Shown here piece after piece: positions 1-64,000 of a stretch of DNA of 64,000 nt. A model generated the notes under the pieces. That model had not been told where the DNA came from. It did not search any database and saw only the letters and a list, made by a program, of their open reading frames with translations. Positions within the stretch are counted from its first letter, which is position 1; every line of letters starts with the position of its first letter. The position numbers and the translations under genes were made by a program. Source of the DNA: Gracilariopsis chorda (Eukaryota; Rhodophyta; Florideophyceae; Gracilariales; Gracilariaceae); assembly GCA_003194525.1 (NCBI GenBank), contig NBIV01000004.1:1-64000 (forward strand), given 5' to 3'.

Positions 1-1331
1 CTCTTCCCGAGCTTTCGGACCTGCCCTGTAAGGGGGTTGTGCAACCGGTCGCGCACCGTGGATTAAATCGATCCGGTGTTCCGTTGCATCAATCTCGCCA
101 AGCGAGCCATCCCACATTGTGGTGAATTCCCGTAACATAGTACGGAGTTTGTCGCGGTGCGACTCTGGCACGTGGCTGAAGTCCAGCGCTTCAAGTGCTT
201 TTTCCGGATCAATCCGGTCATTGCTCGATGGAGCATGGTCCTGCGGAACAGGTGTGGTTCGCAATTCCGAGTTACTCGGTATGTTCGGCGCTGAAGTAGC
301 GGTTTCCTCCCCCTCCTTAGACTTGACGTCTTCGGACGGCGGGGCGAACTCCTCAGAAGAGGTGGTAACTCCGAGTACATCGGCGGCTGTCATCTTTGTT
401 GGCAGCATTCCCATAGGATGGGGGGTTACACTCCCAATTACTTGGTGTTTGACCAGATACTGGGGGTGTTTGCCAAGGTTGGCAACCAATATCCGGAAAG
501 GGACATCCGGGGAAATGGAGACAATTCCTTTAGCCAGCGCCAGCTGGGATTTCTCGTACAACGAGGCGAGGGGTTGTATAACCCGAAGACCGTGTTGACG
601 GGAATTTACCTGCACCCAGACTTGGGACTCAGCCGGTATAGAAACCGAGGCAGCGACGCGGAGCTTGGTGGACTCGCGGGACGCGGGCGGTGGTTCCTGC
701 GCAGCAGGGAGCGGAACTTGCTTCCGAGAGGACCACTTTAGCGGGTGGCGAACAATCGGAACCGACGATCCGTCTTCAAGTTCTACACGCCTGAGGCGGG
801 GCCTGATTGTGTCGACAAATCTGTCGCAGTAATCACATCCCAGTATGACTGGTGCTGCCAATGAACGGCAAACGATGAAGTCCAACTTCACCACAGAGGT
901 ACCAAGTCTCACGACGAGGTCCACTGTGCCCACCGTTTGTAACGGATTGTTGTTCGCATCCAAAATGTCGGGGACCGCGTCAGAGCGGATACGCGACCGC
1001 ACAAGCGGGGGTAACAATGATTCCACAACAAAGTTGGGGCCTGCACCTGTATCCAGGACGGTGAGAAACCTCACCATAAACTGGGGGTCAAGGCCAAGGT
1101 CGGCATAGACCTTATAATTGCGCTTGGCCAAGACCGAGACTCTACCGGGAATCCGGGGATTTTTACTCCGTATCCACGGGCGACGCAACACACCGAGGTG
1201 CGCAGAGTTTGCGTCAGCGGTGCCTTTCCTCGAGAGGACTTTCACTGGGAAGCGAGGCGAGGACGCCTCGGGCGCCAACAGCCCCGTTCTTGAGGACGCC
1301 TCTCCCAAAGGGGAGACTCTCTCAGTTAGTT
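1..1331 (-). CDS. Pro-pol polyprotein of element 1, protease part (partial)
   Basis: The minus-strand frame is open from the gag stop to the window edge and has no ATG of its own near its start. It contains a retropepsin active site, LDTGAGPN, near 1030-1055, and ends at the window edge in the linker before reverse transcriptase (PVAQPPYRAGPKAREE at 1-48). It aligns throughout with the protease ORF of element 2, for example LRRPWIRS and KRNYKVY. The frame is -1 relative to gag, and expression probably needs a ribosomal frameshift at about 1329-1334. Reverse transcriptase, RNase H and integrase should follow to the left of the window. The function (polyprotein maturation) is taken from the family. 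Confidence 0.85.
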
Positions 1332-1334
1332 TTC
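1301..1334 (-). promoter_or_regulatory. Candidate -1 ribosomal frameshift signal between gag and pro-pol (element 1)
   Basis: Minus-strand gag codons run GCG GAA AAC TAA. After a 9-nt spacer there is a 6-bp hairpin (TCTCCC, loop CTTT, GGGAGA; 1301-1316). Slipping back one nucleotide enters the open pro-pol frame. Element 2 has the same arrangement at the same place. The heptamer is not a textbook XXXYYYZ site, so the mechanism is inferred. Confidence 0.5.
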
Positions 1335-3500
1335 CGCCTTCGGCGGTGGGTTGGTTTCCTCGACAACGAGTGCTTCATCCCGTTGACGGGGGTTTCTATC
1401 CGCATAAGCGGGGGTTGCAACGGATGGTTGCGTGATCTCCCGAATCGGGGTGTATGAAGCTTGCCGCGCACGCGGGGTCTGTGGTAGGGCGTGGGAAAAG
1501 TCCGTTTTAGCACGGAGGTAGGAAGCCGTCGGGACGGAACGTTTCTCCTCTGAAGTGAGGGCCTCATAATTTGCCACCACCTTGGCCATATCCTTCAGTG
1601 AACAAATACAATGAGGAGAGGTATGGCCATGGGCATAGCACAGGTGGCAAATGAGAGCCAGCACCGCGAAACGCGGATTATTATTCCGAGTATCGGAGAA
1701 GCGAACCGCAGGGCGGGTGTCAGTCCATCCAGGCCGTTGATAACGGGATTGACCGTTTGAAAACGGGAGTCGTTGGGGTTGAACCCGACTGTTACCACCG
1801 TATAGAACGGGATCTTTTGTTCCCGTATCATGGGTCATCTCCGTCGTTGACGGCAACTCACTGGTGGGTATCGACACACCATCCCCCTGCGCTAAATACA
1901 AGGTATCAAATCTCTGTCCAGGGTTCCCATCCGCGGTGAGCGGGAGAGAGGAAGCTTCGCTTTCCAGCAACAACGCCTTGGCGGATTTAGACCGATTGTT
2001 CGGAGTTCTTGCACGAAGTGCATCCCCTTCCGCTCGAGCGTGTTGGACCAGCTCGAGGTAGGTGATCCTTCGCTTGACCTCCCGATAACGGGTAACTAAA
2101 CTCCGGATTGCCGGGTCAAGACCATCAATGAACATGGTACTGCGCTCCCCAGCGAGGTATACGTTACCACATCTGTGGAAAGCCTTGTTAAGGCGCACCG
2201 AGTAATCGGTCTCGGTCTCTCCAGCACGCTGGCGTGTATCTCGCAAAGCGAGGGTAGCCTGCTGAATAGCGGTGTTGGTGGCGTAGGAGCGCAGAAGATA
2301 CTGCACAGCCTCCGGCCAGCAAGTAACTCCTCCCTCGGAGGCGCGAGAAGATCCTCTGACAGAGGTGTATTGGTCCTCCGCCACTCCCCGTAAGAAATAC
2401 GGTAAAGCCAAATAGGCTTGTCCCTCATTCATACCGAGGATATCGGCCTCCGCTACAAAGCGGGATAGGAAATCCAGTACTAGGATTGGGTCCTCTCCAG
2501 TAAAATACTGGTTGCGGAGCGAGAGCTGCATTCGCTTAATGCATTCTCGCACCTTTCCCGTACCACGGGGCGTACGTCCAAGTGACGAATCTTCAAGCCG
2601 GTAGTACCGGTATGATAAAAGCTTCCGGTAATCCGGGTTTGTCGGTTTCAATTCCCGGAGACCGGGGTGTCTTCTCCCCTTCTGGCTGGTTCGGACCACC
2701 CCTTCAGTGGCCGATGACCGCTTCGAGCGGGAGGAGTAGCCTTGCTTCTCGTCCTTCGAGTCGGAGTCCGAGGAGCTCGAGCTAACCGAATGGTTTCGGG
2801 ATGATTCCGACGATGTCGAAGAATCGGAGTCCGAATATTTCCGGTGGTGTTTCCGTCGATGACGGCGTTTCTTCTTCCCAGCAAGCTGGTCGTTGTGCGA
2901 TGCCTCGTTTACCGGATCATCTGGGTATGGTTTGTCCATGAGGACGAACTGCTCCAGCGTCTCCAGGCGGGCACCAATCCGATCAAATCGGGCTTCAACT
3001 CCTTCGATGAAGGCGGCGGGTTGTCCCAAACTCTCCAACACGGAGTTGACGTCAGACAGTAAAATACGGAGTTCCTCGGCGACCTCCTTTACGGGGGTTG
3101 CCGAGACCACCTCTTGAAGGGATTTTAGTTCCCCTACAAGGGTGTCATGGGCGGTCCACAGAGCGCGGACCTGGGATTCCAGGGAAGTCCCCTGGGGGGT
3201 GTTATCGCCCGTTCCACGGCGGCTTGAAGCCGCGACAGCGGGAGCAGGCTGGGGTGCCTGGGGCACTGCGGCAACAGCCGGAGTCGATGCTGCATTCTCC
3301 TGCGGGGGTGATAACGAGGGCAAAAGGAGGTTCCGGGGTTCCCGGTCGGAGGTATCATTCTGCGATGAAGCGGCGCCAGCACGGCTGGAACTTGTCCGTA
3401 TAGGGATACGGGGTACGAACCGAACTTCGGAAGTGTCCGCGTTGTCGCGGGAGCGACTACGCGTAACCACTGGCTCCGCGTCGGAGGGATTTCTCGACAT
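1326..3500 (-). CDS. Gag polyprotein of element 1
   Basis: This 724-residue ORF encodes the structural protein that should form virus-like particles and bind element RNA. The N-terminal third is Ser/Pro-rich with a Lys/Arg- and Ser/Asp-rich stretch (about residues 210-270). A retrotransposon-gag-like helical region follows at about 300-470, and a single CX2CX4HX4C zinc knuckle (CHLCYAHGHTSPHC) lies near residue 625. The start is the first ATG after the primer-binding site. It aligns with the broken gag of element 2 over most of its length, including a block around RGSSRASEGG. The stop TAA at 1326-1328 directly follows a slip-like AAAAC, so pro-pol probably arises by -1 frameshifting. Confidence 0.88.
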   Translation of the reverse strand: MSRNPSDAEPVVTRSRSRDNADTSEVRFVPRIPIRTSSSRAGAASSQNDTSDREPRNLLLPSLSPPQENAASTPAVAAVPQAPQPAPAVAASSRRGTGDNTPQGTSLESQVRALWTAHDTLVGELKSLQEVVSATPVKEVAEELRILLSDVNSVLESLGQPAAFIEGVEARFDRIGARLETLEQFVLMDKPYPDDPVNEASHNDQLAGKKKRRHRRKHHRKYSDSDSSTSSESSRNHSVSSSSSDSDSKDEKQGYSSRSKRSSATEGVVRTSQKGRRHPGLRELKPTNPDYRKLLSYRYYRLEDSSLGRTPRGTGKVRECIKRMQLSLRNQYFTGEDPILVLDFLSRFVAEADILGMNEGQAYLALPYFLRGVAEDQYTSVRGSSRASEGGVTCWPEAVQYLLRSYATNTAIQQATLALRDTRQRAGETETDYSVRLNKAFHRCGNVYLAGERSTMFIDGLDPAIRSLVTRYREVKRRITYLELVQHARAEGDALRARTPNNRSKSAKALLLESEASSLPLTADGNPGQRFDTLYLAQGDGVSIPTSELPSTTEMTHDTGTKDPVLYGGNSRVQPQRLPFSNGQSRYQRPGWTDTRPAVRFSDTRNNNPRFAVLALICHLCYAHGHTSPHCICSLKDMAKVVANYEALTSEEKRSVPTASYLRAKTDFSHALPQTPRARQASYTPIREITQPSVATPAYADRNPRQRDEALVVEETNPPPKAEN

Positions 3501-3582
3501 GAGAAAATACCGTTACGACGGGAAACGATCACGGAACTTCCGGTGAATGAAAACAAACCTCGTAAGAGGGAAAACAAAAACC

Positions 3583-3602
3583 GATTCTAGGTCGGGAGAC
3601 CA
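3583..3602 (-). promoter_or_regulatory. tRNA primer-binding site of element 1
   Basis: Three nucleotides inside the LTR the minus strand reads TGGTCTCCCGACCTAGAA. This is complementary to a tRNA 3' end finishing in GGGAGACCA, with T-arm-like sequence before it. Element 2 has the same site with one difference in 18 nt. I cannot name the primer tRNA. Confidence 0.6.
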
Positions 3603-3605
3603 CTT

Positions 3606-4414
3606 TGTGGTGCAATGCCCCAAAGGGGAAAAACACCGAAAGACGTCCGGGATCTTCCTCTCACGAGGTGAACCCAGTTGGGTAGAGCCCTCCCAGAGGT
3701 GTCACGGCGAAGCCGGTTTGTAAGACCAGGGACACCTATCGCGACTCGCGCAGGGAGGTGAAGGCGAAGAATCGGTATCCGCGTGAGCGGGGTGTGATCC
3801 TCAGTAGAGGTATGTTTCCACGTAAGTGGGGGGGGGTGTGAGCGGATGCGCACACGAGGGCCGCGGATAGCGGGAGGTGGTACCCTAAAAAGAGGAAAGA
3901 GGAAGGACGAAGTGGGTCGCGAGAGCGACGAGCAGATACGGCAATGCCGGTGGACAGGACTCCCTATACAGAGCGAAACACCAATATGATTGGAACAATT
4001 ATACTCCCAGTGATGGGTTTCTTTAGATGTGCAAGGGGGTTAGATATCCCGTGGTTTACGGCGTTTCCCTCCGAGGAGGAGTAGAGTACGCGCGCAAGCG
4101 GTAGCAACTAGAGCCAATTACCCAGGTTGGGGTCCCTTGTTGGGGAAGGTTTACTGGTGCGACGGCAGTGCGCCGTCGCACTAAGTACTAGCTTCCCAGA
4201 AATGGGTGTGAAAATAATAAATAAAATTAACTAAAATACTCCACATTCCGTGGCAACATCCACTACTGTGGCCAACCGCCAATTGACCCAAAACCGTGTC
4301 TCACGTGTCCATACCCACCATTGTGGGGCGTAGTTCATATACACACTACACAACCGATAATATCGGGAAAGCGTTCAAGTACCCAGAATCCCTCCCTGAG
4401 GGCGTTGCACTTCA
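3606..4414 (-). repeat. 5' LTR of element 1
   Basis: The plus strand reads TGTGGTGCAA... to ...TTGCACTTCA. It therefore has TG...CA ends inside a roughly 10-bp imperfect terminal inverted repeat, as in the LTRs of elements X and 2. The length is 809 bp. Internal blocks such as TTGGGTAGAGCCCTCC are shared with the 915-bp LTR of element 2. The outer boundary was set by this end motif and by similarity to the X LTR end, because the partner LTR is outside the window. Confidence 0.75.
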
Positions 4415-4545
4415 GAAAGGAAAGGAAAGAAGAAGGAACACAAGTCAACTTGGATTTTATTCGATACGATCGATGGAACACCGACTAGTCGAAGGACTAC
4501 ACTACGTCACAAGGTTGCACCCCCATGGTGAGGGAACACGCCCCC

Positions 4546-6393
4546 TTACGGGTTGGAACTGCCCCCACCTGAGTGGTTATTGCCCTGGAGTCGGGCTATC
4601 AGAGCATCCCGCATCGCGGTGACATCGCCACTGGCCTCGTTACTTCCCAGCCCCACTTGGCGGAGGAACTGAGAGATCACGGCAGCCTGACCCACAGGGG
4701 CCACGTTCGCCTCACCTGGCGTAGAGGACCCACCAGTGGGAAGACCGACCGACGGATTGGACAGCTGACTCGCAGGGGCGACTCCAGGAGCATCCATACC
4801 ATATGGTTCTCCCTCTGCCTCGGCGTGACCGGCACCTTCGTCGGGCTCGTTGTCAAACATCGGATCCTCACCGTCGTAGACGTTGTAGTACTCATCGGCG
4901 TCAACAAAACCGGTCGGATGCCCCTCGGGGATATATCTCGGTGCAAACCGGAGCTCGTTCGCTTCCTCCGCGGAGATCTCATGCCCCTCCCAAGGGTTGA
5001 AGTAGATGAAGTCACCCGCGAGCGGAGTTCGACGCCCTGGCGACAGGTCCTGTATCCGGCTACCGGCAGTACGCCTACTCTGCTCTAGAGGAACCGAAGC
5101 CCAGTCAACTTGGTCGATGAAATCGAGGAGCCCCGCTACTTCGTCAGCGTTTGCCTCACCACCTTGTGGGATTCGTAAGTCCAGCGCTCGGATGGCGGCA
5201 CGGACCCGCAACGGGATGAACCACAGTCTGTACTGGTCATAAACCTCCCAGAGGATGAAAGCAGCTGTGCGGACCGCCCATTCGGTGACCACCACGGACC
5301 ACAGCCCGGACTCAGGATCCCCGATGAGGTATGAGCCGTAATACGTGATCACAGGAGGCAACTCAATGTAGCAACCTCGGCACGCTTCGAGATGCGACCA
5401 CCACGGTGGAATCGGAACGTACCGACCCCGTCGGTTGACCACGCGGATGCGTTCGACTTCTACGTTCTGATACGGAATCAAATACCCGAATCGGGACCGT
5501 GCTCGCCGCTCAAAGCGTATCATCGACAAGAAGTTGGCCCTCGCTAAGCGACGCATATAGCGGAATTCAGCCCGAATGATCGGTCGTGTCCAGCACACCG
5601 CGTCTTGGCGCGCCGCGGGAATGCTTCTCCACAAGAGTGGTTCCAAACCCGTGAGGCGGTCGAGGTACCCCATTTCACCTTGGGTGCGATACAATCCGAT
5701 GTCGGAGCACATACCATCGGGGATGGGATACTCAAAGGGAGCCCGGCGAAGCCGTTGATGAGCGAGTAAGACCAACGCCGCGTGCGCGGAAGCTGCTGAT
5801 TCCCGACCCCGTCGGATTACCGTGTGCACGGGTATCGCTATGCGATTGCGCCAATCCCACGAAGTGGTCACGATTGCCGGAACGTCACCCGGGAGCATTC
5901 CGTTTCCATCGGTATACATCGCCAGAAGCGCATCATTGAACACCGCAGTCGGGTGGAACCACGGCGCCAGCCGGAGAGTCATTGCATGTTGCGAAGGCTG
6001 CAGCCCGACCAGCATGTCGTACGACGGCCACGCTGCCATTAGATACCCTCCCGTGGGAGCCGCACTCGCATTTGCGCCTGTTGGTTGCTAAGGAGTCGAG
6101 AGACCGCTCTGCGGTAGAGGCACGGAATGAAATCCGGAGAAGTACTGTAACGGTGTGTTGTTGCCGGCGTTGCTGTTGTTGTTGCTATTGTTGTTGTTGT
6201 TGTTCATCGTAGATGAAGGAAGCCGAGTAATCGGAGAAGAAGGCCGCGAAAGCGTACGTGTTGTCGGAAGAACCTCGGAAGAGTTGGTCGCAGATTCGCT
6301 GTTCGCAGCTAGGTGCTCGTTACCCAGAGTGGGATGGAGAACCGGCGAACCGGACTTACATTTAAGGACCTTTCCCGGTGCTTCCGTCGCCAT
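4546..6393 (-). pseudogene. Antisense accessory gene of element X, interrupted by one in-frame stop
   Basis: Read on the minus strand from ATG 6393 this is 615 codons with a single TAG at 6088-6090. The part after the stop is a 497-residue ORF (ATG at 6039). It matches the intact 613-residue antisense ORF of element 2 on both sides of the stop. Shared blocks include APWFHPT, RAEFRYMRR, RFERRARSRFGYLIPYQN, WEVYDQYRLWFIP and SPGRRTP. The C-terminal fifth is acidic and low in complexity, and the N-terminus has an Asn run. It starts 36 bp from the 3' LTR and runs antisense to the element. I know no family, catalytic motif or membrane segment for it. It could be a recent pseudogene, a readthrough gene, or be expressed from the downstream ATG. 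Confidence 0.7.
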
Positions 6394-6428
6394 CGTGGAT
6401 GTCGTATTCGCACCTCAGCAGGGGGATA

Positions 6429-7330
6429 TGAAGTGCAATCCTCAAGGAGGATTACTCAGCGATGCCCTGTGGACTTGATGTTTTTGCCGCTTTCGCGTGT
6501 TTATGATTACTACCGCTATTAGTGGGTGTCTCAGCCATCAGCGGATCCGCACTGTGCGCCAGGTGCACACCTGTGCATGCGCCGTGTGCCACCCAAGGCG
6601 TGAGTGGACCACGTGTGACACGGATAGTCAAGAGGAGGTTGGCACCACGGTGTGGACATTTAGTTAACTTATATTTAATATTCATTATTTATCTACGCTA
6701 CAGTAGGGAGATTACTACACTATATAGTGGCTCGGCGACCTCGCCCTGACACTGAGTAAACTTCCCCAACCAGGTTTCTTGGCTCTAAGTCTTTTCCGCT
6801 TTCGCGAGTCTTCTACACTCCTCGGAGGTAAAGCCGCGTTACTAACGGTAGACCTATCCACCCTGCGTCACTAGGAGTATCACCGCCTTGGGCACTTGTC
6901 ACTTAGTTCACCACCGCCGTGTTCTCGCCCCTGTATAGGGTTCCTTTGTACCTTTTTCCGTGGTCCCGTTGGCCCACACCCCCCTCGCCCCCAATCGGGC
7001 ATCCCCCGTATTTCCCTTACCCCACTCTCGTGGTTCCTACCCCTTTGTGTTGTTGCTCGTCACCGCTGACGCGTGTCTCTCGTGCCGGTATCCCGTGACG
7101 TCTTCCCCCACTTACGTGGACTCGTACTCCTTGGAAGGGCTGTTTTCCCATTCGTGGTGATCCTAATCCTACCGTTTCAACTCTCCCCGCTTGGCGTGAG
7201 GGTGAGCCTCGGCTTTACAACCCGACTTCGTCGTGCTCATCCGGAGAGGCTCCGCTCGCTGTGTTACCCTCCAGAGGGGAAGATTCCGAACGTCTTCGTG
7301 TGTTGTCCCGCTTGCGGGTATTGCACTACA
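6429..7330 (+). repeat. 3' LTR of element X
   Basis: This 902-bp LTR begins TGAAGTGCAATCC and ends GTATTGCACTACA. Its reverse complement resembles the start of the element 1 LTR (3606 onwards), with shared text around GAAGACG and ATCTTCC. That fixes its orientation opposite to element 1. A purine-rich tract lies immediately to its left. Confidence 0.72.
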
Positions 7331-7623
7331 AAACTCAAGATCTTCCTTACCTTGTTCACGAGCTTTCAAAAGCAGGCGATTTGTTTGGAGTACATCGATT
7401 CAGACCGATCTGTAGAAAACATGTTCAACGAAGTACTCTGATCAGTGCAAGGCTTCGTTTTATTCGATATAAGCCACCTCATTCCTGCAGAACCGTGATT
7501 TCTGCCAACCTTAGGCGTTCTTCCATGATGTAGCAGGTTTCCAGGAACTCTCCACATACACATGAGCTGAATCCGGTTCAGAACGACGTGTGCCTAGCAA
7601 GATATCAATCTGCTATAACTTCT
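7331..7623. other. Gap between element X and the MULE reading frame
   Basis: About 290 bp with no recognisable gene. It presumably holds the 5' flank of the MULE transposase. I found no terminal inverted repeat here. Confidence 0.4.
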
Positions 7624-10600
7624 ATGCAAGGGAGGCTTAAAGAATGGACTGCAAGGAAGGTATTCCAAGACACGACCATTCCCTGGGATGTATCCGAAGC
7701 GACTCTGGTTCCATTTCACAAGAGGCCGGTTCCTTGTGTGGGCGTGATGTCAGCAAATGTCTCGAATGGTGTAGAGGACGTAGGGTGTACAACTGCTCAG
7801 AGCGGAAAGGAATGTACGAATGCGATGAGTACTTCGAAATACGCTGAGGATGTAGGAGTCCGGATTATTGCTCCTAAAAGTTTGGCTGAGGAGAGAACAA
7901 CTTCAGAAGTTGGGGAGGTTGTCACAGATACATGTCCAATTCCAATCAAGAAGGTAGGTTCTGTGCATAACACAATCTTGGAAAGTGGGAGAACTGGTTT
8001 CGGTACAGTGGACAGCTCAGATGCATGCTCAGATCAGAGAGAAGTTGAACTTAGCCTCCCCTTTGTTCTTGACGAAAAAACTGAGCAACATTCTGGCTTG
8101 CGAAAGCAAGGTGAACCCTCTGCGGATTCAGACAGCTCAGATGAAGGAGGAGTTGAAGACGCGTCACTGCTTATAGACACATTTCTTGAAGATGAGCAGC
8201 CACCGCCGTACAAACTTTTTCACGGTGTTGAAAGTTGTGACTCTCAGCGTGAATTTCTCGACCAGATGACTACAGCAGAATCAACAGGAGAGAAAAAATG
8301 TGAAACAGAGAGCTCAGACAATTCATCAATTGAGATAAGGCGCATGGAGGAAGGTGAAGCTCTATTCAAGAGAGCACTAAGCTCATTCGTCTCAGGCTTG
8401 GAAGAGAACGCCTCAGGCAACACAGCTCTAAAATAAATTCAGTTTATTGGTAATTGCTTTGGGTACCAGTTCCGCATTCGTGACTCGCCATATCATAAGC
8501 ACATTCCAGCAGCTACTGCAAGTCCGGACAATACTGATGGTGACTGGGTACTTAAACGTGCATTCGTAGAGTGCAAAATGCGGGGATGTGCTTTCTCTTT
8601 CATCTTAAAAACCGTCAATACGCTTTCGGGTATGGAGGACGGCGATAACACTTTGAAGGGGTATAGATGCAGAATGTGGAACTGGTCTCACAATCACGAG
8701 CCGAACCCTGAGCTGACCATGGACAGGCTACAACCAAAGCTTCAGAAGGAAGCGTTGGAGATGAAAAATGAGCTTTATATACCTTTCACACACATCATCC
8801 GACTTTTGGAGGCAAAGTACAAGGTCTCAATCGACACAAAGAGTTTACGAAACAAGATATCATATGCAGAGGGGGTGAATTACCCACTCCAGGAAGAGTG
8901 CATGAGACTTTGTAAGGAACTGATTGCTATCAGAGACGAAGATTCTCAGAATCGGGTATTTCTCACGGTTGGCGAGGAAGGCAGAATGGATTCAGCGGCG
9001 TGGACGTATAGAGAGTGGATGGATGACTACGCACGATACGGATTTGTTCCCGGTATAAGTATCGATTGTAAAGCCATATCCAATAGATTTGGACTTCCGC
9101 TACCGACCATTAATGGCAGAGCAAACGATGGCTGTGTGCTGACTTTCTTTATGGCCTTTATATCCACTGAAACCGAAGAAAGCTTTGTGAGAATACTATC
9201 GCAGTTTCGTTCTGTTATTCAAGTTTCGCCTGCAATGATCGCCATGGACCAGAGTACGCCGTGCATAAACGCCACTAAGAAGGTTTTTCCGACGTCATAC
9301 ATTGCCCTTGACGAGTGGCACCTTAACCAAAATCAACTTCGTAATTGTGGGAGCTGGTGCTCAAAGATCGGGCATAAAGGAATTTCGGAAGAAATGTCGA
9401 GGGACCTCTTCATCATGAGGCAAACAAGAACAGAAAGAAAATTCATTTCCAGGCGGAATGATTTCGAAAGAAAGTACTTTTATCAGTTTCAACAAGAGCC
9501 GCCACAATGGTTTAGGTTTTTATATCACAGGAATGCTGAAATGATCGTTGCGTACTATCGCAATCGACTCGTTCCATTTCGTTTTCTCTTCCAGGGGACA
9601 GGTTACACCGAATGCTCAAACTCTTCATACCGCAGAAATATTTTGCAACGCAAAGTACGGCTATGGAAGATACCCAGCGAGATGCTTCGCCTAACCAAAA
9701 AAAAGCCGCAATAATCGATTAGCTTCGAGAACCAAAGTGTTGAAGCCCCAGAGCCTAACCCACCGGAAGATCACAACCTGCCAGCTGCCGATACCGCGAG
9801 CAGTGCTTGATAAGCTCATCACCGAGTACACTGCTTACTCCTTGCACAAATTCGTAGACCTCAGCGTCAATCCAAGTAGGAATTGCGTCGTATTGGACGC
9901 AACTACTGAGCCAATGACTGGTGCAAGGTGGCCTGATACCAGATTTGATGATGAATGTGTCCTAGGAACAGTAGTGGTATTCTCCTTAAAATGGTTAGGA
10001 ACATTACAATCCGGTCATGATAATTTGGAGACAATACGAGCCCCAGCACCGATCTACGAAGTATTTCTCACGAACTTTCCCAAGCGGACATACAATTGCG
10101 ATGAAGTCCTTGTGGGAGCATGCACCTGTGGTCAACATGCCGTGGCCGGCTTTCCATGTCGACACATAGCTAGGTGTGCTGTCACGTACCCAGAGCTTCT
10201 TTACCAGAAGCCGCAGTTACACAATTTCCTTGGCAGCCGAGTGCATCTGGAGACTCTGTTTGACTCGTACTTGAAACAAAACGACGACGAAACAACAAAG
10301 ACCCATCTATCAAGTATCAGGCGGAAGATCGGAAGAGAACATGCACAGTCCACACAATCAGATTCCAGAAGCGAAGGGGCCACAACGGAGGATGAGGATA
10401 TGTACTGGGGCAACATCAATTTGCAGATCAATGAAGAGGTAAAGACGTACTTGTCTTGGTCTGATGGCCGGGCAATGTTTGATAAGATACATCGTTTAGC
10501 AACGGAACTTGGACCAATCGCACTTCGCAGCATTAAGATCCTGTTAGAGAGTTCAATCCAAGCTCTGGCGAAAGGCAGAGCCCCAATTCCTCCTACGAAC

Positions 10601-10882
10601 CATGTCCAAGTGAACTCTGAGTTCAAAAAGATCTTATCGGGCCAGAAAGAGGATAACGATGGAATTTTTTATACCATTCAAAACCCAAACATGGGTCTAA
10701 CTCGCAACCAAAAGCGCAAAAGAGGATGCATGGAAGTTGTGAAGAGAAAACGTCCTCGACGGTCAGAGCAGCCGCATCTCCGTGGATCCCAGATATCGTC
10801 ACAGAGTAACGTTTCCAAGGAGGACCATGGAGCCTCAACTGTGATTTCTAGAGACGATGTGAATGGCGCAATTGACAAATGA
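7624..10882 (+). pseudogene. MULE (Mutator-like) transposase, broken by a stop and a frameshift
   Basis: Three consecutive ORFs form one transposase. The N-terminal part (7624-8436) is acidic and Ser/Glu-rich and ends in TAA. The same frame continues at once with a FAR1/WRKY-GCM1-like zinc-finger region (8437-8720, CKMRGC...HNHEPNP). The MULE transposase core follows at about 8950-9420, with candidate catalytic Asp in GISIDC and AMDQST and the motif EWHLNQ. At 9697-9704 a run of eight A breaks the frame. One base of shift opens the next ORF (to 10882), which carries a SWIM zinc finger CTCGQHAVAGFPCRHI near 10125-10172 and a basic C-terminus. MULE enzymes cut and paste DNA flanked by inverted repeats; no such repeats were found. 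It lies between two retroelements. Confidence 0.85.
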
Positions 10883-11415
10883 CTTTCAACCATTTGTGGT
10901 CCACACAATAGAGCGAAGTGACATTCAAAATTCAGAATGCCAATCAAGCGACAACGGCGGAGAGCCAAGAATCAAACCCGTAAAATCACACAAACTTTCA
11001 AAAACAGAACTTCCCTACACCAAGATACGTGGTTATTGTAGACGCAGGCATATATTAGGGCTTGGAATTCAAAGCGCAAAATGCTCAGTACGTAAGGACA
11101 ACATGTGCGGGAAAGACAGGGTTTCACGTTTACTTTGCAATACTCGCGAGCTGTAGAAGCGAGCTGCAGGCGTATGTAATAAAGGCGAGCGGTAGATCCA
11201 ACCGTGCGGTAGAGCTAAGCAAGAAGTATTGTTAGACGGCGGGCATAATCACGAATGTCGGCGGCGGTGCAGGCGATGCGGTATAGCAGTGATCGAGGAA
11301 CGCAGCGAAGAGTACAGCTACGTTCGAGACAGACGGATCGCGGGAGCAGTAAAAGCGGTAAAGGCGATGATGCGTACCTCATTCGAGAAAAGGGGCGGGA
11401 ACGCGTAGGCCACAG
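10883..11415. other. Flank between MULE pseudogene and element 2
   Basis: No gene recognised. Short ORFs on both strands look random. This sequence continues after element 2 at 22991, since the two sides join through the ATCTC target site. Confidence 0.4.
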
Positions 11416-11420
11416 ATCTC
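11416..11420. repeat. Target-site duplication of element 2, left copy
   Basis: ATCTC precedes the left LTR and is repeated directly after the right LTR at 22986-22990. Five base pairs is usual for Ty3/gypsy integrases. Confidence 0.9.
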
Positions 11421-12335
11421 TGTGGTGCAATCCCGGTGTGGGAAAGGCACCCAAGGCAGCTCGAAGCCTTGCTCTCTTGGAGAGGTAGGCCCAGCTGGGT
11501 AGAGCCCTCCGTGTCCCGTATGACGGGTGTAACTCCGTCGGGAGCCTGGATGTACCTCGGAGGTTTAGGGGTTAGAACGGGTCGGAACCACGGCTGGTAC
11601 GGAAGTAGCCTGCGAGCAGGGGAACAAAAGAGGGAAAGGGACCACCCGACGGGGGCGTGCGGAAAGCGGGAACAGACCCCGGAGGGGGGTGCCGATACAC
11701 ACACACGAACACGCGCCGCGCGGCGGTTAGGGGATATGAGGGGAAGAGATGGTCTCACGGTCTCACGACACACGTCGGTAATATCAATACCCAAAACTGG
11801 GGCGGAGATAGGGCCTGTACGGGCGGTCACACGACAACAATGAATACCACGAGTGGTCACAACCCACTGGGTACGACGAGCACGGTCTCCTCGGTGGTGC
11901 GAGTCGGGTGAAACTACCGGGCAAGCGATGTACCTCCGCGAGGAGTTAAACACTTCGCATGGCGAATAGAGTCAGAGCCGAACTCTCTTTTTTCTTTTCT
12001 TGGTGAGCTCGCCGTCGTGCGGCCGACGCTCAAGTACTAGTTCAGTGCAGTACAGTAGGTAGTGCACTAGCCTAAGTAAAATTAACCCCTAAACTACACT
12101 AAAATAAGTAGCCATTTTGGGCCTCCTGGCCGGGGCTGTAGCCACGTGTCCACCACCCTTGCCAGGCAAGTACCACAAAATATGAATGTTCCCATAACCA
12201 CCCTGGGTAACCCGACCGCTAATTAGCCCGGTAAACGGGGGCTAAAATTCATGCATCCCGCTTCATCGCTCGCACCGAGTACACCTCAGATATGAGTTTC
12301 ACCATCGCCCGTACGCGGGAATGTATTGCACTACA
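11421..12335 (-). repeat. 3' LTR of element 2
   Basis: 915 bp, plus-strand ends TGTGGTGCAA and ATTGCACTACA. It is nearly identical to 22071-22985; differences seen include TGCGAGCAGG versus TGCGAGAAGG and TTAGGGGATATG versus TTAGGGCATATG. The accessory gene starts 51 bp inside from this LTR, so any promoter driving it probably lies in the LTR, transcribing opposite to gag-pol. Confidence 0.95.
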
Positions 12336-12337
12336 CA

Positions 12338-12352
12338 TCCCCCTCCTTAAGG
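12338..12352 (-). promoter_or_regulatory. Polypurine tract of element 2
   Basis: The minus strand reads AAGGAGGGGGATG immediately before the 3' LTR. This is the expected site for plus-strand DNA priming. Element X has a similar GGGGGAT tract at the same place. Confidence 0.6.
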
Positions 12353-12385
12353 GCCGAAAACGAACGTGAGCATAGGCGTGAGGAG

Positions 12386-14227
12386 ATGAGGCGCGAGGGT
12401 ATAAGTAGTCCCGACAAGGGAATTGCCGAGATACTGGTCCCCCGTACCAACACGGTTACAACTGATCAACCCTCAGTACCTTCTTCAACAGACTCTGCGC
12501 CCCTCTCTGCTATGACCAACACTCCGTTTTCGAACAACCCGCCTGCGGGCGCCCCGCAGGGGACTTCCGCGAGCGGACAACCTTCCTCCGCGACGGCGGG
12601 GTTGCGGGTTCGTCACCCAACCTCTGGGTTCCTCTCCTTGCCTCTGCCTGGAGGATCGTCTCATGTTCCAACCTTGGATGCCTTGGATGCTGCGAGTATC
12701 GCCGCCTGGAATTCCGCTCAAGCGATACCGATCACTGCGACCGCCGCCGGCTGGGTGTCACCATCGACACTTTGGGCCCGCAATCCCCGGGAAGACGCTC
12801 TCCTCTTTTCGCGTGCGCCCTGGTTCCACCCCACATGGGTTTCCGACTCGGACCTCATCGACTCCTATGTGGAGGAGGGCGAGCTCCCAGGGGGACTAGG
12901 CCGGAATTTGGTCGACTCCTTCGACTGGAGGACGCGTATCGCTGTAGAGCCACAGTTCGTCGCACGGAAGCGCACCAGATATGGTTTCGAGACGCTGAAT
13001 GAAGCCCGTGCCGGGATGGCCAAGGTCGCCTACGACCGTCTCGCCCGCGCGAGTTATCCGGATGAGCTGATACCAATGGAATACAGCTTTGACCTCTCGC
13101 GGTACCGTACGTACGGTGACGTCTCATACTGCGAGAACCTTGCTGCCTACCAGCCATCTACACCGTTCCGGTCCACTCCAATAGAAGCCGGGATGCTCCT
13201 CTGGAGGCGCCCAATTCTGCGTGCAGAGTTTCGATATTTTCGTCGTCCGAATCATCGCGGATCCTTCTTCGACCGACTCCGGTTTGAGCGAAAGGCGCGC
13301 TCCCGCTTCGGGTTCCTGGTACCATACCAAAATCTCGAGGTCGAGAGGCTCCGTCCATCCGCGATGCGCGGCCAGTATGCACCTCTTCCCCATTGGTGGA
13401 GCAGGTTCAAAGTCCCGAGGGGATGCTTTGCGGAGATGCCTCCGTGCCTCAGCTACATCGGTTCACGATTAATCAACAATCCGGATTCCGGTTACTGGAC
13501 TCTCTTCCTCGCCGAATGGGCTGCTCGCGTTTCCGCGTTTCTCCTCTGGGAGGTGTACGACAAGAACCGTCTGTGGTACATTCCTCCTCACCTACGCCAG
13601 GTTATCCGCCGATTGGATCTCTATATCCCTCTGGGATCCGAAGCCAATGTGGATGAGCTTCAGTGCCTTCTGAATACCATCTATATGGTTAACTGGGATA
13701 CAGTACCAGCCTCCAACGTCCCTGACGGTGAGCCTTCCAGGCATGATCGCTCTCCAGGCCGGAGAAATCCAAACGCTGGCAACTTCGTCTTCTATGACCC
13801 TTGGGAGGTATCCGTGACTTCACGGGCTCACGCGCTAGCGTTACGCGATGTACCACGCTCCGTTCCGCGAGGCCACCTGGTTGGGTTCATGTTTTCCGAT
13901 GACTGGCACGGTTCCTACGAGGATGATCCAATGGTGGATGACGACCCCGATGAGGTGGAGGAGGCCGTAGCCCCGGGAGCGGCGATGGTCGACGATCTCG
14001 ACGGATCCGGCCAGCATGTGGCTGCTCCAGATGGCTGGAATATGGCCGCCAGTGCGGCTGCTTCTCCGTCTACCGCATCTCCGGTCCCCGTGGACCCTCA
14101 GGCCGTTGCCCTCAGGGCTCACCTCCAGTCCATTGGAGTGGTTGCGCCTTCCAACCTCACCAGCGTGAGCGAGTTATTGGCTTTCGCGTCTGCGAACTAC
14201 CAACCGCCAACGAGCGGCTCATCCTAA
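12386..14227 (+). CDS. Antisense accessory protein of element 2 (unknown family)
   Basis: This intact ORF of 613 residues starts at ATG 12386, 51 bp from the 3' LTR, and runs antisense to gag-pol. The N-terminal 120 residues are Ser/Thr/Pro-rich. The core (about residues 125-510) is rich in Trp, Tyr and Arg. The C-terminus has an acidic stretch (DDDPDEVEEA) and a Ser/Pro/Ala tail. The core is conserved in the element X copy: APWFHPT, RPILRAEFRYFRR, RFERKARSRFGFLVPYQN, WEVYDKNRLWYIP, SPGRRNP and PWE. I see no signal peptide, membrane helix, zinc finger or nuclease motif and recognise no family. Conservation between clearly diverged elements argues that the protein is made. Some plant retrotransposons carry antisense ORFs, but I see no sign that this one is related. 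Confidence 0.85.
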   Translation: MRREGISSPDKGIAEILVPRTNTVTTDQPSVPSSTDSAPLSAMTNTPFSNNPPAGAPQGTSASGQPSSATAGLRVRHPTSGFLSLPLPGGSSHVPTLDALDAASIAAWNSAQAIPITATAAGWVSPSTLWARNPREDALLFSRAPWFHPTWVSDSDLIDSYVEEGELPGGLGRNLVDSFDWRTRIAVEPQFVARKRTRYGFETLNEARAGMAKVAYDRLARASYPDELIPMEYSFDLSRYRTYGDVSYCENLAAYQPSTPFRSTPIEAGMLLWRRPILRAEFRYFRRPNHRGSFFDRLRFERKARSRFGFLVPYQNLEVERLRPSAMRGQYAPLPHWWSRFKVPRGCFAEMPPCLSYIGSRLINNPDSGYWTLFLAEWAARVSAFLLWEVYDKNRLWYIPPHLRQVIRRLDLYIPLGSEANVDELQCLLNTIYMVNWDTVPASNVPDGEPSRHDRSPGRRNPNAGNFVFYDPWEVSVTSRAHALALRDVPRSVPRGHLVGFMFSDDWHGSYEDDPMVDDDPDEVEEAVAPGAAMVDDLDGSGQHVAAPDGWNMAASAAASPSTASPVPVDPQAVALRAHLQSIGVVAPSNLTSVSELLAFASANYQPPTSGSS

Positions 14228-15347
14228 GTCAGGATCCTGGACCGTGGCACACACACCTGATATAGGTTCGCGCTTAACGCTCCATAGCTTGTGGTAAACG
14301 ACTTCCTTCTTCTATATCCGTATGTTCGGACTCTTCTTTTTTTCTTCTTCATAGCATCTTCATGCTGGACCGCTAGGCGGTATTCTTCATTAAACCTTTA
14401 CTTCGGTCGGTCCGCTAGGCGGTGTGACGTCCAATCACCATTGGTTTCCCTATCCAGTCCATTACTTCGTGTAATCTTCTGTAGCCAGATCTCTTCCTGT
14501 GTCCTCTTCTCTTCGGAGACTTCTCTTCCGTCTTCGGAATCTTCTGCATAGTGCAGTGTATCGTCCTACCCAACCTGGGCCATGTCCAAAGTGGATAGGA
14601 GTGGGAACCGCGTCCGGCGGTGGTAGGTTATCACCTTGGAACGAGGAAGGTGCTGAATGGGCTCCCATGTGTCCTCTTCCGGGGGTATCCGTACCATCGG
14701 ACCTGGTAAAACCACACTCCTTTGGAGTCCAGAACATGATCCAAGATGTGGTCAACGACAAACTCCTGGTCGTACGTAGCCGGCTCCTGACCCGTCATGG
14801 CAGGGCTTAAGGGGAGAAACCTGTGAGGGGACTTGCCTGAAATTGGCGCGACCTTGCGGGCAAAGTCAGTTTTCCTCGACGCTGCGAGTGCTGGGACTTG
14901 ATACCGCATTGCGGTCTTTCCGCTTCCTAATCCTCTCCTTGTGGGGGGGCCTTCCGTTCTAACCGGATTCCCCTATTGACTCGCAGCTCGCGAGCTCTTC
15001 TCCCACGCGACCCGTGCAACTCTGGTGAGTTTGACCGTTCACGGTGAGGGAGGCGGTTCACTACGGTTCCGACGCCAGGAGGCGGATTGCCATGCATCAC
15101 ACACTGTGATTGGCTGGCCCCTGGCGGCAAGTGTCGCGCGCGGTCTTTCTACGACGCGGGTCTTGACTGTACTCCTGACGCCGGCCGGCGGTATGTACGT
15201 GTACACCTTTCCACGGTTTGGAATTTCGGGCTTCATCCGCGTGACAGTGGCGTCACAGTGTCCATTTGTGGGGCTCTGCGGTAACGCACGCAGTGTCAAC
15301 CACACTCTCCGTGTCCGCGGTTGCTTTTCAGCTCACCACGAAACTGG
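14228..15347. other. Element 2 internal spacer between accessory gene and pol
   Basis: It holds the chromodomain remnant (14615-14780) and otherwise degenerate sequence. The two genes face each other here, so the 3' ends of sense and antisense transcripts probably lie in this interval. Confidence 0.5.
14615..14780 (-). pseudogene. Chromodomain remnant downstream of integrase, element 2
   Basis: The minus strand encodes EFVVDHILDHVLDSKGVWF, then VRWYGYP. After a frame change it continues EEDTWEPIQHLPRSKV. Together these match a chromodomain (conserved aromatic and WEP positions), which chromoviruses carry at the integrase C-terminus to target chromatin. It is separated from the pol ORF end (15348) by roughly 570 bp with stops, so it is not part of an open frame in this copy. 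Confidence 0.7.
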
Positions 15348-18300
15348 TTATGACCGAGCTTGTATGTGCTCCGTGCTCGGAGATATCATTCGCCACATTA
15401 GTGACCACACCGAGTCCGGTTCATTACTTCCTCCTTCGCTACCCAGCGACTCGCTCGACAGGGGTGCATCCGGGTCCGCGGAGACGGCCTTCTCGCTTCG
15501 TGATGCGTTCAACTCCTCCCTGCTCCGGGGGTGCTCATCAGACGATGCCGTATTCCCGATGCCGGCTCGTCCACTGTTCCCAACCTTCTCCCGTGCCGGG
15601 CTTACCACGCGTTCCGTGACGGCAGTACCCTTGCTCTGAAGGGCCTCGGTTAGCGCAGAGTGCGGCGCGAGGGAACTTGCTCGCGAAGCCGTATGAAACG
15701 GGAAACCGTCCGACGCTGGAGCTTCCTTCCGCGATGGCGCGATCGATTCCCGTCCCTCCCCCTCCTTAGGTGAGAGGGCGGTGGGTTCAGGCTGAAGGAC
15801 CTCCGCGGGCGGAGTAACGGTTAGGCGTTTGGGGTCAAGCGTGCGTTGCATGATACGCGCGGCGCGCTCAACCGGTTGATCGGCAATCGGAAGATCCGAG
15901 AGTCCCCGTTCCGGGTGCGGTAAGACGGGTGGGCGGGACGGAAGCAGATTATCCGTTGGCGGAGTTACGAGGTCATCCTCCGGGATTGTCACGAGCGGTG
16001 ATGAGCCCTCAGGGGGCGCAGGCGCGTGGGCTACGCGGTCGCGTGAGACGCGTTCGAACTGGTTATCGATGTCCAGTACGACTGTGTCGTCGGCGACGGA
16101 AACCACCCGATAGGGTCCATTCACTATCGGTGACAACTTGTGGCGCTTCTCCTTTTCGGGATTATAATATTCCTTTCGCAGGAAGACAGAATCCCCTTCC
16201 GAGACCTGGGGTATCGGGGTACGAATCTTCGCGTCGAAGTTCTGTTTGTATGCCTCCTGGGCTTTTCCCATAGCCTTTCGGGCGGTAGGGACCATGTTCT
16301 TCAACCATTCCTTCCAGAAATCTCGATATAACATTGGTGAAGGGTACCCCGAGACGTTCGGTTGCGCTTCAATAGCCATGGGTGGCGGAATCCGAGACAG
16401 GACCAGCTCAAATGGAGCGAGGGTCGTGACCCGGTGTACCTGGGTGTTATACGCGTACGTAATAGCGTCCGTGTACAAGTCCCATTCCATGGGGTGATCC
16501 GAAACATACGCGCGCAGTGCGTTGAGCATAGTACGATTGAATCGTTCCACTTGTCCGTTACACTGTGGGTGGTAAGTGGTAGTAAACATATTCTTGATTC
16601 CCAAGATTCTACATACGTCCTGAAAGAACTTTGAGGTAAATTGAGATCCGTTGTCGGAGAGTAGATGTACCGGCGGGCCGTAAGTAAAGACCCAGTGGGT
16701 TACGAACGCACGCGCAACCACGTCCGCGGTAATCCGTTTAAGCGGTACTGTTCTCACCAACTTTGAGAAGCGGTCAGTAATGACGAGAAGATACTTGTAA
16801 CCACGTTTGGTTTTGACAAGCTCGCCCAAGATATCAATAGTGACATATTCGAGTGGCGCCCGTGCCGGGAATCGTGTTAACTTCTTCGAGTACTTCCGAA
16901 GTTTCACATTATTCTTCGCACATTCCACGCACGAGCGGCGAACTGCATAGGAGTCAAATGCCATAGCAGGCCAATAGAAGTCCCTGCGAAGGGTCAGGTA
17001 TAGTTTCCTCCCGCCGGGATGTGCACCCAACTTCGCGTAATGCGATAGATGCAAGACGCGCTGCTGCAGCGTGTGAAGTACAACGATCTGTGGGGCCCGC
17101 GTCAGCGACCTGACTAGGTAGCCTCGATCGTTCACCGCAAAGGGTATCTGTGCACCCCCGTTAAGACGGGCACGAATCTGGGCACAGAAAGGATCCTGCT
17201 GTTGTTCACGGATCATTTCCTCAGAGGATATGGGAACAACCTGGCCATCCGGAGGATCCGTAGGGCTTGCAGCCATAATATCATCACAGATGTCATCCCC
17301 ATTCACGCCTGGGTCGTCTTCTTCCGTTCCCTCCGGGGATTTTGCCATGAAACATGGTATTTCCAGATCGTCGACCGGTTCGGTTTCCGCTGATGTTCCT
17401 AAGCGCGATAGGGCGTCAGCCTGAGTATTCAGGGATCCCTTCTTGTAGAGGACATCAAATGTAAATTCCGAGAGTCGGAGACGCCAACGCATGAGGCGGC
17501 CCGACGGTTCTCGAATTTCGAGTAGCCAACGGAGAGCCGAGTGATCGGTGTGAACCTGGAAATGGTTACCCATAAGGTATGGGCGAAGCGTTGCCAACGC
17601 CCAAACAACAGCAAGACACTCCTTCTCGGACACCGAGTAGTTGCGCTCGTGAACGTTCAACGAACGTGACCAATATCCGATCGGATGTCTTTCTCCTTCT
17701 TCCGTGACTTGAAACAACGCACAACCCACCTGGTGGGCACTTGAGTCAGTATCCACTTCGAAGGGTAAGTCCGGGTGCGGTAAGGCCAGAACTGGCGGGG
17801 ACGTTACAGCGTCGACAAGAGACGAGAATGCTGACGACTCAGCCTCGTCAAAGACGTCCAGTTCGGTGGGTTGTCCTTTCCAGAGGAGTGCGTTAAGCGG
17901 TGCTGACAAGTCGGCGAAGTTCGGGACGAGTCGGCGATATACATTGCAAAGTCCTAGGAAGGATCGAAGCTCCGTTTGATTAGTCGGATGTTTCGCCTCT
18001 CGAAGTGATTTCACTCTTGCTTCATCGATTGAAAGCTGTCCAGGGCGGATGATGTGTCCCAGATATTTTACCGAATCGGCGCAGAACTCACACTTTCCCA
18101 GCTTCAGGGTGATGCCCGCGTTGCGGAGCACTGTCAAGACTTCCCGGACATGGGACAGGTGATCGTCCAAGTTATTGGAGAACACTATAATGTCGTCCAA
18201 GTATACCAGACAGCTGGTCCATTTGAACCTCGCCAAGGGGATATCGATTGCCCGTTGGAATGTAGCTGGGGCATTCGTCAGTCCAAACGGCATTCGCTTA

Positions 18301-18700
18301 AAGCGATATAGTCCTTGATGGCACACAAACGCGGTCTTATCACGATCTTCTTTCCTAATAGGGACCTGCCAGTATCCCGAATTGGCATCAAGGGTAGTGA
18401 ACACCGTGGCGCTCCCCAGGGAGTCAATGTACTCGTCCATTCGTGGAATCGGATAGACGTCCTTGACTGTAACCGCATTCAGGCGGCGGTAATCCACACA
18501 GAAACGCCATGATCCATCCGCTTTCGGAACAAGGACAACAGGAGAAGCCCAAGGGGATTGTGCTGCTTCGATAACTCCAGCTCGCAGCATCTTCTCCACC
18601 TGAGATTTCTCTTCCCCCCTTGCTTTAGGGCCTGCCCGATACGGGTGCTGTGCAATAGGCCGTGTATCCGGCAACAAATCAATCCGATGTTCGGTTACCT
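15348..18700 (-). CDS. Pol of element 2: reverse transcriptase, RNase H, integrase
   Basis: An open frame of at least 1109 codons, with no ATG at its start because it is the continuation of a polyprotein. Reverse transcriptase carries KADGSWRFCVDYR, FGLTNAPATFQ and the YLDD active site. RNase H follows (EVDTDSSAHQVGCAL, EKECLAVVWAL, VHTDHSAL). Integrase has an HHCC zinc region (HYAKLGAHP...CVECAK) and the DDE core (VTIDILGE, LSDNGSQFTS, GQVERFN). A long Pro/Ser/Glu-rich tail ends at 15348. Compared with element 1, 28 nt are missing just upstream (near 18714), so this part is out of frame with the protease. The enzyme could only act if complemented or reached by another frameshift. Confidence 0.92.
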
Positions 18701-19881
18701 CTATCGTCCCCAGGGAACCGTGTCACGAAACTTCTCACGATGAGATTCATTAATGTGATCCAGATCCAACTTATCCAAAGCCTGTTCTGGGTCTAACGCA
18801 GTATCTGCCGATGCTGAAGTCGTGCTTTTCTGAGCTTCTTCGACAGTCGAATCTGAACTTTCCCGGGCGGAATCCAACAGAATGAACGGGACCTCCTCCC
18901 CTTCCTTAGGGTCTTGTATTCCGAGAACGTCGGATATCGGAATCTTTGTAGGAAGGATAGCCAACGGATGCGGGATCATGTTGCCCAGGAACTGGTTTTT
19001 AACCAACCACTGAGTGGTAGTTCCGAGGTTAGCAACGAGAACCTTAAAGGGTTTGTCCGGCTCGACGGATACTATCCCATTTGCTAATGCGAGACAGCGC
19101 TGTTCGTAGAGCGAGGGGAGCGGTTGAACAACCTGCAACCCGTGGTGTTTGGATGTTACTGAGACCCACACCTGAGATTCCTTCGGGATCGAAACTGGTT
19201 CCGCGACGCGAATCTTCGTAGATGCTCGATCCACATTGCACGCTTCCTGAGCAGCAGGTAAAGGTACCCGTTTACGGGAGGCGTGTCGCAAGGGCTTCCG
19301 TACAATCGGGATGGTCGAACCGTTGGCCAATTCCACGGATCTGGAGCGAGGGCGGATAGCTTCCACGAAGCGGTCACAGAAATCACAACCGAGGATGACC
19401 GGTGCAGCAAGAGAATCGCATACGATGACGTCCAACTTCACCACGTAGGTGCCTAGTCTGAGTACCAGAGGAATTGTTCCAAGAGTCTGGAGCGGGTTGT
19501 TATTAGCGTCCGCCAGATCCAGACTTGGACCAATGCGAATGCATTTCCACATGGCGGGTGGAATAATCCCGATATTGATCAGGTTCGGAGCGGCACCTGT
19601 ATCCAGGACAGATAACTGACGAACCATGAACTGGTTAGAGAGACCGAGGTCACTATAAACTTTATAGTTCCTCTTGGCCATTACCAAAACTCGATCCGGG
19701 ATGCGGAGGTTACGGGACCGTATCCACGGACGACGCAGAGCCACTAAGTGGTCCGAGCTCCGGTCTTCTTGAGCCAGTTTCCTCGTAAGGATTTTGGCAG
19801 GGGAGCGAAGCGGTGGCGCCTCAGGCGTCTTCAACTTCGGCTTGGAAGACACCCCTCCCGTGGGGGAGACTGCCAAGACTA
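18701..19881 (-). CDS. Protease part of pro-pol, element 2
   Basis: This frame opens where gag ends and has no proper ATG; the first usable codons after the slip site lead to LVLAVSPTGGVSS. It encodes the retropepsin motif VLDTGAAPNLI near 19590-19620 and ends at TAG 18701 because of a 28-nt deletion relative to element 1, before reverse transcriptase. The frame is -1 relative to gag, as in element 1. A stem-loop (CTCCC, loop CCAC, GGGAG; 19855-19868) starts 10 nt after the gag stop. Confidence 0.8.
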
Positions 19882-19888
19882 GTTTTTC
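19855..19888 (-). promoter_or_regulatory. Candidate -1 ribosomal frameshift signal, element 2
   Basis: Gag codons read CCG AAA AAC TAG, then a 10-nt spacer and a 5-bp hairpin with a 4-nt loop. Stop position, the AAAAC run and the hairpin all match element 1. Confidence 0.5.
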
Positions 19889-21921
19889 GGGACCGAATCG
19901 ACCGCTGGGTGCGGATGAGCCCGTTCCGAAAGGTTTGGGTTGTTACCGTTCGCGGTTTTCGCGGCTTCTCGAGCTTGAGCATTGTGGACCGCAGTCTTTG
20001 CGTCTTCATACGAATTACTCGGGACACGAGCCTTATGCTCCGGTGGGAGATTCTCATAATTTCCCACGATCTTCCACATCTCGCGAATGGGGAGGGTACA
20101 CTGCGACTCAGTATGACCTTCAAGGTAACAAATGTAGCAAATCAGCGGGGCTGAACGTGTTCCGGTGGCGTGGGACATCATTTCGCGGTGCTGAGGGTGT
20201 TGTGGTTGTAATGCTAGTTGCTTCGGGTTGGACTATCCCGGGCGGGAGTGTCGTGTGGCACTCGACGCGTAGGCTAGCGGGGCTGGGGGAACTCGACCGG
20301 GGTTTGCGTAAAAGGCCGGATCTACCACGGGTGGTGTAACCGTGGACGACAGTTCCGAGGTTGCCAACGACTGTTCAAGACTGCCAAGATACTGGATGTT
20401 ATCCGCAAATCCGGAAGGTGGTCCCGGGTTAGGGAGAGATGCCGAGGAAGCCTCGTTCTCGACGAAGAGAGCCTTCGACGACCGACGCCTCGGGTCTCTC
20501 GCTCTGAGGGTGTCACCCTCAGCCTGCGCGTACTGGACCAGTTCCAGATACGTTGCATTGCGCTTCTCTTCCCTGTAGCGGGACACCAGTGCCCTGATAC
20601 CAGGATCTAAACCATCCACCAGCATGGAGCAACGCTCAAAAGCGGTAAACACATTTCCACAACGATGAAACGCTTTATTCAAGCGAGTTGAATACGACGT
20701 TTCCGTTTCACCAGGCTTCTGTTTCGTATCGCGAACCGCCACGATGGCTTGACTGATTGCAGTTCCCGTCGCGTACGACCTGAGCAGGTAGTGTACAGCC
20801 TCGGGCCAGCACGTAACACCTCCTTCTGAGGCCCTGGACGAACCCCTGACCGAGTTGTACTGATCTTCAGCCATTCCTGAAAGAAAGTAGGGCAAGGCAA
20901 CGTATGCCTGCGCCTTACTCATTTCGAGTACGTGTGCTCCCTGCACAAAGCGGGCCAGAAAATCCAACACGAGGATCGGATCTTCACCGGAGAACTTCTG
21001 CTTAAACATCGTCACATTCATACGACGTATGAGATCCTTCACCCGACCGGTGTCTCTCGAACTTCGAGTGCCCGAAGAGTCTTCCAATCGGTAATAACGA
21101 TAGGACAACAGCTTCCTGTAAAGGGGATTCGTCGGTTTCAATTCCTTCAAGCCGAGATGACGGCGACCTTTCTCCCGCGCACGGATTGCTCCATGGGAGG
21201 TGTAGGTAGCCCTCGAACTAGGTTCTTCTCCGCGACGGTGGCCTCTCCCTTCACGCGATGATCTCGAAGGCGAGCTACTCGAACTTGTTTCCGAGTCGGA
21301 ACTTGACGAAACTTCATAACGATGAACTCTCTTTCCAGGGTGACGGGGGATGTGACTGGAGCGGTGTTGGGTTGAGATGACCTTCACTTCCTCCTGTCTC
21401 GGAGCGTTCAGGTCTTCTCTGAGCAACGCTTCCAGCGTGTCCATACGTCCGGTTGCCCGTATCATATGGGTTTTAACTTCCTCCACGAACTCCCGATATC
21501 CTTCTACGAAGGCAGCCGGAGTACCCAGACACTCCAGAATGGAATTCACATCAGCTCTCAGGAGACGAATATCTCCCGAATAATCCCGAGCCAGGGAGTC
21601 ACTCCATCGCCGTTCCAACTCGGGAACTTACTGCGAGAGGGAGGCGTGGGCCACATTGGCAATGTCGATTCTCGACTCGAGGAGATGGTACTTAGGCGAC
21701 CCGGGTCTCGGGGGGACGGCCGACGGCGTTTCGACCACCGGAGGTGGCGTAGTGGCCACAGCTGTCACGGCTCGAGGCACCGAGGTTGCCGATGGGATTC
21801 CTTGGGATTCCAGACCGACGGCATCGGTAAGTAGTTGTTCCGGAACGGACCTTCGTGATCTCGCCGCTGCGGCGTTCCGTTGCGGACCATTCCTGGGGGA
21901 ACTCGGAGCTGTGGGCAGCAT
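19879..21921 (-). pseudogene. Gag of element 2, two in-frame stops
   Basis: The frame aligns with the 724-residue gag of element 1 but is cut by TAA at 21628-21630 and TAG at 20233-20235. The TAG replaces the Trp that follows ..RPG in element 1. The middle ORF (20233-21618, 461 residues) carries the gag-like helical region. The short third part (19879-20181) carries a CX2CX4HX4C zinc knuckle (CYICYLEGHTESQC). Without readthrough no complete gag is made, so this copy would need particles from another element to move. Confidence 0.8.
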
Positions 21922-22047
21922 ACTGCAGATAGCCGTCCACGGCTTACTTCACCAGTCCCACGGCTTGGGAATCTCAACGAATGAGCGAAAAGGGATAAAA
22001 GGGAAAAGGGGAAGCGGACTTCCGACAGGCCGGATTGAAAGCCAAAC

Positions 22048-22068
22048 CCGTTCTAGGTCGGTAGACCA
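22048..22068 (-). promoter_or_regulatory. tRNA primer-binding site of element 2
   Basis: Two nucleotides inside the 5' LTR the minus strand reads TGGTCTACCGACCTAGAA. This matches 17 of 18 nt of the site in element 1 and is complementary to a tRNA ending GGTAGACCA. The primer tRNA is not identified. Confidence 0.6.
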
Positions 22069-22070
22069 CT

Positions 22071-22985
22071 TGTGGTGCAATCCCGGTGTGGGAAAGGCAC
22101 CCAAGGCAGCTCGAAGCCTTGCTCTCTTGGAGAGGTAGGCCCAGCTGGGTAGAGCCCTCCGTGTCCCGTATGACGGGTGTAACTCCGTCGGGAGCCTGGA
22201 TGTACCTCGGAGGTTTAGGGGTTAGAACGGGTCGGAACCACGGCTGGTACGGAAGTAGCCTGCGAGAAGGGGAACAAAAGAGGGAAAGGGACCACCCGAC
22301 GGGGGCGTGCGGAAAGCGGGAACAGACCCCGGAGGGGGGTGCCGATACACACACACGAACACGCGCCGCGCGGCGGTTAGGGCATATGAGGGGAAGAGAT
22401 GGTCTCACGGTCTCACGACACACGTCGGTAATATCAATACCCAAAACTGGGGCGGAGATAGGGCCTGTACGGGCGGTCACACGACAACAATGAATACCAC
22501 GAGTGGTCACAACCCACTGGGTACGACGAGCACGGTCTCCTCGGTGGTGCGAGTCGGGTGAAACTACCAGGCAAGCGATGTACCTCCGCGAGGAGTTAGA
22601 CACTTCGCATGGCGAATAGAGTCAGAGCCGAACTCTACTTTTTCTTTTCTTGGTGAGCTCGCCGTCGTGCGGCCGACGCTCAAGTACTAGCTCAGTGCAG
22701 TACAGTAGGTAGTGCACTAGCCTAAGTAAAATTAACCCCTAAACTACACTAAAATAAGTAGCCATTTTGGGCCTCCTGGCCGGGGCTGTAGCCACGTGTC
22801 CACCACCCTTGCCAGGCAAGTACCACAAAATATGAATGTTCCCATAACCACCCTGGGTAACCCGACCGCTAATTAGCCCGGTAAACGGGGGCTAAAATTC
22901 ATGCATCCCGCTTCATCGCTCGCACCGAGTACACCTCAGATATGAGTTTCACCATCGCCCGTACGCGGGAATGTATTGCACTACA
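22071..22985 (-). repeat. 5' LTR of element 2
   Basis: 915 bp direct repeat of 11421-12335. It is upstream of gag on the minus strand and should carry the promoter for the genomic RNA. I could not place a TATA box or transcription start with confidence. Confidence 0.95.
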
Positions 22986-22990
22986 ATCTC
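22986..22990. repeat. Target-site duplication of element 2, right copy
   Basis: ATCTC follows the right LTR and matches 11416-11420. Confidence 0.9.
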
Positions 22991-23788
22991 GAGAGCGATA
23001 GAAACAGTGTTGGGGACGAGGAACTCGAAGGAGGGGGGAGGTTGAAAAATGAGGGATTTCAGCAGATCGAGTGCCAGAGAGATAACTGGGCAAAGGAGGA
23101 TGCGGTAAGCCGTTTGCTCGCTGAAAATGGAGGGTGGAGGTGGTCGAATGTTCGGCTACTGAGGACGCTGAAGGGCGGTCGGAATTGCGGCGCGAGTGAC
23201 GTGCAATGCGGGGCGGGTGGGGCCTTGTGGGCTGGGTCGGGTGAACATCATTGTTAAAGGCCTTAAAGAGGGCGGAGGGGGACAGGGGTAAGACCTTTGC
23301 CGAACGCAACTGAGAGAGCACTGTGGATTAAGGCTGTTGGTGGTGCGGGTTGAATTATAGAGGTGACGCAAGGTGCATCTGCAAAAGAGGGGCTGCTGTG
23401 GAATGGTTGTGATGAGTGGAAAGAACTGCGTCGCAGGGGAAGACGATAGCGGCTGCGGCGAGCTCGGAGTCGCTTGCTGCGGTCAGTTGAGCTGGGTCGC
23501 GAACGGGGAGAGAGTAGGTGTAGACGAAATGAAGCGCGTGGGCGTCAATTTTTGAGCAGAGTCGCTTAATGTCAGCAAGCATGTGAATGAACGCGCCAAG
23601 CAGGACGGAGCGCAAAGTTGGGGGGACGCAGAGAAGAAACCACAGGAGAGAAGAGGGTGTAGCGCATGGAATTGAATGAATTGGAGACAAAAACGGCGGG
23701 GTGGCAAGAGGGTGGAGCCCATAGAATTGAATGCATGGGAGACAAAGGCGGCAGGGTAGCGCTGATGGGGTGGGCGAGCAATGGCTTT

Positions 23789-23850
23789 GAAGCGTTCAGG
23801 CACCAATCATCGCGCGCTTTTGGGCGCGCTAATCGGTGCCTGAACGCTTC
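23789..23850. repeat. Fold-back inverted repeat
   Basis: GAAGCGTTCAGGCACC (23789-23804) is perfectly complementary to 23835-23850. An inner GCGCGC/GCGCGC pairing follows an internal loop. The whole 62-nt unit could form a long hairpin. Confidence 0.8.
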
Positions 23851-23869
23851 GCGCTGGTTTGAATGCGGT

Positions 23870-23894
23870 GCGGCACGTGCTTTGCACGTGCCGC
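23870..23894. repeat. Perfect short hairpin
   Basis: GCGGCACGTGC, TTT, GCACGTGCCGC: an 11-bp stem with a 3-nt loop, 19 bp after the previous fold-back. No gene ends beside it, so a terminator role is not suggested. Confidence 0.7.
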
Positions 23895-24540
23895 AGGACA
23901 CAGAGCTGATTAAGTGCTAAGCTCTACTGGTTGACTTGGCGCATGATGAATGGGTACATATCTACATGGGCGCCGTGGCGGGCTGAACTCTGCACTCCGA
24001 TTCGTGCATATAAAACACGCCCTGGTGAGCCCAGGAAGTGGACCTCTGCTTACAGCTGAGGCTGAACTCGGTGCACTGATTGGTGGAAAATCTACATTTC
24101 TTACATTATGTAGATTCAGCAAAAGCCTCATAGGGGTCACTGCAAAGGTTCGCACCGGACTTGTGGCCTAGCTGGTGGTTTTGGTTATCATAGCGTACAA
24201 GATGCAGGAACACTTGCCAAGCCGCTATTGGATGCGGAAAAGATCTCAGACACGGAAACAACATGGCCATAAACGGGGTGCAGCTTCTGGCGGCGCCATC
24301 GGCATCGCTGTTAAAATCCGGCGATTGGACGCACTGCCTGCATCTCCGCCAATGATTGGCGACCATAAGATTGCTTTGCGCACGGCACGTCACCGAAGAC
24401 GCTGCCAACCATGCGCTCGCTTCGCACCCATTTGCGATAAAGAAACTCTTGTTCCTGAGCGTCCCCTCCTCCGTCAGCACGTTTACGCTCCACAACATAT
24501 CCACAAACATCAACCCCAACGTTGACCCCTTACCTCCCCA

Positions 24541-24774
24541 ATGGCTCCTAACGCCGCAGCTATAGCCGGCGTCTCCGTCACTGCCGCAGTGGCCGTCGTC
24601 TCCATCGTCAAAGGACGTCGTCGTCCGTCCAAGAAGAAGAACCATTCCGTGAAACGCGTTCAAGCCGCTTCGGAATCGGACTTCGTCGCCCCCCTAGTTC
24701 CACCCCCGCGTCCAAGCGCAAGTCAAGAGACCCCTTTTGTTACAGGAAACGTCATCTTGGCCATCAACCTTTAA
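24541..24774 (+). CDS. Possible small membrane-anchored protein (77 aa)
   Basis: ATG-started ORF after a pyrimidine/CA-rich leader. Residues 3-23 (Ala/Val-rich) could form one membrane helix, followed by a basic patch (KGRRRPSKKK) and a Pro/Ser-rich tail. The text TTTGTTACAG near the end could be a splice acceptor, so the frame might differ. No family recognised. It is divergently placed from seipin's 3' end. Confidence 0.35.
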   Translation: MAPNAAAIAGVSVTAAVAVVSIVKGRRRPSKKKNHSVKRVQAASESDFVAPLVPPPRPSASQETPFVTGNVILAINL

Positions 24775-24927
24775 GCCCGTAGTACCACATCTCCCGCACA
24801 CCCTAAGCGTCGCTGTTCCACACGCAAGTTTGTACCACCTCGCGCAGTTTGTCATCATTATGCGTCGGGTCTTGGTGAACTCATCGCTGCTTGTCCTGTT
24901 GCGTTTGTAAACTGAACAATTTGTTAT

Positions 24928-25848
24928 TCACGTCATGTGCTTGCGCGCTGGTAGACGGTGCTCACCGAACTGTGGCGACGCGTTGTACCTTGTATGACTC
25001 GTTTCCGTTGTACTGCTCGTTTGCGAAACAGCTGAGCCTGCACATGTCTCTGTCTCACTTATTTCACTTGCGGGTAGTTTCACAGTTGTATCCGCACCAA
25101 CAGAAGCACCTTTCGTGAGTCCTATACCCGCCGACTGGGTCATCGTGCGAATCGCTGCGTTAACGATTATCCACAAAACGAGCAAGCAGTACAGAGCCAC
25201 CAAAGTGATGAGCATGGAAACAGCACCACTGGCTACAAATATCGCCGGCATTTGTTTGGATAAGACTCTCATATATGACTTTCTCTTCACTATGAGTTGC
25301 ACAGACGCGTGTGAAACATGTAGCGGCGCGTGCAACATAATGCTCAGTCGATGCAAAGATGCTGTTGCATCACTTGGATGATAGTGCAGTAATGGTACCT
25401 TTACCCACTGATACTCACTCATGATTCCAAGCAAAAATGGAAGCCAGAATGTAACTGCACGTATAGAACGAGCTGTAGACGACCTATATCGTAATGCTGC
25501 GTTGGTTTCGCTATGGGCGACGCATAATTCATCTGCTGTGTGCAGGGTTGCTGACACTGCGAACACGGGGTGTTCTAGATTTTTGGCGGATTCGGGGAGA
25601 GTCAAAGTCAGATATACTTGTATAGATGATGCAGATCGAAGCGGCGCTTCTGTGAGCGATATGTTTGTAGCAAGCCCGGTGGGTTGAGCGCCGTAAAATT
25701 CGGTTGCGAAGGTTTGGCTTGGGCGGGTTTGAAGAATGTGAGAGAGCAAAGAGAACGACAGACATATGGATAGTGAGAATGTGAACACCGCTACTGAGAG
25801 TAGAAGGGAGATGAATATGAGCACTCTTTGACGGCTGAGGGATAGCAT
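24928..25848 (-). CDS. Seipin-like protein (lipid droplet biogenesis)
   Basis: This 306-residue protein has the seipin layout: a short N-terminus, a membrane helix at about residues 8-33, a lumenal beta-sandwich region (about 40-205) and a second helix at about 208-238, then a Ser/Thr-rich cytosolic tail. Diagnostic text is in the lumenal part: FYGAQPTG, VYLTLTLPES, NLEHPVFAVSATL and SYMRVL. Seipin oligomers sit at ER-lipid droplet contacts and help triglyceride collect into droplets. The start is the first Met before the helix. It is an intronless gene in a repeat-rich surrounding. Confidence 0.82.
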   Translation of the reverse strand: MLSLSRQRVLIFISLLLSVAVFTFSLSICLSFSLLSHILQTRPSQTFATEFYGAQPTGLATNISLTEAPLRSASSIQVYLTLTLPESAKNLEHPVFAVSATLHTADELCVAHSETNAALRYRSSTARSIRAVTFWLPFLLGIMSEYQWVKVPLLHYHPSDATASLHRLSIMLHAPLHVSHASVQLIVKRKSYMRVLSKQMPAIFVASGAVSMLITLVALYCLLVLWIIVNAAIRTMTQSAGIGLTKGASVGADTTVKLPASEISETETCAGSAVSQTSSTTETSHTRYNASPQFGEHRLPARKHMT

Positions 25849-27726
25849 TTTGTGAGAAACGGTTAGGTGAGTTCTTTGTGATTATTGACGGGAGAGTTCA
25901 GATATCCTCGGATTCTTGTTCAAGACACTTGAAGCGCAATACCTGTTTCAATCGTGGAGAGTCCAAAGTTGCACGGAGGATGCGAGTGGGGCACATTGCT
26001 GTTAAGGAGAAGGTTGCGCACAACATGCGCCCCGTTAGGGACGTTGTCCAAAGGGAGCTGTCTGAACCCATTCTTTTTTTTTGTTTATTTATTTGAAAAG
26101 GGCCATGCCTCTCGAGCTGCACTCTCGAACTGCATTCAGCCAAAGCTCGTGCAGCTCCGCAGTGATGAATTTAAGCCTGGCACAATCGTAGATAACGGCA
26201 ATCCACTCACCATAATGCCCTGTTAGTTCTCCTTAATCCTGGTGCTGTTCTCGGTTTCATACGTAACATTGCGTCAGGCATAAGAAACGTTGAAGCATAA
26301 TAGAATACAACTCAGGCAGCTAGTACAAATTCACCGTAGACTTCTCTAACCAACTGACACCTCTACCTTCAATACTGGACCTAGAAGTATAGCGCATAAA
26401 ACTTGCGCAAAGTAGCCATCGCGAGCGCACAATACCAAGTGTAGTTGTTCCGTGCTTCGACAATGACTGTCCGAGAAGATCAAGTATCATCCTGATGACT
26501 GCGCCGTTTGAAACAAATAAGAAAGTATATTTTATGGTGACTTCGAACCAGGTCTATTAAATATCCCGTTATTATCCTGTTCCACCGTGACTTGAGCAGC
26601 ACCATGTTTTAGACATGTGTGTGGATGCTGTAAAAGACGAGTGACAATTGAAGTTTTCTGATTACATCAGCTCTCGGGTGATATCATGATATGATGTCAC
26701 ATCATGGATGTGATATGCTTGTGCATGAAGCTGCATAATTTCTGCTTGGATAGCGACAGATTGCCGGGAATACTTCATCTATAGGTACACCTCCACCGCA
26801 GGAGGACGATCGGGGTATCCCTATAACCCTTAGCACTGCGGGCATGGTTGATATTTAGAGTAGAAGGAAATTTTTTAAGAATATAAAAGTATAGAATAAG
26901 ATGGAGTGAGATGGTTTATCCATTAAAGTGCTCGCTCTGGCTACCTGGGATGTGGTTGTATTGCTGTGACTAGTAGGCCGTGACCATCACAGTGCATTAG
27001 TCTACCTTTGTACCTTCGATAATGTCAAGCTTGGGGAGAGAGTGTGTGGTAGCGATCATAAACCTGCAGAGCAGTCCGTGAAAGACCCAGCTTCACATCG
27101 AAAGGATGCTGCCATGGTTCAAAGTGTATGGAGAGAAGAGTTAACGGGGCTTCGATTCTGACTGACGAATGCGTCAAGTGGTGCGGTAAACACTAGTATC
27201 GAAATACCATTGAGCGATTGGGGAGCTGCCCAGGCCTGCAATCTTCATGTACAAAAGCGCGAAGTTTACTGAATTCACATGACGCGTGAACTTTGCGACC
27301 CTCCTCCAGCTGGCGCTGGGGGCCTCTGCAATTTCAAGTTGTACAGCACTACGCACAGCAGGAATAACGTGATCCCAATGCCATCCACCCTCATTGTTAT
27401 CAGGCACTGCCGTCATCACCAAGGTAATGTAGCTTGACCTCAGATTAGCTTGTCGGATTCGAATTAGACATTACTTGTACTTTGATCACTAACGGTCATG
27501 TAGCTTCGCAAAGCCACTGACCAACGGGCGCGTAGGTTACCACAGTTGCGTACTTAAGCGCCCAATTAAAGGCAAGGCTCTGACGAACTAAGAGTTCCTC
27601 AGACGTCATTGTACCGTTCTCTTTTGTTGCGCTACGCTACACGCTCTGAGTTGTTACACTCATAGTCATAGCAAGAGTCTGCAATTCAAGGAACAACAAG
27701 AGAGAACGATTAGCATGAGATCAGTG
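25849..27726. other. Gene-poor stretch, 1.9 kb
   Basis: No convincing coding region. Composition is AT-richer than the gene islands. It includes short palindromic AT/ATG repeats around 26680-26720 and one copy (26814-26832) of a 19-bp motif found inverted at 56766-56784. Confidence 0.4.
26814..26832 (+). repeat. Dispersed 19-bp motif, copy A
   Basis: GGTATCCCTATAACCCTTA; its exact reverse complement occurs at 56766-56784. Nearby TAACCCTTAGCACTG text recurs at 36701-36715. Confidence 0.6.
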
Positions 27727-30160
27727 CTAATGAATTTCTCGCTCTTCAACTCTTGAAAAAAATTGAAACTGATGCTGGATATCTTCCAGTGCTTGACTAG
27801 CAGTCACCCTCACTATGGGTCCTGTCCTTTGTCTTCTGGGCGCGATCATAGCGAAAACCATCTGTTTTAGAATATCTTCACCGCCGTTTTCGTTTGTATC
27901 GCTCTTTGACCTGCGGTATAACAATTTGTCTCACAAAGTGCAGTTCGAGCCTCTGATGCTGAGCCCAGAAGGTCAAGACCTCTTGATACTTTTCCGACTT
28001 TTGATCGTAGATCCTCGCTATCACGCTAGGAGCGTCGCTTCCGCTTCCCACTTGTCTCCTCACTGTCCCGAATAGTTGGAAGACCCTCTTCACATCCAGC
28101 ATCACCCTCACCAATAAGTTTGGTTGTCATACACAGCATATAATTATCTTCATCTTCTGCACCTAACTTGCATACAGTAAACAAGACAGAGACGCCTTTA
28201 GAGTCAGCAGTTAGATCTCCATTTGCTCTGTACTACAGACAATCAGTGACCAGAGAGCTGTCGTTCTGACCAGAAGCTATCATTAGACAGTGGACGCACA
28301 AATTCCTTGGTTTCCTGCGGAGAGAAAGGTATCTTTAACCAGATATGTTTTCTTCTTCTTCTTTATTGTGGACAACAGCTTTCTATTACTAAGCTGAAGG
28401 AGAGCTTTCAGTAAAAGCTTTCTCTTTTCAGGAAGGCCAAATATGTTTTACCCTTATGTTGTAATTAGACATCAAGGACTCACATTAAAGAAGAAGAAGC
28501 TGACCACCTATCTATCTCGAACAATTGTGACTCGAAGCTTGACGCTTGACCTGGTCGAACTGGTCCTTCGAAACCACAGCAGAACGGAAGGACAATGGAC
28601 GCATGTTAGAATCTATCCCGTCGATTCACCCTCTAAAATCTTCAACTGTGTCCACATCTCGATCGTTGAAGCGATTCTCAACAACCGTCCAGAAAGAATC
28701 TTTTGTAACATTCGCATCCAATTGCATCCTTGAGAGCGCTGCACCAATGGCGGTAGTTAGTGCAGAACGCGCGTGCTCGTTGTCTCTTATTAATACACAA
28801 AGCCTAGCAAACTCATTCAGCGACAAGCCTTCAATCAAAACACCTCCTCTTGCTTGTCCTGCGCTTTCAACCTGTTGCAAGTAGCCACCTTCTACATCGT
28901 CCTTTGTCATATGTAGAGCCTGCTTGCCGAGAGAAAATGAGAAGCTTTGCGTGACGGTGACGGCATCATCAAAATATAGTCGGCATCTTGGGGCTGTCTT
29001 GAAGATTCTGCCGCCCACTGAGGAGTGCTCGCTGTTAGGTGAATAGATTGGGCTCAAACATGCGTCCAGGCGCTCAATCGAGGATTTTAGTCAATCAAGG
29101 AGTCTAGTTCATTCCGAGTGAAGAGCGTCTCCGCCTTTGTGAGTTTTCCGGAATCTTGTCGTGTGCTCACTGCGCAAGAAGAGGAAAGCACTTCCAACTT
29201 ATTGTTGTTGTTGTTGGTTTTGGGCGGATGAAGCCTAATTCCGACTTCGACGTACCAGCTCTATAGGAAGCTAGTCTCTGCCTTGAAGGCCAAGTTCTCG
29301 ATGCAGACCCATTTGCGGATCCATTTCGCTTCCTCCTGATTCGCATCAGCAGGAAGGTCGGCACACCACGGCGGGCGGATTAATGCATTGTGCCCAAAGC
29401 GAGGGTCACTGGCGGTTCCCACCTGATCCCTCAGCGCAGTACTAATCCAGCAAGAATTGACTTGGCACCGCAGCTCCAGTGATGAGCTACGACAGCTTCA
29501 ACTTCGACCCATTTCGCCTGGACGAGTTTAACGACACTTCCAACTTAGACTGAACTTCTCTAAGTTTCATGAGATCCGTTAGCGAAATGCGGATGTCTTT
29601 GTTTTCTGCCGAATTGTCGTCAGCCTGAGTGAGACTTAGTAGCTGCAGCTTCGCTTTTGCCAATGCTTCGTCTCTAAACCTTGCGTTTTTGAGGAGAGTT
29701 GTCGCAAGAATTTCGCCGACTTTCGAGGAAGAGGAGAGGCCACCTTTCATGTGTAATTCCGCGGCAAGACCACGAAAGGGGGACACAAATGAGTTCAAGT
29801 CTTCGTTTGGACGTCTCTGACAGTTCTTCATAGTATGGAATGATGCAATCAGTCGATTAAGAGCAGCAGCTGGTGGGTCCATTCGGCAAGAACCACAATT
29901 TGTCGCACAGCTGCTATTCGGTCATCTTGTTTGTAATCGATGTTGCCTTGGGCTTGATGAAAATCACAATGGATTGCTGTGCTGAAGGGAGTCCATGATC
30001 GCAGAGTTGTTGTGCAAGAGTTGCACAAATGGTTTTGATAAACGCTACCTTCTCCTTTTTCAGCAACTTCTGCTATGGTCTCAACCCAACGAACGACGCT
30101 TCTACGACACTTCTGGGGTTCAGCTTCCGGGTGAAACATTAGGGGGTAGAAAGGGCGCAT
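27727..30160 (-). pseudogene. Degenerate transposon-like coding block
   Basis: Several short minus-strand ORFs look like pieces of broken element proteins. The 29487-29882 ORF (LNRLIASFHTMKNC, NSFVSPFRGLAAEL) resembles retrotransposon gag text, and 29849-30160 may be its N-terminal part in another frame. The 28626-29057 ORF (RSALTTAIGAALSR, FWTVVENRFND) and 27727-28114 could be fragments of a second unclassified element protein. Stops and frameshifts separate all of them. I cannot define ends, LTRs or a superfamily; it may be two nested remnants. Confidence 0.42.
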
Positions 30161-31403
30161 AATTTTCCTCGGATTCCGCGTTGTGGTCCATAACTACACG
30201 TAATGTTCTAATTTGTGTGAGTATTGAGAGACGCTGCGGAGTGCAAGGACCAGAGTATTCCTTTGTACCATTGTACTAGTGGGCTGGTGGAGAGTGCTCG
30301 TGCGTCTTCTCTACCGCACTTGTATTTAACTCGCGAAGCCTGTCGCCTCCGAGTATTGCTCTCTGTGAGGAGTGTTGTCGCATCTGTGCCAATCGCATTC
30401 AAGGTAGAGGGTTCGCAGTTACCAGCGGTACAAACGTTGTACCACGAAGGTATGTAATGTTGCAGTAACTGTATCCTTGTGGATGCAGAGCACGCATTCC
30501 TCAGGTTGTTCGGACGGTTTCAAGGATTGAGTTGCGAACCTCAGCTACGAGCGAGTTCAGCCGCAAGAATGACACATGCTCGCAAACGCACAAAAGTGTG
30601 GAAATACTATTTAGTAAAGCATCGTTGGGGTAGAGGGCTACAAGGTTATCATGCGAAGCACATGGGGTCCGCGCTAACGTGCTCGTTTCTGGGCAAAAGG
30701 ACGGTCGTAGTGGAGCACGACGAATTCGAGCACATGCCGCCGTCAAGCAGCACAAGAGCGATCTTAAGCGTGCACGCTCTTGAAACGAGCACGGCGAAAC
30801 GCCCAAGATGGCCATTTGTAAGGGGCGGGCCGTTTCCTGAAGGGCATTCGAGAGATACTACGGAAGGGATGGCTTCTTTCTGGGCAACGACCATTGAAGG
30901 GAATATGCACAAGTGCAGTCGGCCGCACGAAAGATGCATTCTCGCGTTCGCGTTGAAGAACATTCAACAGCGCGGCCCGGCATTTCGTAGGCGGCTTGTG
31001 ACCGGGCAGCGGTACCGGCGCCACTTCGAAAGACTCGACATATGACGGCGTTCCTCCTGCACAGGAAGAAAAGCGGCAAGTGCATCGATAGGGTTAATCG
31101 GTGCCAGCGACAAAGAGCATAACAACGATTCGGACACTCTGTCCCGAATAGAAGCAACTGCACCCAATGTGCAATCCGGGACAACTCCCCATGCCATGAC
31201 ACGCGGCAAGCCGCCCGCGAAAGATGCGACCGAATCTTTTGAACACGGTGCTGCATCTCGTGTCGTCACCGTACACACGCCATGCCCTGTGCTTTTATGC
31301 CATCGCCGTAGCCGGGGTGCACCCGCTCTGCCGCCTGATGTTTCCGCCTATACGACTCCGATCCTTCCTCCTCCAACACTCCTGAAACCGCGGAGCACAC
31401 GCT
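30161..31403. other. Intergenic stretch before the bZIP gene
   Basis: Overlapping ORFs on both strands (for example 30479-31045) are GC-driven and show no family features. The last few hundred bases presumably hold the bZIP promoter and leader. Confidence 0.4.
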
Positions 31404-32198
31404 ATGCAACCTTCCGTTTCTGCCTCTTCTCACAGTGTGCTGCCCGCCGCTGGTGTCGCGTCCGCCACGTCGGGACTGGCTTTGTTGCAAGCCGCTTCAG
31501 CAGCCGTTTCGCACCAGCTTACCCCGCTACGAGCACCATTTATGTCAAGCAACGCCCACTCGCAAAATGTTCAACCTTCAGTGTTACCCCCTTTGCAAAC
31601 TCTGCCACCCACACGAATACCACCCGACCTGTCAGCGCTACTCAACCCGATGCCGCCAGCCGCTCAGATCACACCTCCACCCGGATTCGTCTTCGGCAAG
31701 GACGGAAAACTGAAGAAGAAACGTGGTAGAAAGCCCACACCAGGATTGAGTGACGAACAGCGACGTCAAGCTAGACTGTTGAAGAATCGTCGAACTGCAG
31801 AAACCTCACGTCGTCGAAAGATAGCGTTGATGAAACGCCTCTCCGCTGAAAGAGACGAAGCACGTGATGCCGCTCTCAAAATGGCCCATCTGATTTCCCG
31901 CTTGCATCAACGACTCGCACAACAGATGAACCTGTCTGTCAACAAGCTCTTAGAAAAGGAACCTTCATTCATTCCGCCAGTATGGCCCAAACCACTTGAT
32001 GATCAACGTGAAAACGTTCGACAAACCCCTTCTAAAGTGCTTTCTTGCACCCCAGAGCATTCTGATGTATCTCGTGCACCAAGTGTGGCCGAATCCGATG
32101 AGGAAATTAACACTTGTAACACCGGAAAGGCTAGCATTCGAACCAAATCAACAGCATCTTCTGCTACATCCGCACCTCCTACGAACAAGCCGCAATAG
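31404..32198 (+). CDS. bZIP transcription factor with AT-hook-like motif
   Basis: 264 residues. A Ser/Ala/Pro-rich N-terminus is followed by an AT-hook-like KKKRGRKPTPG at about residue 107. The bZIP basic region RLLKNRRTAETSRRRK lies at about 124-139 and has the N...A..S..R spacing that reads DNA major grooves. A leucine-zipper-like heptad stretch follows (about 140-175), rather short and Ala/His-rich. The C-terminus is polar. It should act as a dimeric nuclear regulator; its targets are unknown. The chosen start is the first ATG of the frame with no downstream alternative before the conserved part. Intronless. Confidence 0.85.
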   Translation: MQPSVSASSHSVLPAAGVASATSGLALLQAASAAVSHQLTPLRAPFMSSNAHSQNVQPSVLPPLQTLPPTRIPPDLSALLNPMPPAAQITPPPGFVFGKDGKLKKKRGRKPTPGLSDEQRRQARLLKNRRTAETSRRRKIALMKRLSAERDEARDAALKMAHLISRLHQRLAQQMNLSVNKLLEKEPSFIPPVWPKPLDDQRENVRQTPSKVLSCTPEHSDVSRAPSVAESDEEINTCNTGKASIRTKSTASSATSAPPTNKPQ

Positions 32199-32301
32199 CT
32201 CTGCATTCGTACCCGACTACCGGCAGATAACCTCTTGTACATATTCATCCATAGTAAAGTCTTGTATACCATATTTCCCCCTTCTTGTATCCCCTTTTCA
32301 C

Positions 32302-32664
32302 TCATGCCGTGTTGCCCCTGTTGTTTTCCTCATCGAGTACACTGCGCGGGTATAACACAAGAAACAGCCACCACCAAATCAACACACCGGCCGACACGGG
32401 TATCGTCAGCAACACCGCAGGGCCGTGCAGAAGTGTGCCGGTGCCGAATACCGCACCGGCACCGGTAGCAACAATTGTCCAAGGTTGGCACCATGGCGGT
32501 TTGTACCTCGAGTACACCGCTTGAGCATCTCGAATGGTTTGTATCGGGGTTCTGTTCGCTCTGATACTGGCGTGAAAGCGAATGCGATGCGGCCGTATGC
32601 ACTTCTGAGGGTTGCGACGATACACCACTGATGTGGCTGTATGTACGAAGCTGAGTTTGTTCAT
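32302..32664 (-). CDS. DUF6737-like small membrane protein, probably plastid-targeted
   Basis: 120 residues. The N-terminal 45 are rich in Arg, Ser, Thr and His and almost without acidic residues, as in an organelle transit peptide. The motif YKPPWCQPWTIVATG (54-68) opens a two-helix hydrophobic region ending WWWLFLVLYP. From memory, cyanobacterial and plastid DUF6737 proteins have a similar YKPWWCQPW start and LVLYP end; their function is unknown. If correct this is a nuclear gene of cyanobacterial origin and supports a photosynthetic host. It is convergent with the bZIP gene 103 bp away. Confidence 0.7.
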   Translation of the reverse strand: MNKLSFVHTATSVVYRRNPQKCIRPHRIRFHASIRANRTPIQTIRDAQAVYSRYKPPWCQPWTIVATGAGAVFGTGTLLHGPAVLLTIPVSAGVLIWWWLFLVLYPRSVLDEENNRGNTA

Positions 32665-33432
32665 GACTACTATCTGGGAGACGTTGCGAAGGCGCCCTTG
32701 TTCAAAACAGCAGTGGCCAACTTGTTCGACGAATCCGGGACTTTTCTTTTCACGACGAACGAAGAGGAATGGATATACGGAGCTAACTTGTATGAAGCTC
32801 TTGATTTGTACGAAGTGTACGACGGTAGGTTCCCAGCACCGACGGAAAGGGTTACAAAGATAACCTTCTTCTTCTTCTTCTCGAAGGATAGCGACGTTGA
32901 CGCTTCGTGGTGTTCCTGAACGTGTTCCTGGGCGGGCCCAACGTGCGTCTCAAGCAATCCTTCCAAGCCAAATCATTCATACGGTGGACCCTACCCTTCG
33001 TAGATATACTGTATGTTTTGTCTTTAAACGGAATTGGAATTGTGTGCAGCCGCAGGTCTCCAGCGCATACACGTAGTGTGGTTGTTCATCTGCTGAACCC
33101 TTGCACTGCACAAATAATCTGCAGTGCTGGTTCTGCACCAGATAAATCAGAAACTCCGCTCCTCAGATCTCGTTTAGCAGGCCCTAACGGTGCCATCTAC
33201 CCTTCGTAGATACGATGTATAGTCCACCAAGGATGCGACTCTGCATTGCCTTGTTCATATTGTGACCGCTTTCTCAGGCCAGACTAACAATAAGCTTCCA
33301 TATCGCCTGTCGTATTCTATTTCACCGGCTTTTCGTTCCCTGCCATTGACTGCACGTTCGTGTTTGTATGCGGTACTGGGTAGTCTTTGCTCGGAGACCG
33401 AGTTTTGAACCGAGTGCTCCTCACCAATTGCA
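32665..33432. other. Spacer between DUF6737-like gene and CysRS
   Basis: About 770 bp that should hold two divergent promoters. Two similar CTACCCTTCGTAGATA stretches occur at 32990-33005 and 33198-33213. A plus-strand ORF at 32641-32919 ends in a low-complexity TTC run and is not supported. Confidence 0.35.
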
Positions 33433-35085
33433 ATGAATTCTTCTGTGCCCCCTGCATTTATATCGCCAATCCCTCTACGGCCAGGGTGCATGCCAGGGTG
33501 CATTGGATCGCGGGTCTTGCAGCTCACTGAGTCTCGTCGACATTCATACCACACACAGCGCCAGATTTTTCGAGCAAGGGTGTCTGTTCCCCACACAAAA
33601 GCGAGCAGCGACGAAGCCGTCTCTGTCGACAGTTTAGGAACCGAGAGCGAGCTAGTATTCTTCAATTCACTGACAAGACAAAAAGAGCCGTTTAAGACCG
33701 TAGAACCTGGCGTAGTGCGTTTCTACTCATGTGGACCCACAGTGTACGACTATGCCCACATTGGAAACTTTAGAGCGTTTCTCACATATGACGTTATCAA
33801 GCGCTGGTTAATATTCAAGGGATACACGGTACGCCATGTAATGAATCTTACAGACGTGGACGACAAAATCATTGCCCGCGTGCAACGCGAGAAATGCTCG
33901 GCTAAGGAGTTGACCGATCGATACTCGAATGCGTTCTTTGACGATTTGAAACTGCTCAACGTGATTCCAGCCGACCACTATCCGCGTGCCACACAGCACA
34001 TTGAACACATTGAAACGTTTGTAAACGGCTTGAAAAAGCGAGGCTATGCTTACGAAAGACAAGGTTCAACGTATTTCAGTGTTTCCAGCTTTAGCGATTA
34101 TGGTCGACTGGCTCAATTGGACCGCAGGCAATGTGAGAATGCCAGCGCATCGGATAGCGACGAATACGACAAGGACGATATCAGGGATTTTGCACTGTGG
34201 AAGACTTACAAACCGGAAGACGGAGATGTGTACTGGAACAACTCGTTAGGGAAGGGACGGCCAGGGTGGCACATCGAATGCTCTTGTATGGCAATGGAAT
34301 ACCTCGGATCTGAGCTAGACATTCACGCTGGTGGCATCGATCTGGTTTTTCCTCATCACGAAAACGAGATAGCGCAGTCGGAAGCGTTGACTGGCAAACA
34401 GTTCGCGTCGTTCTGGCTTCATAATGGCTTTGTGAATATTGACAACGAGAAAATGTCTAAGAGCCTCGGAAACTTCCGCACTCTGAGAGATATTGTGAAG
34501 AATCAAGATGACGCTCGCGCTTTTCGATACATGGTTGTAACTTCGCAATATCGCTCGGCACTTGCATTTACTGATAAGTGTCTGAAATCTGCTCGTAGCA
34601 CGATAAAGCGGTTGAATGCACTTCAGAAACGGCTGAGAGAAGCAGAGGGTGAGGGCGGAAAACGTGAGATGGAAGAAATTGTACGCAGCGCATCAGAGAA
34701 TTTTGTCAAGGGCATGGACGACGATCTCAACACACCCCGAGCCGCAGCTGCAATGTTCTCACTAGTGAACTCTGCAGAGAAGATGTTGAAGGCCGGGCGA
34801 ATAGGCAAGGACGCAGCCATGACGGCACTGGAGTGCCTCAACGATATGGATAAGCTTTTTGGTGTGTTCTACACTCCAGAGCTTGGTTTGGCTGGTGTGA
34901 GCTCTGAAGAAGCACAAGACACAGAAGCTCCTTTACAAGTTGTTCAACTTTTGGAACAGCGGGTAGAAGCTCGAAAAGCCAAGGACTTTGAGCGAGCGGA
35001 TCAAATACGAGATATGATAGCTGCGTCAGGCTTCTCGGTTGTCGACACACCGCAAGGGGCAAAACTGCAACGCGTTGAAAGTTAG
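33433..35085 (+). CDS. Cysteinyl-tRNA synthetase, organellar type
   Basis: 550 residues. It attaches cysteine to tRNA-Cys. The class I signatures are the HIGH box as HIGN (residues 109-112, after GPTVYDYA) and KMSKS at about 340 (EKMSKSLGN). Zinc ligands are suggested by Cys100, Cys in WHIECSC and HHEN. The core starts near residue 72 and is of compact bacterial or organellar size. The preceding 70 residues are Arg/Ser/His-rich and look like a mitochondrial and/or plastid presequence. The 3' end is convergent with SOF1, 98 bp apart. Intronless. Confidence 0.93.
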   Translation: MNSSVPPAFISPIPLRPGCMPGCIGSRVLQLTESRRHSYHTQRQIFRARVSVPHTKASSDEAVSVDSLGTESELVFFNSLTRQKEPFKTVEPGVVRFYSCGPTVYDYAHIGNFRAFLTYDVIKRWLIFKGYTVRHVMNLTDVDDKIIARVQREKCSAKELTDRYSNAFFDDLKLLNVIPADHYPRATQHIEHIETFVNGLKKRGYAYERQGSTYFSVSSFSDYGRLAQLDRRQCENASASDSDEYDKDDIRDFALWKTYKPEDGDVYWNNSLGKGRPGWHIECSCMAMEYLGSELDIHAGGIDLVFPHHENEIAQSEALTGKQFASFWLHNGFVNIDNEKMSKSLGNFRTLRDIVKNQDDARAFRYMVVTSQYRSALAFTDKCLKSARSTIKRLNALQKRLREAEGEGGKREMEEIVRSASENFVKGMDDDLNTPRAAAAMFSLVNSAEKMLKAGRIGKDAAMTALECLNDMDKLFGVFYTPELGLAGVSSEEAQDTEAPLQVVQLLEQRVEARKAKDFERADQIRDMIAASGFSVVDTPQGAKLQRVES

Positions 35086-35183
35086 AAGCGTGAAGAAAGA
35101 GTTATATGTGCACAGAAACGTGAGGATTGTTCAACTGTATAAAGCTATCGTGAAAAGGGGCAAGAAGTGTTTGCGACAAAGCA

Positions 35184-36551
35184 TTACTCCAGCTCTCGCA
35201 CAATATTTTTCTCGCGTTCCGTAACCTTCTTGGGTCGCTTGTCTGCTGCGGTGTGTCTGCGCACGTTTCTTTCCTTGCGTTGAGCACTCTTCTTGATGAT
35301 AGATTTTGTAAGCTGCATAGAGCGCACATGAGCGGGTACATGACGCTTCTTAGCGATTCGTCGTACCTCTGGTAATCCTTGATACCTCTCTATCAACTTA
35401 TCTGACATGTGGACCTTTTCACGTTCCGCTGCAAACAACGGTTTAAGTGGGCGACTTCGGTCGCTTTTCCATACACGAACATCGCCATCATCGCTTCCTG
35501 ATATAAGGTAGGACGCGTCTAGCGAGAAGGAGACCGCAAATACGCGTTGCATTCGCTTTGTATGGTAAATCTCTCTGCTTCTTCCCGCTGTGTAAGGGAA
35601 GATCCGTATGGTTTTGTCGTAACTTCCCGTGACAAACTCTTGACCTGTAGGGCTGAAATCAACGGACATGACGGCTGCAGTGTGGTCCTTGTGCACGGTG
35701 AGTGCACCTTTCGAAGTTAACTTTCGCATATCGTAAGTGTAACAATTGTGATCATCATTGGCAGTGACAAAGTTGAACGGTTCGATAGGGTTCCACGAAA
35801 TGTCATTTGTTCTCATTTTCAAGACGAGGCTTCGCACGGGCAGTTTTGCACGCACGTCGTAAAGAACGATGGAACGGTCAGAGGCGGCGGATGCCAGAAT
35901 TGAGGTTTCGACGGGATTCCATTGCACGCAGTGTAGTGAATCGATTGTGGTGGAGAGGGTTTGTATTGGAGCAGATCTGGTTTCATGCCATATTTGCACG
36001 ACGGAAGATGCTGTTGCGAACTGAGGTTGGGCATAATGGGCATGTATTGCCGCCAATGGGCCGGCATTGGCTTGATAGTTGTGTAGCTGGCTCTTCAAAG
36101 CGGGTTGTTGTTCATAGTCAGCATGGACGTTTGCCGAATGCACGAGCTTTGCATCGGTGCAGAAGAGAATACGTCTGGAATCATGCGAAAAAGTGACACC
36201 GCGCACAAAAGCGGGCGGTGTACAAGTGAGTTGAAAACGGGGGGAGTGAGTTGGTAAATGCCATAGCTTGAGCTCACCGTCCGCGGCTGCGGAGGCTAGG
36301 AGAGAGATATCGGTTCGAGAGCGGGCGAGACAGTAGACGCCGTCAACGTGGGACGGAGTGCAGGCGAATAGAAAAGGTCTGGCTAGTATGCGATTCAATT
36401 TGGCGGCTGTGACTGATCGATGGACGTCTAGCGGGTGTTGAGGGGGGTGTAGGGCTGGATTGACGTTTTTGGAGAAGCGGGCACGGTTCTGCGCACCGTC
36501 GTTGCGACCGGACCATTCTGCATCGGAGCGGGAGAGCACACGGATTTTCAT
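35184..36551 (-). CDS. SOF1: SOF1/DCAF13, WD-repeat protein of the U3 small-subunit processome
   Basis: 455 residues, close to the usual family length. N-terminal text (NVNPALHPPQHPLD) is followed by about seven WD40 repeats (about 65-370; for example FVTGSYDKTIRIFPY and LISGSDDGDVRVWKS). The family's conserved basic tail comes last: RYQGLPEVRRIAKKRHVP, then Lys/Arg-rich to the end. Sof1 binds U3 snoRNP and is needed for 18S rRNA processing in the nucleolus; the animal orthologue is also a CUL4 substrate receptor. The start is the first ATG with conserved text right after. It stands tail-to-tail with CysRS. Confidence 0.93.
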   Translation of the reverse strand: MKIRVLSRSDAEWSGRNDGAQNRARFSKNVNPALHPPQHPLDVHRSVTAAKLNRILARPFLFACTPSHVDGVYCLARSRTDISLLASAAADGELKLWHLPTHSPRFQLTCTPPAFVRGVTFSHDSRRILFCTDAKLVHSANVHADYEQQPALKSQLHNYQANAGPLAAIHAHYAQPQFATASSVVQIWHETRSAPIQTLSTTIDSLHCVQWNPVETSILASAASDRSIVLYDVRAKLPVRSLVLKMRTNDISWNPIEPFNFVTANDDHNCYTYDMRKLTSKGALTVHKDHTAAVMSVDFSPTGQEFVTGSYDKTIRIFPYTAGRSREIYHTKRMQRVFAVSFSLDASYLISGSDDGDVRVWKSDRSRPLKPLFAAEREKVHMSDKLIERYQGLPEVRRIAKKRHVPAHVRSMQLTKSIIKKSAQRKERNVRRHTAADKRPKKVTEREKNIVRELE

Positions 36552-38154
36552 TTGTTGGCGTGGTCTCTGTCCGCGCCGGGGTGTCGTTCTGCGAGAAGGA
36601 TGTGGGCGACGGCGGCGAGCTGCAGGCTGTAGGCCACAGTGCTCCCCGTAGGCCTGCTACAGGTAAGGGTTAAAGGGTTAGACCGCTAGCCGTTAAAGGG
36701 TTTAACCCTTAGCACTGGCACGGGTCTTGGCGGGGCAATAAAGGGTTAACAATTTTCAGTTTTTGACGGAAGCGGGCTGTCAGAAGGGCGATCAATTGGC
36801 GCATCAATTGGTGGATCAATTGATGCAACGATACTGTACGCTGACGGCTGGTATGACAAACGATTCAGCTACACGTAGTGTACAAAGGTACCAAAGGTAT
36901 CTAACTCTAGCTAGCCAGCTGCCAAAGTTGACTGCCAAGCTCGCCCCGCAGAGGTATAGGATACAGCACAGGCAAGCACCAATGAGAAGCGCACGCGAAA
37001 AGCGCCCACGTCACGCACTGCGATTTGTGAAAAGGCGCAAGTCTCCAACGGTACACAGCTTGACGTGGAGGAAACAGCGAGGCGTTTCTCCGTTGCACTC
37101 TTCCTCGAAGCGAGAAAAAGGATTTGCACTGACGCTGGCAGCGTCCCAACCGCGAAAGGTGGCTCCCTCTAGCCCTCGCCATGCCCGAGCATTTACAAAC
37201 TCACAACAGGGAACGCACGCCTTACAATGATGATATCATACACATGCACTGCACTTGCGCAGCGCCAAAGGGCGGCGCGCAATGCTGAGTAATGTGCAGT
37301 GGTGCCCATTCCAAGTGGGCACGCGCAACTCCACAATCGGTAGCCTTGTATCACTCATGCGCCTTAAGCTGACACATGCAGCGGCACACGCACCAAAAGT
37401 TACTGATAACAGCCTCTCCCCGTCACGCACCGCTACAAATAAATGCACGTCCCATCCAAAAAGAAGATGAACCACAGCTCCGCACGCTGTACCGCTGGCT
37501 GAGCGCCAGCAATTCCTCCTCCGTGATCCGCAGCACAAGCAGCCAGCTCAATGAACAGCGTGCATCGCACCACTATGACATTTCACGCCTGTGGCCGCAT
37601 ATAAGAACGCGCTGCACTTGCAACCCTCGTAACGGCAGCTTGGAATCAATTGATTCCCTTCCGCCCCCCCCCCCCCCCCTTCCTTTCACACCGCCACACA
37701 CAAGTCCTGACCCTTCACAGAACAAAAAACCCTGCAAGCGAGCAGCAGCGCATCGAGATATGCATCCCGATATGCATCCCGCGTCACCTGTCCCTCGTCC
37801 AACTAGCGAACAATGAAAAAACCCCAAAATCAGCACGGCGAATGGAAGCACACAGCACGCAGCGAGATACGCCTCCGCACAGAAAAGGCGCACGTCGCCA
37901 TACGCGGAATGGCTGTGTGTGGCTGACAAAAGCTGCCATCGGATCAAACAGCGCGAAAAAGACACCCCACCGCCAAAATAAACAACTCTCCCTCCCCGCA
38001 CAGAAATACGCTCCCCCGTACCGCACCCCCCCCACCCCCGCAAAAGCCCAAAAAAAAAAAAGACAACAGTGTACAAGACTCACCATAAAAACTGAACACA
38101 TACAACAACAACGAGAAAAATAAATAAAAAGGAGACAACAAAAATCCACTACTG
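36552..38154. other. Spacer between SOF1 start and the homeodomain gene end
   Basis: No supported gene. It contains an AAGGGTT/AACCCTT palindrome cluster at 36664-36750, repeated CAATTG boxes near 36791-36822, a C-run at 37664-37679 and a repeated GATATGCATCCC. These may be promoter elements of SOF1 or simple repeats. Confidence 0.4.
36664..36750. repeat. Cluster of AAGGGTTA / TAACCCTT motifs upstream of SOF1
   Basis: The motif AAAGGGTTA or its complement occurs several times. One palindrome reads AAAGGGTTTAACCCTT, followed by AGCACTG. It lies about 110-200 bp upstream of the SOF1 start codon, so it is a candidate promoter element. Confidence 0.5.
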
Positions 38155-40137
38155 TTACACCATACCCATCAGTTTCACGTACCTCTGCGCCTCCTTGAGA
38201 GATCTCAGTCGATTGCCATCAGGCGCCACGTACACCATTTGCGCACCTCCCCCACCGCTGGTCATGCTCCCAACTCGCCAGCCCTCCGGCAATCCATCCG
38301 GTCCAGACCCGTCCACCACCACGCTCTTCGCCCTCTTCCTACCCCTACCCTCTCCCTTCCCTTCCCCACCAGCCCGTCGTTTCTTCCCACAAACCGGGTG
38401 CGTAACGCTCAGTCCAACGCTTTTCCTCACCACAGCCAAAGGCGGCTTCTTCTTCACCACCCAGTGCTCCCCACCTCGCCAAATCTGATACGGTCTCAAC
38501 AAATGACGACGCACCCACTCCACATCGCCATTCTCAAAACTCACTTGATATCCCTTTCGAATCACCAAAGTCTGAATCACCCCAACAAACCACCCTCCCT
38601 CCCTCAACACCTCCACGGCGTCCCCAATATCCGGCCTCCAATCCTCTTGCTCCGGTGCGGCGGGACGGATGCGCTTTGCCAAAACCTCTTCCTGAATCCC
38701 TTCCCCATTCTTTCCCATCCCTCCGTACTCATACTGCACCACGTAGCAAATGCGCGCCGCAGCCGGCGTAGGCGATGCCACAGGCGATCGAACAGTGCGT
38801 GGAGACTCATCTCCATCAGCTTCTTGTTTATCCTCCTCCTCGTCCACACAAACCGAAACCACTGCAGCATCACCCAGAGAGATCTCTCCAGGAGCCCTTG
38901 AGATCACAACGGCAGAATACCAAGAACGACAGATACCCTTGCTAGTGTCCATAACCTCTATACGATCACCATTGGCGTACTCGCGTTGAGAGAATACTCG
39001 AGGGGTGGGTGGAACGAATCGCGCCCTTGGGCGACGAGGAGTAAGTGGTGTCGAAGGTTCATTACCTTGCCCCACATTACGAACAGACTGTGAATAGCCG
39101 CCAGTCAAAGTGAGCTTGGAGCGAGCATCAGTAGCGCCCACTGCACCAGAGCGTCCAAGCGCAGCACATCGGCGCGGCGACAGTTCACGCGCAGTAACAC
39201 CAGCATGTCCCTGAGGAAGCGGTTTGTTGACGACACGGCCGGCACCAGGAACAGTGTTGTCTGGAATAGAGCTGACAGCGGGGGGAGCGGCAGAGGCGTT
39301 TGAGGAAGAGTTGAGGGTTGTTGAAGCAGCTGAGCCTCTTAAAGCAAGTTCAGCCATACAAGTAGCGGCGGCGACTTCCTCCTGCTTCTGTTTTGCTGCG
39401 GCGGCGGCGGCACGTCTCTTAGCGGCTGCGGCTGCCTTTTCAGCTTTTTTATGCGGCACTCTTGCTCGACGATTCTTGAACCACAGCACGGCTGATTGAA
39501 AGGGCATGTCGATTGCACTGGCCAATTGTTGAAGTTCTGCTGATGACGGGGATGGGTTTGTATCGAACTTGGCGAGGAGGTGGGTGAGTTGAGCTGGAGA
39601 AGCTCGGTAGCGACGTTGCTTAGGACGCCGTTGTGTAGGATTTGAAGATGATGAGGTTGTTGTTGTTGTGGTTGTTGTTGGTGTTGTTGTTGTTGGTGTT
39701 GGTGTTGTTGTGGCTGCGGCCGTGGGGTTGTGTTGCTGTTGTTGTTGTTGTTGGTGCTGCTTGTGCTGAGTTTGTTGATTTGTCGGAGTTGATAGTGCGG
39801 TGGGAGGACGTGTTAGTTGTTGCATTGCAGGTGCTGTAGACAGAGAAGGTTTGTTCGAAGGGGAGCGATTGGTCGGGGCGAGGTGGGGTTGCCGAGAAGA
39901 AGGTAACGGCTTTGGAGCCGAAGAGAGCGGTTGCGCATTGGCCAGCGAAGCGGCGGTAGCCAAAGCGCCCAACGAAAGGGCGGCGGCGCGAGTGGAGGGA
40001 GAAGGCGGAGCATGTGGTCTCACCAAGGGAAGCGGCTGGAGCACGGGCAAGTTGAAGCGCGGCGACGCAACAGACGAGGCGGCGGTGGCGGCGGTGGCGA
40101 TGTGGGGCGGTGACGAAGACGGAGGCGAAGCGGTCAT
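38155..40137 (-). CDS. Homeodomain - tandem Agenet (Tudor-like) - MBD protein
   Basis: 660 residues from ATG 40137; an upstream in-frame Met at 40254 is less likely (Pro-rich, GC-biased leader). In order: a low-complexity Ala/Thr/Gln/Asn N-terminus; an atypical homeodomain (RRYRASPAQLTHLLAKFD ... VLWFKNRRARVP) at about 175-235; a Lys/Ala stretch; two Agenet-like modules (GDRIEVMDTSKG...VQYEYGG, then IGDAVEVLREGGWFVG...LRPYQIW) at about 400-575; and an MBD-like end (GLPEGWRVGS ... YVAPDGNRLRSLKEAQRYV). It should bind DNA and read chromatin marks in the nucleus. I know plant homeodomain proteins with Tudor-like domains, but not this triple combination. Confidence 0.78.
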   Translation of the reverse strand: MTASPPSSSPPHIATAATAASSVASPRFNLPVLQPLPLVRPHAPPSPSTRAAALSLGALATAASLANAQPLSSAPKPLPSSRQPHLAPTNRSPSNKPSLSTAPAMQQLTRPPTALSTPTNQQTQHKQHQQQQQQQHNPTAAATTTPTPTTTTPTTTTTTTTSSSSNPTQRRPKQRRYRASPAQLTHLLAKFDTNPSPSSAELQQLASAIDMPFQSAVLWFKNRRARVPHKKAEKAAAAAKRRAAAAAAKQKQEEVAAATCMAELALRGSAASTTLNSSSNASAAPPAVSSIPDNTVPGAGRVVNKPLPQGHAGVTARELSPRRCAALGRSGAVGATDARSKLTLTGGYSQSVRNVGQGNEPSTPLTPRRPRARFVPPTPRVFSQREYANGDRIEVMDTSKGICRSWYSAVVISRAPGEISLGDAAVVSVCVDEEEDKQEADGDESPRTVRSPVASPTPAAARICYVVQYEYGGMGKNGEGIQEEVLAKRIRPAAPEQEDWRPDIGDAVEVLREGGWFVGVIQTLVIRKGYQVSFENGDVEWVRRHLLRPYQIWRGGEHWVVKKKPPLAVVRKSVGLSVTHPVCGKKRRAGGEGKGEGRGRKRAKSVVVDGSGPDGLPEGWRVGSMTSGGGGAQMVYVAPDGNRLRSLKEAQRYVKLMGMV

Positions 40138-40908
40138 GACCAAGATACAGGCGCGAAGCGAGTGGAAGCGGGGGGGGGGGGGATGCGAAGGAGGGGGGCG
40201 ACAAGATAGCGTTGGGGGGGGGGGCGTGAGCGAGAAGGAGAGGTGGAGCAGCAATGAGATGTGAGGTGGGTATGTGAGGCGGTGGCGGGCAGGGCGGGGG
40301 TAGCGAGCCCTTTTTGAGCGGTGATCAACGCATTAATGCAAACGCAACAAGGCGACGGGGCACACAATGCGCGCTCACGTCGCAGCGCGCAAATAAATCG
40401 GGCGCAAAAAAACGGGCGCACAAAAGGCGCGGAGCGAGAGCGAACCAAAGAGAGGCAGCGCGCGCGCGCGCGCGCGCGCCACGCAAGCGCAAACCGGCGT
40501 CTGGAGCGTGCATTGCAACAGCACGGCACGCGCTCAAACAAAATGCATTTGGGCGCGCGCGCGCGCGCGCACACGGCCGTCACGCTGCCCCGTGCCGCGC
40601 AAAAAGGCGCGCCGCGCGTCCCACCATCACAGAACAACAGCTTCAATGTCAGCCAAAAGTGGCCATTTAAAACACGCTACTCAACTCCAAAAATGTCAAC
40701 AAAACAATCTCTTTGAATTTTCAAAACGCCAAACTGTCCCAAGCCCGCCTGCCCGCCTCCCTCTCTCCGCCACATTCCTCCACAACACCAAAAGCTCGGA
40801 TCGAAAAACAAATGCCAACCTGTACACACAGAGCAATCACGAAAACAAAAAAAAAAAACAAAAAAAAAACAAAAAAAACAAAAAAAAACAAAAAAAAAGA
40901 CCTCCCGC
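40138..40908. other. Spacer with alternating CG tracts and A-rich repeats
   Basis: No gene. It holds G-runs (about 40169-40225), two (CG)n tracts (40460-40480 and 40554-40570) able to form Z-DNA, and an A-rich AAAAAAAAC repeat (40845-40900) at the 3' end of the PRONE gene. Confidence 0.6.
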
Positions 40909-43725
40909 TCAGCTGCGCCCCTTGGCCTTGCCGCGCGTACTCTTCTTGCCCCCGCGCGCCCGCTTACGCGCCTCCTCGTTCGCCTCCAACAGCTCCTTGA
41001 TGCGCGTAAGCAGCCGGTATGCGCGCGACTCCAGCGCCCGCGAGTACGCCTCCAGCCCCGCCAGCCCCATGTCCTCGTTGTGATGAATCTTGGCCATGTC
41101 CAGTTCCGTGTGCTGCATCGTGGGCCTTCCCGATAACAAATAAACAAAACACAAAACACTTCAGTCAGTCCCTGCCAAAACAAATACAATACTACAAAAA
41201 CAAAAACAATATACGTACCATTCGCGGCGCAGCTCACGGATCGCGTTTTGACACCGTCGAAACGCCGTCATCGCCTGATGAAACCGTTCGCCCCGAATAT
41301 CAAACGTCCGACTAAGGAACGATTGATTCGACGTCTTCGCCTCCCAAATCAGCGCAACCTTTTCCAAGCTCGACGTAATCTCCTTCGCCGAATCCTTGTG
41401 CCACAGATTCCGGTCCTTCAGATAGTCCGATACCTTGAACATGCCCCACGTCGTCAACCCCTCCTTCAGCTCTCGCGGGATCAGTGATCGCGCATGCTTC
41501 GGCAGCGTTTCAACAAATGATTGCGGTACCGGGATCATCTTCATCACGTCCACGTTGATTTCGTGGCAGATCTTGAACACTCCCCGCATCTCCTTCTCAG
41601 CCTCCTCAACAATGCGACAAACCTCACTTGGTAGTCCGCCCTTCTTCACCACGGGCACTTTCACCCACCATCTCCGCGTAGCTCGTCCTCCATTCCCACC
41701 GTCCCCACTAGTCTCTCGATCCACATATTCCACATGTCCCAGCAGTGCCGCAAACGACACCATCGTTTTACGCACGCTACGGTCACATCGTTCCAACGCC
41801 GGCAGGTGCTTTTCAATATCCTCACGAAGTTTGTATCCAACTCCAGGTCTCATAACCTTAATCTCCTGAATCATGGGTAACAAAACTTCCAGTTCCGTCG
41901 CCCACCGATGTTCCAATTCTGCCGACAGCGGTTCAAGTCGTTTCAACTCTCCAAACGTATTCGCATTCAGCGCCGTAATGTGCATTTCCAGTGCACGCGC
42001 CATGCCAAGATGCTTTCGCTTCACCGTAAAGTTATTCAGACATTCCTTCATAACGTCCATGCGTTGGAACATATCCGCCACACGTTCCCTGGAAATCGAG
42101 CTAGAAGACGCTCGCACCGCGCTGCGAGACACGGGTCGATTCAGGCTGTTCCGGTGCGCCTGCGCAGTGGCAGAAATACCGCTGATACCACCCCCGCGCG
42201 CAGCTTCTGGCACCGCCAGTGGCTTCTCGTTCGAGTAGTCCGGATACGGAGTCCGTTGCAGAGCATACTGCTGTTCTTGTTGCTCCTTTTGATCATGCGC
42301 CTCAGCAGCCGCATGGCGCTTGGGGGATGACGAAGAAGGCAGCGCTCTACCACCAACGCGTCGATCCGCGGCAGCGGCACCACCAACAGCCGAACTGTCA
42401 GCGCCACCACCACGCGATGCAGACACGACCGGTGGCGGAGGAGCCGGTCGAGAAGGTGGCGCAAGTTCCTCTGCCCGCACTTTGTGCGCGTCATGTGCAC
42501 GCGAGTGCTGTTTCACACCTCCGCGTTCAAAAGCCGGACCAGAAGAACAAACATCTTCAACCTGCTTACCAGCGACAGAATCGTCCTCTGCGAGCGGCTG
42601 AGCGAGCTCTTCGTCCTCCACCTCATCGTCGTCCTCAAGATCATCTCCAAAAGCCTCTCGAATAACGCCACAACGGTGCGTATACATCTTGATAATTTCA
42701 TACACCTCCGCGCCCTCCTCCTCCGACAAGAACGGGATAAGCTTATAATACAAGTCAACCACGCCACAATACAGTTCACAAGCCGCTACATATTCATCAT
42801 TTTCATCGAGTTGAACCGCCTGTTCGGCAGTTTTCTGCGCTTCATCTCGCAGTTGATTGATGTAGAGCTCGGCGGCCCCCCAGTCGCTATCCGCGCCCTC
42901 AACGACAACTTGAGTTTGTTGCTGCGGATCAGTCTCAAGCACACTAGTAGGGGAAGGGCGTTTGTCAAGGGCAGGTGCGGAATCGCCAGCACGAGCGAGT
43001 TGATGTTGCGTACGTGGCGGAGGGTCCGGCGTGACGTTAACGCCCTGTACAACATCATGTTGCACGCGTTTCGAAAGGATTTCACGCACGCTCTGATCAG
43101 CGGTAAGAGCGGCGTCCGCAGCTGCAGCAAGTGGTTTAGCGGCTGCGACATAAGATTCCAATCGACCAGGGTCAGTCTTAGGGATGAGACGATGAACATC
43201 AGCCGAGGCGGATCCAAAGGTATCGACCGAATCAACAGGTGGTTGATTAGAGATCGCATTTTGGAAGCGTGGTTGATGATCAACTCGTTGCAGATCACGT
43301 TCCTGCAGCGGCACACGATCCCGTTCGCGCGGTAAAGAAGTAGCTGCAGCAGACCATTTCTCAATTAAAGAGCCGACATTAGCCGGTGCAGGCGGGGTTG
43401 AAGCGCGATGTGGGGAAGCGGATGAAGAAGAACGTGACATTCGTTCGCGCTGCTGTTTGCTCGCGTTCAGAAACGCGGCGAGTTCAGCTCGGGTGCTATC
43501 AGCCGGCGCGTGCTTATCATTTCGAGCGGGCTGTTTCTTAGACGGCGTAACCGGGGCAGAGGCAGGTGCCGGGGAAAGATTGGCGCAAGTTTGCTGCGGG
43601 GAGTCGAGCGGAGCTTCAAATTGCTTTCGAATAGAACGCACAGAGCGTTTAGGGGGGGCAGGTTGCGCAACGGAGGCGCGCGACGGGGTGCGACGCTCGC
43701 CGGGAAGAAGGTGGCTGCCGTACAT
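40909..43725 (-). CDS. PRONE-domain Rho/ROP guanine nucleotide exchange factor (two exons)
   Basis: Join of 41219-43725 and 40909-41125; the 93-nt intron 41126-41218 starts GTACGT. It gives 907 residues. The first 540 are mostly disordered, with a helical acidic stretch near 375-440. The PRONE-like domain spans about 545-890: LEPLSAELEHRWATELEVLL, HLPALERCDRSVRKTM, RWWVKVPVVKKGGL, PVPQSFVETLPKHARSLI, then across the splice REW-PTMQ and EAYSRALESRAYRLLTRI. Each block lines up with plant RopGEF text. Without splicing the last conserved block is lost. PRONE proteins load GTP onto Rho/ROP GTPases at the plasma membrane to direct polar growth. An in-frame Met at 43989 lies upstream; I prefer MYGSHLL at 43725. 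Confidence 0.83.
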
Positions 43726-43829
43726 AAGGGATGACGGGGACGGAAAGGGGAGGGAAGGGGGGGGAAAAGTGACGGTCAATACGAGATGCGCAGGGTGGGC
43801 GGAGAAGACGGCGGACGACGGAGCGCGGG

Positions 43830-43872
43830 TGGGATGCGGATGGGATGCGGATGGGATGCGGATGGGATACGA
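43830..43872. repeat. Tandem GATGGGATGCG repeats upstream of the PRONE gene
   Basis: About four copies of an 11-bp unit around GGATGGGATGC, 105-150 bp before the chosen start codon. If translation began at the upstream Met they would encode a PSASHPHPIRI-like run. Confidence 0.6.
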
Positions 43873-43998
43873 GCAGCGGAGGCGGGAAGGCAGCGACATT
43901 TGAAATGTGGCGGCACAGTTTGAAAAAAAGAGCGATCCAAGCGACCGTTTCGGATAACAACGAGCGCGGCCACGCATGCCAGCTACCAAACGTGTCGT

Positions 43999-45464
43999 TC
44001 AAGCACGTCGCATGATGCGTCGCAGCGCCCAGCGCGCGTGCCGGCGCACCAGCGCGCTGCGGTGTCGAGTGGCCGCGATGCGCAACGCGCGCAAATCGGC
44101 AGCGCCAGCGCCGCCGTTGCCAAGCGCCACCGCAGCGTTTCTGGCCATGCGCTCCGCGCCGATACGGCGCACAGCCGACTTTTCGAATCGCTTCGCAAAC
44201 TCGCTTTCGTCCATGAGCACGAGTTCCGTCAGTTTTGGCGTCGATACTTCCTTCTCAATCGCGCCGAACAGCGGGCTCCAAGCCGCGTTCCCGTCGTCTT
44301 CACGCCACTTGATGCGGTTCCACGGACACACCTGTTGACAGATATCGCAGCCGTACACCCGGTTTCCCATAAGCGGTCGCAGTTCCTCCGCGATGTCGCC
44401 CTTGAGTTCGATCGTCAGGTAGCTGATGCACTTTCGCGCATCCACAACGCGTTCTTCCACGATTGCCCCCGTAGGGCACGCCACCATGCACTTTGTACAC
44501 TTGCCGCATCCCGCCCGTCCGCGCCCCGGTTTCATCTCTTCGTCCCCATCCACCGGCAGCGCAACCGTGGAGAACAACTCCCCAATGAAGAATCCACTCC
44601 CACCTCGCGGGTGGATCAACAACGAGTTCTTCCCAATGAACCCCAATCCAGCCCGTTCGGCAAAGTCACGTTCCAACACTGCGCCAGTATCCACGTAGAA
44701 CCGACCCACCCCGCCAGCCACTTTGTTGAGCTGTTTTCCCAATGTCTTCAACTTGCGCTCGAGAATGCGGTGATAATCCTCGCCCCACGCGTAGCTCGAC
44801 ACTACGCCACGAGTCTCATCCCCGTTGCTGCTGTTGCGGGCATGAGTTATACTAACCTCATGCTCTTTTGGAAACCCATTTTGTCCGGGCCAGTAGAACA
44901 TGCCTACCATGATAACTGACTGTGCGCCTGGAAGAATTAACCCAGGGTTTCGTCGACGTGCTACTCGATCTTCACGTTCCATGTAGTCCAACTCGCCGTG
45001 ATAACTGGTGTCCCACTTGTTAGTGTTCACAGCTACCAACTTGGTATACGCCTGGCTGTATGCTGCACGTACCTGTTTTGCAACCATTGTTTGTACTTTT
45101 CAAAACGAGCAGATGGTTTGGGAGACGTCACACCTATCAAACTCAGTCCCAATCGCCTAGCTTTTGACTTGAGTTCATTCTTGATTTCCAGCAACTTCTC
45201 TCTGTCGCTGTGCACCCACAGCAGAGTCGTATCAATCACTCGTTGGTTGGCTTGTTTGTAATTGTGCTTGCAAGCGATCAAGCTTGCAGTTGTGTAGCTG
45301 GGTGGTACTTACCATTCCACTATATCACTCTTTTTACCGATCCAGTTGTTTCTTGCCATCTCCCTCTTCCACACATGCACGACGTCAGCTGGCGCTGAAC
45401 GCCGTCCCATCTTCACTATTACACCTGAACATAACCAACCTCTATTCGCAAACCACATTACCAT
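43999..45464 (-). CDS. queG: Epoxyqueuosine reductase QueG-like protein (three exons)
   Basis: Join of 45313-45464, 45073-45207 and 43999-45004. The introns are 45208-45312 (GTAAGT...CACAG) and 45005-45072 (GTACGT...CCAG). It gives about 430 residues; exon 1 and its ATG are the least certain part. The core has the QueG N-terminal domain (SYHGELDYMERE, PGAQSVIMVG) and two 4Fe-4S clusters (CGKCTKCMVACPTGAI and CDICQQVCPWN). Short HEAT-like helices close the C-terminus (ARNAAVALGNGG). QueG reduces epoxyqueuosine in tRNA wobble position 34 using cobalamin, the last step of queuosine synthesis. That step is classically bacterial. Introns show this is a nuclear gene, not contamination. An organellar role is possible but unproven. 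Confidence 0.87.
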
Positions 45465-46384
45465 GTTGCGATTCTCTGAACGATGAGTGTGGATCGAATG
45501 ATTGATTAACTGACTGGCTGGATGACTGAATGGCTGAATAACTGATTGATGACCTGCCAAAGGAACAGTACTGCACACCGAAGCTCGGTGTGCACGACTG
45601 CCAACCCGTGTGCAGTCAGATGTCGATCCAAACGATCGAGTACCAATAAAGTCAGGTAATCGCTAAGCTTATCGCTGGCACTGTCGCACACTCACTCCAC
45701 AAATGTTGCCGTCAGCCACGACGGTTGGAGAATCAGCGTGTTACAGGGGCTACAGCAGCCAGTTAGAAGAGTTGAGGTTTACCGTTGGTACAGCCGTACA
45801 AGTAGCCGTGCGTTCGTCTCTGGGTCCCAGTCTGGGACCCAACAGCGTTTAATAAGCGCCGATAGTGTTAGTACCCAAGGTTATCAACGACAGCGTTCAT
45901 GAACAATCAATCCAACAAAAATGTTGCAGACTCCCGCTCAGCAGGTGCCGCTCACACGCACCGTCACCGCCGTCGTAGACAGCTTGCGTGCGCGCTCACC
46001 TTCGTAACTGTTCACAGTTGCCGCAGTTCCCGCGCAGTTGCCGCAGTTCCCGCGCAGTTCCCGCGCAGTTCCCGCGCAGTTCCCGCGCAGTTCCCGCCCT
46101 TACAGTGAGGAGTTCAAAAACTTAAACTGAAATCCTTTTACAAAACTTTTCAACAAAAGTAGAAAAGAAGGGATCAACGACACTGTGGTGGACCGCTGCT
46201 CTGCGGGTGCAGCTTGAACGCCCCCCCCAACAAACCTTCCGTTGGTACCAAAGCTAAGCTAACCTCCCAAGCAACAGCTGCCGTTTACTCACATAGCTAT
46301 CGTCTTTCCGAGCGCTCGATTTCCACCGTCTCCGCGGCTCTCGTCACCAGTATCATCCCGAACACGGAAAAGGAAAGAATAAAG
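45465..46384. other. Shared upstream region of QueG and SmB
   Basis: About 900 bp between divergently transcribed genes. It contains inverted CACACCGAAGCTCGGTGTGC at 45573-45592 and an array of GTTCCCGC repeats at 46018-46097. Confidence 0.5.
46018..46097. promoter_or_regulatory. Array of E2F-like GTTCCCGC repeats upstream of SmB
   Basis: An 11-bp unit GCAGTTCCCGC is repeated head-to-tail. Six units contain GTTCCCGC and two variants contain GTTGCCGC. E2F/DP factors bind TTTSSCGC-like sites, so a cell-cycle element for SmB is a plausible but untested reading. The array ends about 290 bp before the SmB ATG. Confidence 0.5.
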
Positions 46385-47148
46385 ATGTCCCTCTCAAAGA
46401 ACAGCAGAATGCTCCAATTCATCAACTACCGCGTGCGCGTAACACTGGACGATCGCCGCACTCTAGTCGGTCGATTTCTCGCCTTTGACAAGCACATGAA
46501 CATTGTTCTTTCCGACTGCGAAGAATTTCGCAAAGCCAAGAAAACAGTACGTGCATCACACCACTATATCAAAAAAGCGCTACAAAGAAAGCAATGAAAC
46601 AAACTATTCTAACCATTCGTTTAGCAAAAAGATGAACGTCGAGCTTTAGGATTACTTCTTTTACGAGGAGAATGTGTGGTGTCCATGGCAGTGGAAAATG
46701 CGCCGGCCCCGAAAAAGGGTAAGAGAACAGCCACAGCTGCTGGGCTGCCTGTTGCAGATCGCGCTGCACCGGGTCGGGGAGAAGTCATGGCCGCGTTGAA
46801 TGCGCCTGCACAGGGACTTGGCGGCCCGGCCCAGCCTCAGCTCTCGGCGCAACCGAGGATGTATGCACCGCTACCGGGTGCTTATCCTGGCAGTGGTGTA
46901 GCGCCACCGCCGTACGGACGGGGTGTCCTTCCCGCAGCATACGGCACTGCGGCCGCACCTCCTCCGCGCGGAATGGTAGGTTGTTTCTTTTCTGCTTCTG
47001 TTGTTTGTGCGATGCTTCGTATGTAACGTGATGCTGACTTTTTGATGTTTGTGGTTTTGTTTTGCGTTTTGAATGGTAGACGGATGTTGCAATGTCGGGT
47101 GGCAGGGGTATGCCGTTTGGAAGAGGAGTTCCTCCACCCAATGGATGA
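46385..47148 (+). CDS. SNRPB: Small nuclear ribonucleoprotein SmB (three exons)
   Basis: Join of 46385-46546, 46625-46975 and 47080-47148; introns of 78 and 104 nt (GTACGT...TTTAG and GTAGGT...GGTAG). It gives 193 residues. The Sm fold comes first: Sm1 (MLQFINYRVRVTLDDRRTLVGRFLAFDKH with NIVLSDCEEF) and Sm2 (RRALGLLLLRGECVVSM) joined across intron 1. A Gly/Pro/Ala-rich tail ends RGMPFGRGVPPPNG, like the SmB/B' tail. It is part of the heptameric ring on U1, U2, U4 and U5 snRNAs. An upstream in-frame Met at 46214 is rejected because SmB begins right at MSLSKNSRML. Confidence 0.92.
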
Positions 47149-47183
47149 TATTCTTTCTTCTTTTCTTGTAAATATGGACTTTT

Positions 47184-47858
47184 TCAGACGGAATCTTTGC
47201 CATCTGGTTGAAGCGGTTGTTGAAGTTTGCGTAACTCCTCACTTGGAACAACGATCCTCCTTTTCTTTGGGCGACGTCGAAAGATGGGCGGTGTTGTAAG
47301 TCGTTGAAAAGTGCTAGAATCAACGTACAAAACATCCTCCCTCGCGAAACGCGGACGAATGTGAGACGGTGGTGAGAGGTATGACGGTGCCGAAGCCGGC
47401 GATGCAAGCGCTTGTTTTCGGAATCGTACGTTGAGTGGGGTGCGTGTTGGGGTTGTTGCGGACGGTGGAGGGGGTGTTTGGTGCGAATTGAGCGGTTTTG
47501 ACGGCGCTGTTATTGCTGCGAGCTGCTCTTTGTACTTTTCTAACTCGTGCGCCTTGAGATCTTTGAACTCGTTCTCATCGAGCAGTCCGTCGTCGTACAG
47601 TTTTCGCGCATCTTGAAGCGCCACTTTGAGCTTTTCTCGCAGCTGTTGTTGCGCATCTGCAGTGGACATATCGGCGGTTGTGTGCGAGGATTCAGGCGTG
47701 CGACGGGTTGTGTCGATGAAATGGTGTTTCGGCGTTCGCGACTGGCGAATTGCGGTTTTGCTATAACGCGGTCGCGCACGTCGTGCCCCGCGTGCTTTTA
47801 GAGCGTGTGGCGTTGACGTTTGAGACCATTCCGTTGAAGTGCGCGCGCTTTCCTCCAA
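47184..47858 (-). CDS. Hypothetical protein with short charged helical segment
   Basis: 224 residues, no family recognised. A basic N-terminus (about 1-60) is followed by a charged helix (QLREKLKVALQDARKLYDDG, then LLDENEFKDLKAHELEKYKE). The Y-D-x-GLL-E-EF pattern resembles the SHOCT motif. The rest is Pro/Ser/Arg-rich with a basic RRRPKKRR patch that could be a nuclear signal. It may instead begin at the internal MSTADAQ. It is convergent with SmB, with only 35 bp between the stop codons. Confidence 0.6.
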   Translation of the reverse strand: MEESARTSTEWSQTSTPHALKARGARRARPRYSKTAIRQSRTPKHHFIDTTRRTPESSHTTADMSTADAQQQLREKLKVALQDARKLYDDGLLDENEFKDLKAHELEKYKEQLAAITAPSKPLNSHQTPPPPSATTPTRTPLNVRFRKQALASPASAPSYLSPPSHIRPRFAREDVLYVDSSTFQRLTTPPIFRRRPKKRRIVVPSEELRKLQQPLQPDGKDSV

Positions 47859-48803
47859 TATTGTCAGTACACGTGGATTCCACTAATGGTGTATGCGGTT
47901 GCAGAGGCGGTATGACCACTCATTTGAAATTCAAATGGAGGCTGCATGGGTCATCATCCATCTGTAACTTATACTACTGAGCGTTGTTACGCACAGCTCG
48001 TAGAGCTATGCAACCCTTCAGTACATCATAGTGATGCTGCCCCCTACAAAGGAGCTGTATTGAATGGATTGTGCTCCACAGCTAGCGACTTTCCTGTCAA
48101 GGTTGACTTAACCGTCATAGCCTTCTTTCAACTATGGATGCAAGGGGAAAAGGTTTCACCGCCATCGCTCCCATCACGTCTGCACGACCATTTCTCCGTG
48201 CGCAGAGTATGAACGATTTTTAGCTTTTCTTTCTTTCAAGCGTACACTCTGGCTTCATGTAATATCTTAAATGTCCTGCTATTCCCCCACGCGTGGTGTT
48301 GTTGTTACTCCTGTATCTGATGTCGTGTGAGCGTGGATGAAACTCTATGAGTTTCAAACTCAGAAATGTTGCTAGATACCTGTACTTGTACCTTTGGTAC
48401 CTTCGGTACCGTTAGTATGAGATAGAGAGAGTGAGTGACCTGTTGCCGATATCAACATGCCGATTTCCATGCGAGTGCGTCAGTGGTAATTATTCTACCC
48501 TTGAATATTGCGATGCCTTACTATTCAAAAAACGCACACAAATCACCCATTTTCAATGATATCCGACGGCGAATCATCACTTTACCGTTTAATAGTGTGT
48601 ACTGTAAGAGATCTTGCTCCGAATAATTGCGCCTTGGTCGCAACGAAAGGGCTACCACGCCTAGCACAAGGCACGCATCTTATCCCTCTCTCACCGGGCG
48701 GAAAAGATAGCTTGCGATAATCTTCAACCCACAAACGGTAACACAACCGCATGCAACAAGTGCAATATATTTTATACCCCCCATCACCACCGCCTTCATC
48801 ACC
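47859..48803. other. Divergent spacer before GRC3
   Basis: No gene seen. It contains three close GGTACC palindromes around 48393-48412 and should hold the promoters of the hypothetical gene and of GRC3. Confidence 0.4.
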
Positions 48804-50888
48804 ATGGACAAGACACGCTTAAATCGCTCAAGACGCAACATATCCAAACCACGAAAGAGAAAACGACCCCTGTTCGAAACCACTCCTGTCAAACCACTTC
48901 AGCCGGAACACCAACAGCCCAAAATCACCAACACGCCCTTGTTACAGTTTCGACATCACTCCATACTACGGGTGCGACAATCGCCCTACGATTCGGAAAG
49001 CACTGAAAAAGAACGTCGTTCTCATGCTTCGGATTCGCCTCCCCCGTTTCCTACTGAATCACTTTCAAATCATCTTTCTTCCGCTGAAGATGATATCGAA
49101 GCAACTAACTTACCAAATCAACTGTCGGATAACAGCCAGCGTCAGAATGCTACCATTGAGCCAAACGGTGAGGAGAAAAGCACTCTTAAAAGTCAAAGTA
49201 CTCGTCAATCATCTGAAAAACAAAAGCATAATCTCAACGGTCCAAGCGATGCGCCTGGAAGAGCAAAGCCACCAAATGCATTTAAAATGAAATCAGGTAT
49301 CATGAATGGAACACAATACGCTGTCGTTCGGCTTGCCATGCCTGGTATGCCCGTGTCAGGTGCAATGTGGCTTTCGGTAGCAATGGGCAATGCAAAAGTA
49401 TTCGGTCAAATCCTTTCAAGTCAGTCGGATCCAGTTCTCATCGTATCAGCCCCATTATCACCTTTCCTAGTCACTATTGTTCCTTCGCGATCGAAACCGT
49501 CCGACAAACACTATGTTGCTGCATTAACTGGCAGGACTCTACATCACGATGCCCTTGCGAATGATCGTATTCGAAAATCTTTGAAGCTTTCAAAACATGA
49601 CGCTTACAACAACAGATGTGTTCTCGTCTTTACTCCTACTTCATCGGACCCACATGTGTGGGAGCACTCAGATGGTTTTCAATTTTCTGTTGATCTTCGG
49701 CACACTTTACGGTCATTTTGTGAACGTTCAGGACACCCTTCACTCTCTACAGGGGAACAACTTGTAGAAGGTATGTCAATATTTCCAAATGCAGACAAGT
49801 TCGGACAATTTGAAGAATGGGCTGAATGGAATACTGTATGTAAGCGTTTGAATGACTTTCTGGATCACGCCTCCAATCCGTCTGATATGAGATTAGTCGT
49901 GTGTGGAGGGAGCGGGTCTGGAAAGTCAACATTCACTAGATGTATTACGAATCACTTGCTTATGAGGTTCCCACAAGTAGTTCTCATAGATTCCGATGTT
50001 GGGCAATCCGAAATGAGCCCACCAGGCCTCGTTGCAGCGTACTGTCTCAACGAAGTGAGAGTCGGGGCATCAGCAGCTTCCAACAGGACCGTTCCCCTTT
50101 CAGCCCGTTTTTTTGGCGACACGACACCACGAGAAGAGCCGGATCAGTATGCCGCTTTTGTTGAAACCGTCTGTGAAGAAGCTCTTTCTTTTGCGCTGCA
50201 GCATGGCTGCCCAGTCGTCGTTAACTCAGATGGCTGGACGAACGGAATTGGCGCGGATTTGCTACGGCATCTAGTAGCTCAAGTTGGTTCCAGCCATATT
50301 GCTCATTTACGTCTAACGGGTCATGAACTACGACCGGCTATTGCGCAACTTGTCTCCAATCTACCGAGAGAACGAAACCTTGCACTTACTTCTCCTCGAA
50401 GTGATCGGGACCTAAACTTTCACCCAATGCTGTTGAGGGAACTCCATATTGCGGCTTACTTCTCAAAGGAACTGGCTTTGGGTAGAGTGTATAACGTCAG
50501 TTTGAGCGATGTAGAATTGATCTGCGCAAACCAGAACTATCCAAGTGTTATACCAGCGGAAGCACTCAATGCATCCCTCGTTGCGATTGGCAGAAGAGTT
50601 GATTCAAGAGAAAGTGAACGACTGGATTGGGCTATTCAAGGGTTTGGCATCATTCGCGGTCTTGACCCAGAAAAAGGTATCCTGTATGTATGCAGTCCTC
50701 TGAACGAAGACGTTTTAGAGCAGTGTGAAGGTTTGTTTTGTAGCGGAGGCATTCAAGTTCCTCAGGCCCTGTTCTTTGCAACAGCAGGTCAGACATTTTT
50801 GAAGTCGGGAAAGGCGCCTTATGTTTTGGCAGGTTCCGTGCAAACTGCTGAAGCCATGCGAAGCAGAGGAACTCTGGCTCGAAAATGA
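48804..50888 (+). CDS. GRC3: GRC3/NOL9-type polynucleotide 5'-hydroxyl kinase
   Basis: 694 residues. The basic, disordered first 160 residues could hold nucleolar targeting signals. A domain before the kinase (about 165-340) precedes the P-loop GGSGSGKSTF at about 371-380. The Walker B/lid text follows (VLIDSDVGQSEMSPPGL) and then FFGDTTPREEPDQY. That last block and DVGQ-E--PPGL fit Grc3/NOL9 better than the shorter Clp1. The family phosphorylates 5'-OH ends of RNA; Grc3 works with Las1 in ITS2 removal from pre-rRNA. The start is the first ATG (MDKTRLNRSR). Intronless. Confidence 0.87.
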   Translation: MDKTRLNRSRRNISKPRKRKRPLFETTPVKPLQPEHQQPKITNTPLLQFRHHSILRVRQSPYDSESTEKERRSHASDSPPPFPTESLSNHLSSAEDDIEATNLPNQLSDNSQRQNATIEPNGEEKSTLKSQSTRQSSEKQKHNLNGPSDAPGRAKPPNAFKMKSGIMNGTQYAVVRLAMPGMPVSGAMWLSVAMGNAKVFGQILSSQSDPVLIVSAPLSPFLVTIVPSRSKPSDKHYVAALTGRTLHHDALANDRIRKSLKLSKHDAYNNRCVLVFTPTSSDPHVWEHSDGFQFSVDLRHTLRSFCERSGHPSLSTGEQLVEGMSIFPNADKFGQFEEWAEWNTVCKRLNDFLDHASNPSDMRLVVCGGSGSGKSTFTRCITNHLLMRFPQVVLIDSDVGQSEMSPPGLVAAYCLNEVRVGASAASNRTVPLSARFFGDTTPREEPDQYAAFVETVCEEALSFALQHGCPVVVNSDGWTNGIGADLLRHLVAQVGSSHIAHLRLTGHELRPAIAQLVSNLPRERNLALTSPRSDRDLNFHPMLLRELHIAAYFSKELALGRVYNVSLSDVELICANQNYPSVIPAEALNASLVAIGRRVDSRESERLDWAIQGFGIIRGLDPEKGILYVCSPLNEDVLEQCEGLFCSGGIQVPQALFFATAGQTFLKSGKAPYVLAGSVQTAEAMRSRGTLARK

Positions 50889-51185
50889 AAGAGTAGAACC
50901 TTGACGAAGCTCTAAGTGGTTCAGATTCGCTGCGGCAAACTTCACCTACAACTCACCAGCTTACGCGCCTGCGCCCAAACTCAAGATTAGCGAAGACGGT
51001 TCAGCCTTAGCAGTCAGCTGAGCAAAGTCTTCAATCATACAGCAAACGAATACACTACTGAAGGTCCAATAATTCAGTTAACTCTTTACACTCAATTATT
51101 AATCTCAAAACCACTTTCACTACGATGTATTAACTGCAGAAAAACCCCATACCTTAAGTTTCTCCAGTCTTTACCCTTGTTCGTG

Positions 51186-54100
51186 CTACCGAAGCCCGAC
51201 GGCCGGAAAGCCAGAACCATTTGAATGGATCAGTCTTAGATATGACTGATAACCACGAACGGCATCAATGTGGACTGGGTACATGCTTAGCCATCTTTGC
51301 GCAGGCCAACTTGGGGATGACCCCGTGTATCGCAAATCGTGGAAATTTGAGATGATCTTGTTGGCGATACTCTGTACGTCAAGCGAATCCCAGGGTGATC
51401 GTACATCGGACATCTCTTCACTGTGACCCGCGCTTCCGTAATGACGTAGAATATTAACTTCCAATGCCTTTATGCCATCCTCTTCGTACCGCGCAAGAAC
51501 GGCGCTTGCCTGTACATTCTTCCCGCGTGACAGGCGCTCTCTTCCGACGATCGCAAAATCTCGCCGGTCTGCGTTAGGATCCCACGACTCTTCTAGGAAC
51601 AAGTGGGTTTCCAGATTGCAGATGCTCAGTATGGAAACTGAACAAACAGGTGGCATTTTGACATCCATAGACGGGGCGGATTTCGAGCCTGGGGCAGAGG
51701 ATGTCGTCTGCGCTACGCCTGGTGTTGCGGGTGTGGAAATTTCGGTATAAACGTCGTTGACTTCCTCTGGTTTCGCTTGCTGTGGAGGAGGGAATCTACG
51801 CACGACAGGCACACTGATATCTTCATCGGCGATCTTTTCCGACAAGCTCGACTTTGAAGACATCACTTTGCTCATTACCCATTCCCAATCAGACAGTTCA
51901 CCTGAGGCCAAGGGTCCAAGGCGGGACACCGTTGCATGCACCTCATCCACGTAAGGTATCCGCCACCGCTGCCCCCTCGCCCACATCCCCCAGAATGCTT
52001 TTCGCCTCGATGAAGTCATAGCAGTTCTGATTATTGGAACTGTTGCGACATCCAGGAGCTCACCCCTCTGGTCGGTCCAGGCAAATACAAACCTTGAGGA
52101 TGCTTCGCAAAATGTGTATGCCAAGTGCAACACTATATCCGCACGTGAATCTGTTTGACCCATGTGTTTCCCAACGCCAGCTAGTACAACCGCCGGTTCG
52201 TGAAGAAATGAAGGCGAAAGCGCACAGCTTTGGTCAACATGACCAACATGCAAGCTAGAAGGTACAATGTGACCGCTGTGTGCCCCTCCCTCTTCCGTCA
52301 TGTTACCAAGAGGTGAGACGGGAGTGATCGATGCTCCACCGGGGGACTCAGTCACCATATCCGGTGTCATGGGGGACATAAGGTCGTCCGGCATAAGAGA
52401 CGCACGAGAGAGAACATTTGCTACTTCGCCATCCGTGCTCGGTATTCTGACCCTCTTGGTCCGAATGGAGTTGAACACGGCAAAAGATATGGCCTTCAGT
52501 AGCTGCGGACGTAGCGATCGATTGTTAACGCGTTCCATATCTACAACTCCCGCAAGATTTCGGTCCACAACTTCACGAGGTAGAACGCGTACGGTTAAGG
52601 AGACAATTCCCTTCGATGGGGACGCTCTCCATGGAGCAGCCGGTAAGTTTGGAATTGGAGGAGTAGAACCGATGCCCGAAGGTACAGCTCCAGGAACTGC
52701 ATTAACAAGTGGCGAAATGGCTCTTAGCAATGCAACATTTGCCGCTTTCTGCTTCTTCTTGAAAGGAGAGATGACGTACGCTACAATATTTGTAGGTGAC
52801 GCTATGGGATTCTTGCGGTTCTCTCGAGTTAATGACGCCAGCTTCGTGCAAAGTGCCTTGACATGTAGCTGGTATTGCTCGGTCATCGCCTTCTCGGGTT
52901 CTGTTAAAACTCCTGCACTCTTTCTGACATCCGTACTTGGAGACTCAACCATGGAGTTGGCGATGAATGCCACGGGTTCAAAGGGAAAGATAACGTGCTT
53001 TCCGAATGAACATTCTTCATAAACAGATGAAACGTCCCCAAGGAAAACCTTCACATCTTGTTCGATATCCTTCGGCGCCATTGCAACGTACTCCACGTTC
53101 TTCCTTTCGCTATACGGTTCAAGACCTGCCTTCTCCCACAATGGCAGTGCTCCTCCGAAAGTCTCCATCCATTCCTTGTTGTAGCCAATACAAACCTTGG
53201 GAGGATTTAGCGGAAAAACTCCTGCAGATTTGCCCATATACTCAGTGATGGACAAGGGACCAAGAACACTTGGTACCTCCACTCCAAGTTCTTCGCTGTC
53301 GCTGTCGGTTGGCGGCATGTCATCCCTAAGACCATCGTTGTCTGCTGGGGTCTTCGTACATCTCAAAGACTCAAGATACGGTCGGAACACTTGACTTGTC
53401 TCCAGAGCTCGAGGCAACCCCAGCAGCACCCGACGCATTGTAGCTGAAGAAACCATGTCTGTCCCCAATTCTGGCGGTGCCTTATCCATCTGCAAGCAAT
53501 CCGTAGCGTCAATTAAGTCATTCCGAAATAAGCAGAGCTCATTCATTGAGAACAACTGCATTTCTATCAGTGACAAGATGTTAAACAATTCGCCTTCCCT
53601 CTTCAAGGTAGATCTTCCACCAGGAGAACTCGAAACCGCAGGAAGCTGAGTCTTGAGTGCTGGATGGGGAGGTAGTCCCTTCGCTGCGTTTTGGCCCAAG
53701 TGAATTGAGGACGTATACTTTGGGTCGTCTTCCCTGATACCAGTGGGAGAGCTGTGAGTGTAAGAATATTCGTTGTGTGCCGGAGAACCGCTTGTGTGCG
53801 AACTCCGGTCCGACGATAACACGAAGCAGACGCTAGCGCAATCGATGGCAACCGAATTCGCGATCTTGAATGCCTCTGAATCAAGTTGACGGTCGGATGT
53901 TATATGGCTAAACAATGGCTTCTCGTTCCCAGAGTCCGAGGTTAGCTCTTCCAATGAAAGAATGTCAGCAGACTTGTACGACTTCTTCGCATGCTCTTGA
54001 ATCGCAGAATCGCCCTCCTCGTCAGAATCTGCAATTTCCGACAATGACGCTTGTTTAAGTATTACCGGGTCGGTAACACTCTCTCCTTTTCGAAGAAGGT

Positions 54101-56225
54101 GAGAAAACGCGTGAATCTTCTTCCAAGGAACATAGAGAGATTTTCGCTTCAGTTCTTCCCCTGCAACCTTGATATCGGATACCGGGGACGTCTTCTTCTC
54201 AGTGAGGTTCGATAAAACATCACTAGCGCTGCATGCACGGAGCAGTTGGAGTCTTGACTTAGGATTGTAAAGCTTAGACAGCCGTCGTCTCTTTGAAATT
54301 CGCTCCGATGTCGAAAGCCTTAGTCGACGTCTTTCTGTAAAATCATCTTCAAAGAACGAATTCAGACGTTTCCTTACATCCACAATCTCTGTGTTGTTCT
54401 GTGTTGCCTTTGAAGCGAAGCTTTTAAACGCAGCACGTACGAGTTCCGTCGGAGAAAGATTATCCAACTCGCCATTGGCTCCAGAAGCATTTCCGGTGGC
54501 CTGTACTCGATCCATGTCATGCTCTTGCGGAACAGAATCGACATCCATCTTAGCATCCGCTCCGGAGGTCTTTTCCATTCGCAGCTTTGATTCCACTTCA
54601 CTTGTGTTCCTTTCGAGAGAGGTTTGTGCGTTCCCAGATTCGAGCGGAGTAGAACTTTCGTTGGCCAAGGCGCCGCTTCCGACGTCTGGAATGCGATCAT
54701 CCATTCCATCCTGAAAGAACTCCGCGAATTCATCCTCTAGTGCCCCAAAATCAGCCATGTCCATCTCGTGTCCACTATCGAAGACATCTTGAGTAGTTGT
54801 GACATCGACGTCAAGCTGAAAGGAGTCCAGGCCTCTTGCGGTGGTAAGAGAACCAGCTACAGGCTCACTCTTCACAGGCTGCTCTGTTGCGGGTGCCTCA
54901 GCATCCTTCTGTACTTGAGCAGTAACAGGGTTTGAGTCTCCTGAAGTGCTGTTCTTGGCATCGGTAGGGTTTGCCGCTACGGTCGACTCCTCTTTCAGTT
55001 CTTGTGATTCTGTGGAACCATCCTCTGCTGAAAACGAAGATGTTGGGGGAAACACTGTTTCCACAAGCGGGTGTAACATCACAGGCAAAGTGTCCTTCTG
55101 TCCTTTTGGTTGCAATGACCGAAGTGCTGCATTCAAAGATTGTGCAGTAGGGGCATCGTTAGCAAACGGCTGAACTGCATTGGATGTGGGTTTGGCAGTA
55201 GTGGGCGGGGCAGCAACGGAGATATCCGGAATAGGGGCGGTAGGAGAGGGAGATCTAGGACGTTTCCTCGATTTCCATAAGTTAGCAATCTTCGAAGTCT
55301 TCCTGAGTGGTGTTGTCATTTTTGACACCTCTGGTTTCTGAACTTCGAGTGGGGTCGCTGGTTGGTTTGTGAGAATGACAGCGCGTGGAAAGGGTACTTC
55401 CAGGCCGTTGTCAAACTTGACAAAGACAACAGTGGTGTCAACATCAGGGGAGGAGGAGTGGTCGCTTGGCAGCATGCCGGCCTCTCGCCATCTAGTTAGA
55501 ACCGATTCAGTTAAGGCATCGCCTGCAGGCGGACGTGGGGATAAGATGGCGGATGTGCCAAGCGGTGCAGTGAACACGTGCAATGGGGATTTTACGTCAC
55601 GTGCCAGGTCACGGTCGGTAAGTCTACGAGCCTTTGAGTGCTTGACGGTAACACGAATGATAATCCGGGACTCGGGAGGCGCGGACAGGGTGACGGAGAA
55701 CGAATATGAAAGACGTACAGCGGGCTGGACGATTTGATTAGCGACTCGGAGTGCGCCCTGTGATTGCAAGGCGAGAGCGATGGCGCGATGAATGGCAGCG
55801 GTGAACGCATGAGTGTGGGCTGGGGGTGAGGAGGCGCTCCATACGCCTTCTTCCTCGACAAGGAAAGCATCGGCGAGCAAAGTGCTTGCGGAGTGTAGGT
55901 TGTGGCTGGCACCAAATACCCACAAGCAAGCGGTGGATAAAGGAGCGCGACCGGGCTTAGAAGGGGGTTTGCCCTGCGTTGGGCGCACGAGGGACGTAAG
56001 GGTGGCGGGAAGCTGCTCCGCGAGGAGTGACAGAGCGGCGGCGGGGAAGGCTGTTTGGGCGCCTACACCATGCTCAAGCCATTTTGCACGTGCTGCGACG
56101 TGGGATTGTGATAGGGTTTGAGGAGTTGGTCGGAGGGTTAAGCGAATGAAAGGCACTGCGGTGAGATTTTTGAGGGCGAGGACGGAGACGCTTACGGGCG
56201 GATTAAAAGGTTGCGGCGGGTGCAT
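51186..56225 (-). CDS. MED13: Mediator subunit MED13
   Basis: 1679 residues from ATG 56225 (MHPPQPFNPP); the open frame extends to 56426 but the added text is Pro-rich leader. The N-terminal domain (about 10-330) is followed by long acidic/Ser-rich disorder. The MID/PIWI-like region has the hallmark PPKVCIGYNKEWMETFGGAL, then PLWEKAGLEPYSERKNVEY. The C-terminus has SRFVFAWTDQRGELLDV and FWGMWARGQRWRIPYVDEVH. MED13 links the CDK8 kinase module to core Mediator and regulates transcription by RNA polymerase II. It is large and intronless here. Its 3' end lies 297 bp from that of GRC3 (convergent). Confidence 0.92.
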   Translation of the reverse strand: MHPPQPFNPPVSVSVLALKNLTAVPFIRLTLRPTPQTLSQSHVAARAKWLEHGVGAQTAFPAAALSLLAEQLPATLTSLVRPTQGKPPSKPGRAPLSTACLWVFGASHNLHSASTLLADAFLVEEEGVWSASSPPAHTHAFTAAIHRAIALALQSQGALRVANQIVQPAVRLSYSFSVTLSAPPESRIIIRVTVKHSKARRLTDRDLARDVKSPLHVFTAPLGTSAILSPRPPAGDALTESVLTRWREAGMLPSDHSSSPDVDTTVVFVKFDNGLEVPFPRAVILTNQPATPLEVQKPEVSKMTTPLRKTSKIANLWKSRKRPRSPSPTAPIPDISVAAPPTTAKPTSNAVQPFANDAPTAQSLNAALRSLQPKGQKDTLPVMLHPLVETVFPPTSSFSAEDGSTESQELKEESTVAANPTDAKNSTSGDSNPVTAQVQKDAEAPATEQPVKSEPVAGSLTTARGLDSFQLDVDVTTTQDVFDSGHEMDMADFGALEDEFAEFFQDGMDDRIPDVGSGALANESSTPLESGNAQTSLERNTSEVESKLRMEKTSGADAKMDVDSVPQEHDMDRVQATGNASGANGELDNLSPTELVRAAFKSFASKATQNNTEIVDVRKRLNSFFEDDFTERRRLRLSTSERISKRRRLSKLYNPKSRLQLLRACSASDVLSNLTEKKTSPVSDIKVAGEELKRKSLYVPWKKIHAFSHLLRKGESVTDPVILKQASLSEIADSDEEGDSAIQEHAKKSYKSADILSLEELTSDSGNEKPLFSHITSDRQLDSEAFKIANSVAIDCASVCFVLSSDRSSHTSGSPAHNEYSYTHSSPTGIREDDPKYTSSIHLGQNAAKGLPPHPALKTQLPAVSSSPGGRSTLKREGELFNILSLIEMQLFSMNELCLFRNDLIDATDCLQMDKAPPELGTDMVSSATMRRVLLGLPRALETSQVFRPYLESLRCTKTPADNDGLRDDMPPTDSDSEELGVEVPSVLGPLSITEYMGKSAGVFPLNPPKVCIGYNKEWMETFGGALPLWEKAGLEPYSERKNVEYVAMAPKDIEQDVKVFLGDVSSVYEECSFGKHVIFPFEPVAFIANSMVESPSTDVRKSAGVLTEPEKAMTEQYQLHVKALCTKLASLTRENRKNPIASPTNIVAYVISPFKKKQKAANVALLRAISPLVNAVPGAVPSGIGSTPPIPNLPAAPWRASPSKGIVSLTVRVLPREVVDRNLAGVVDMERVNNRSLRPQLLKAISFAVFNSIRTKRVRIPSTDGEVANVLSRASLMPDDLMSPMTPDMVTESPGGASITPVSPLGNMTEEGGAHSGHIVPSSLHVGHVDQSCALSPSFLHEPAVVLAGVGKHMGQTDSRADIVLHLAYTFCEASSRFVFAWTDQRGELLDVATVPIIRTAMTSSRRKAFWGMWARGQRWRIPYVDEVHATVSRLGPLASGELSDWEWVMSKVMSSKSSLSEKIADEDISVPVVRRFPPPQQAKPEEVNDVYTEISTPATPGVAQTTSSAPGSKSAPSMDVKMPPVCSVSILSICNLETHLFLEESWDPNADRRDFAIVGRERLSRGKNVQASAVLARYEEDGIKALEVNILRHYGSAGHSEEMSDVRSPWDSLDVQSIANKIISNFHDLRYTGSSPSWPAQRWLSMYPVHIDAVRGYQSYLRLIHSNGSGFPAVGLR

Positions 56226-57399
56226 CGTGGGGAAGCGGAAGGGGAAAGGCACACGACGGGGGGGGGGGAGGGCTTTCGGGAAGGGGAAGTTGGAGGGGGT
56301 TGGGAGCGGGACGGGAGGAAGAGGGGGCATGCAGAAGGTAAAGCGGGCAAAAGAGAAGCAGGGCTTAGAATTTGAGCGCGTGCCCAGCAGTAAACAATGC
56401 GCATGCACAACATTTCGCGTTGCCACAGCACAGGCACCAAATCAGCGTATTTTGGCAGCTTTCCGCGTTGAGGTGCGCTGCACCGCTGCCACCCTCGCTG
56501 TAAGAGTCAGGCCGAATTGCTGCTTCACAAGTGGCGCTGGAACACCGCCATTGGGCAACGGCCGGAGTTGCGCGCCGCTCACTGGCTGCATCTCAACAGA
56601 TTCCAGACTGTGATCAATGACAGCGCGGACGCAACAGCAACTGACCCAGTTTGCACGCATCCTTTGTCCGGGTTACGCTGTGCTACGAGGATACTGACGT
56701 GTACTGGGTCAGTACGGAGTGCTAATGCGTCAGCTTCATACCTACCAAGTTGAGTTGGTAGGTAGTAAGGGTTATAGGGATACCAACCCCTTCAGCAGCC
56801 CGTCCCACCTCTCCATGATACGCTTGCGCATACCCTTGTAGAGGAGCATGGACGGAGACAGCAACGGTTGTTTCCACTCGCGACTAGCAAAGCGTTACGC
56901 GCACTCGTTTCGCTTTCATTCCACGCATACCAGAAACCATGAATAAATGATTATCACACCCTGCACAAGACTCGTGCCTGCTGTTGTGGCCAAAACCGGC
57001 TAGCGGTGACGGTCAAACACGTCTGATAACTCTACAGAAGCAAGCGTTTCCTGTTCCCACCAGCGTCAACGCATGGGCATATTCATGGCTAGAGCAAATG
57101 AGCGCACCGTGTCTTGTTACTACGTTAAATAAAGGGTAAGGGTTACGTAAAAAGCTGTCCCTCTGGTATTTACTGAGCGCTGTACGCTTTCAATTGATCG
57201 CATCCCCGCTGTCCCTTATGCGATCTACCTCTTCTAATTAAAGAACAAACACTCCTCGCTCCTTCGCGTGAAAGGGCTTCGTTAGCTGGCTCTCACTGAA
57301 CTAAAGCACAAACCGCTCCGATGTGGAATTACATATTTCGTCACAACAAGTGCACACTTTTTCGTGTCTCCACTCCCGGTCTGTGAGCTGCATCCTGCG
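56226..57399. other. Spacer between MED13 start and protease gene
   Basis: No gene supported. It has a G-run at 56261-56270, the 19-bp dispersed motif at 56766-56784 and AAAGGGTAAGGGTTA at 57131-57145, which resembles the motifs upstream of SOF1. Confidence 0.45.
56766..56784 (-). repeat. Dispersed 19-bp motif, copy B
   Basis: TAAGGGTTATAGGGATACC, the exact reverse complement of 26814-26832. Confidence 0.6.
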
Positions 57400-58449
57400 A
57401 TGACGATCACTGGAAAGAGCGTTTCGCTCATCTTGATTGTGTGTATTTCTCTTGTTCTCCGCTCTGAATCAGCTGTTATTGGAACAAATGAAAAGCAAAC
57501 TGACCTTGACCAATCTTCAGCTCGAGTAGTACATGGAGTTCCAGTTACGGATAAGAATGAATATCCCTTCGTGGTAGATCTATCGCAACACGAAGTTGCC
57601 ATTTCTTCTACACGCTTCTGCACTGGCACTTTGATCACACCTGAAATCGTCCTTACTGCCGCTCACTGCGTCCTCAATGAAGGATACACGTCTCCCGTTT
57701 ACGCCACAGTTGGCCGTATTGAACTGGAAGATAAGCATTCTAACAACAAACATGCCCAAACGTTCAGAACCATCGCGAGTATGGCGCACCCCGACTACGC
57801 CGGAATCGGTTCGCCAAACGACATCGCAATTATGCTCCTCAACCAGACTTCTGACGCACCAACCGTGTCGCTGGCCGAGACGAGCCCGGAAAAGGATGAC
57901 GTTGCATGGGTAGTCGGCTACGGTATTCAAATGCTGGGAACAGTTGAGCAGTCTGCGCAGCCCATAGAAGTTCTTTCTGGAAGGCTGCAGAAAACTGCGT
58001 TGCGCATTCAGGAGAGGGCTTATTGTGATGTTCCAGGAGGGCAGTTGAAAACTCCGGAGGGAATGCTGTGCACATCTGGAGTCAAAGAAGGATCTTCTGC
58101 ATGCCGGGGCGACTCTGGCGGTGGCCTATTCTTGCAACTCCAGGGAGAAACGAATAGAGAACCTGAAACAATTCAAGTGGGTGTAGTCAGTTATGGCGAC
58201 TCCAAATGTGCATCGGAGGAATCTGGAGTATTCACCGATGTTGCGAGCAACGTGGAATGGGTCGCGAAATCTGTTAAGAAGTTGCGCAAGGTACTCTATC
58301 CAGAAAAAAACGAAGCAGAGCCTCAGACCCCTGTTACAAGCCAGGGTGACGATTCATCCTCAGAAACAACACAGAACAGTGAAGAGGGGAAACAAAACAG
58401 TATGAGTCTTATCCCGATCCTGCCATCCACAAACAAGAGCAACATGTAA
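57400..58449 (+). CDS. Secreted S1 family (trypsin/chymotrypsin-like) serine protease
   Basis: 349 residues. A signal peptide (about 1-25) and a short propeptide precede the activation site R-VVHG (42-46), in the position of IVGG. The catalytic triad is visible: His89 (TAAHC), Asp141 (NDIAIML) and Ser239 (CRGDSGGG). The residue in the S1-pocket 189 position is Ser (GSSACRGDSGG), not Asp, so a chymotrypsin-like rather than trypsin-like preference is predicted. The C-terminal 75 residues are a Ser/Thr/Glu-rich tail without a membrane helix. The first ATG before the signal peptide was chosen. Intronless, unlike most animal S1 genes. Confidence 0.9.
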   Translation: MTITGKSVSLILIVCISLVLRSESAVIGTNEKQTDLDQSSARVVHGVPVTDKNEYPFVVDLSQHEVAISSTRFCTGTLITPEIVLTAAHCVLNEGYTSPVYATVGRIELEDKHSNNKHAQTFRTIASMAHPDYAGIGSPNDIAIMLLNQTSDAPTVSLAETSPEKDDVAWVVGYGIQMLGTVEQSAQPIEVLSGRLQKTALRIQERAYCDVPGGQLKTPEGMLCTSGVKEGSSACRGDSGGGLFLQLQGETNREPETIQVGVVSYGDSKCASEESGVFTDVASNVEWVAKSVKKLRKVLYPEKNEAEPQTPVTSQGDDSSSETTQNSEEGKQNSMSLIPILPSTNKSNM

Positions 58450-60889
58450 GGAGCAAAGAAATGCTCAAGGAAAACCGAACGCATCAATCTTCGATGCCTG
58501 GTGCTTCAAGAGTCTATCTACCCGATAAGCAGAATGATGGAACCGTTCTCAGTATCGGGGTAATCCACTGCAAGAAACACACGAAAATGTTAAAGAGTGG
58601 AAGAGGTAAGGCATTAGATTTCAGTGCCTCCGTCGGAGAGGAGAAGAAGAAGTACGTTCTATTGTGTCCCCAGCAATGTAAAACGAAACCATTTCTGCAA
58701 ATGCGTTCTTTCAGAACAGAGTTTTGAAGGTGAATAACAGCTTGCTACCATCGCGTATCACGCTACTCAAAATTTGATTAGTACCTGTTTGCAACATGAC
58801 TTAATCTAAGTCTTAAGATCCGAAAAGGATAAAAAAGTCTACCAGGTTACGCCGAACAGAAAGGCAATACGGATCTGGTGCTGGGTCTACTGGGAGAACT
58901 TGGCCATCAGCTAGAGAGTAGCTTCTAGAAGTAAGATAAACAGGCATAGAAAAGCTTGTTAACTCGTCACATGTAAACGACTAACCCCTACCATTGGGAG
59001 TTGCGTGCTTTCAAGTTCTGGCCTGACCCGGGAGGTCGTTAAACTCGCCCAAGCAACCGGTCAGCTTGCCAGTTGCCCTCGCGGACCTGGGTGAATAGTC
59101 TTGAAAAGTCACCCGCGTAACTGCACGTACGCAGTCGGTCACGGGCCCGCTACCGGAAGAAGATCCAGCCGCTGTTTCCCTGAATTTTTCCCTCGAAGGA
59201 AGAGCTCCAAAGGAGCCTCTGGACCGGGGTTTTTTCCAGGGTTTTCTCGGAGGATCTACACTTGGATCAGACGCCGCAGCAGGTTACGCGCCGGTTCTTA
59301 CCCCCGATCTTGCCGCTGAAATGAGGATTGGGCGGAAAGGATGTCGTCAATGGTTTCTTGGCGGCCAACGTGGTACATGCGAATCGCCTTGTCGTGGTGT
59401 GCCCCTTACCCGAGGACCTCTAGAGGTTGAATGAAATGGTGGAATGAAGAAGGCAACAGTCCTCGGAAACGAAACGATTCTGCGGTTGAACACGCCTAGA
59501 CACCTAATGCATTCTTAGTATAGTAGTAACCCAGTGTGTGTAGCACGACTCCGGGTTGTAGCTAATAGCTATCGTACGAAGAACGCGTTATAGGTTGTAG
59601 GGGTCCTTAGCAAACCCCCGGGCTAACATAGAATTGATGTTACTCGTTCGTAATCAGAGAGAGAGAGAAGTTCTGGCCATTCGAGAATGACACTCCTCAC
59701 ACAAATGGACCGCTTCGAAATGAAACTCATATCCTTTGCCAACTTGATATTCTGCGCCACATGCAAGCAATGTAAGGGCTGCACCAACATGATATTCGGT
59801 GGTTCCTGGGTATCCCATAATAGCCTTGGCTAAGCGTGTAAGCATGGGGCTGTTAGCCGAACAATCGGACAATAAGAACGACTGGTGGTGCGGAGCTGAA
59901 CGCAGTAGAGGTGTTTTCGGGGCATGTGATTGGCCCCTGCGGTTCTGAGTCAAGGTGCTCGCAGATAGAGTGCCTGTACCGTTGGTAGCTAACCCTTTAC
60001 TCGGTACGCGGATAATATTATCTACCCGTTGTAGCCGTGAAAGTATGATACCAATGTGCCCAGTAATGCTTCTCAGTTGAAATCAAATTGGGATGCCTTG
60101 AAGGGTGGAATGGCCAATGGTATCGCAGAAAACGCGGTACTGGTCATCAATTGAAGGACGCATTGTTGCCTGACACGCGTGCTAAGGCTTCAGGGAGTAT
60201 CTTCGAAACTTCTACTCTGGCAAGACTTGCTCTGACGACCAGCCATGACAACGAATTTGAACAAGAAAAGCACGTCTGGTAAACGCTACGAGGGAAGCTC
60301 ACCGCGCAAGCAGTCTCAATGAATCAAGGATTCCTACTGGTGGAAGGAACAGAACAAACTGTCGTACCAAGTGCGCGATCATATATATCTCTCATCTTTG
60401 AACAAAGCAGTCAGGTCAATCCATGTCTTCTCAAAACCCGAATGGAAAGTGCGAAAGAGAAACCCTTTTTACGTGCACCGAAAAAGTGTAAGGGTATTAT
60501 TGGGGCTGGACGATGAAAAGTGGTAAGGTATGATGCTGACCCAGTGGCATTGCCTTCTCTGTTTCGACCCCTCTGTTCTTCGCATCGATGAGGAAGCAAC
60601 GCAAGCATGTCTCGTACAGTTCTTCTGGTCATGATGGTTGAGATGTGAGAAGCAGAGATCAGGCCTGGTTGCGTTCCCTCGAAGAGTCAGGAGTACCAGA
60701 GACATAATCGCATCTATCTATGTTAAAAGTCTATGCTTAGGCCCTGCCATCAAGGGAATCTCCGGCACAGTGTATTATGATTGGTCAAAAATTGAATTTA
60801 TTGCGTGTAGCATTTACATAACTTTCATTGAATTTAACTTTATCCAATAAAAGGGGTTGCCTGCAGCTCCTGGGTTATCCATGGAATGT
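58450..60889. other. Gene-poor 2.4-kb stretch
   Basis: No gene supported. Around 59020-59640 there is GC-richer text with many stops, ending in an LTR-like GGGCTAACA, which may be an old transposon fragment. An (AG)n run is at 59657-59670. Confidence 0.35.
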
Positions 60890-61162
60890 GCTCCATGTTA
60901 TGCAAGGGTAGGTCTCGTGATCTGCGAGCAATCCATCCCTGTAAACGTCAGACAGATACCAAAAGTGCCGCTTTCTTCCACACCTGAAGAGATTCTCGAA
61001 AGGCTGTATCCCGTCTACCAGTTCGTAACAGAAAGGGAGGGTCCCTCCCTCCAACAGCGGCGCCAGCAGCATCAGAAACGCATTGCCGACCGTATCCTTC
61101 CTACTCGAGGCGTACCGTACATCCCAATCTCTAGACTTCTTCGGATACAGGGGTCATCGACA

Positions 61163-61991
61163 ATGGCAAACGCTCTACGACATGCAGATGCTTTGCTTCA
61201 GAAAGCTTCTAGGAAAGCAATAGCAGTACGTCCAAGTCCATTTTGCGTTCATGAGTTTCTGTTTCCTCTCTCCATAATCTGACCCAATAGTCCAGGTCGG
61301 TCTAAACTATGTCGATCATGCGAAAGAAATGGGTTCCAAAGCCGATCGCATAGCCCCGATTTGGTTTTTTAAGCCATCCACTTCATACCTCGCGCAGAAC
61401 GTCGGTCCCATTCAGATACCCCCCACAGCTGTAGCGCACTATGAAGGTATTTAACTTGATTATCCATCGCAATCCATCCTTAGTACGTGATTCACTGACC
61501 TGAGACAAGGAATGTGTTAAGTTGAACTTGGAGTTGTAATTGGGCGGCCTGCAAAGGATGTCAAAGCGAGCGACGCTATCAAGCACATTGCCGGGTACGT
61601 GTGCGCGATAGATGTCACTGCTCGAAACTGGCAGTCTGAAGCGAAGAAACTTGGAAGGCCATGGGCAATCGCAAAAGGATGTGACACATTCCTTCCACTG
61701 TCCAACGTGCTACCGCCTGATTCTATTACGATAGATGGACAAGGTGTGGTTGATGTTAATCTGTATCTCGATGTAAACGGAGAGCGGCGGCAAGAAGGTT
61801 CTACGAAAGACATGATCTGGACAATTCCAGAACTTATTGAACACATATCAAGTCATGTAACGCTTGAAGAATGGGACCTCATTCTGACTGGCACACCGTC
61901 TGGTGTTGGCGAGTTTCGACCTGGAGACAAAATCAAAGCGGGAATCGAGGGTCTTGTAGAAATGGAGTTTGGCGCGGTGGCCAGATCTTGA
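61163..61991 (+). CDS. FAHD1: FAHD1-like fumarylacetoacetate hydrolase family protein (three exons)
   Basis: Join of 61163-61225, 61296-61446 and 61522-61991; introns of 70 and 75 nt (GTACGT...CCAG and GTATTT...TAAG). It gives 227 residues, the normal FAHD1 size. The key text is AVGLNYVDHAKEMGS across intron 1, WFFKPSTSY, VELGVVIGRPAKDV across intron 2 and the acidic metal site, RQEGSTKDMIW, and LTGTPSGVGEFRPGD. FAHD1 enzymes are Mg-dependent acylpyruvase/oxaloacetate decarboxylases, usually mitochondrial. The same frame is open 90 codons upstream (ATG 60890), so a longer N-terminus is possible. Confidence 0.88.
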
Positions 61992-62259
61992 ATTCTGCTG
62001 ATCTAGGAGTATATCCACAGAAGTCGTCTACATGAGAATATGCTGTTCTCTACATTGAACAGCACATGAAAGTCTTGAGAGTAAACCCCGGAAACAGCGA
62101 TCTATTATATGCTGCCTACAGAAAACCGGTACACAGAATACATGCCTTGAACAGAAGCAACAAAACGACTTTATGGGTGACTAACGCAGTTTTGCAGTAC
62201 GGACAACTCACTTGTATGCGCGATACAGCAACAAAGTCTACGTTCAAAAAGGGTTTGAG
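61992..62259. other. Convergent spacer, FAHD1 and cytochrome c
   Basis: 268 bp between the stop codons of two converging genes. Both 3' untranslated regions must lie here. No other feature seen. Confidence 0.5.
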
Positions 62260-62782
62260 TTATTGAGTGTTAGCCTTGAGGAAGGAGATGAGATCGTGGC
62301 GATCCTTTTCCTTCTTCAAACCTGCGAAGACCATCTTGGTTCCCTTGATGTACTTCTTGGGGTTGAGTAAATAGTCGAACAAGGTCTCATCGCCCCAAAT
62401 AATACCGGAGTTCTTGTTGGCGGCAGTGTAGGCGAATCCGTCGACAGTTCCGGCTGTGCGACCGAAGAGACCCCACAGATTGGGTCCCTGCTTGGTACCA
62501 CCTCCCTTTTCATCTACGTTTAAAACAAAATGAAGTGGCCGAGTCGCAGGGTCGTTGTAACGCGTCGCAGCAAAGAAATGACAATGTCAGTATGTCGCTG
62601 TTGGCGTCTATGTGTGGGAAGAGTTCCTCTGATCGGGTTACGTTCCCGCTGAAGATATACAAAGGGTGCGATCCGCAATGCGTAACGCGATGTAGAGCGG
62701 ACAACTTACATGTGTGGCACTGGGAGCATTTTGTCTTGAAGATTTTCGCACCCTTAGCAACGTTTCCGTCTGGAACGGCCAT
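62260..62782 (-). CDS. CYC: Cytochrome c (two exons)
   Basis: Join of 62710-62782 and 62260-62513; the 196-nt intron 62514-62709 starts GTAAGT and ends CGTAG. It gives 108 residues, typical for the family. Exon 1 encodes [18 protein letters not shown] and the haem-binding CSQCH. Exon 2 encodes [10 protein letters not shown], the [12 protein letters not shown] region and the haem ligand Met in [10 protein letters not shown], ending FLKANTQ. It carries electrons from complex III to complex IV in the mitochondrial intermembrane space. The intron splits the gene directly after CHT. Confidence 0.95.
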
Positions 62783-63933
62783 TTTACGATCTGCGGACGG
62801 AAGGGAGATTTGGACGAAGAGAGCACTAGATGTTTGCAAGAAGCTGTGAGGGGTTGTAGTCGACCTTCCGGACGGGATGCTCGTGCAAGCAAGTGTCGTT
62901 AAGGACTCTCCCCCACAGCTTGCGTGAAGGATGATTTGAGCAATTGCCCACGAATCGGAGCACCTGCCGTCGGGGCTGGGCAATGCATGACTTCTGCGCG
63001 CGTGATGCAATCCGTCGTGTTTGAACGGCTGCAATTCGCCAAAACGAGGTGCTTGGTCATTTCGCTTGCCACGCCCTCCAGTGAAACAATGCCAAGTGGA
63101 TCCAGTACACGGGCACCTCTGCTCAATCTTGTTTCCCCCTGAAATAGTCACCGGCGGGCGGTTATATTCGTTGTCATTTTCACACCAATCACCTGCGGAC
63201 AAGCGGCTTTGCATGGGCCCGTAAGAATGAAGCTCGCCATTTTGACTAGATAGGTAGATAGTAGACAACAAGAGTTGTGCTCGTTGACACCGAGAGCAGG
63301 AAGAGCAGTCTTTCTATTGCCGGCAACTCCACGGTTACCGGGTTCGAAACAGTTTCAAACGATTAGTTGTCACAAGTTCTAAGCCTGGGTTTAGAAACGT
63401 CAGGGGGAAAGGTCTAGTAGATTCAGTTGCAGCTGCACAATCAAAAACAGAAAACGAAACAAACGTCGCTGATGACTGCTAGCTAAACATGTATCTACCC
63501 TTCTACGACAGGCTGCAAATGTCTGCCTCCAGCGTTGCGACAGCACAAAGATACTGTAGATTCTTCGCAGTCCGCAAATGAAAGGCTGCTGGCACGGGGT
63601 GTAGGACAAACTCTTAAACAATCCCGTCTTTCTACGCTGAAATATTTATATCCTATGAAACGTGAACATTCCCATTTGCTCTTCTCCTGTCGCTCTCTAT
63701 TGACAAAACCCCGCCCTTTATTGTACCCCGAGTGGAGCGAAACCGGATTCCGCACAAGTTTGCGGCCAAGAGGCAGTGGGTATACTCTGCACAGATTCTC
63801 CCGCGTCAAGCATTCTGATAACCCCAGCCGTTGTGCGTTTCGCGCCTCTTCAGCGGCCACTTCACCCCCAGCTACCATTTTACAAGCACACCGCAAGGTT
63901 CTGAGACAACAAAAGCATACCCAGCTAGTAACC
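62783..63933. other. Upstream region of cytochrome c
   Basis: About 1.15 kb. Long minus-strand ORFs here run upstream of the cytochrome c start and show no family features; they are probably its leader and promoter read through. Nothing else recognised. Confidence 0.4.
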
Positions 63934-64000
63934 ATGCCAGACGATCATTTACACACAATGCCACCAGAGTCGATAGAGGGAACCCTCAAAGCAATTCTAT
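63934..64000 (+). CDS. Possible start of a gene cut by the window end
   Basis: ATG at 63934 opens a frame (MPDDHLHTMPPESIEG...) that is still open at the window edge. It is too short to identify. The ACC before the ATG is a good eukaryotic start context. Confidence 0.3.
   Translation, partial: MPDDHLHTMPPESIEGTLKAIL

Follow-up and report, generated by a model that had tools for sequence, protein, structure and literature searches.

Results and Discussion

The window analysed here, a stretch of 64,000 nucleotides from the red alga Gracilariopsis chorda, contains a long open reading frame that lies inside an LTR retrotransposon and runs against its gag and pol genes, which raises the question whether this frame is a genuine gene of the element and, if so, what its product might do. 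An earlier note, made from the letters of the window, had described an intact ORF of 613 residues, antisense to gag-pol and next to the 3' LTR of the second element in the window (element 2), and we could confirm the ORF, its strand and its place. It reads from an ATG at 12386 to a stop at 14227 on the plus strand and has 613 codons. The other five frames across 12386–14227 carry 13 to 22 stops each and their longest opening is 178 codons, which rules out that sense-strand coding was misread as antisense. A chance ORF is ruled out as well, by the evidence from position, frame and substitutions given below.

Element 2, which belongs to a subfamily that we call A, is a complete Ty3/gypsy element (11421–22985, coding on the minus strand). 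Its 3' LTR (11421–12335) and 5' LTR (22071–22985) are 99.2% identical across 915 bp, start with TGTGG and end with TACA, thus showing the TG..CA ends, and are flanked on the two sides by the target-site duplication ATCTC (11416–11420 and 22986–22990). The pol frame (15348–18677, minus strand) shows the Pfam domains RVT_1 (4e-38), RT_RNaseH (9e-37) and rve (1e-14), and reverse transcriptase, RNase H and integrase follow each other in the order usual for Ty3/gypsy elements; with 1124 codons it is shorter than the 1490 codons seen in many other copies. The open frame at 18701–19876 (minus strand) has no protease match in Pfam and contains a DTG motif, which we take as the sign of a protease, and it is 55% identical to the corresponding region of the first element in the window, element 1. 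The gag frame (20233–21618, minus strand) is named by its position, having no Pfam match, and has 461 codons compared to 724 in its element 1 relative. The earlier note had taken it as a hint of selection that the antisense gene stays open although gag is broken; the gag frame is indeed the shorter one, but a single young open copy makes a weak argument for selection.

The antisense gene and pol converge and are separated by a spacer (14228–15347). On its other side the gene faces the U3 edge of the 3' LTR at 12335, and the polypurine tract (12338–12348, minus strand, seen as a pyrimidine run on the plus strand) lies between U3 and the antisense ATG, which is found 50 nt from the inner edge of the LTR. 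The frame itself stays open for about 30 further codons upstream (643 instead of 613) and so reaches into the LTR, and this extension contains no second ATG. As the ATG is that close to the LTR and none follows further up, the anatomy suggests that the mRNA starts in or beside U3.

A homologue with the same layout is present in another element of the window, element X, where the gene is found on the minus strand with its ATG near 6393, next to a polypurine tract (6415–6428, plus strand) and a 3' LTR (6429–7330, plus strand) with the ends TGAAGTGCAA..TTGCACTACA. Regarding this homologue, described before as having 615 codons, place and orientation hold, but the ORF is not intact: the 615 codons counted from the ATG near 6393 include one in-frame stop in the N-terminal part, and the uninterrupted part (4546–6039, minus strand) has 497 codons from an internal ATG, or 513 from stop to stop. 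In many other X copies (six of the seven others compared) the frame extends about 120–135 codons further upstream; frame lengths in our main compilation of X copies are read through stops within the match. A TAA eight codons before the stop of the window copy is found in 25 of the 30 X copies fetched and at the equivalent place in two more, so that three of them, including the one in the window, lack it. The sequence blocks cited earlier as common to the proteins of elements 2 and X are present in both, and their LTRs are largely different as had been claimed, since a blastn comparison of the X LTR with those of elements 1 and 2 gave no match, and the LTRs of elements 1 and 2 share only 127 bp at 73% around the inner edge.

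Element 1 belongs to subfamily B and its 5' LTR (3606–4414, minus strand) adjoins the 3' end of the X antisense gene, suggesting an insertion into X; it appears to have inserted just past the end of this gene (4414–4546). Its gag is located at 1326–3500; identity is 96% both between its protease region and that of a B element on contig C50 and between part of its LTR and a sequence next to a B pol on contig C32. The region separating element X from element 2 also holds remains of a MULE-type DNA transposon (7588–10882; MULE E 6e-10, SWIM E 0.09 and thus below the cut-off).

A protein search of the 91-Mb genome with the element 2 gene gave at least 72 places of subfamily A (75 matches before three short N-terminal fragments were removed), of which 56 span residues 1–613 and 47 of these 56 have no internal stop. 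With the X gene as query at least 62 X places and at least 24 B places were detected (87 matches, one fragment dropped). Two related database proteins served as further queries, P0002 and P0003, whose best matches in this genome reach only 48% and 37% and which therefore most likely come from other genomes. P0002 revealed further B, D-like and E-like places, and P0003 D-like places and the A places again; after matches of different queries at the same place had been merged by hand, the P0003 search added only two new places (on contigs C305 and C355). Gracilariopsis chorda thus harbours at least five subfamilies of the gene (A, B, D, E and X), where the labels D and E, assigned from match order and frame length, each cover several near groups.

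The position of the gene relative to pol is conserved throughout, with the gene downstream of pol and on the opposite strand in 94 of 95 neighbouring pairs. In subfamily A, a listed gene lies within 6 kb of 41 of the 62 pol matches listed, in every case in this arrangement and with gaps mostly near 2.14 and 2.28 kb. The B and D pol queries gave 127 listed matches, 54 of them with a listed gene within 6.5 kb, and here 53 of 54 pairs show the same arrangement (21 X, 17 D, 11 B and 4 E), with gaps mostly clustered within each subfamily. The sole exception is a B pol on contig C189 next to an E-type gene that is downstream but on the same strand. Among the matches listed, 21 of the 62 A pols and 73 of the 127 pols from the B and D queries are without a listed gene; these seem to reflect incomplete match lists, contig ends and some copies that are gene-less.

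The 3' LTR and polypurine tract adjoin the gene in A and X, where the ATG lies 35–50 nt past the inner edge of the LTR, and a matching LTR edge and tract are found in E. In the D stretch that we fetched we recognised neither an LTR edge nor a polypurine tract, so the argument for a start in U3 draws on A, X and E. The pol of subfamily B carries a C-terminal chromodomain (Chromo, E 1e-9, residues 1750–1791 of the 1814 encoded by L065:187-5628), and at least this subfamily thus bears the mark of a chromovirus; the A and D stretches scanned, which may be incomplete, gave no chromodomain. The B chromodomain comes after a long linker.

Is the protein under selection? Between the five subfamilies its identity is 32–57% in local alignments, with dN of 0.40–0.90; for the nine of ten pairs with computable dS, dN is 0.40–0.80, dS 2.0–4.2 and dN/dS 0.15–0.32, ratios that are rough as dS is saturated. 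Third codon positions are the most divergent ones in all ten pairs. Within subfamilies we compared private variants (seen once), which arise mostly after insertion, with shared ones, using the aligned non-coding flanks of A as the neutral spectrum. In 25 X copies the private variants (85 synonymous versus 197 nonsynonymous) gave a nearly neutral ratio of 0.93, whereas the shared variants (50 versus 35, at an expected synonymous fraction of 0.287) gave 0.28 (p 7e-9). For this test five of the 30 fetched copies were excluded (L052, L055, L058–L060); with L052, L055 and L059 restored (28 of 30) the shared ratio is 0.33 (p 6.5e-9). In 30 A copies the ratio was 0.77 for private variants (56 versus 110, p 0.07) and 0.56 for shared variants (14 versus 20, p 0.07), the latter not being significant, and the plain pairwise ratio within A is 0.76 because most A variants are private. 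A first neutral spectrum built from two LTRs with 5 variants, which had given 0.39 (p 1.5e-5) for shared X variants and 0.78 (p 0.29) for A, was replaced by the one from aligned flanks. The tested copies were those with the highest protein scores (30 of 72 A and 30 of 62 X places), a choice that favours conserved copies, but we do not think that this ranking explains the contrast between private and shared variants.

These substitution patterns support purifying selection on the antisense protein. The earlier note had suggested such selection and proposed dN/dS across copies as the check: the values between subfamilies speak for it, as does the difference in X between private variants and shared ones, while the raw ratio within A and the non-significant shared A variants do not. 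This is what is usually seen for a gene that is needed in the active lineage and decays freely once a copy has been inserted. Between A and B the identity is 38% for the antisense gene, 50% for gag, 55% for the protease region and 67% for pol, the antisense gene being less conserved than gag and pol and of the same order.

P, S, T, G, A, N and Q are abundant in the first 150 residues of the protein. A conserved middle part (about 140–500) includes a basic, aromatic-rich stretch (about 251–350), and after it come an acidic stretch (residues 501–550 of A hold 16 D or E but neither K nor R) and a conserved C-terminal segment. Across 17 sequences 16 residues are invariant, among them six Arg, three Gly and two Trp, and frames of about 500–660 codons are open across the saturated divergence between the subfamilies. 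The description as an unknown family was borne out in the family and PDB sequence libraries searched, which gave no convincing match. PDB sequences showed none at E up to 5, PHROGs none for the three proteins scanned, and Pfam/NCBIfam only weak matches of single members among eight (for example DUF6220, E 0.09, and FEA1_rel_lipo, 0.18), which we treat as chance. A viral, prokaryotic or plasmid source was rejected, with no confirmed relative in IMG/VR (two peptide patterns, 15 candidate stretches), GTDB species genomes (nine stretches) or plasmids (query P0001).

Relatives in the protein database number three for A, the same three for an eight-sequence alignment and nine others for B, the last including BWQ96_03215 from Gracilariopsis chorda and FGB62_50g12 from Gracilaria domingensis. 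A 17-protein tree unites A with P0001 (100/99) and D with P0002 and P0008 (95/96), and joins B, weakly, to the Gracilaria domingensis protein (80/68). The subfamilies are thus interleaved with proteins of other assemblies, including, with this weak support, Gracilaria domingensis. BWQ96_03215 (contig C30) is publicly annotated as a hypothetical protein although it is a member of the element gene family, and from its listing among the host proteins it follows that host gene counts may include element genes.

Four pols without a listed gene were sampled, two A copies (C47 and C128) and two B copies (C32 and C681). The copy on C47 does carry the gene (93.9% over 66 residues), and contig C128 stops too early to show its presence or absence. 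In subfamily B 10 of 56 pols are paired among the matches listed, and in both sampled B copies a whole gene is missing from the expected place. The C32 sample, 200 nt taken there (L067, C32:151101-151300), is B LTR (96%), which, judging from these 200 nt, may be a separate LTR inserted there. On C681 (L068, C681:8322-8521) the polypurine tract and the LTR start adjoin a 54-nt piece of the gene start, and the distance to pol is about 1.1 kb less than in the C50 copy that bears the gene, leaving no room for a whole gene. The pols of both copies are open over the matched stretch and 99% identical to that of C50. The antisense gene is therefore probably dispensable in cis in subfamily B; these copies count against essentiality and are compatible with a supply in trans.

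The elements are also rich in tiny hairpins. Perfect hairpins with a 5-nt stem and a 3–6-nt loop occur 2.5–5 times more often than expected from wider spacings in 10 of 12 element stretches, coding and non-coding (taken from 1–4414, 4415–7330 and 11421–22985 of the window and from L062 and L064–L066). The excess is weaker in the element 2 LTR (1.8) and the E gene (1.5), and host DNA and the MULE show 1.4 and 1.6. Compared to synonymous shuffles it holds, with z 3.2 to 13, for the antisense genes of A, B and D as well as for both gags, the RT–integrase part and the B pol; the E and X genes, the protease region of element 2 and four of five host genes show no such excess, and the fifth host gene has z 2.0. 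The hairpin signature of gag-pol is thus shared by the A, B and D genes, in line with a long residence in the element, and is absent from the E and X genes. Regarding the cause, enrichment is slight for stems of 6 nt, and stems with wobble pairs or mismatches are not in consistent excess on one strand or the other; the wobble result leaves RNA structure unsupported. Post-insertion mutation was rejected as a source because among copies hairpins are gained less often and lost more often than expected at random. Template switching during DNA synthesis is a candidate cause (PMC8794818).

Taken as a whole, we consider it somewhat probable that the frame represents a true accessory gene, belonging to a lineage of Ty3/gypsy elements in red algae, whose protein acts in trans as a regulator of the element. 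U3 would then hold an antisense promoter, the mRNA would start in or very near U3 of the 3' LTR, as the anatomy of A and X suggests, and it would be complementary to the 3' part of the genomic RNA. A common promoter motif was rejected, as just one 9-mer recurs in three or more of the five upstream stretches compared, and its distance from the LTR edge differs between them. The protein with its basic, aromatic-rich middle and acidic stretch may regulate the element in trans, with the DNA or RNA of the element itself as its most likely target (in transcription, export or escape from silencing), a nucleic-acid or nuclear role being suggested by composition and by analogy with plant elements. Gene-less copies would live off gene-bearing ones, and the two B copies with open pol and no whole gene point to either supply in trans or dispensability. 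More tentatively, we can imagine a red-algal gene driven from U3 that is independent of those in plants and fungi, has an undescribed fold and is supplied in trans, for example against silencing, with the gene-less copies as parasites; this fuller picture is possible, but we would not call it probable.

The two B copies could also be read as cheaters that escaped a self-restriction factor limiting copy number, either similar to p22 of Ty1 or an antisense-encoded repressor, since without a whole gene they keep an open pol 99% identical to that of the gene-bearing copy, and the antisense placement would permit expression apart from gag-pol. We regard this as unlikely: p22 is Gag-derived, but a Gag relation of the antisense protein was rejected (hhalign probability 0.1 against two gag frames), and a self-limiting gene should be lost repeatedly, whereas this one is kept in five subfamilies across saturated dS.

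Red algae have pit connections, and a structural, movement or envelope-like protein could assist particles or RNA in crossing cell connections or in leaving the cell. Env-like genes occupy this same position between pol and the 3' LTR (PMC7264820). Such a role is nevertheless improbable given the antisense orientation, the searches made, which gave no relative among viral contigs or phage families, and the hydropathy of the protein, which shows no convincing transmembrane segment: the best 19-residue values are 0.95–1.30 in four subfamilies, and the 1.85 of D is found in a segment with charged residues.

The annotation of BWQ96_03215 as a Gracilariopsis chorda host gene might suggest that the elements captured a host gene and carry it along by chance or because it serves an unrelated function, but we give this little credence, as BWQ96_03215 groups inside the element gene family, no curated family matched convincingly, and an element-specific position conserved in five subfamilies argues against chance carriage. 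It is hardly credible, finally, that the antisense RNA is what matters, through dsRNA with the genomic RNA as raised for plant elements in a review (PMC7264820) and as the overlap of the antisense mRNA with the 3' part of the genomic RNA in the convergent layout would permit, with the ORF a by-product, since selection appears to act on amino acids (shared X variants are mostly synonymous and third positions most divergent) and long frames stay open across saturated divergence.

Returning to the accessory gene as the preferred reading, its layout is of a known kind. Antisense ORFs between pol and the 3' LTR are described for Grande, RIRE2, Retand, PvRetro13 and the fungal element Boty (PMC7264820, PMC11963269), and the plant ORFs are a standing puzzle to which no function is assigned. 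Lying between pol and the 3' LTR and antisense to gag-pol, the red-algal gene has the layout of the aORF-3R class (PMC7264820). Retand ORF4, which encodes TRP28, shares this place and orientation; it is present in recently active copies across species, and a regulatory role has been proposed for it (PMC11963269). The red-algal protein differs from TRP28, as Transposase_28 (pfam04195) gave no match in eight members at E up to 5, and Retand belongs to a non-chromovirus lineage of flowering plants whereas red-algal subfamily B has a chromodomain. HBZ of HTLV-1 is a bZIP protein, unlike the red-algal one, since family members gave no bZIP match in the Pfam/NCBIfam scans; we liken the two for antisense expression from the 3' LTR region of a retroelement and do not propose HBZ as a relative. 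For HTLV-1 an antisense promoter in the 3' LTR is mentioned in the same review of plant elements (PMC7264820). Gene23 of Grande and the ORF of RIRE2 have the identical place and orientation and are likened here by layout alone; gene23 is described as a nuclear protein transcribed from a promoter upstream of the gene (PMC7264820), while the A and X genes are so near the LTR that their promoter should lie in U3. Boty from Botrytis, again likened by layout alone, extends the arrangement beyond plants (PMC7264820) and differs in its fungal host. By layout the red-algal gene is thus of the same kind as these, and its protein is not TRP28 of Retand. In open-licence PubMed Central we found no paper on such a red-algal gene, the Gracilariopsis chorda genome paper not being among the matches.

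Conclusion

That elements of red algae encode, in the same place and orientation, a protein free of the Retand domain points to more than one origin of this layout and to some useful role for it. With many young copies and an apparent mix of gene-bearing and gene-less B copies in one genome, Gracilariopsis chorda offers a natural comparison for the function of the gene.
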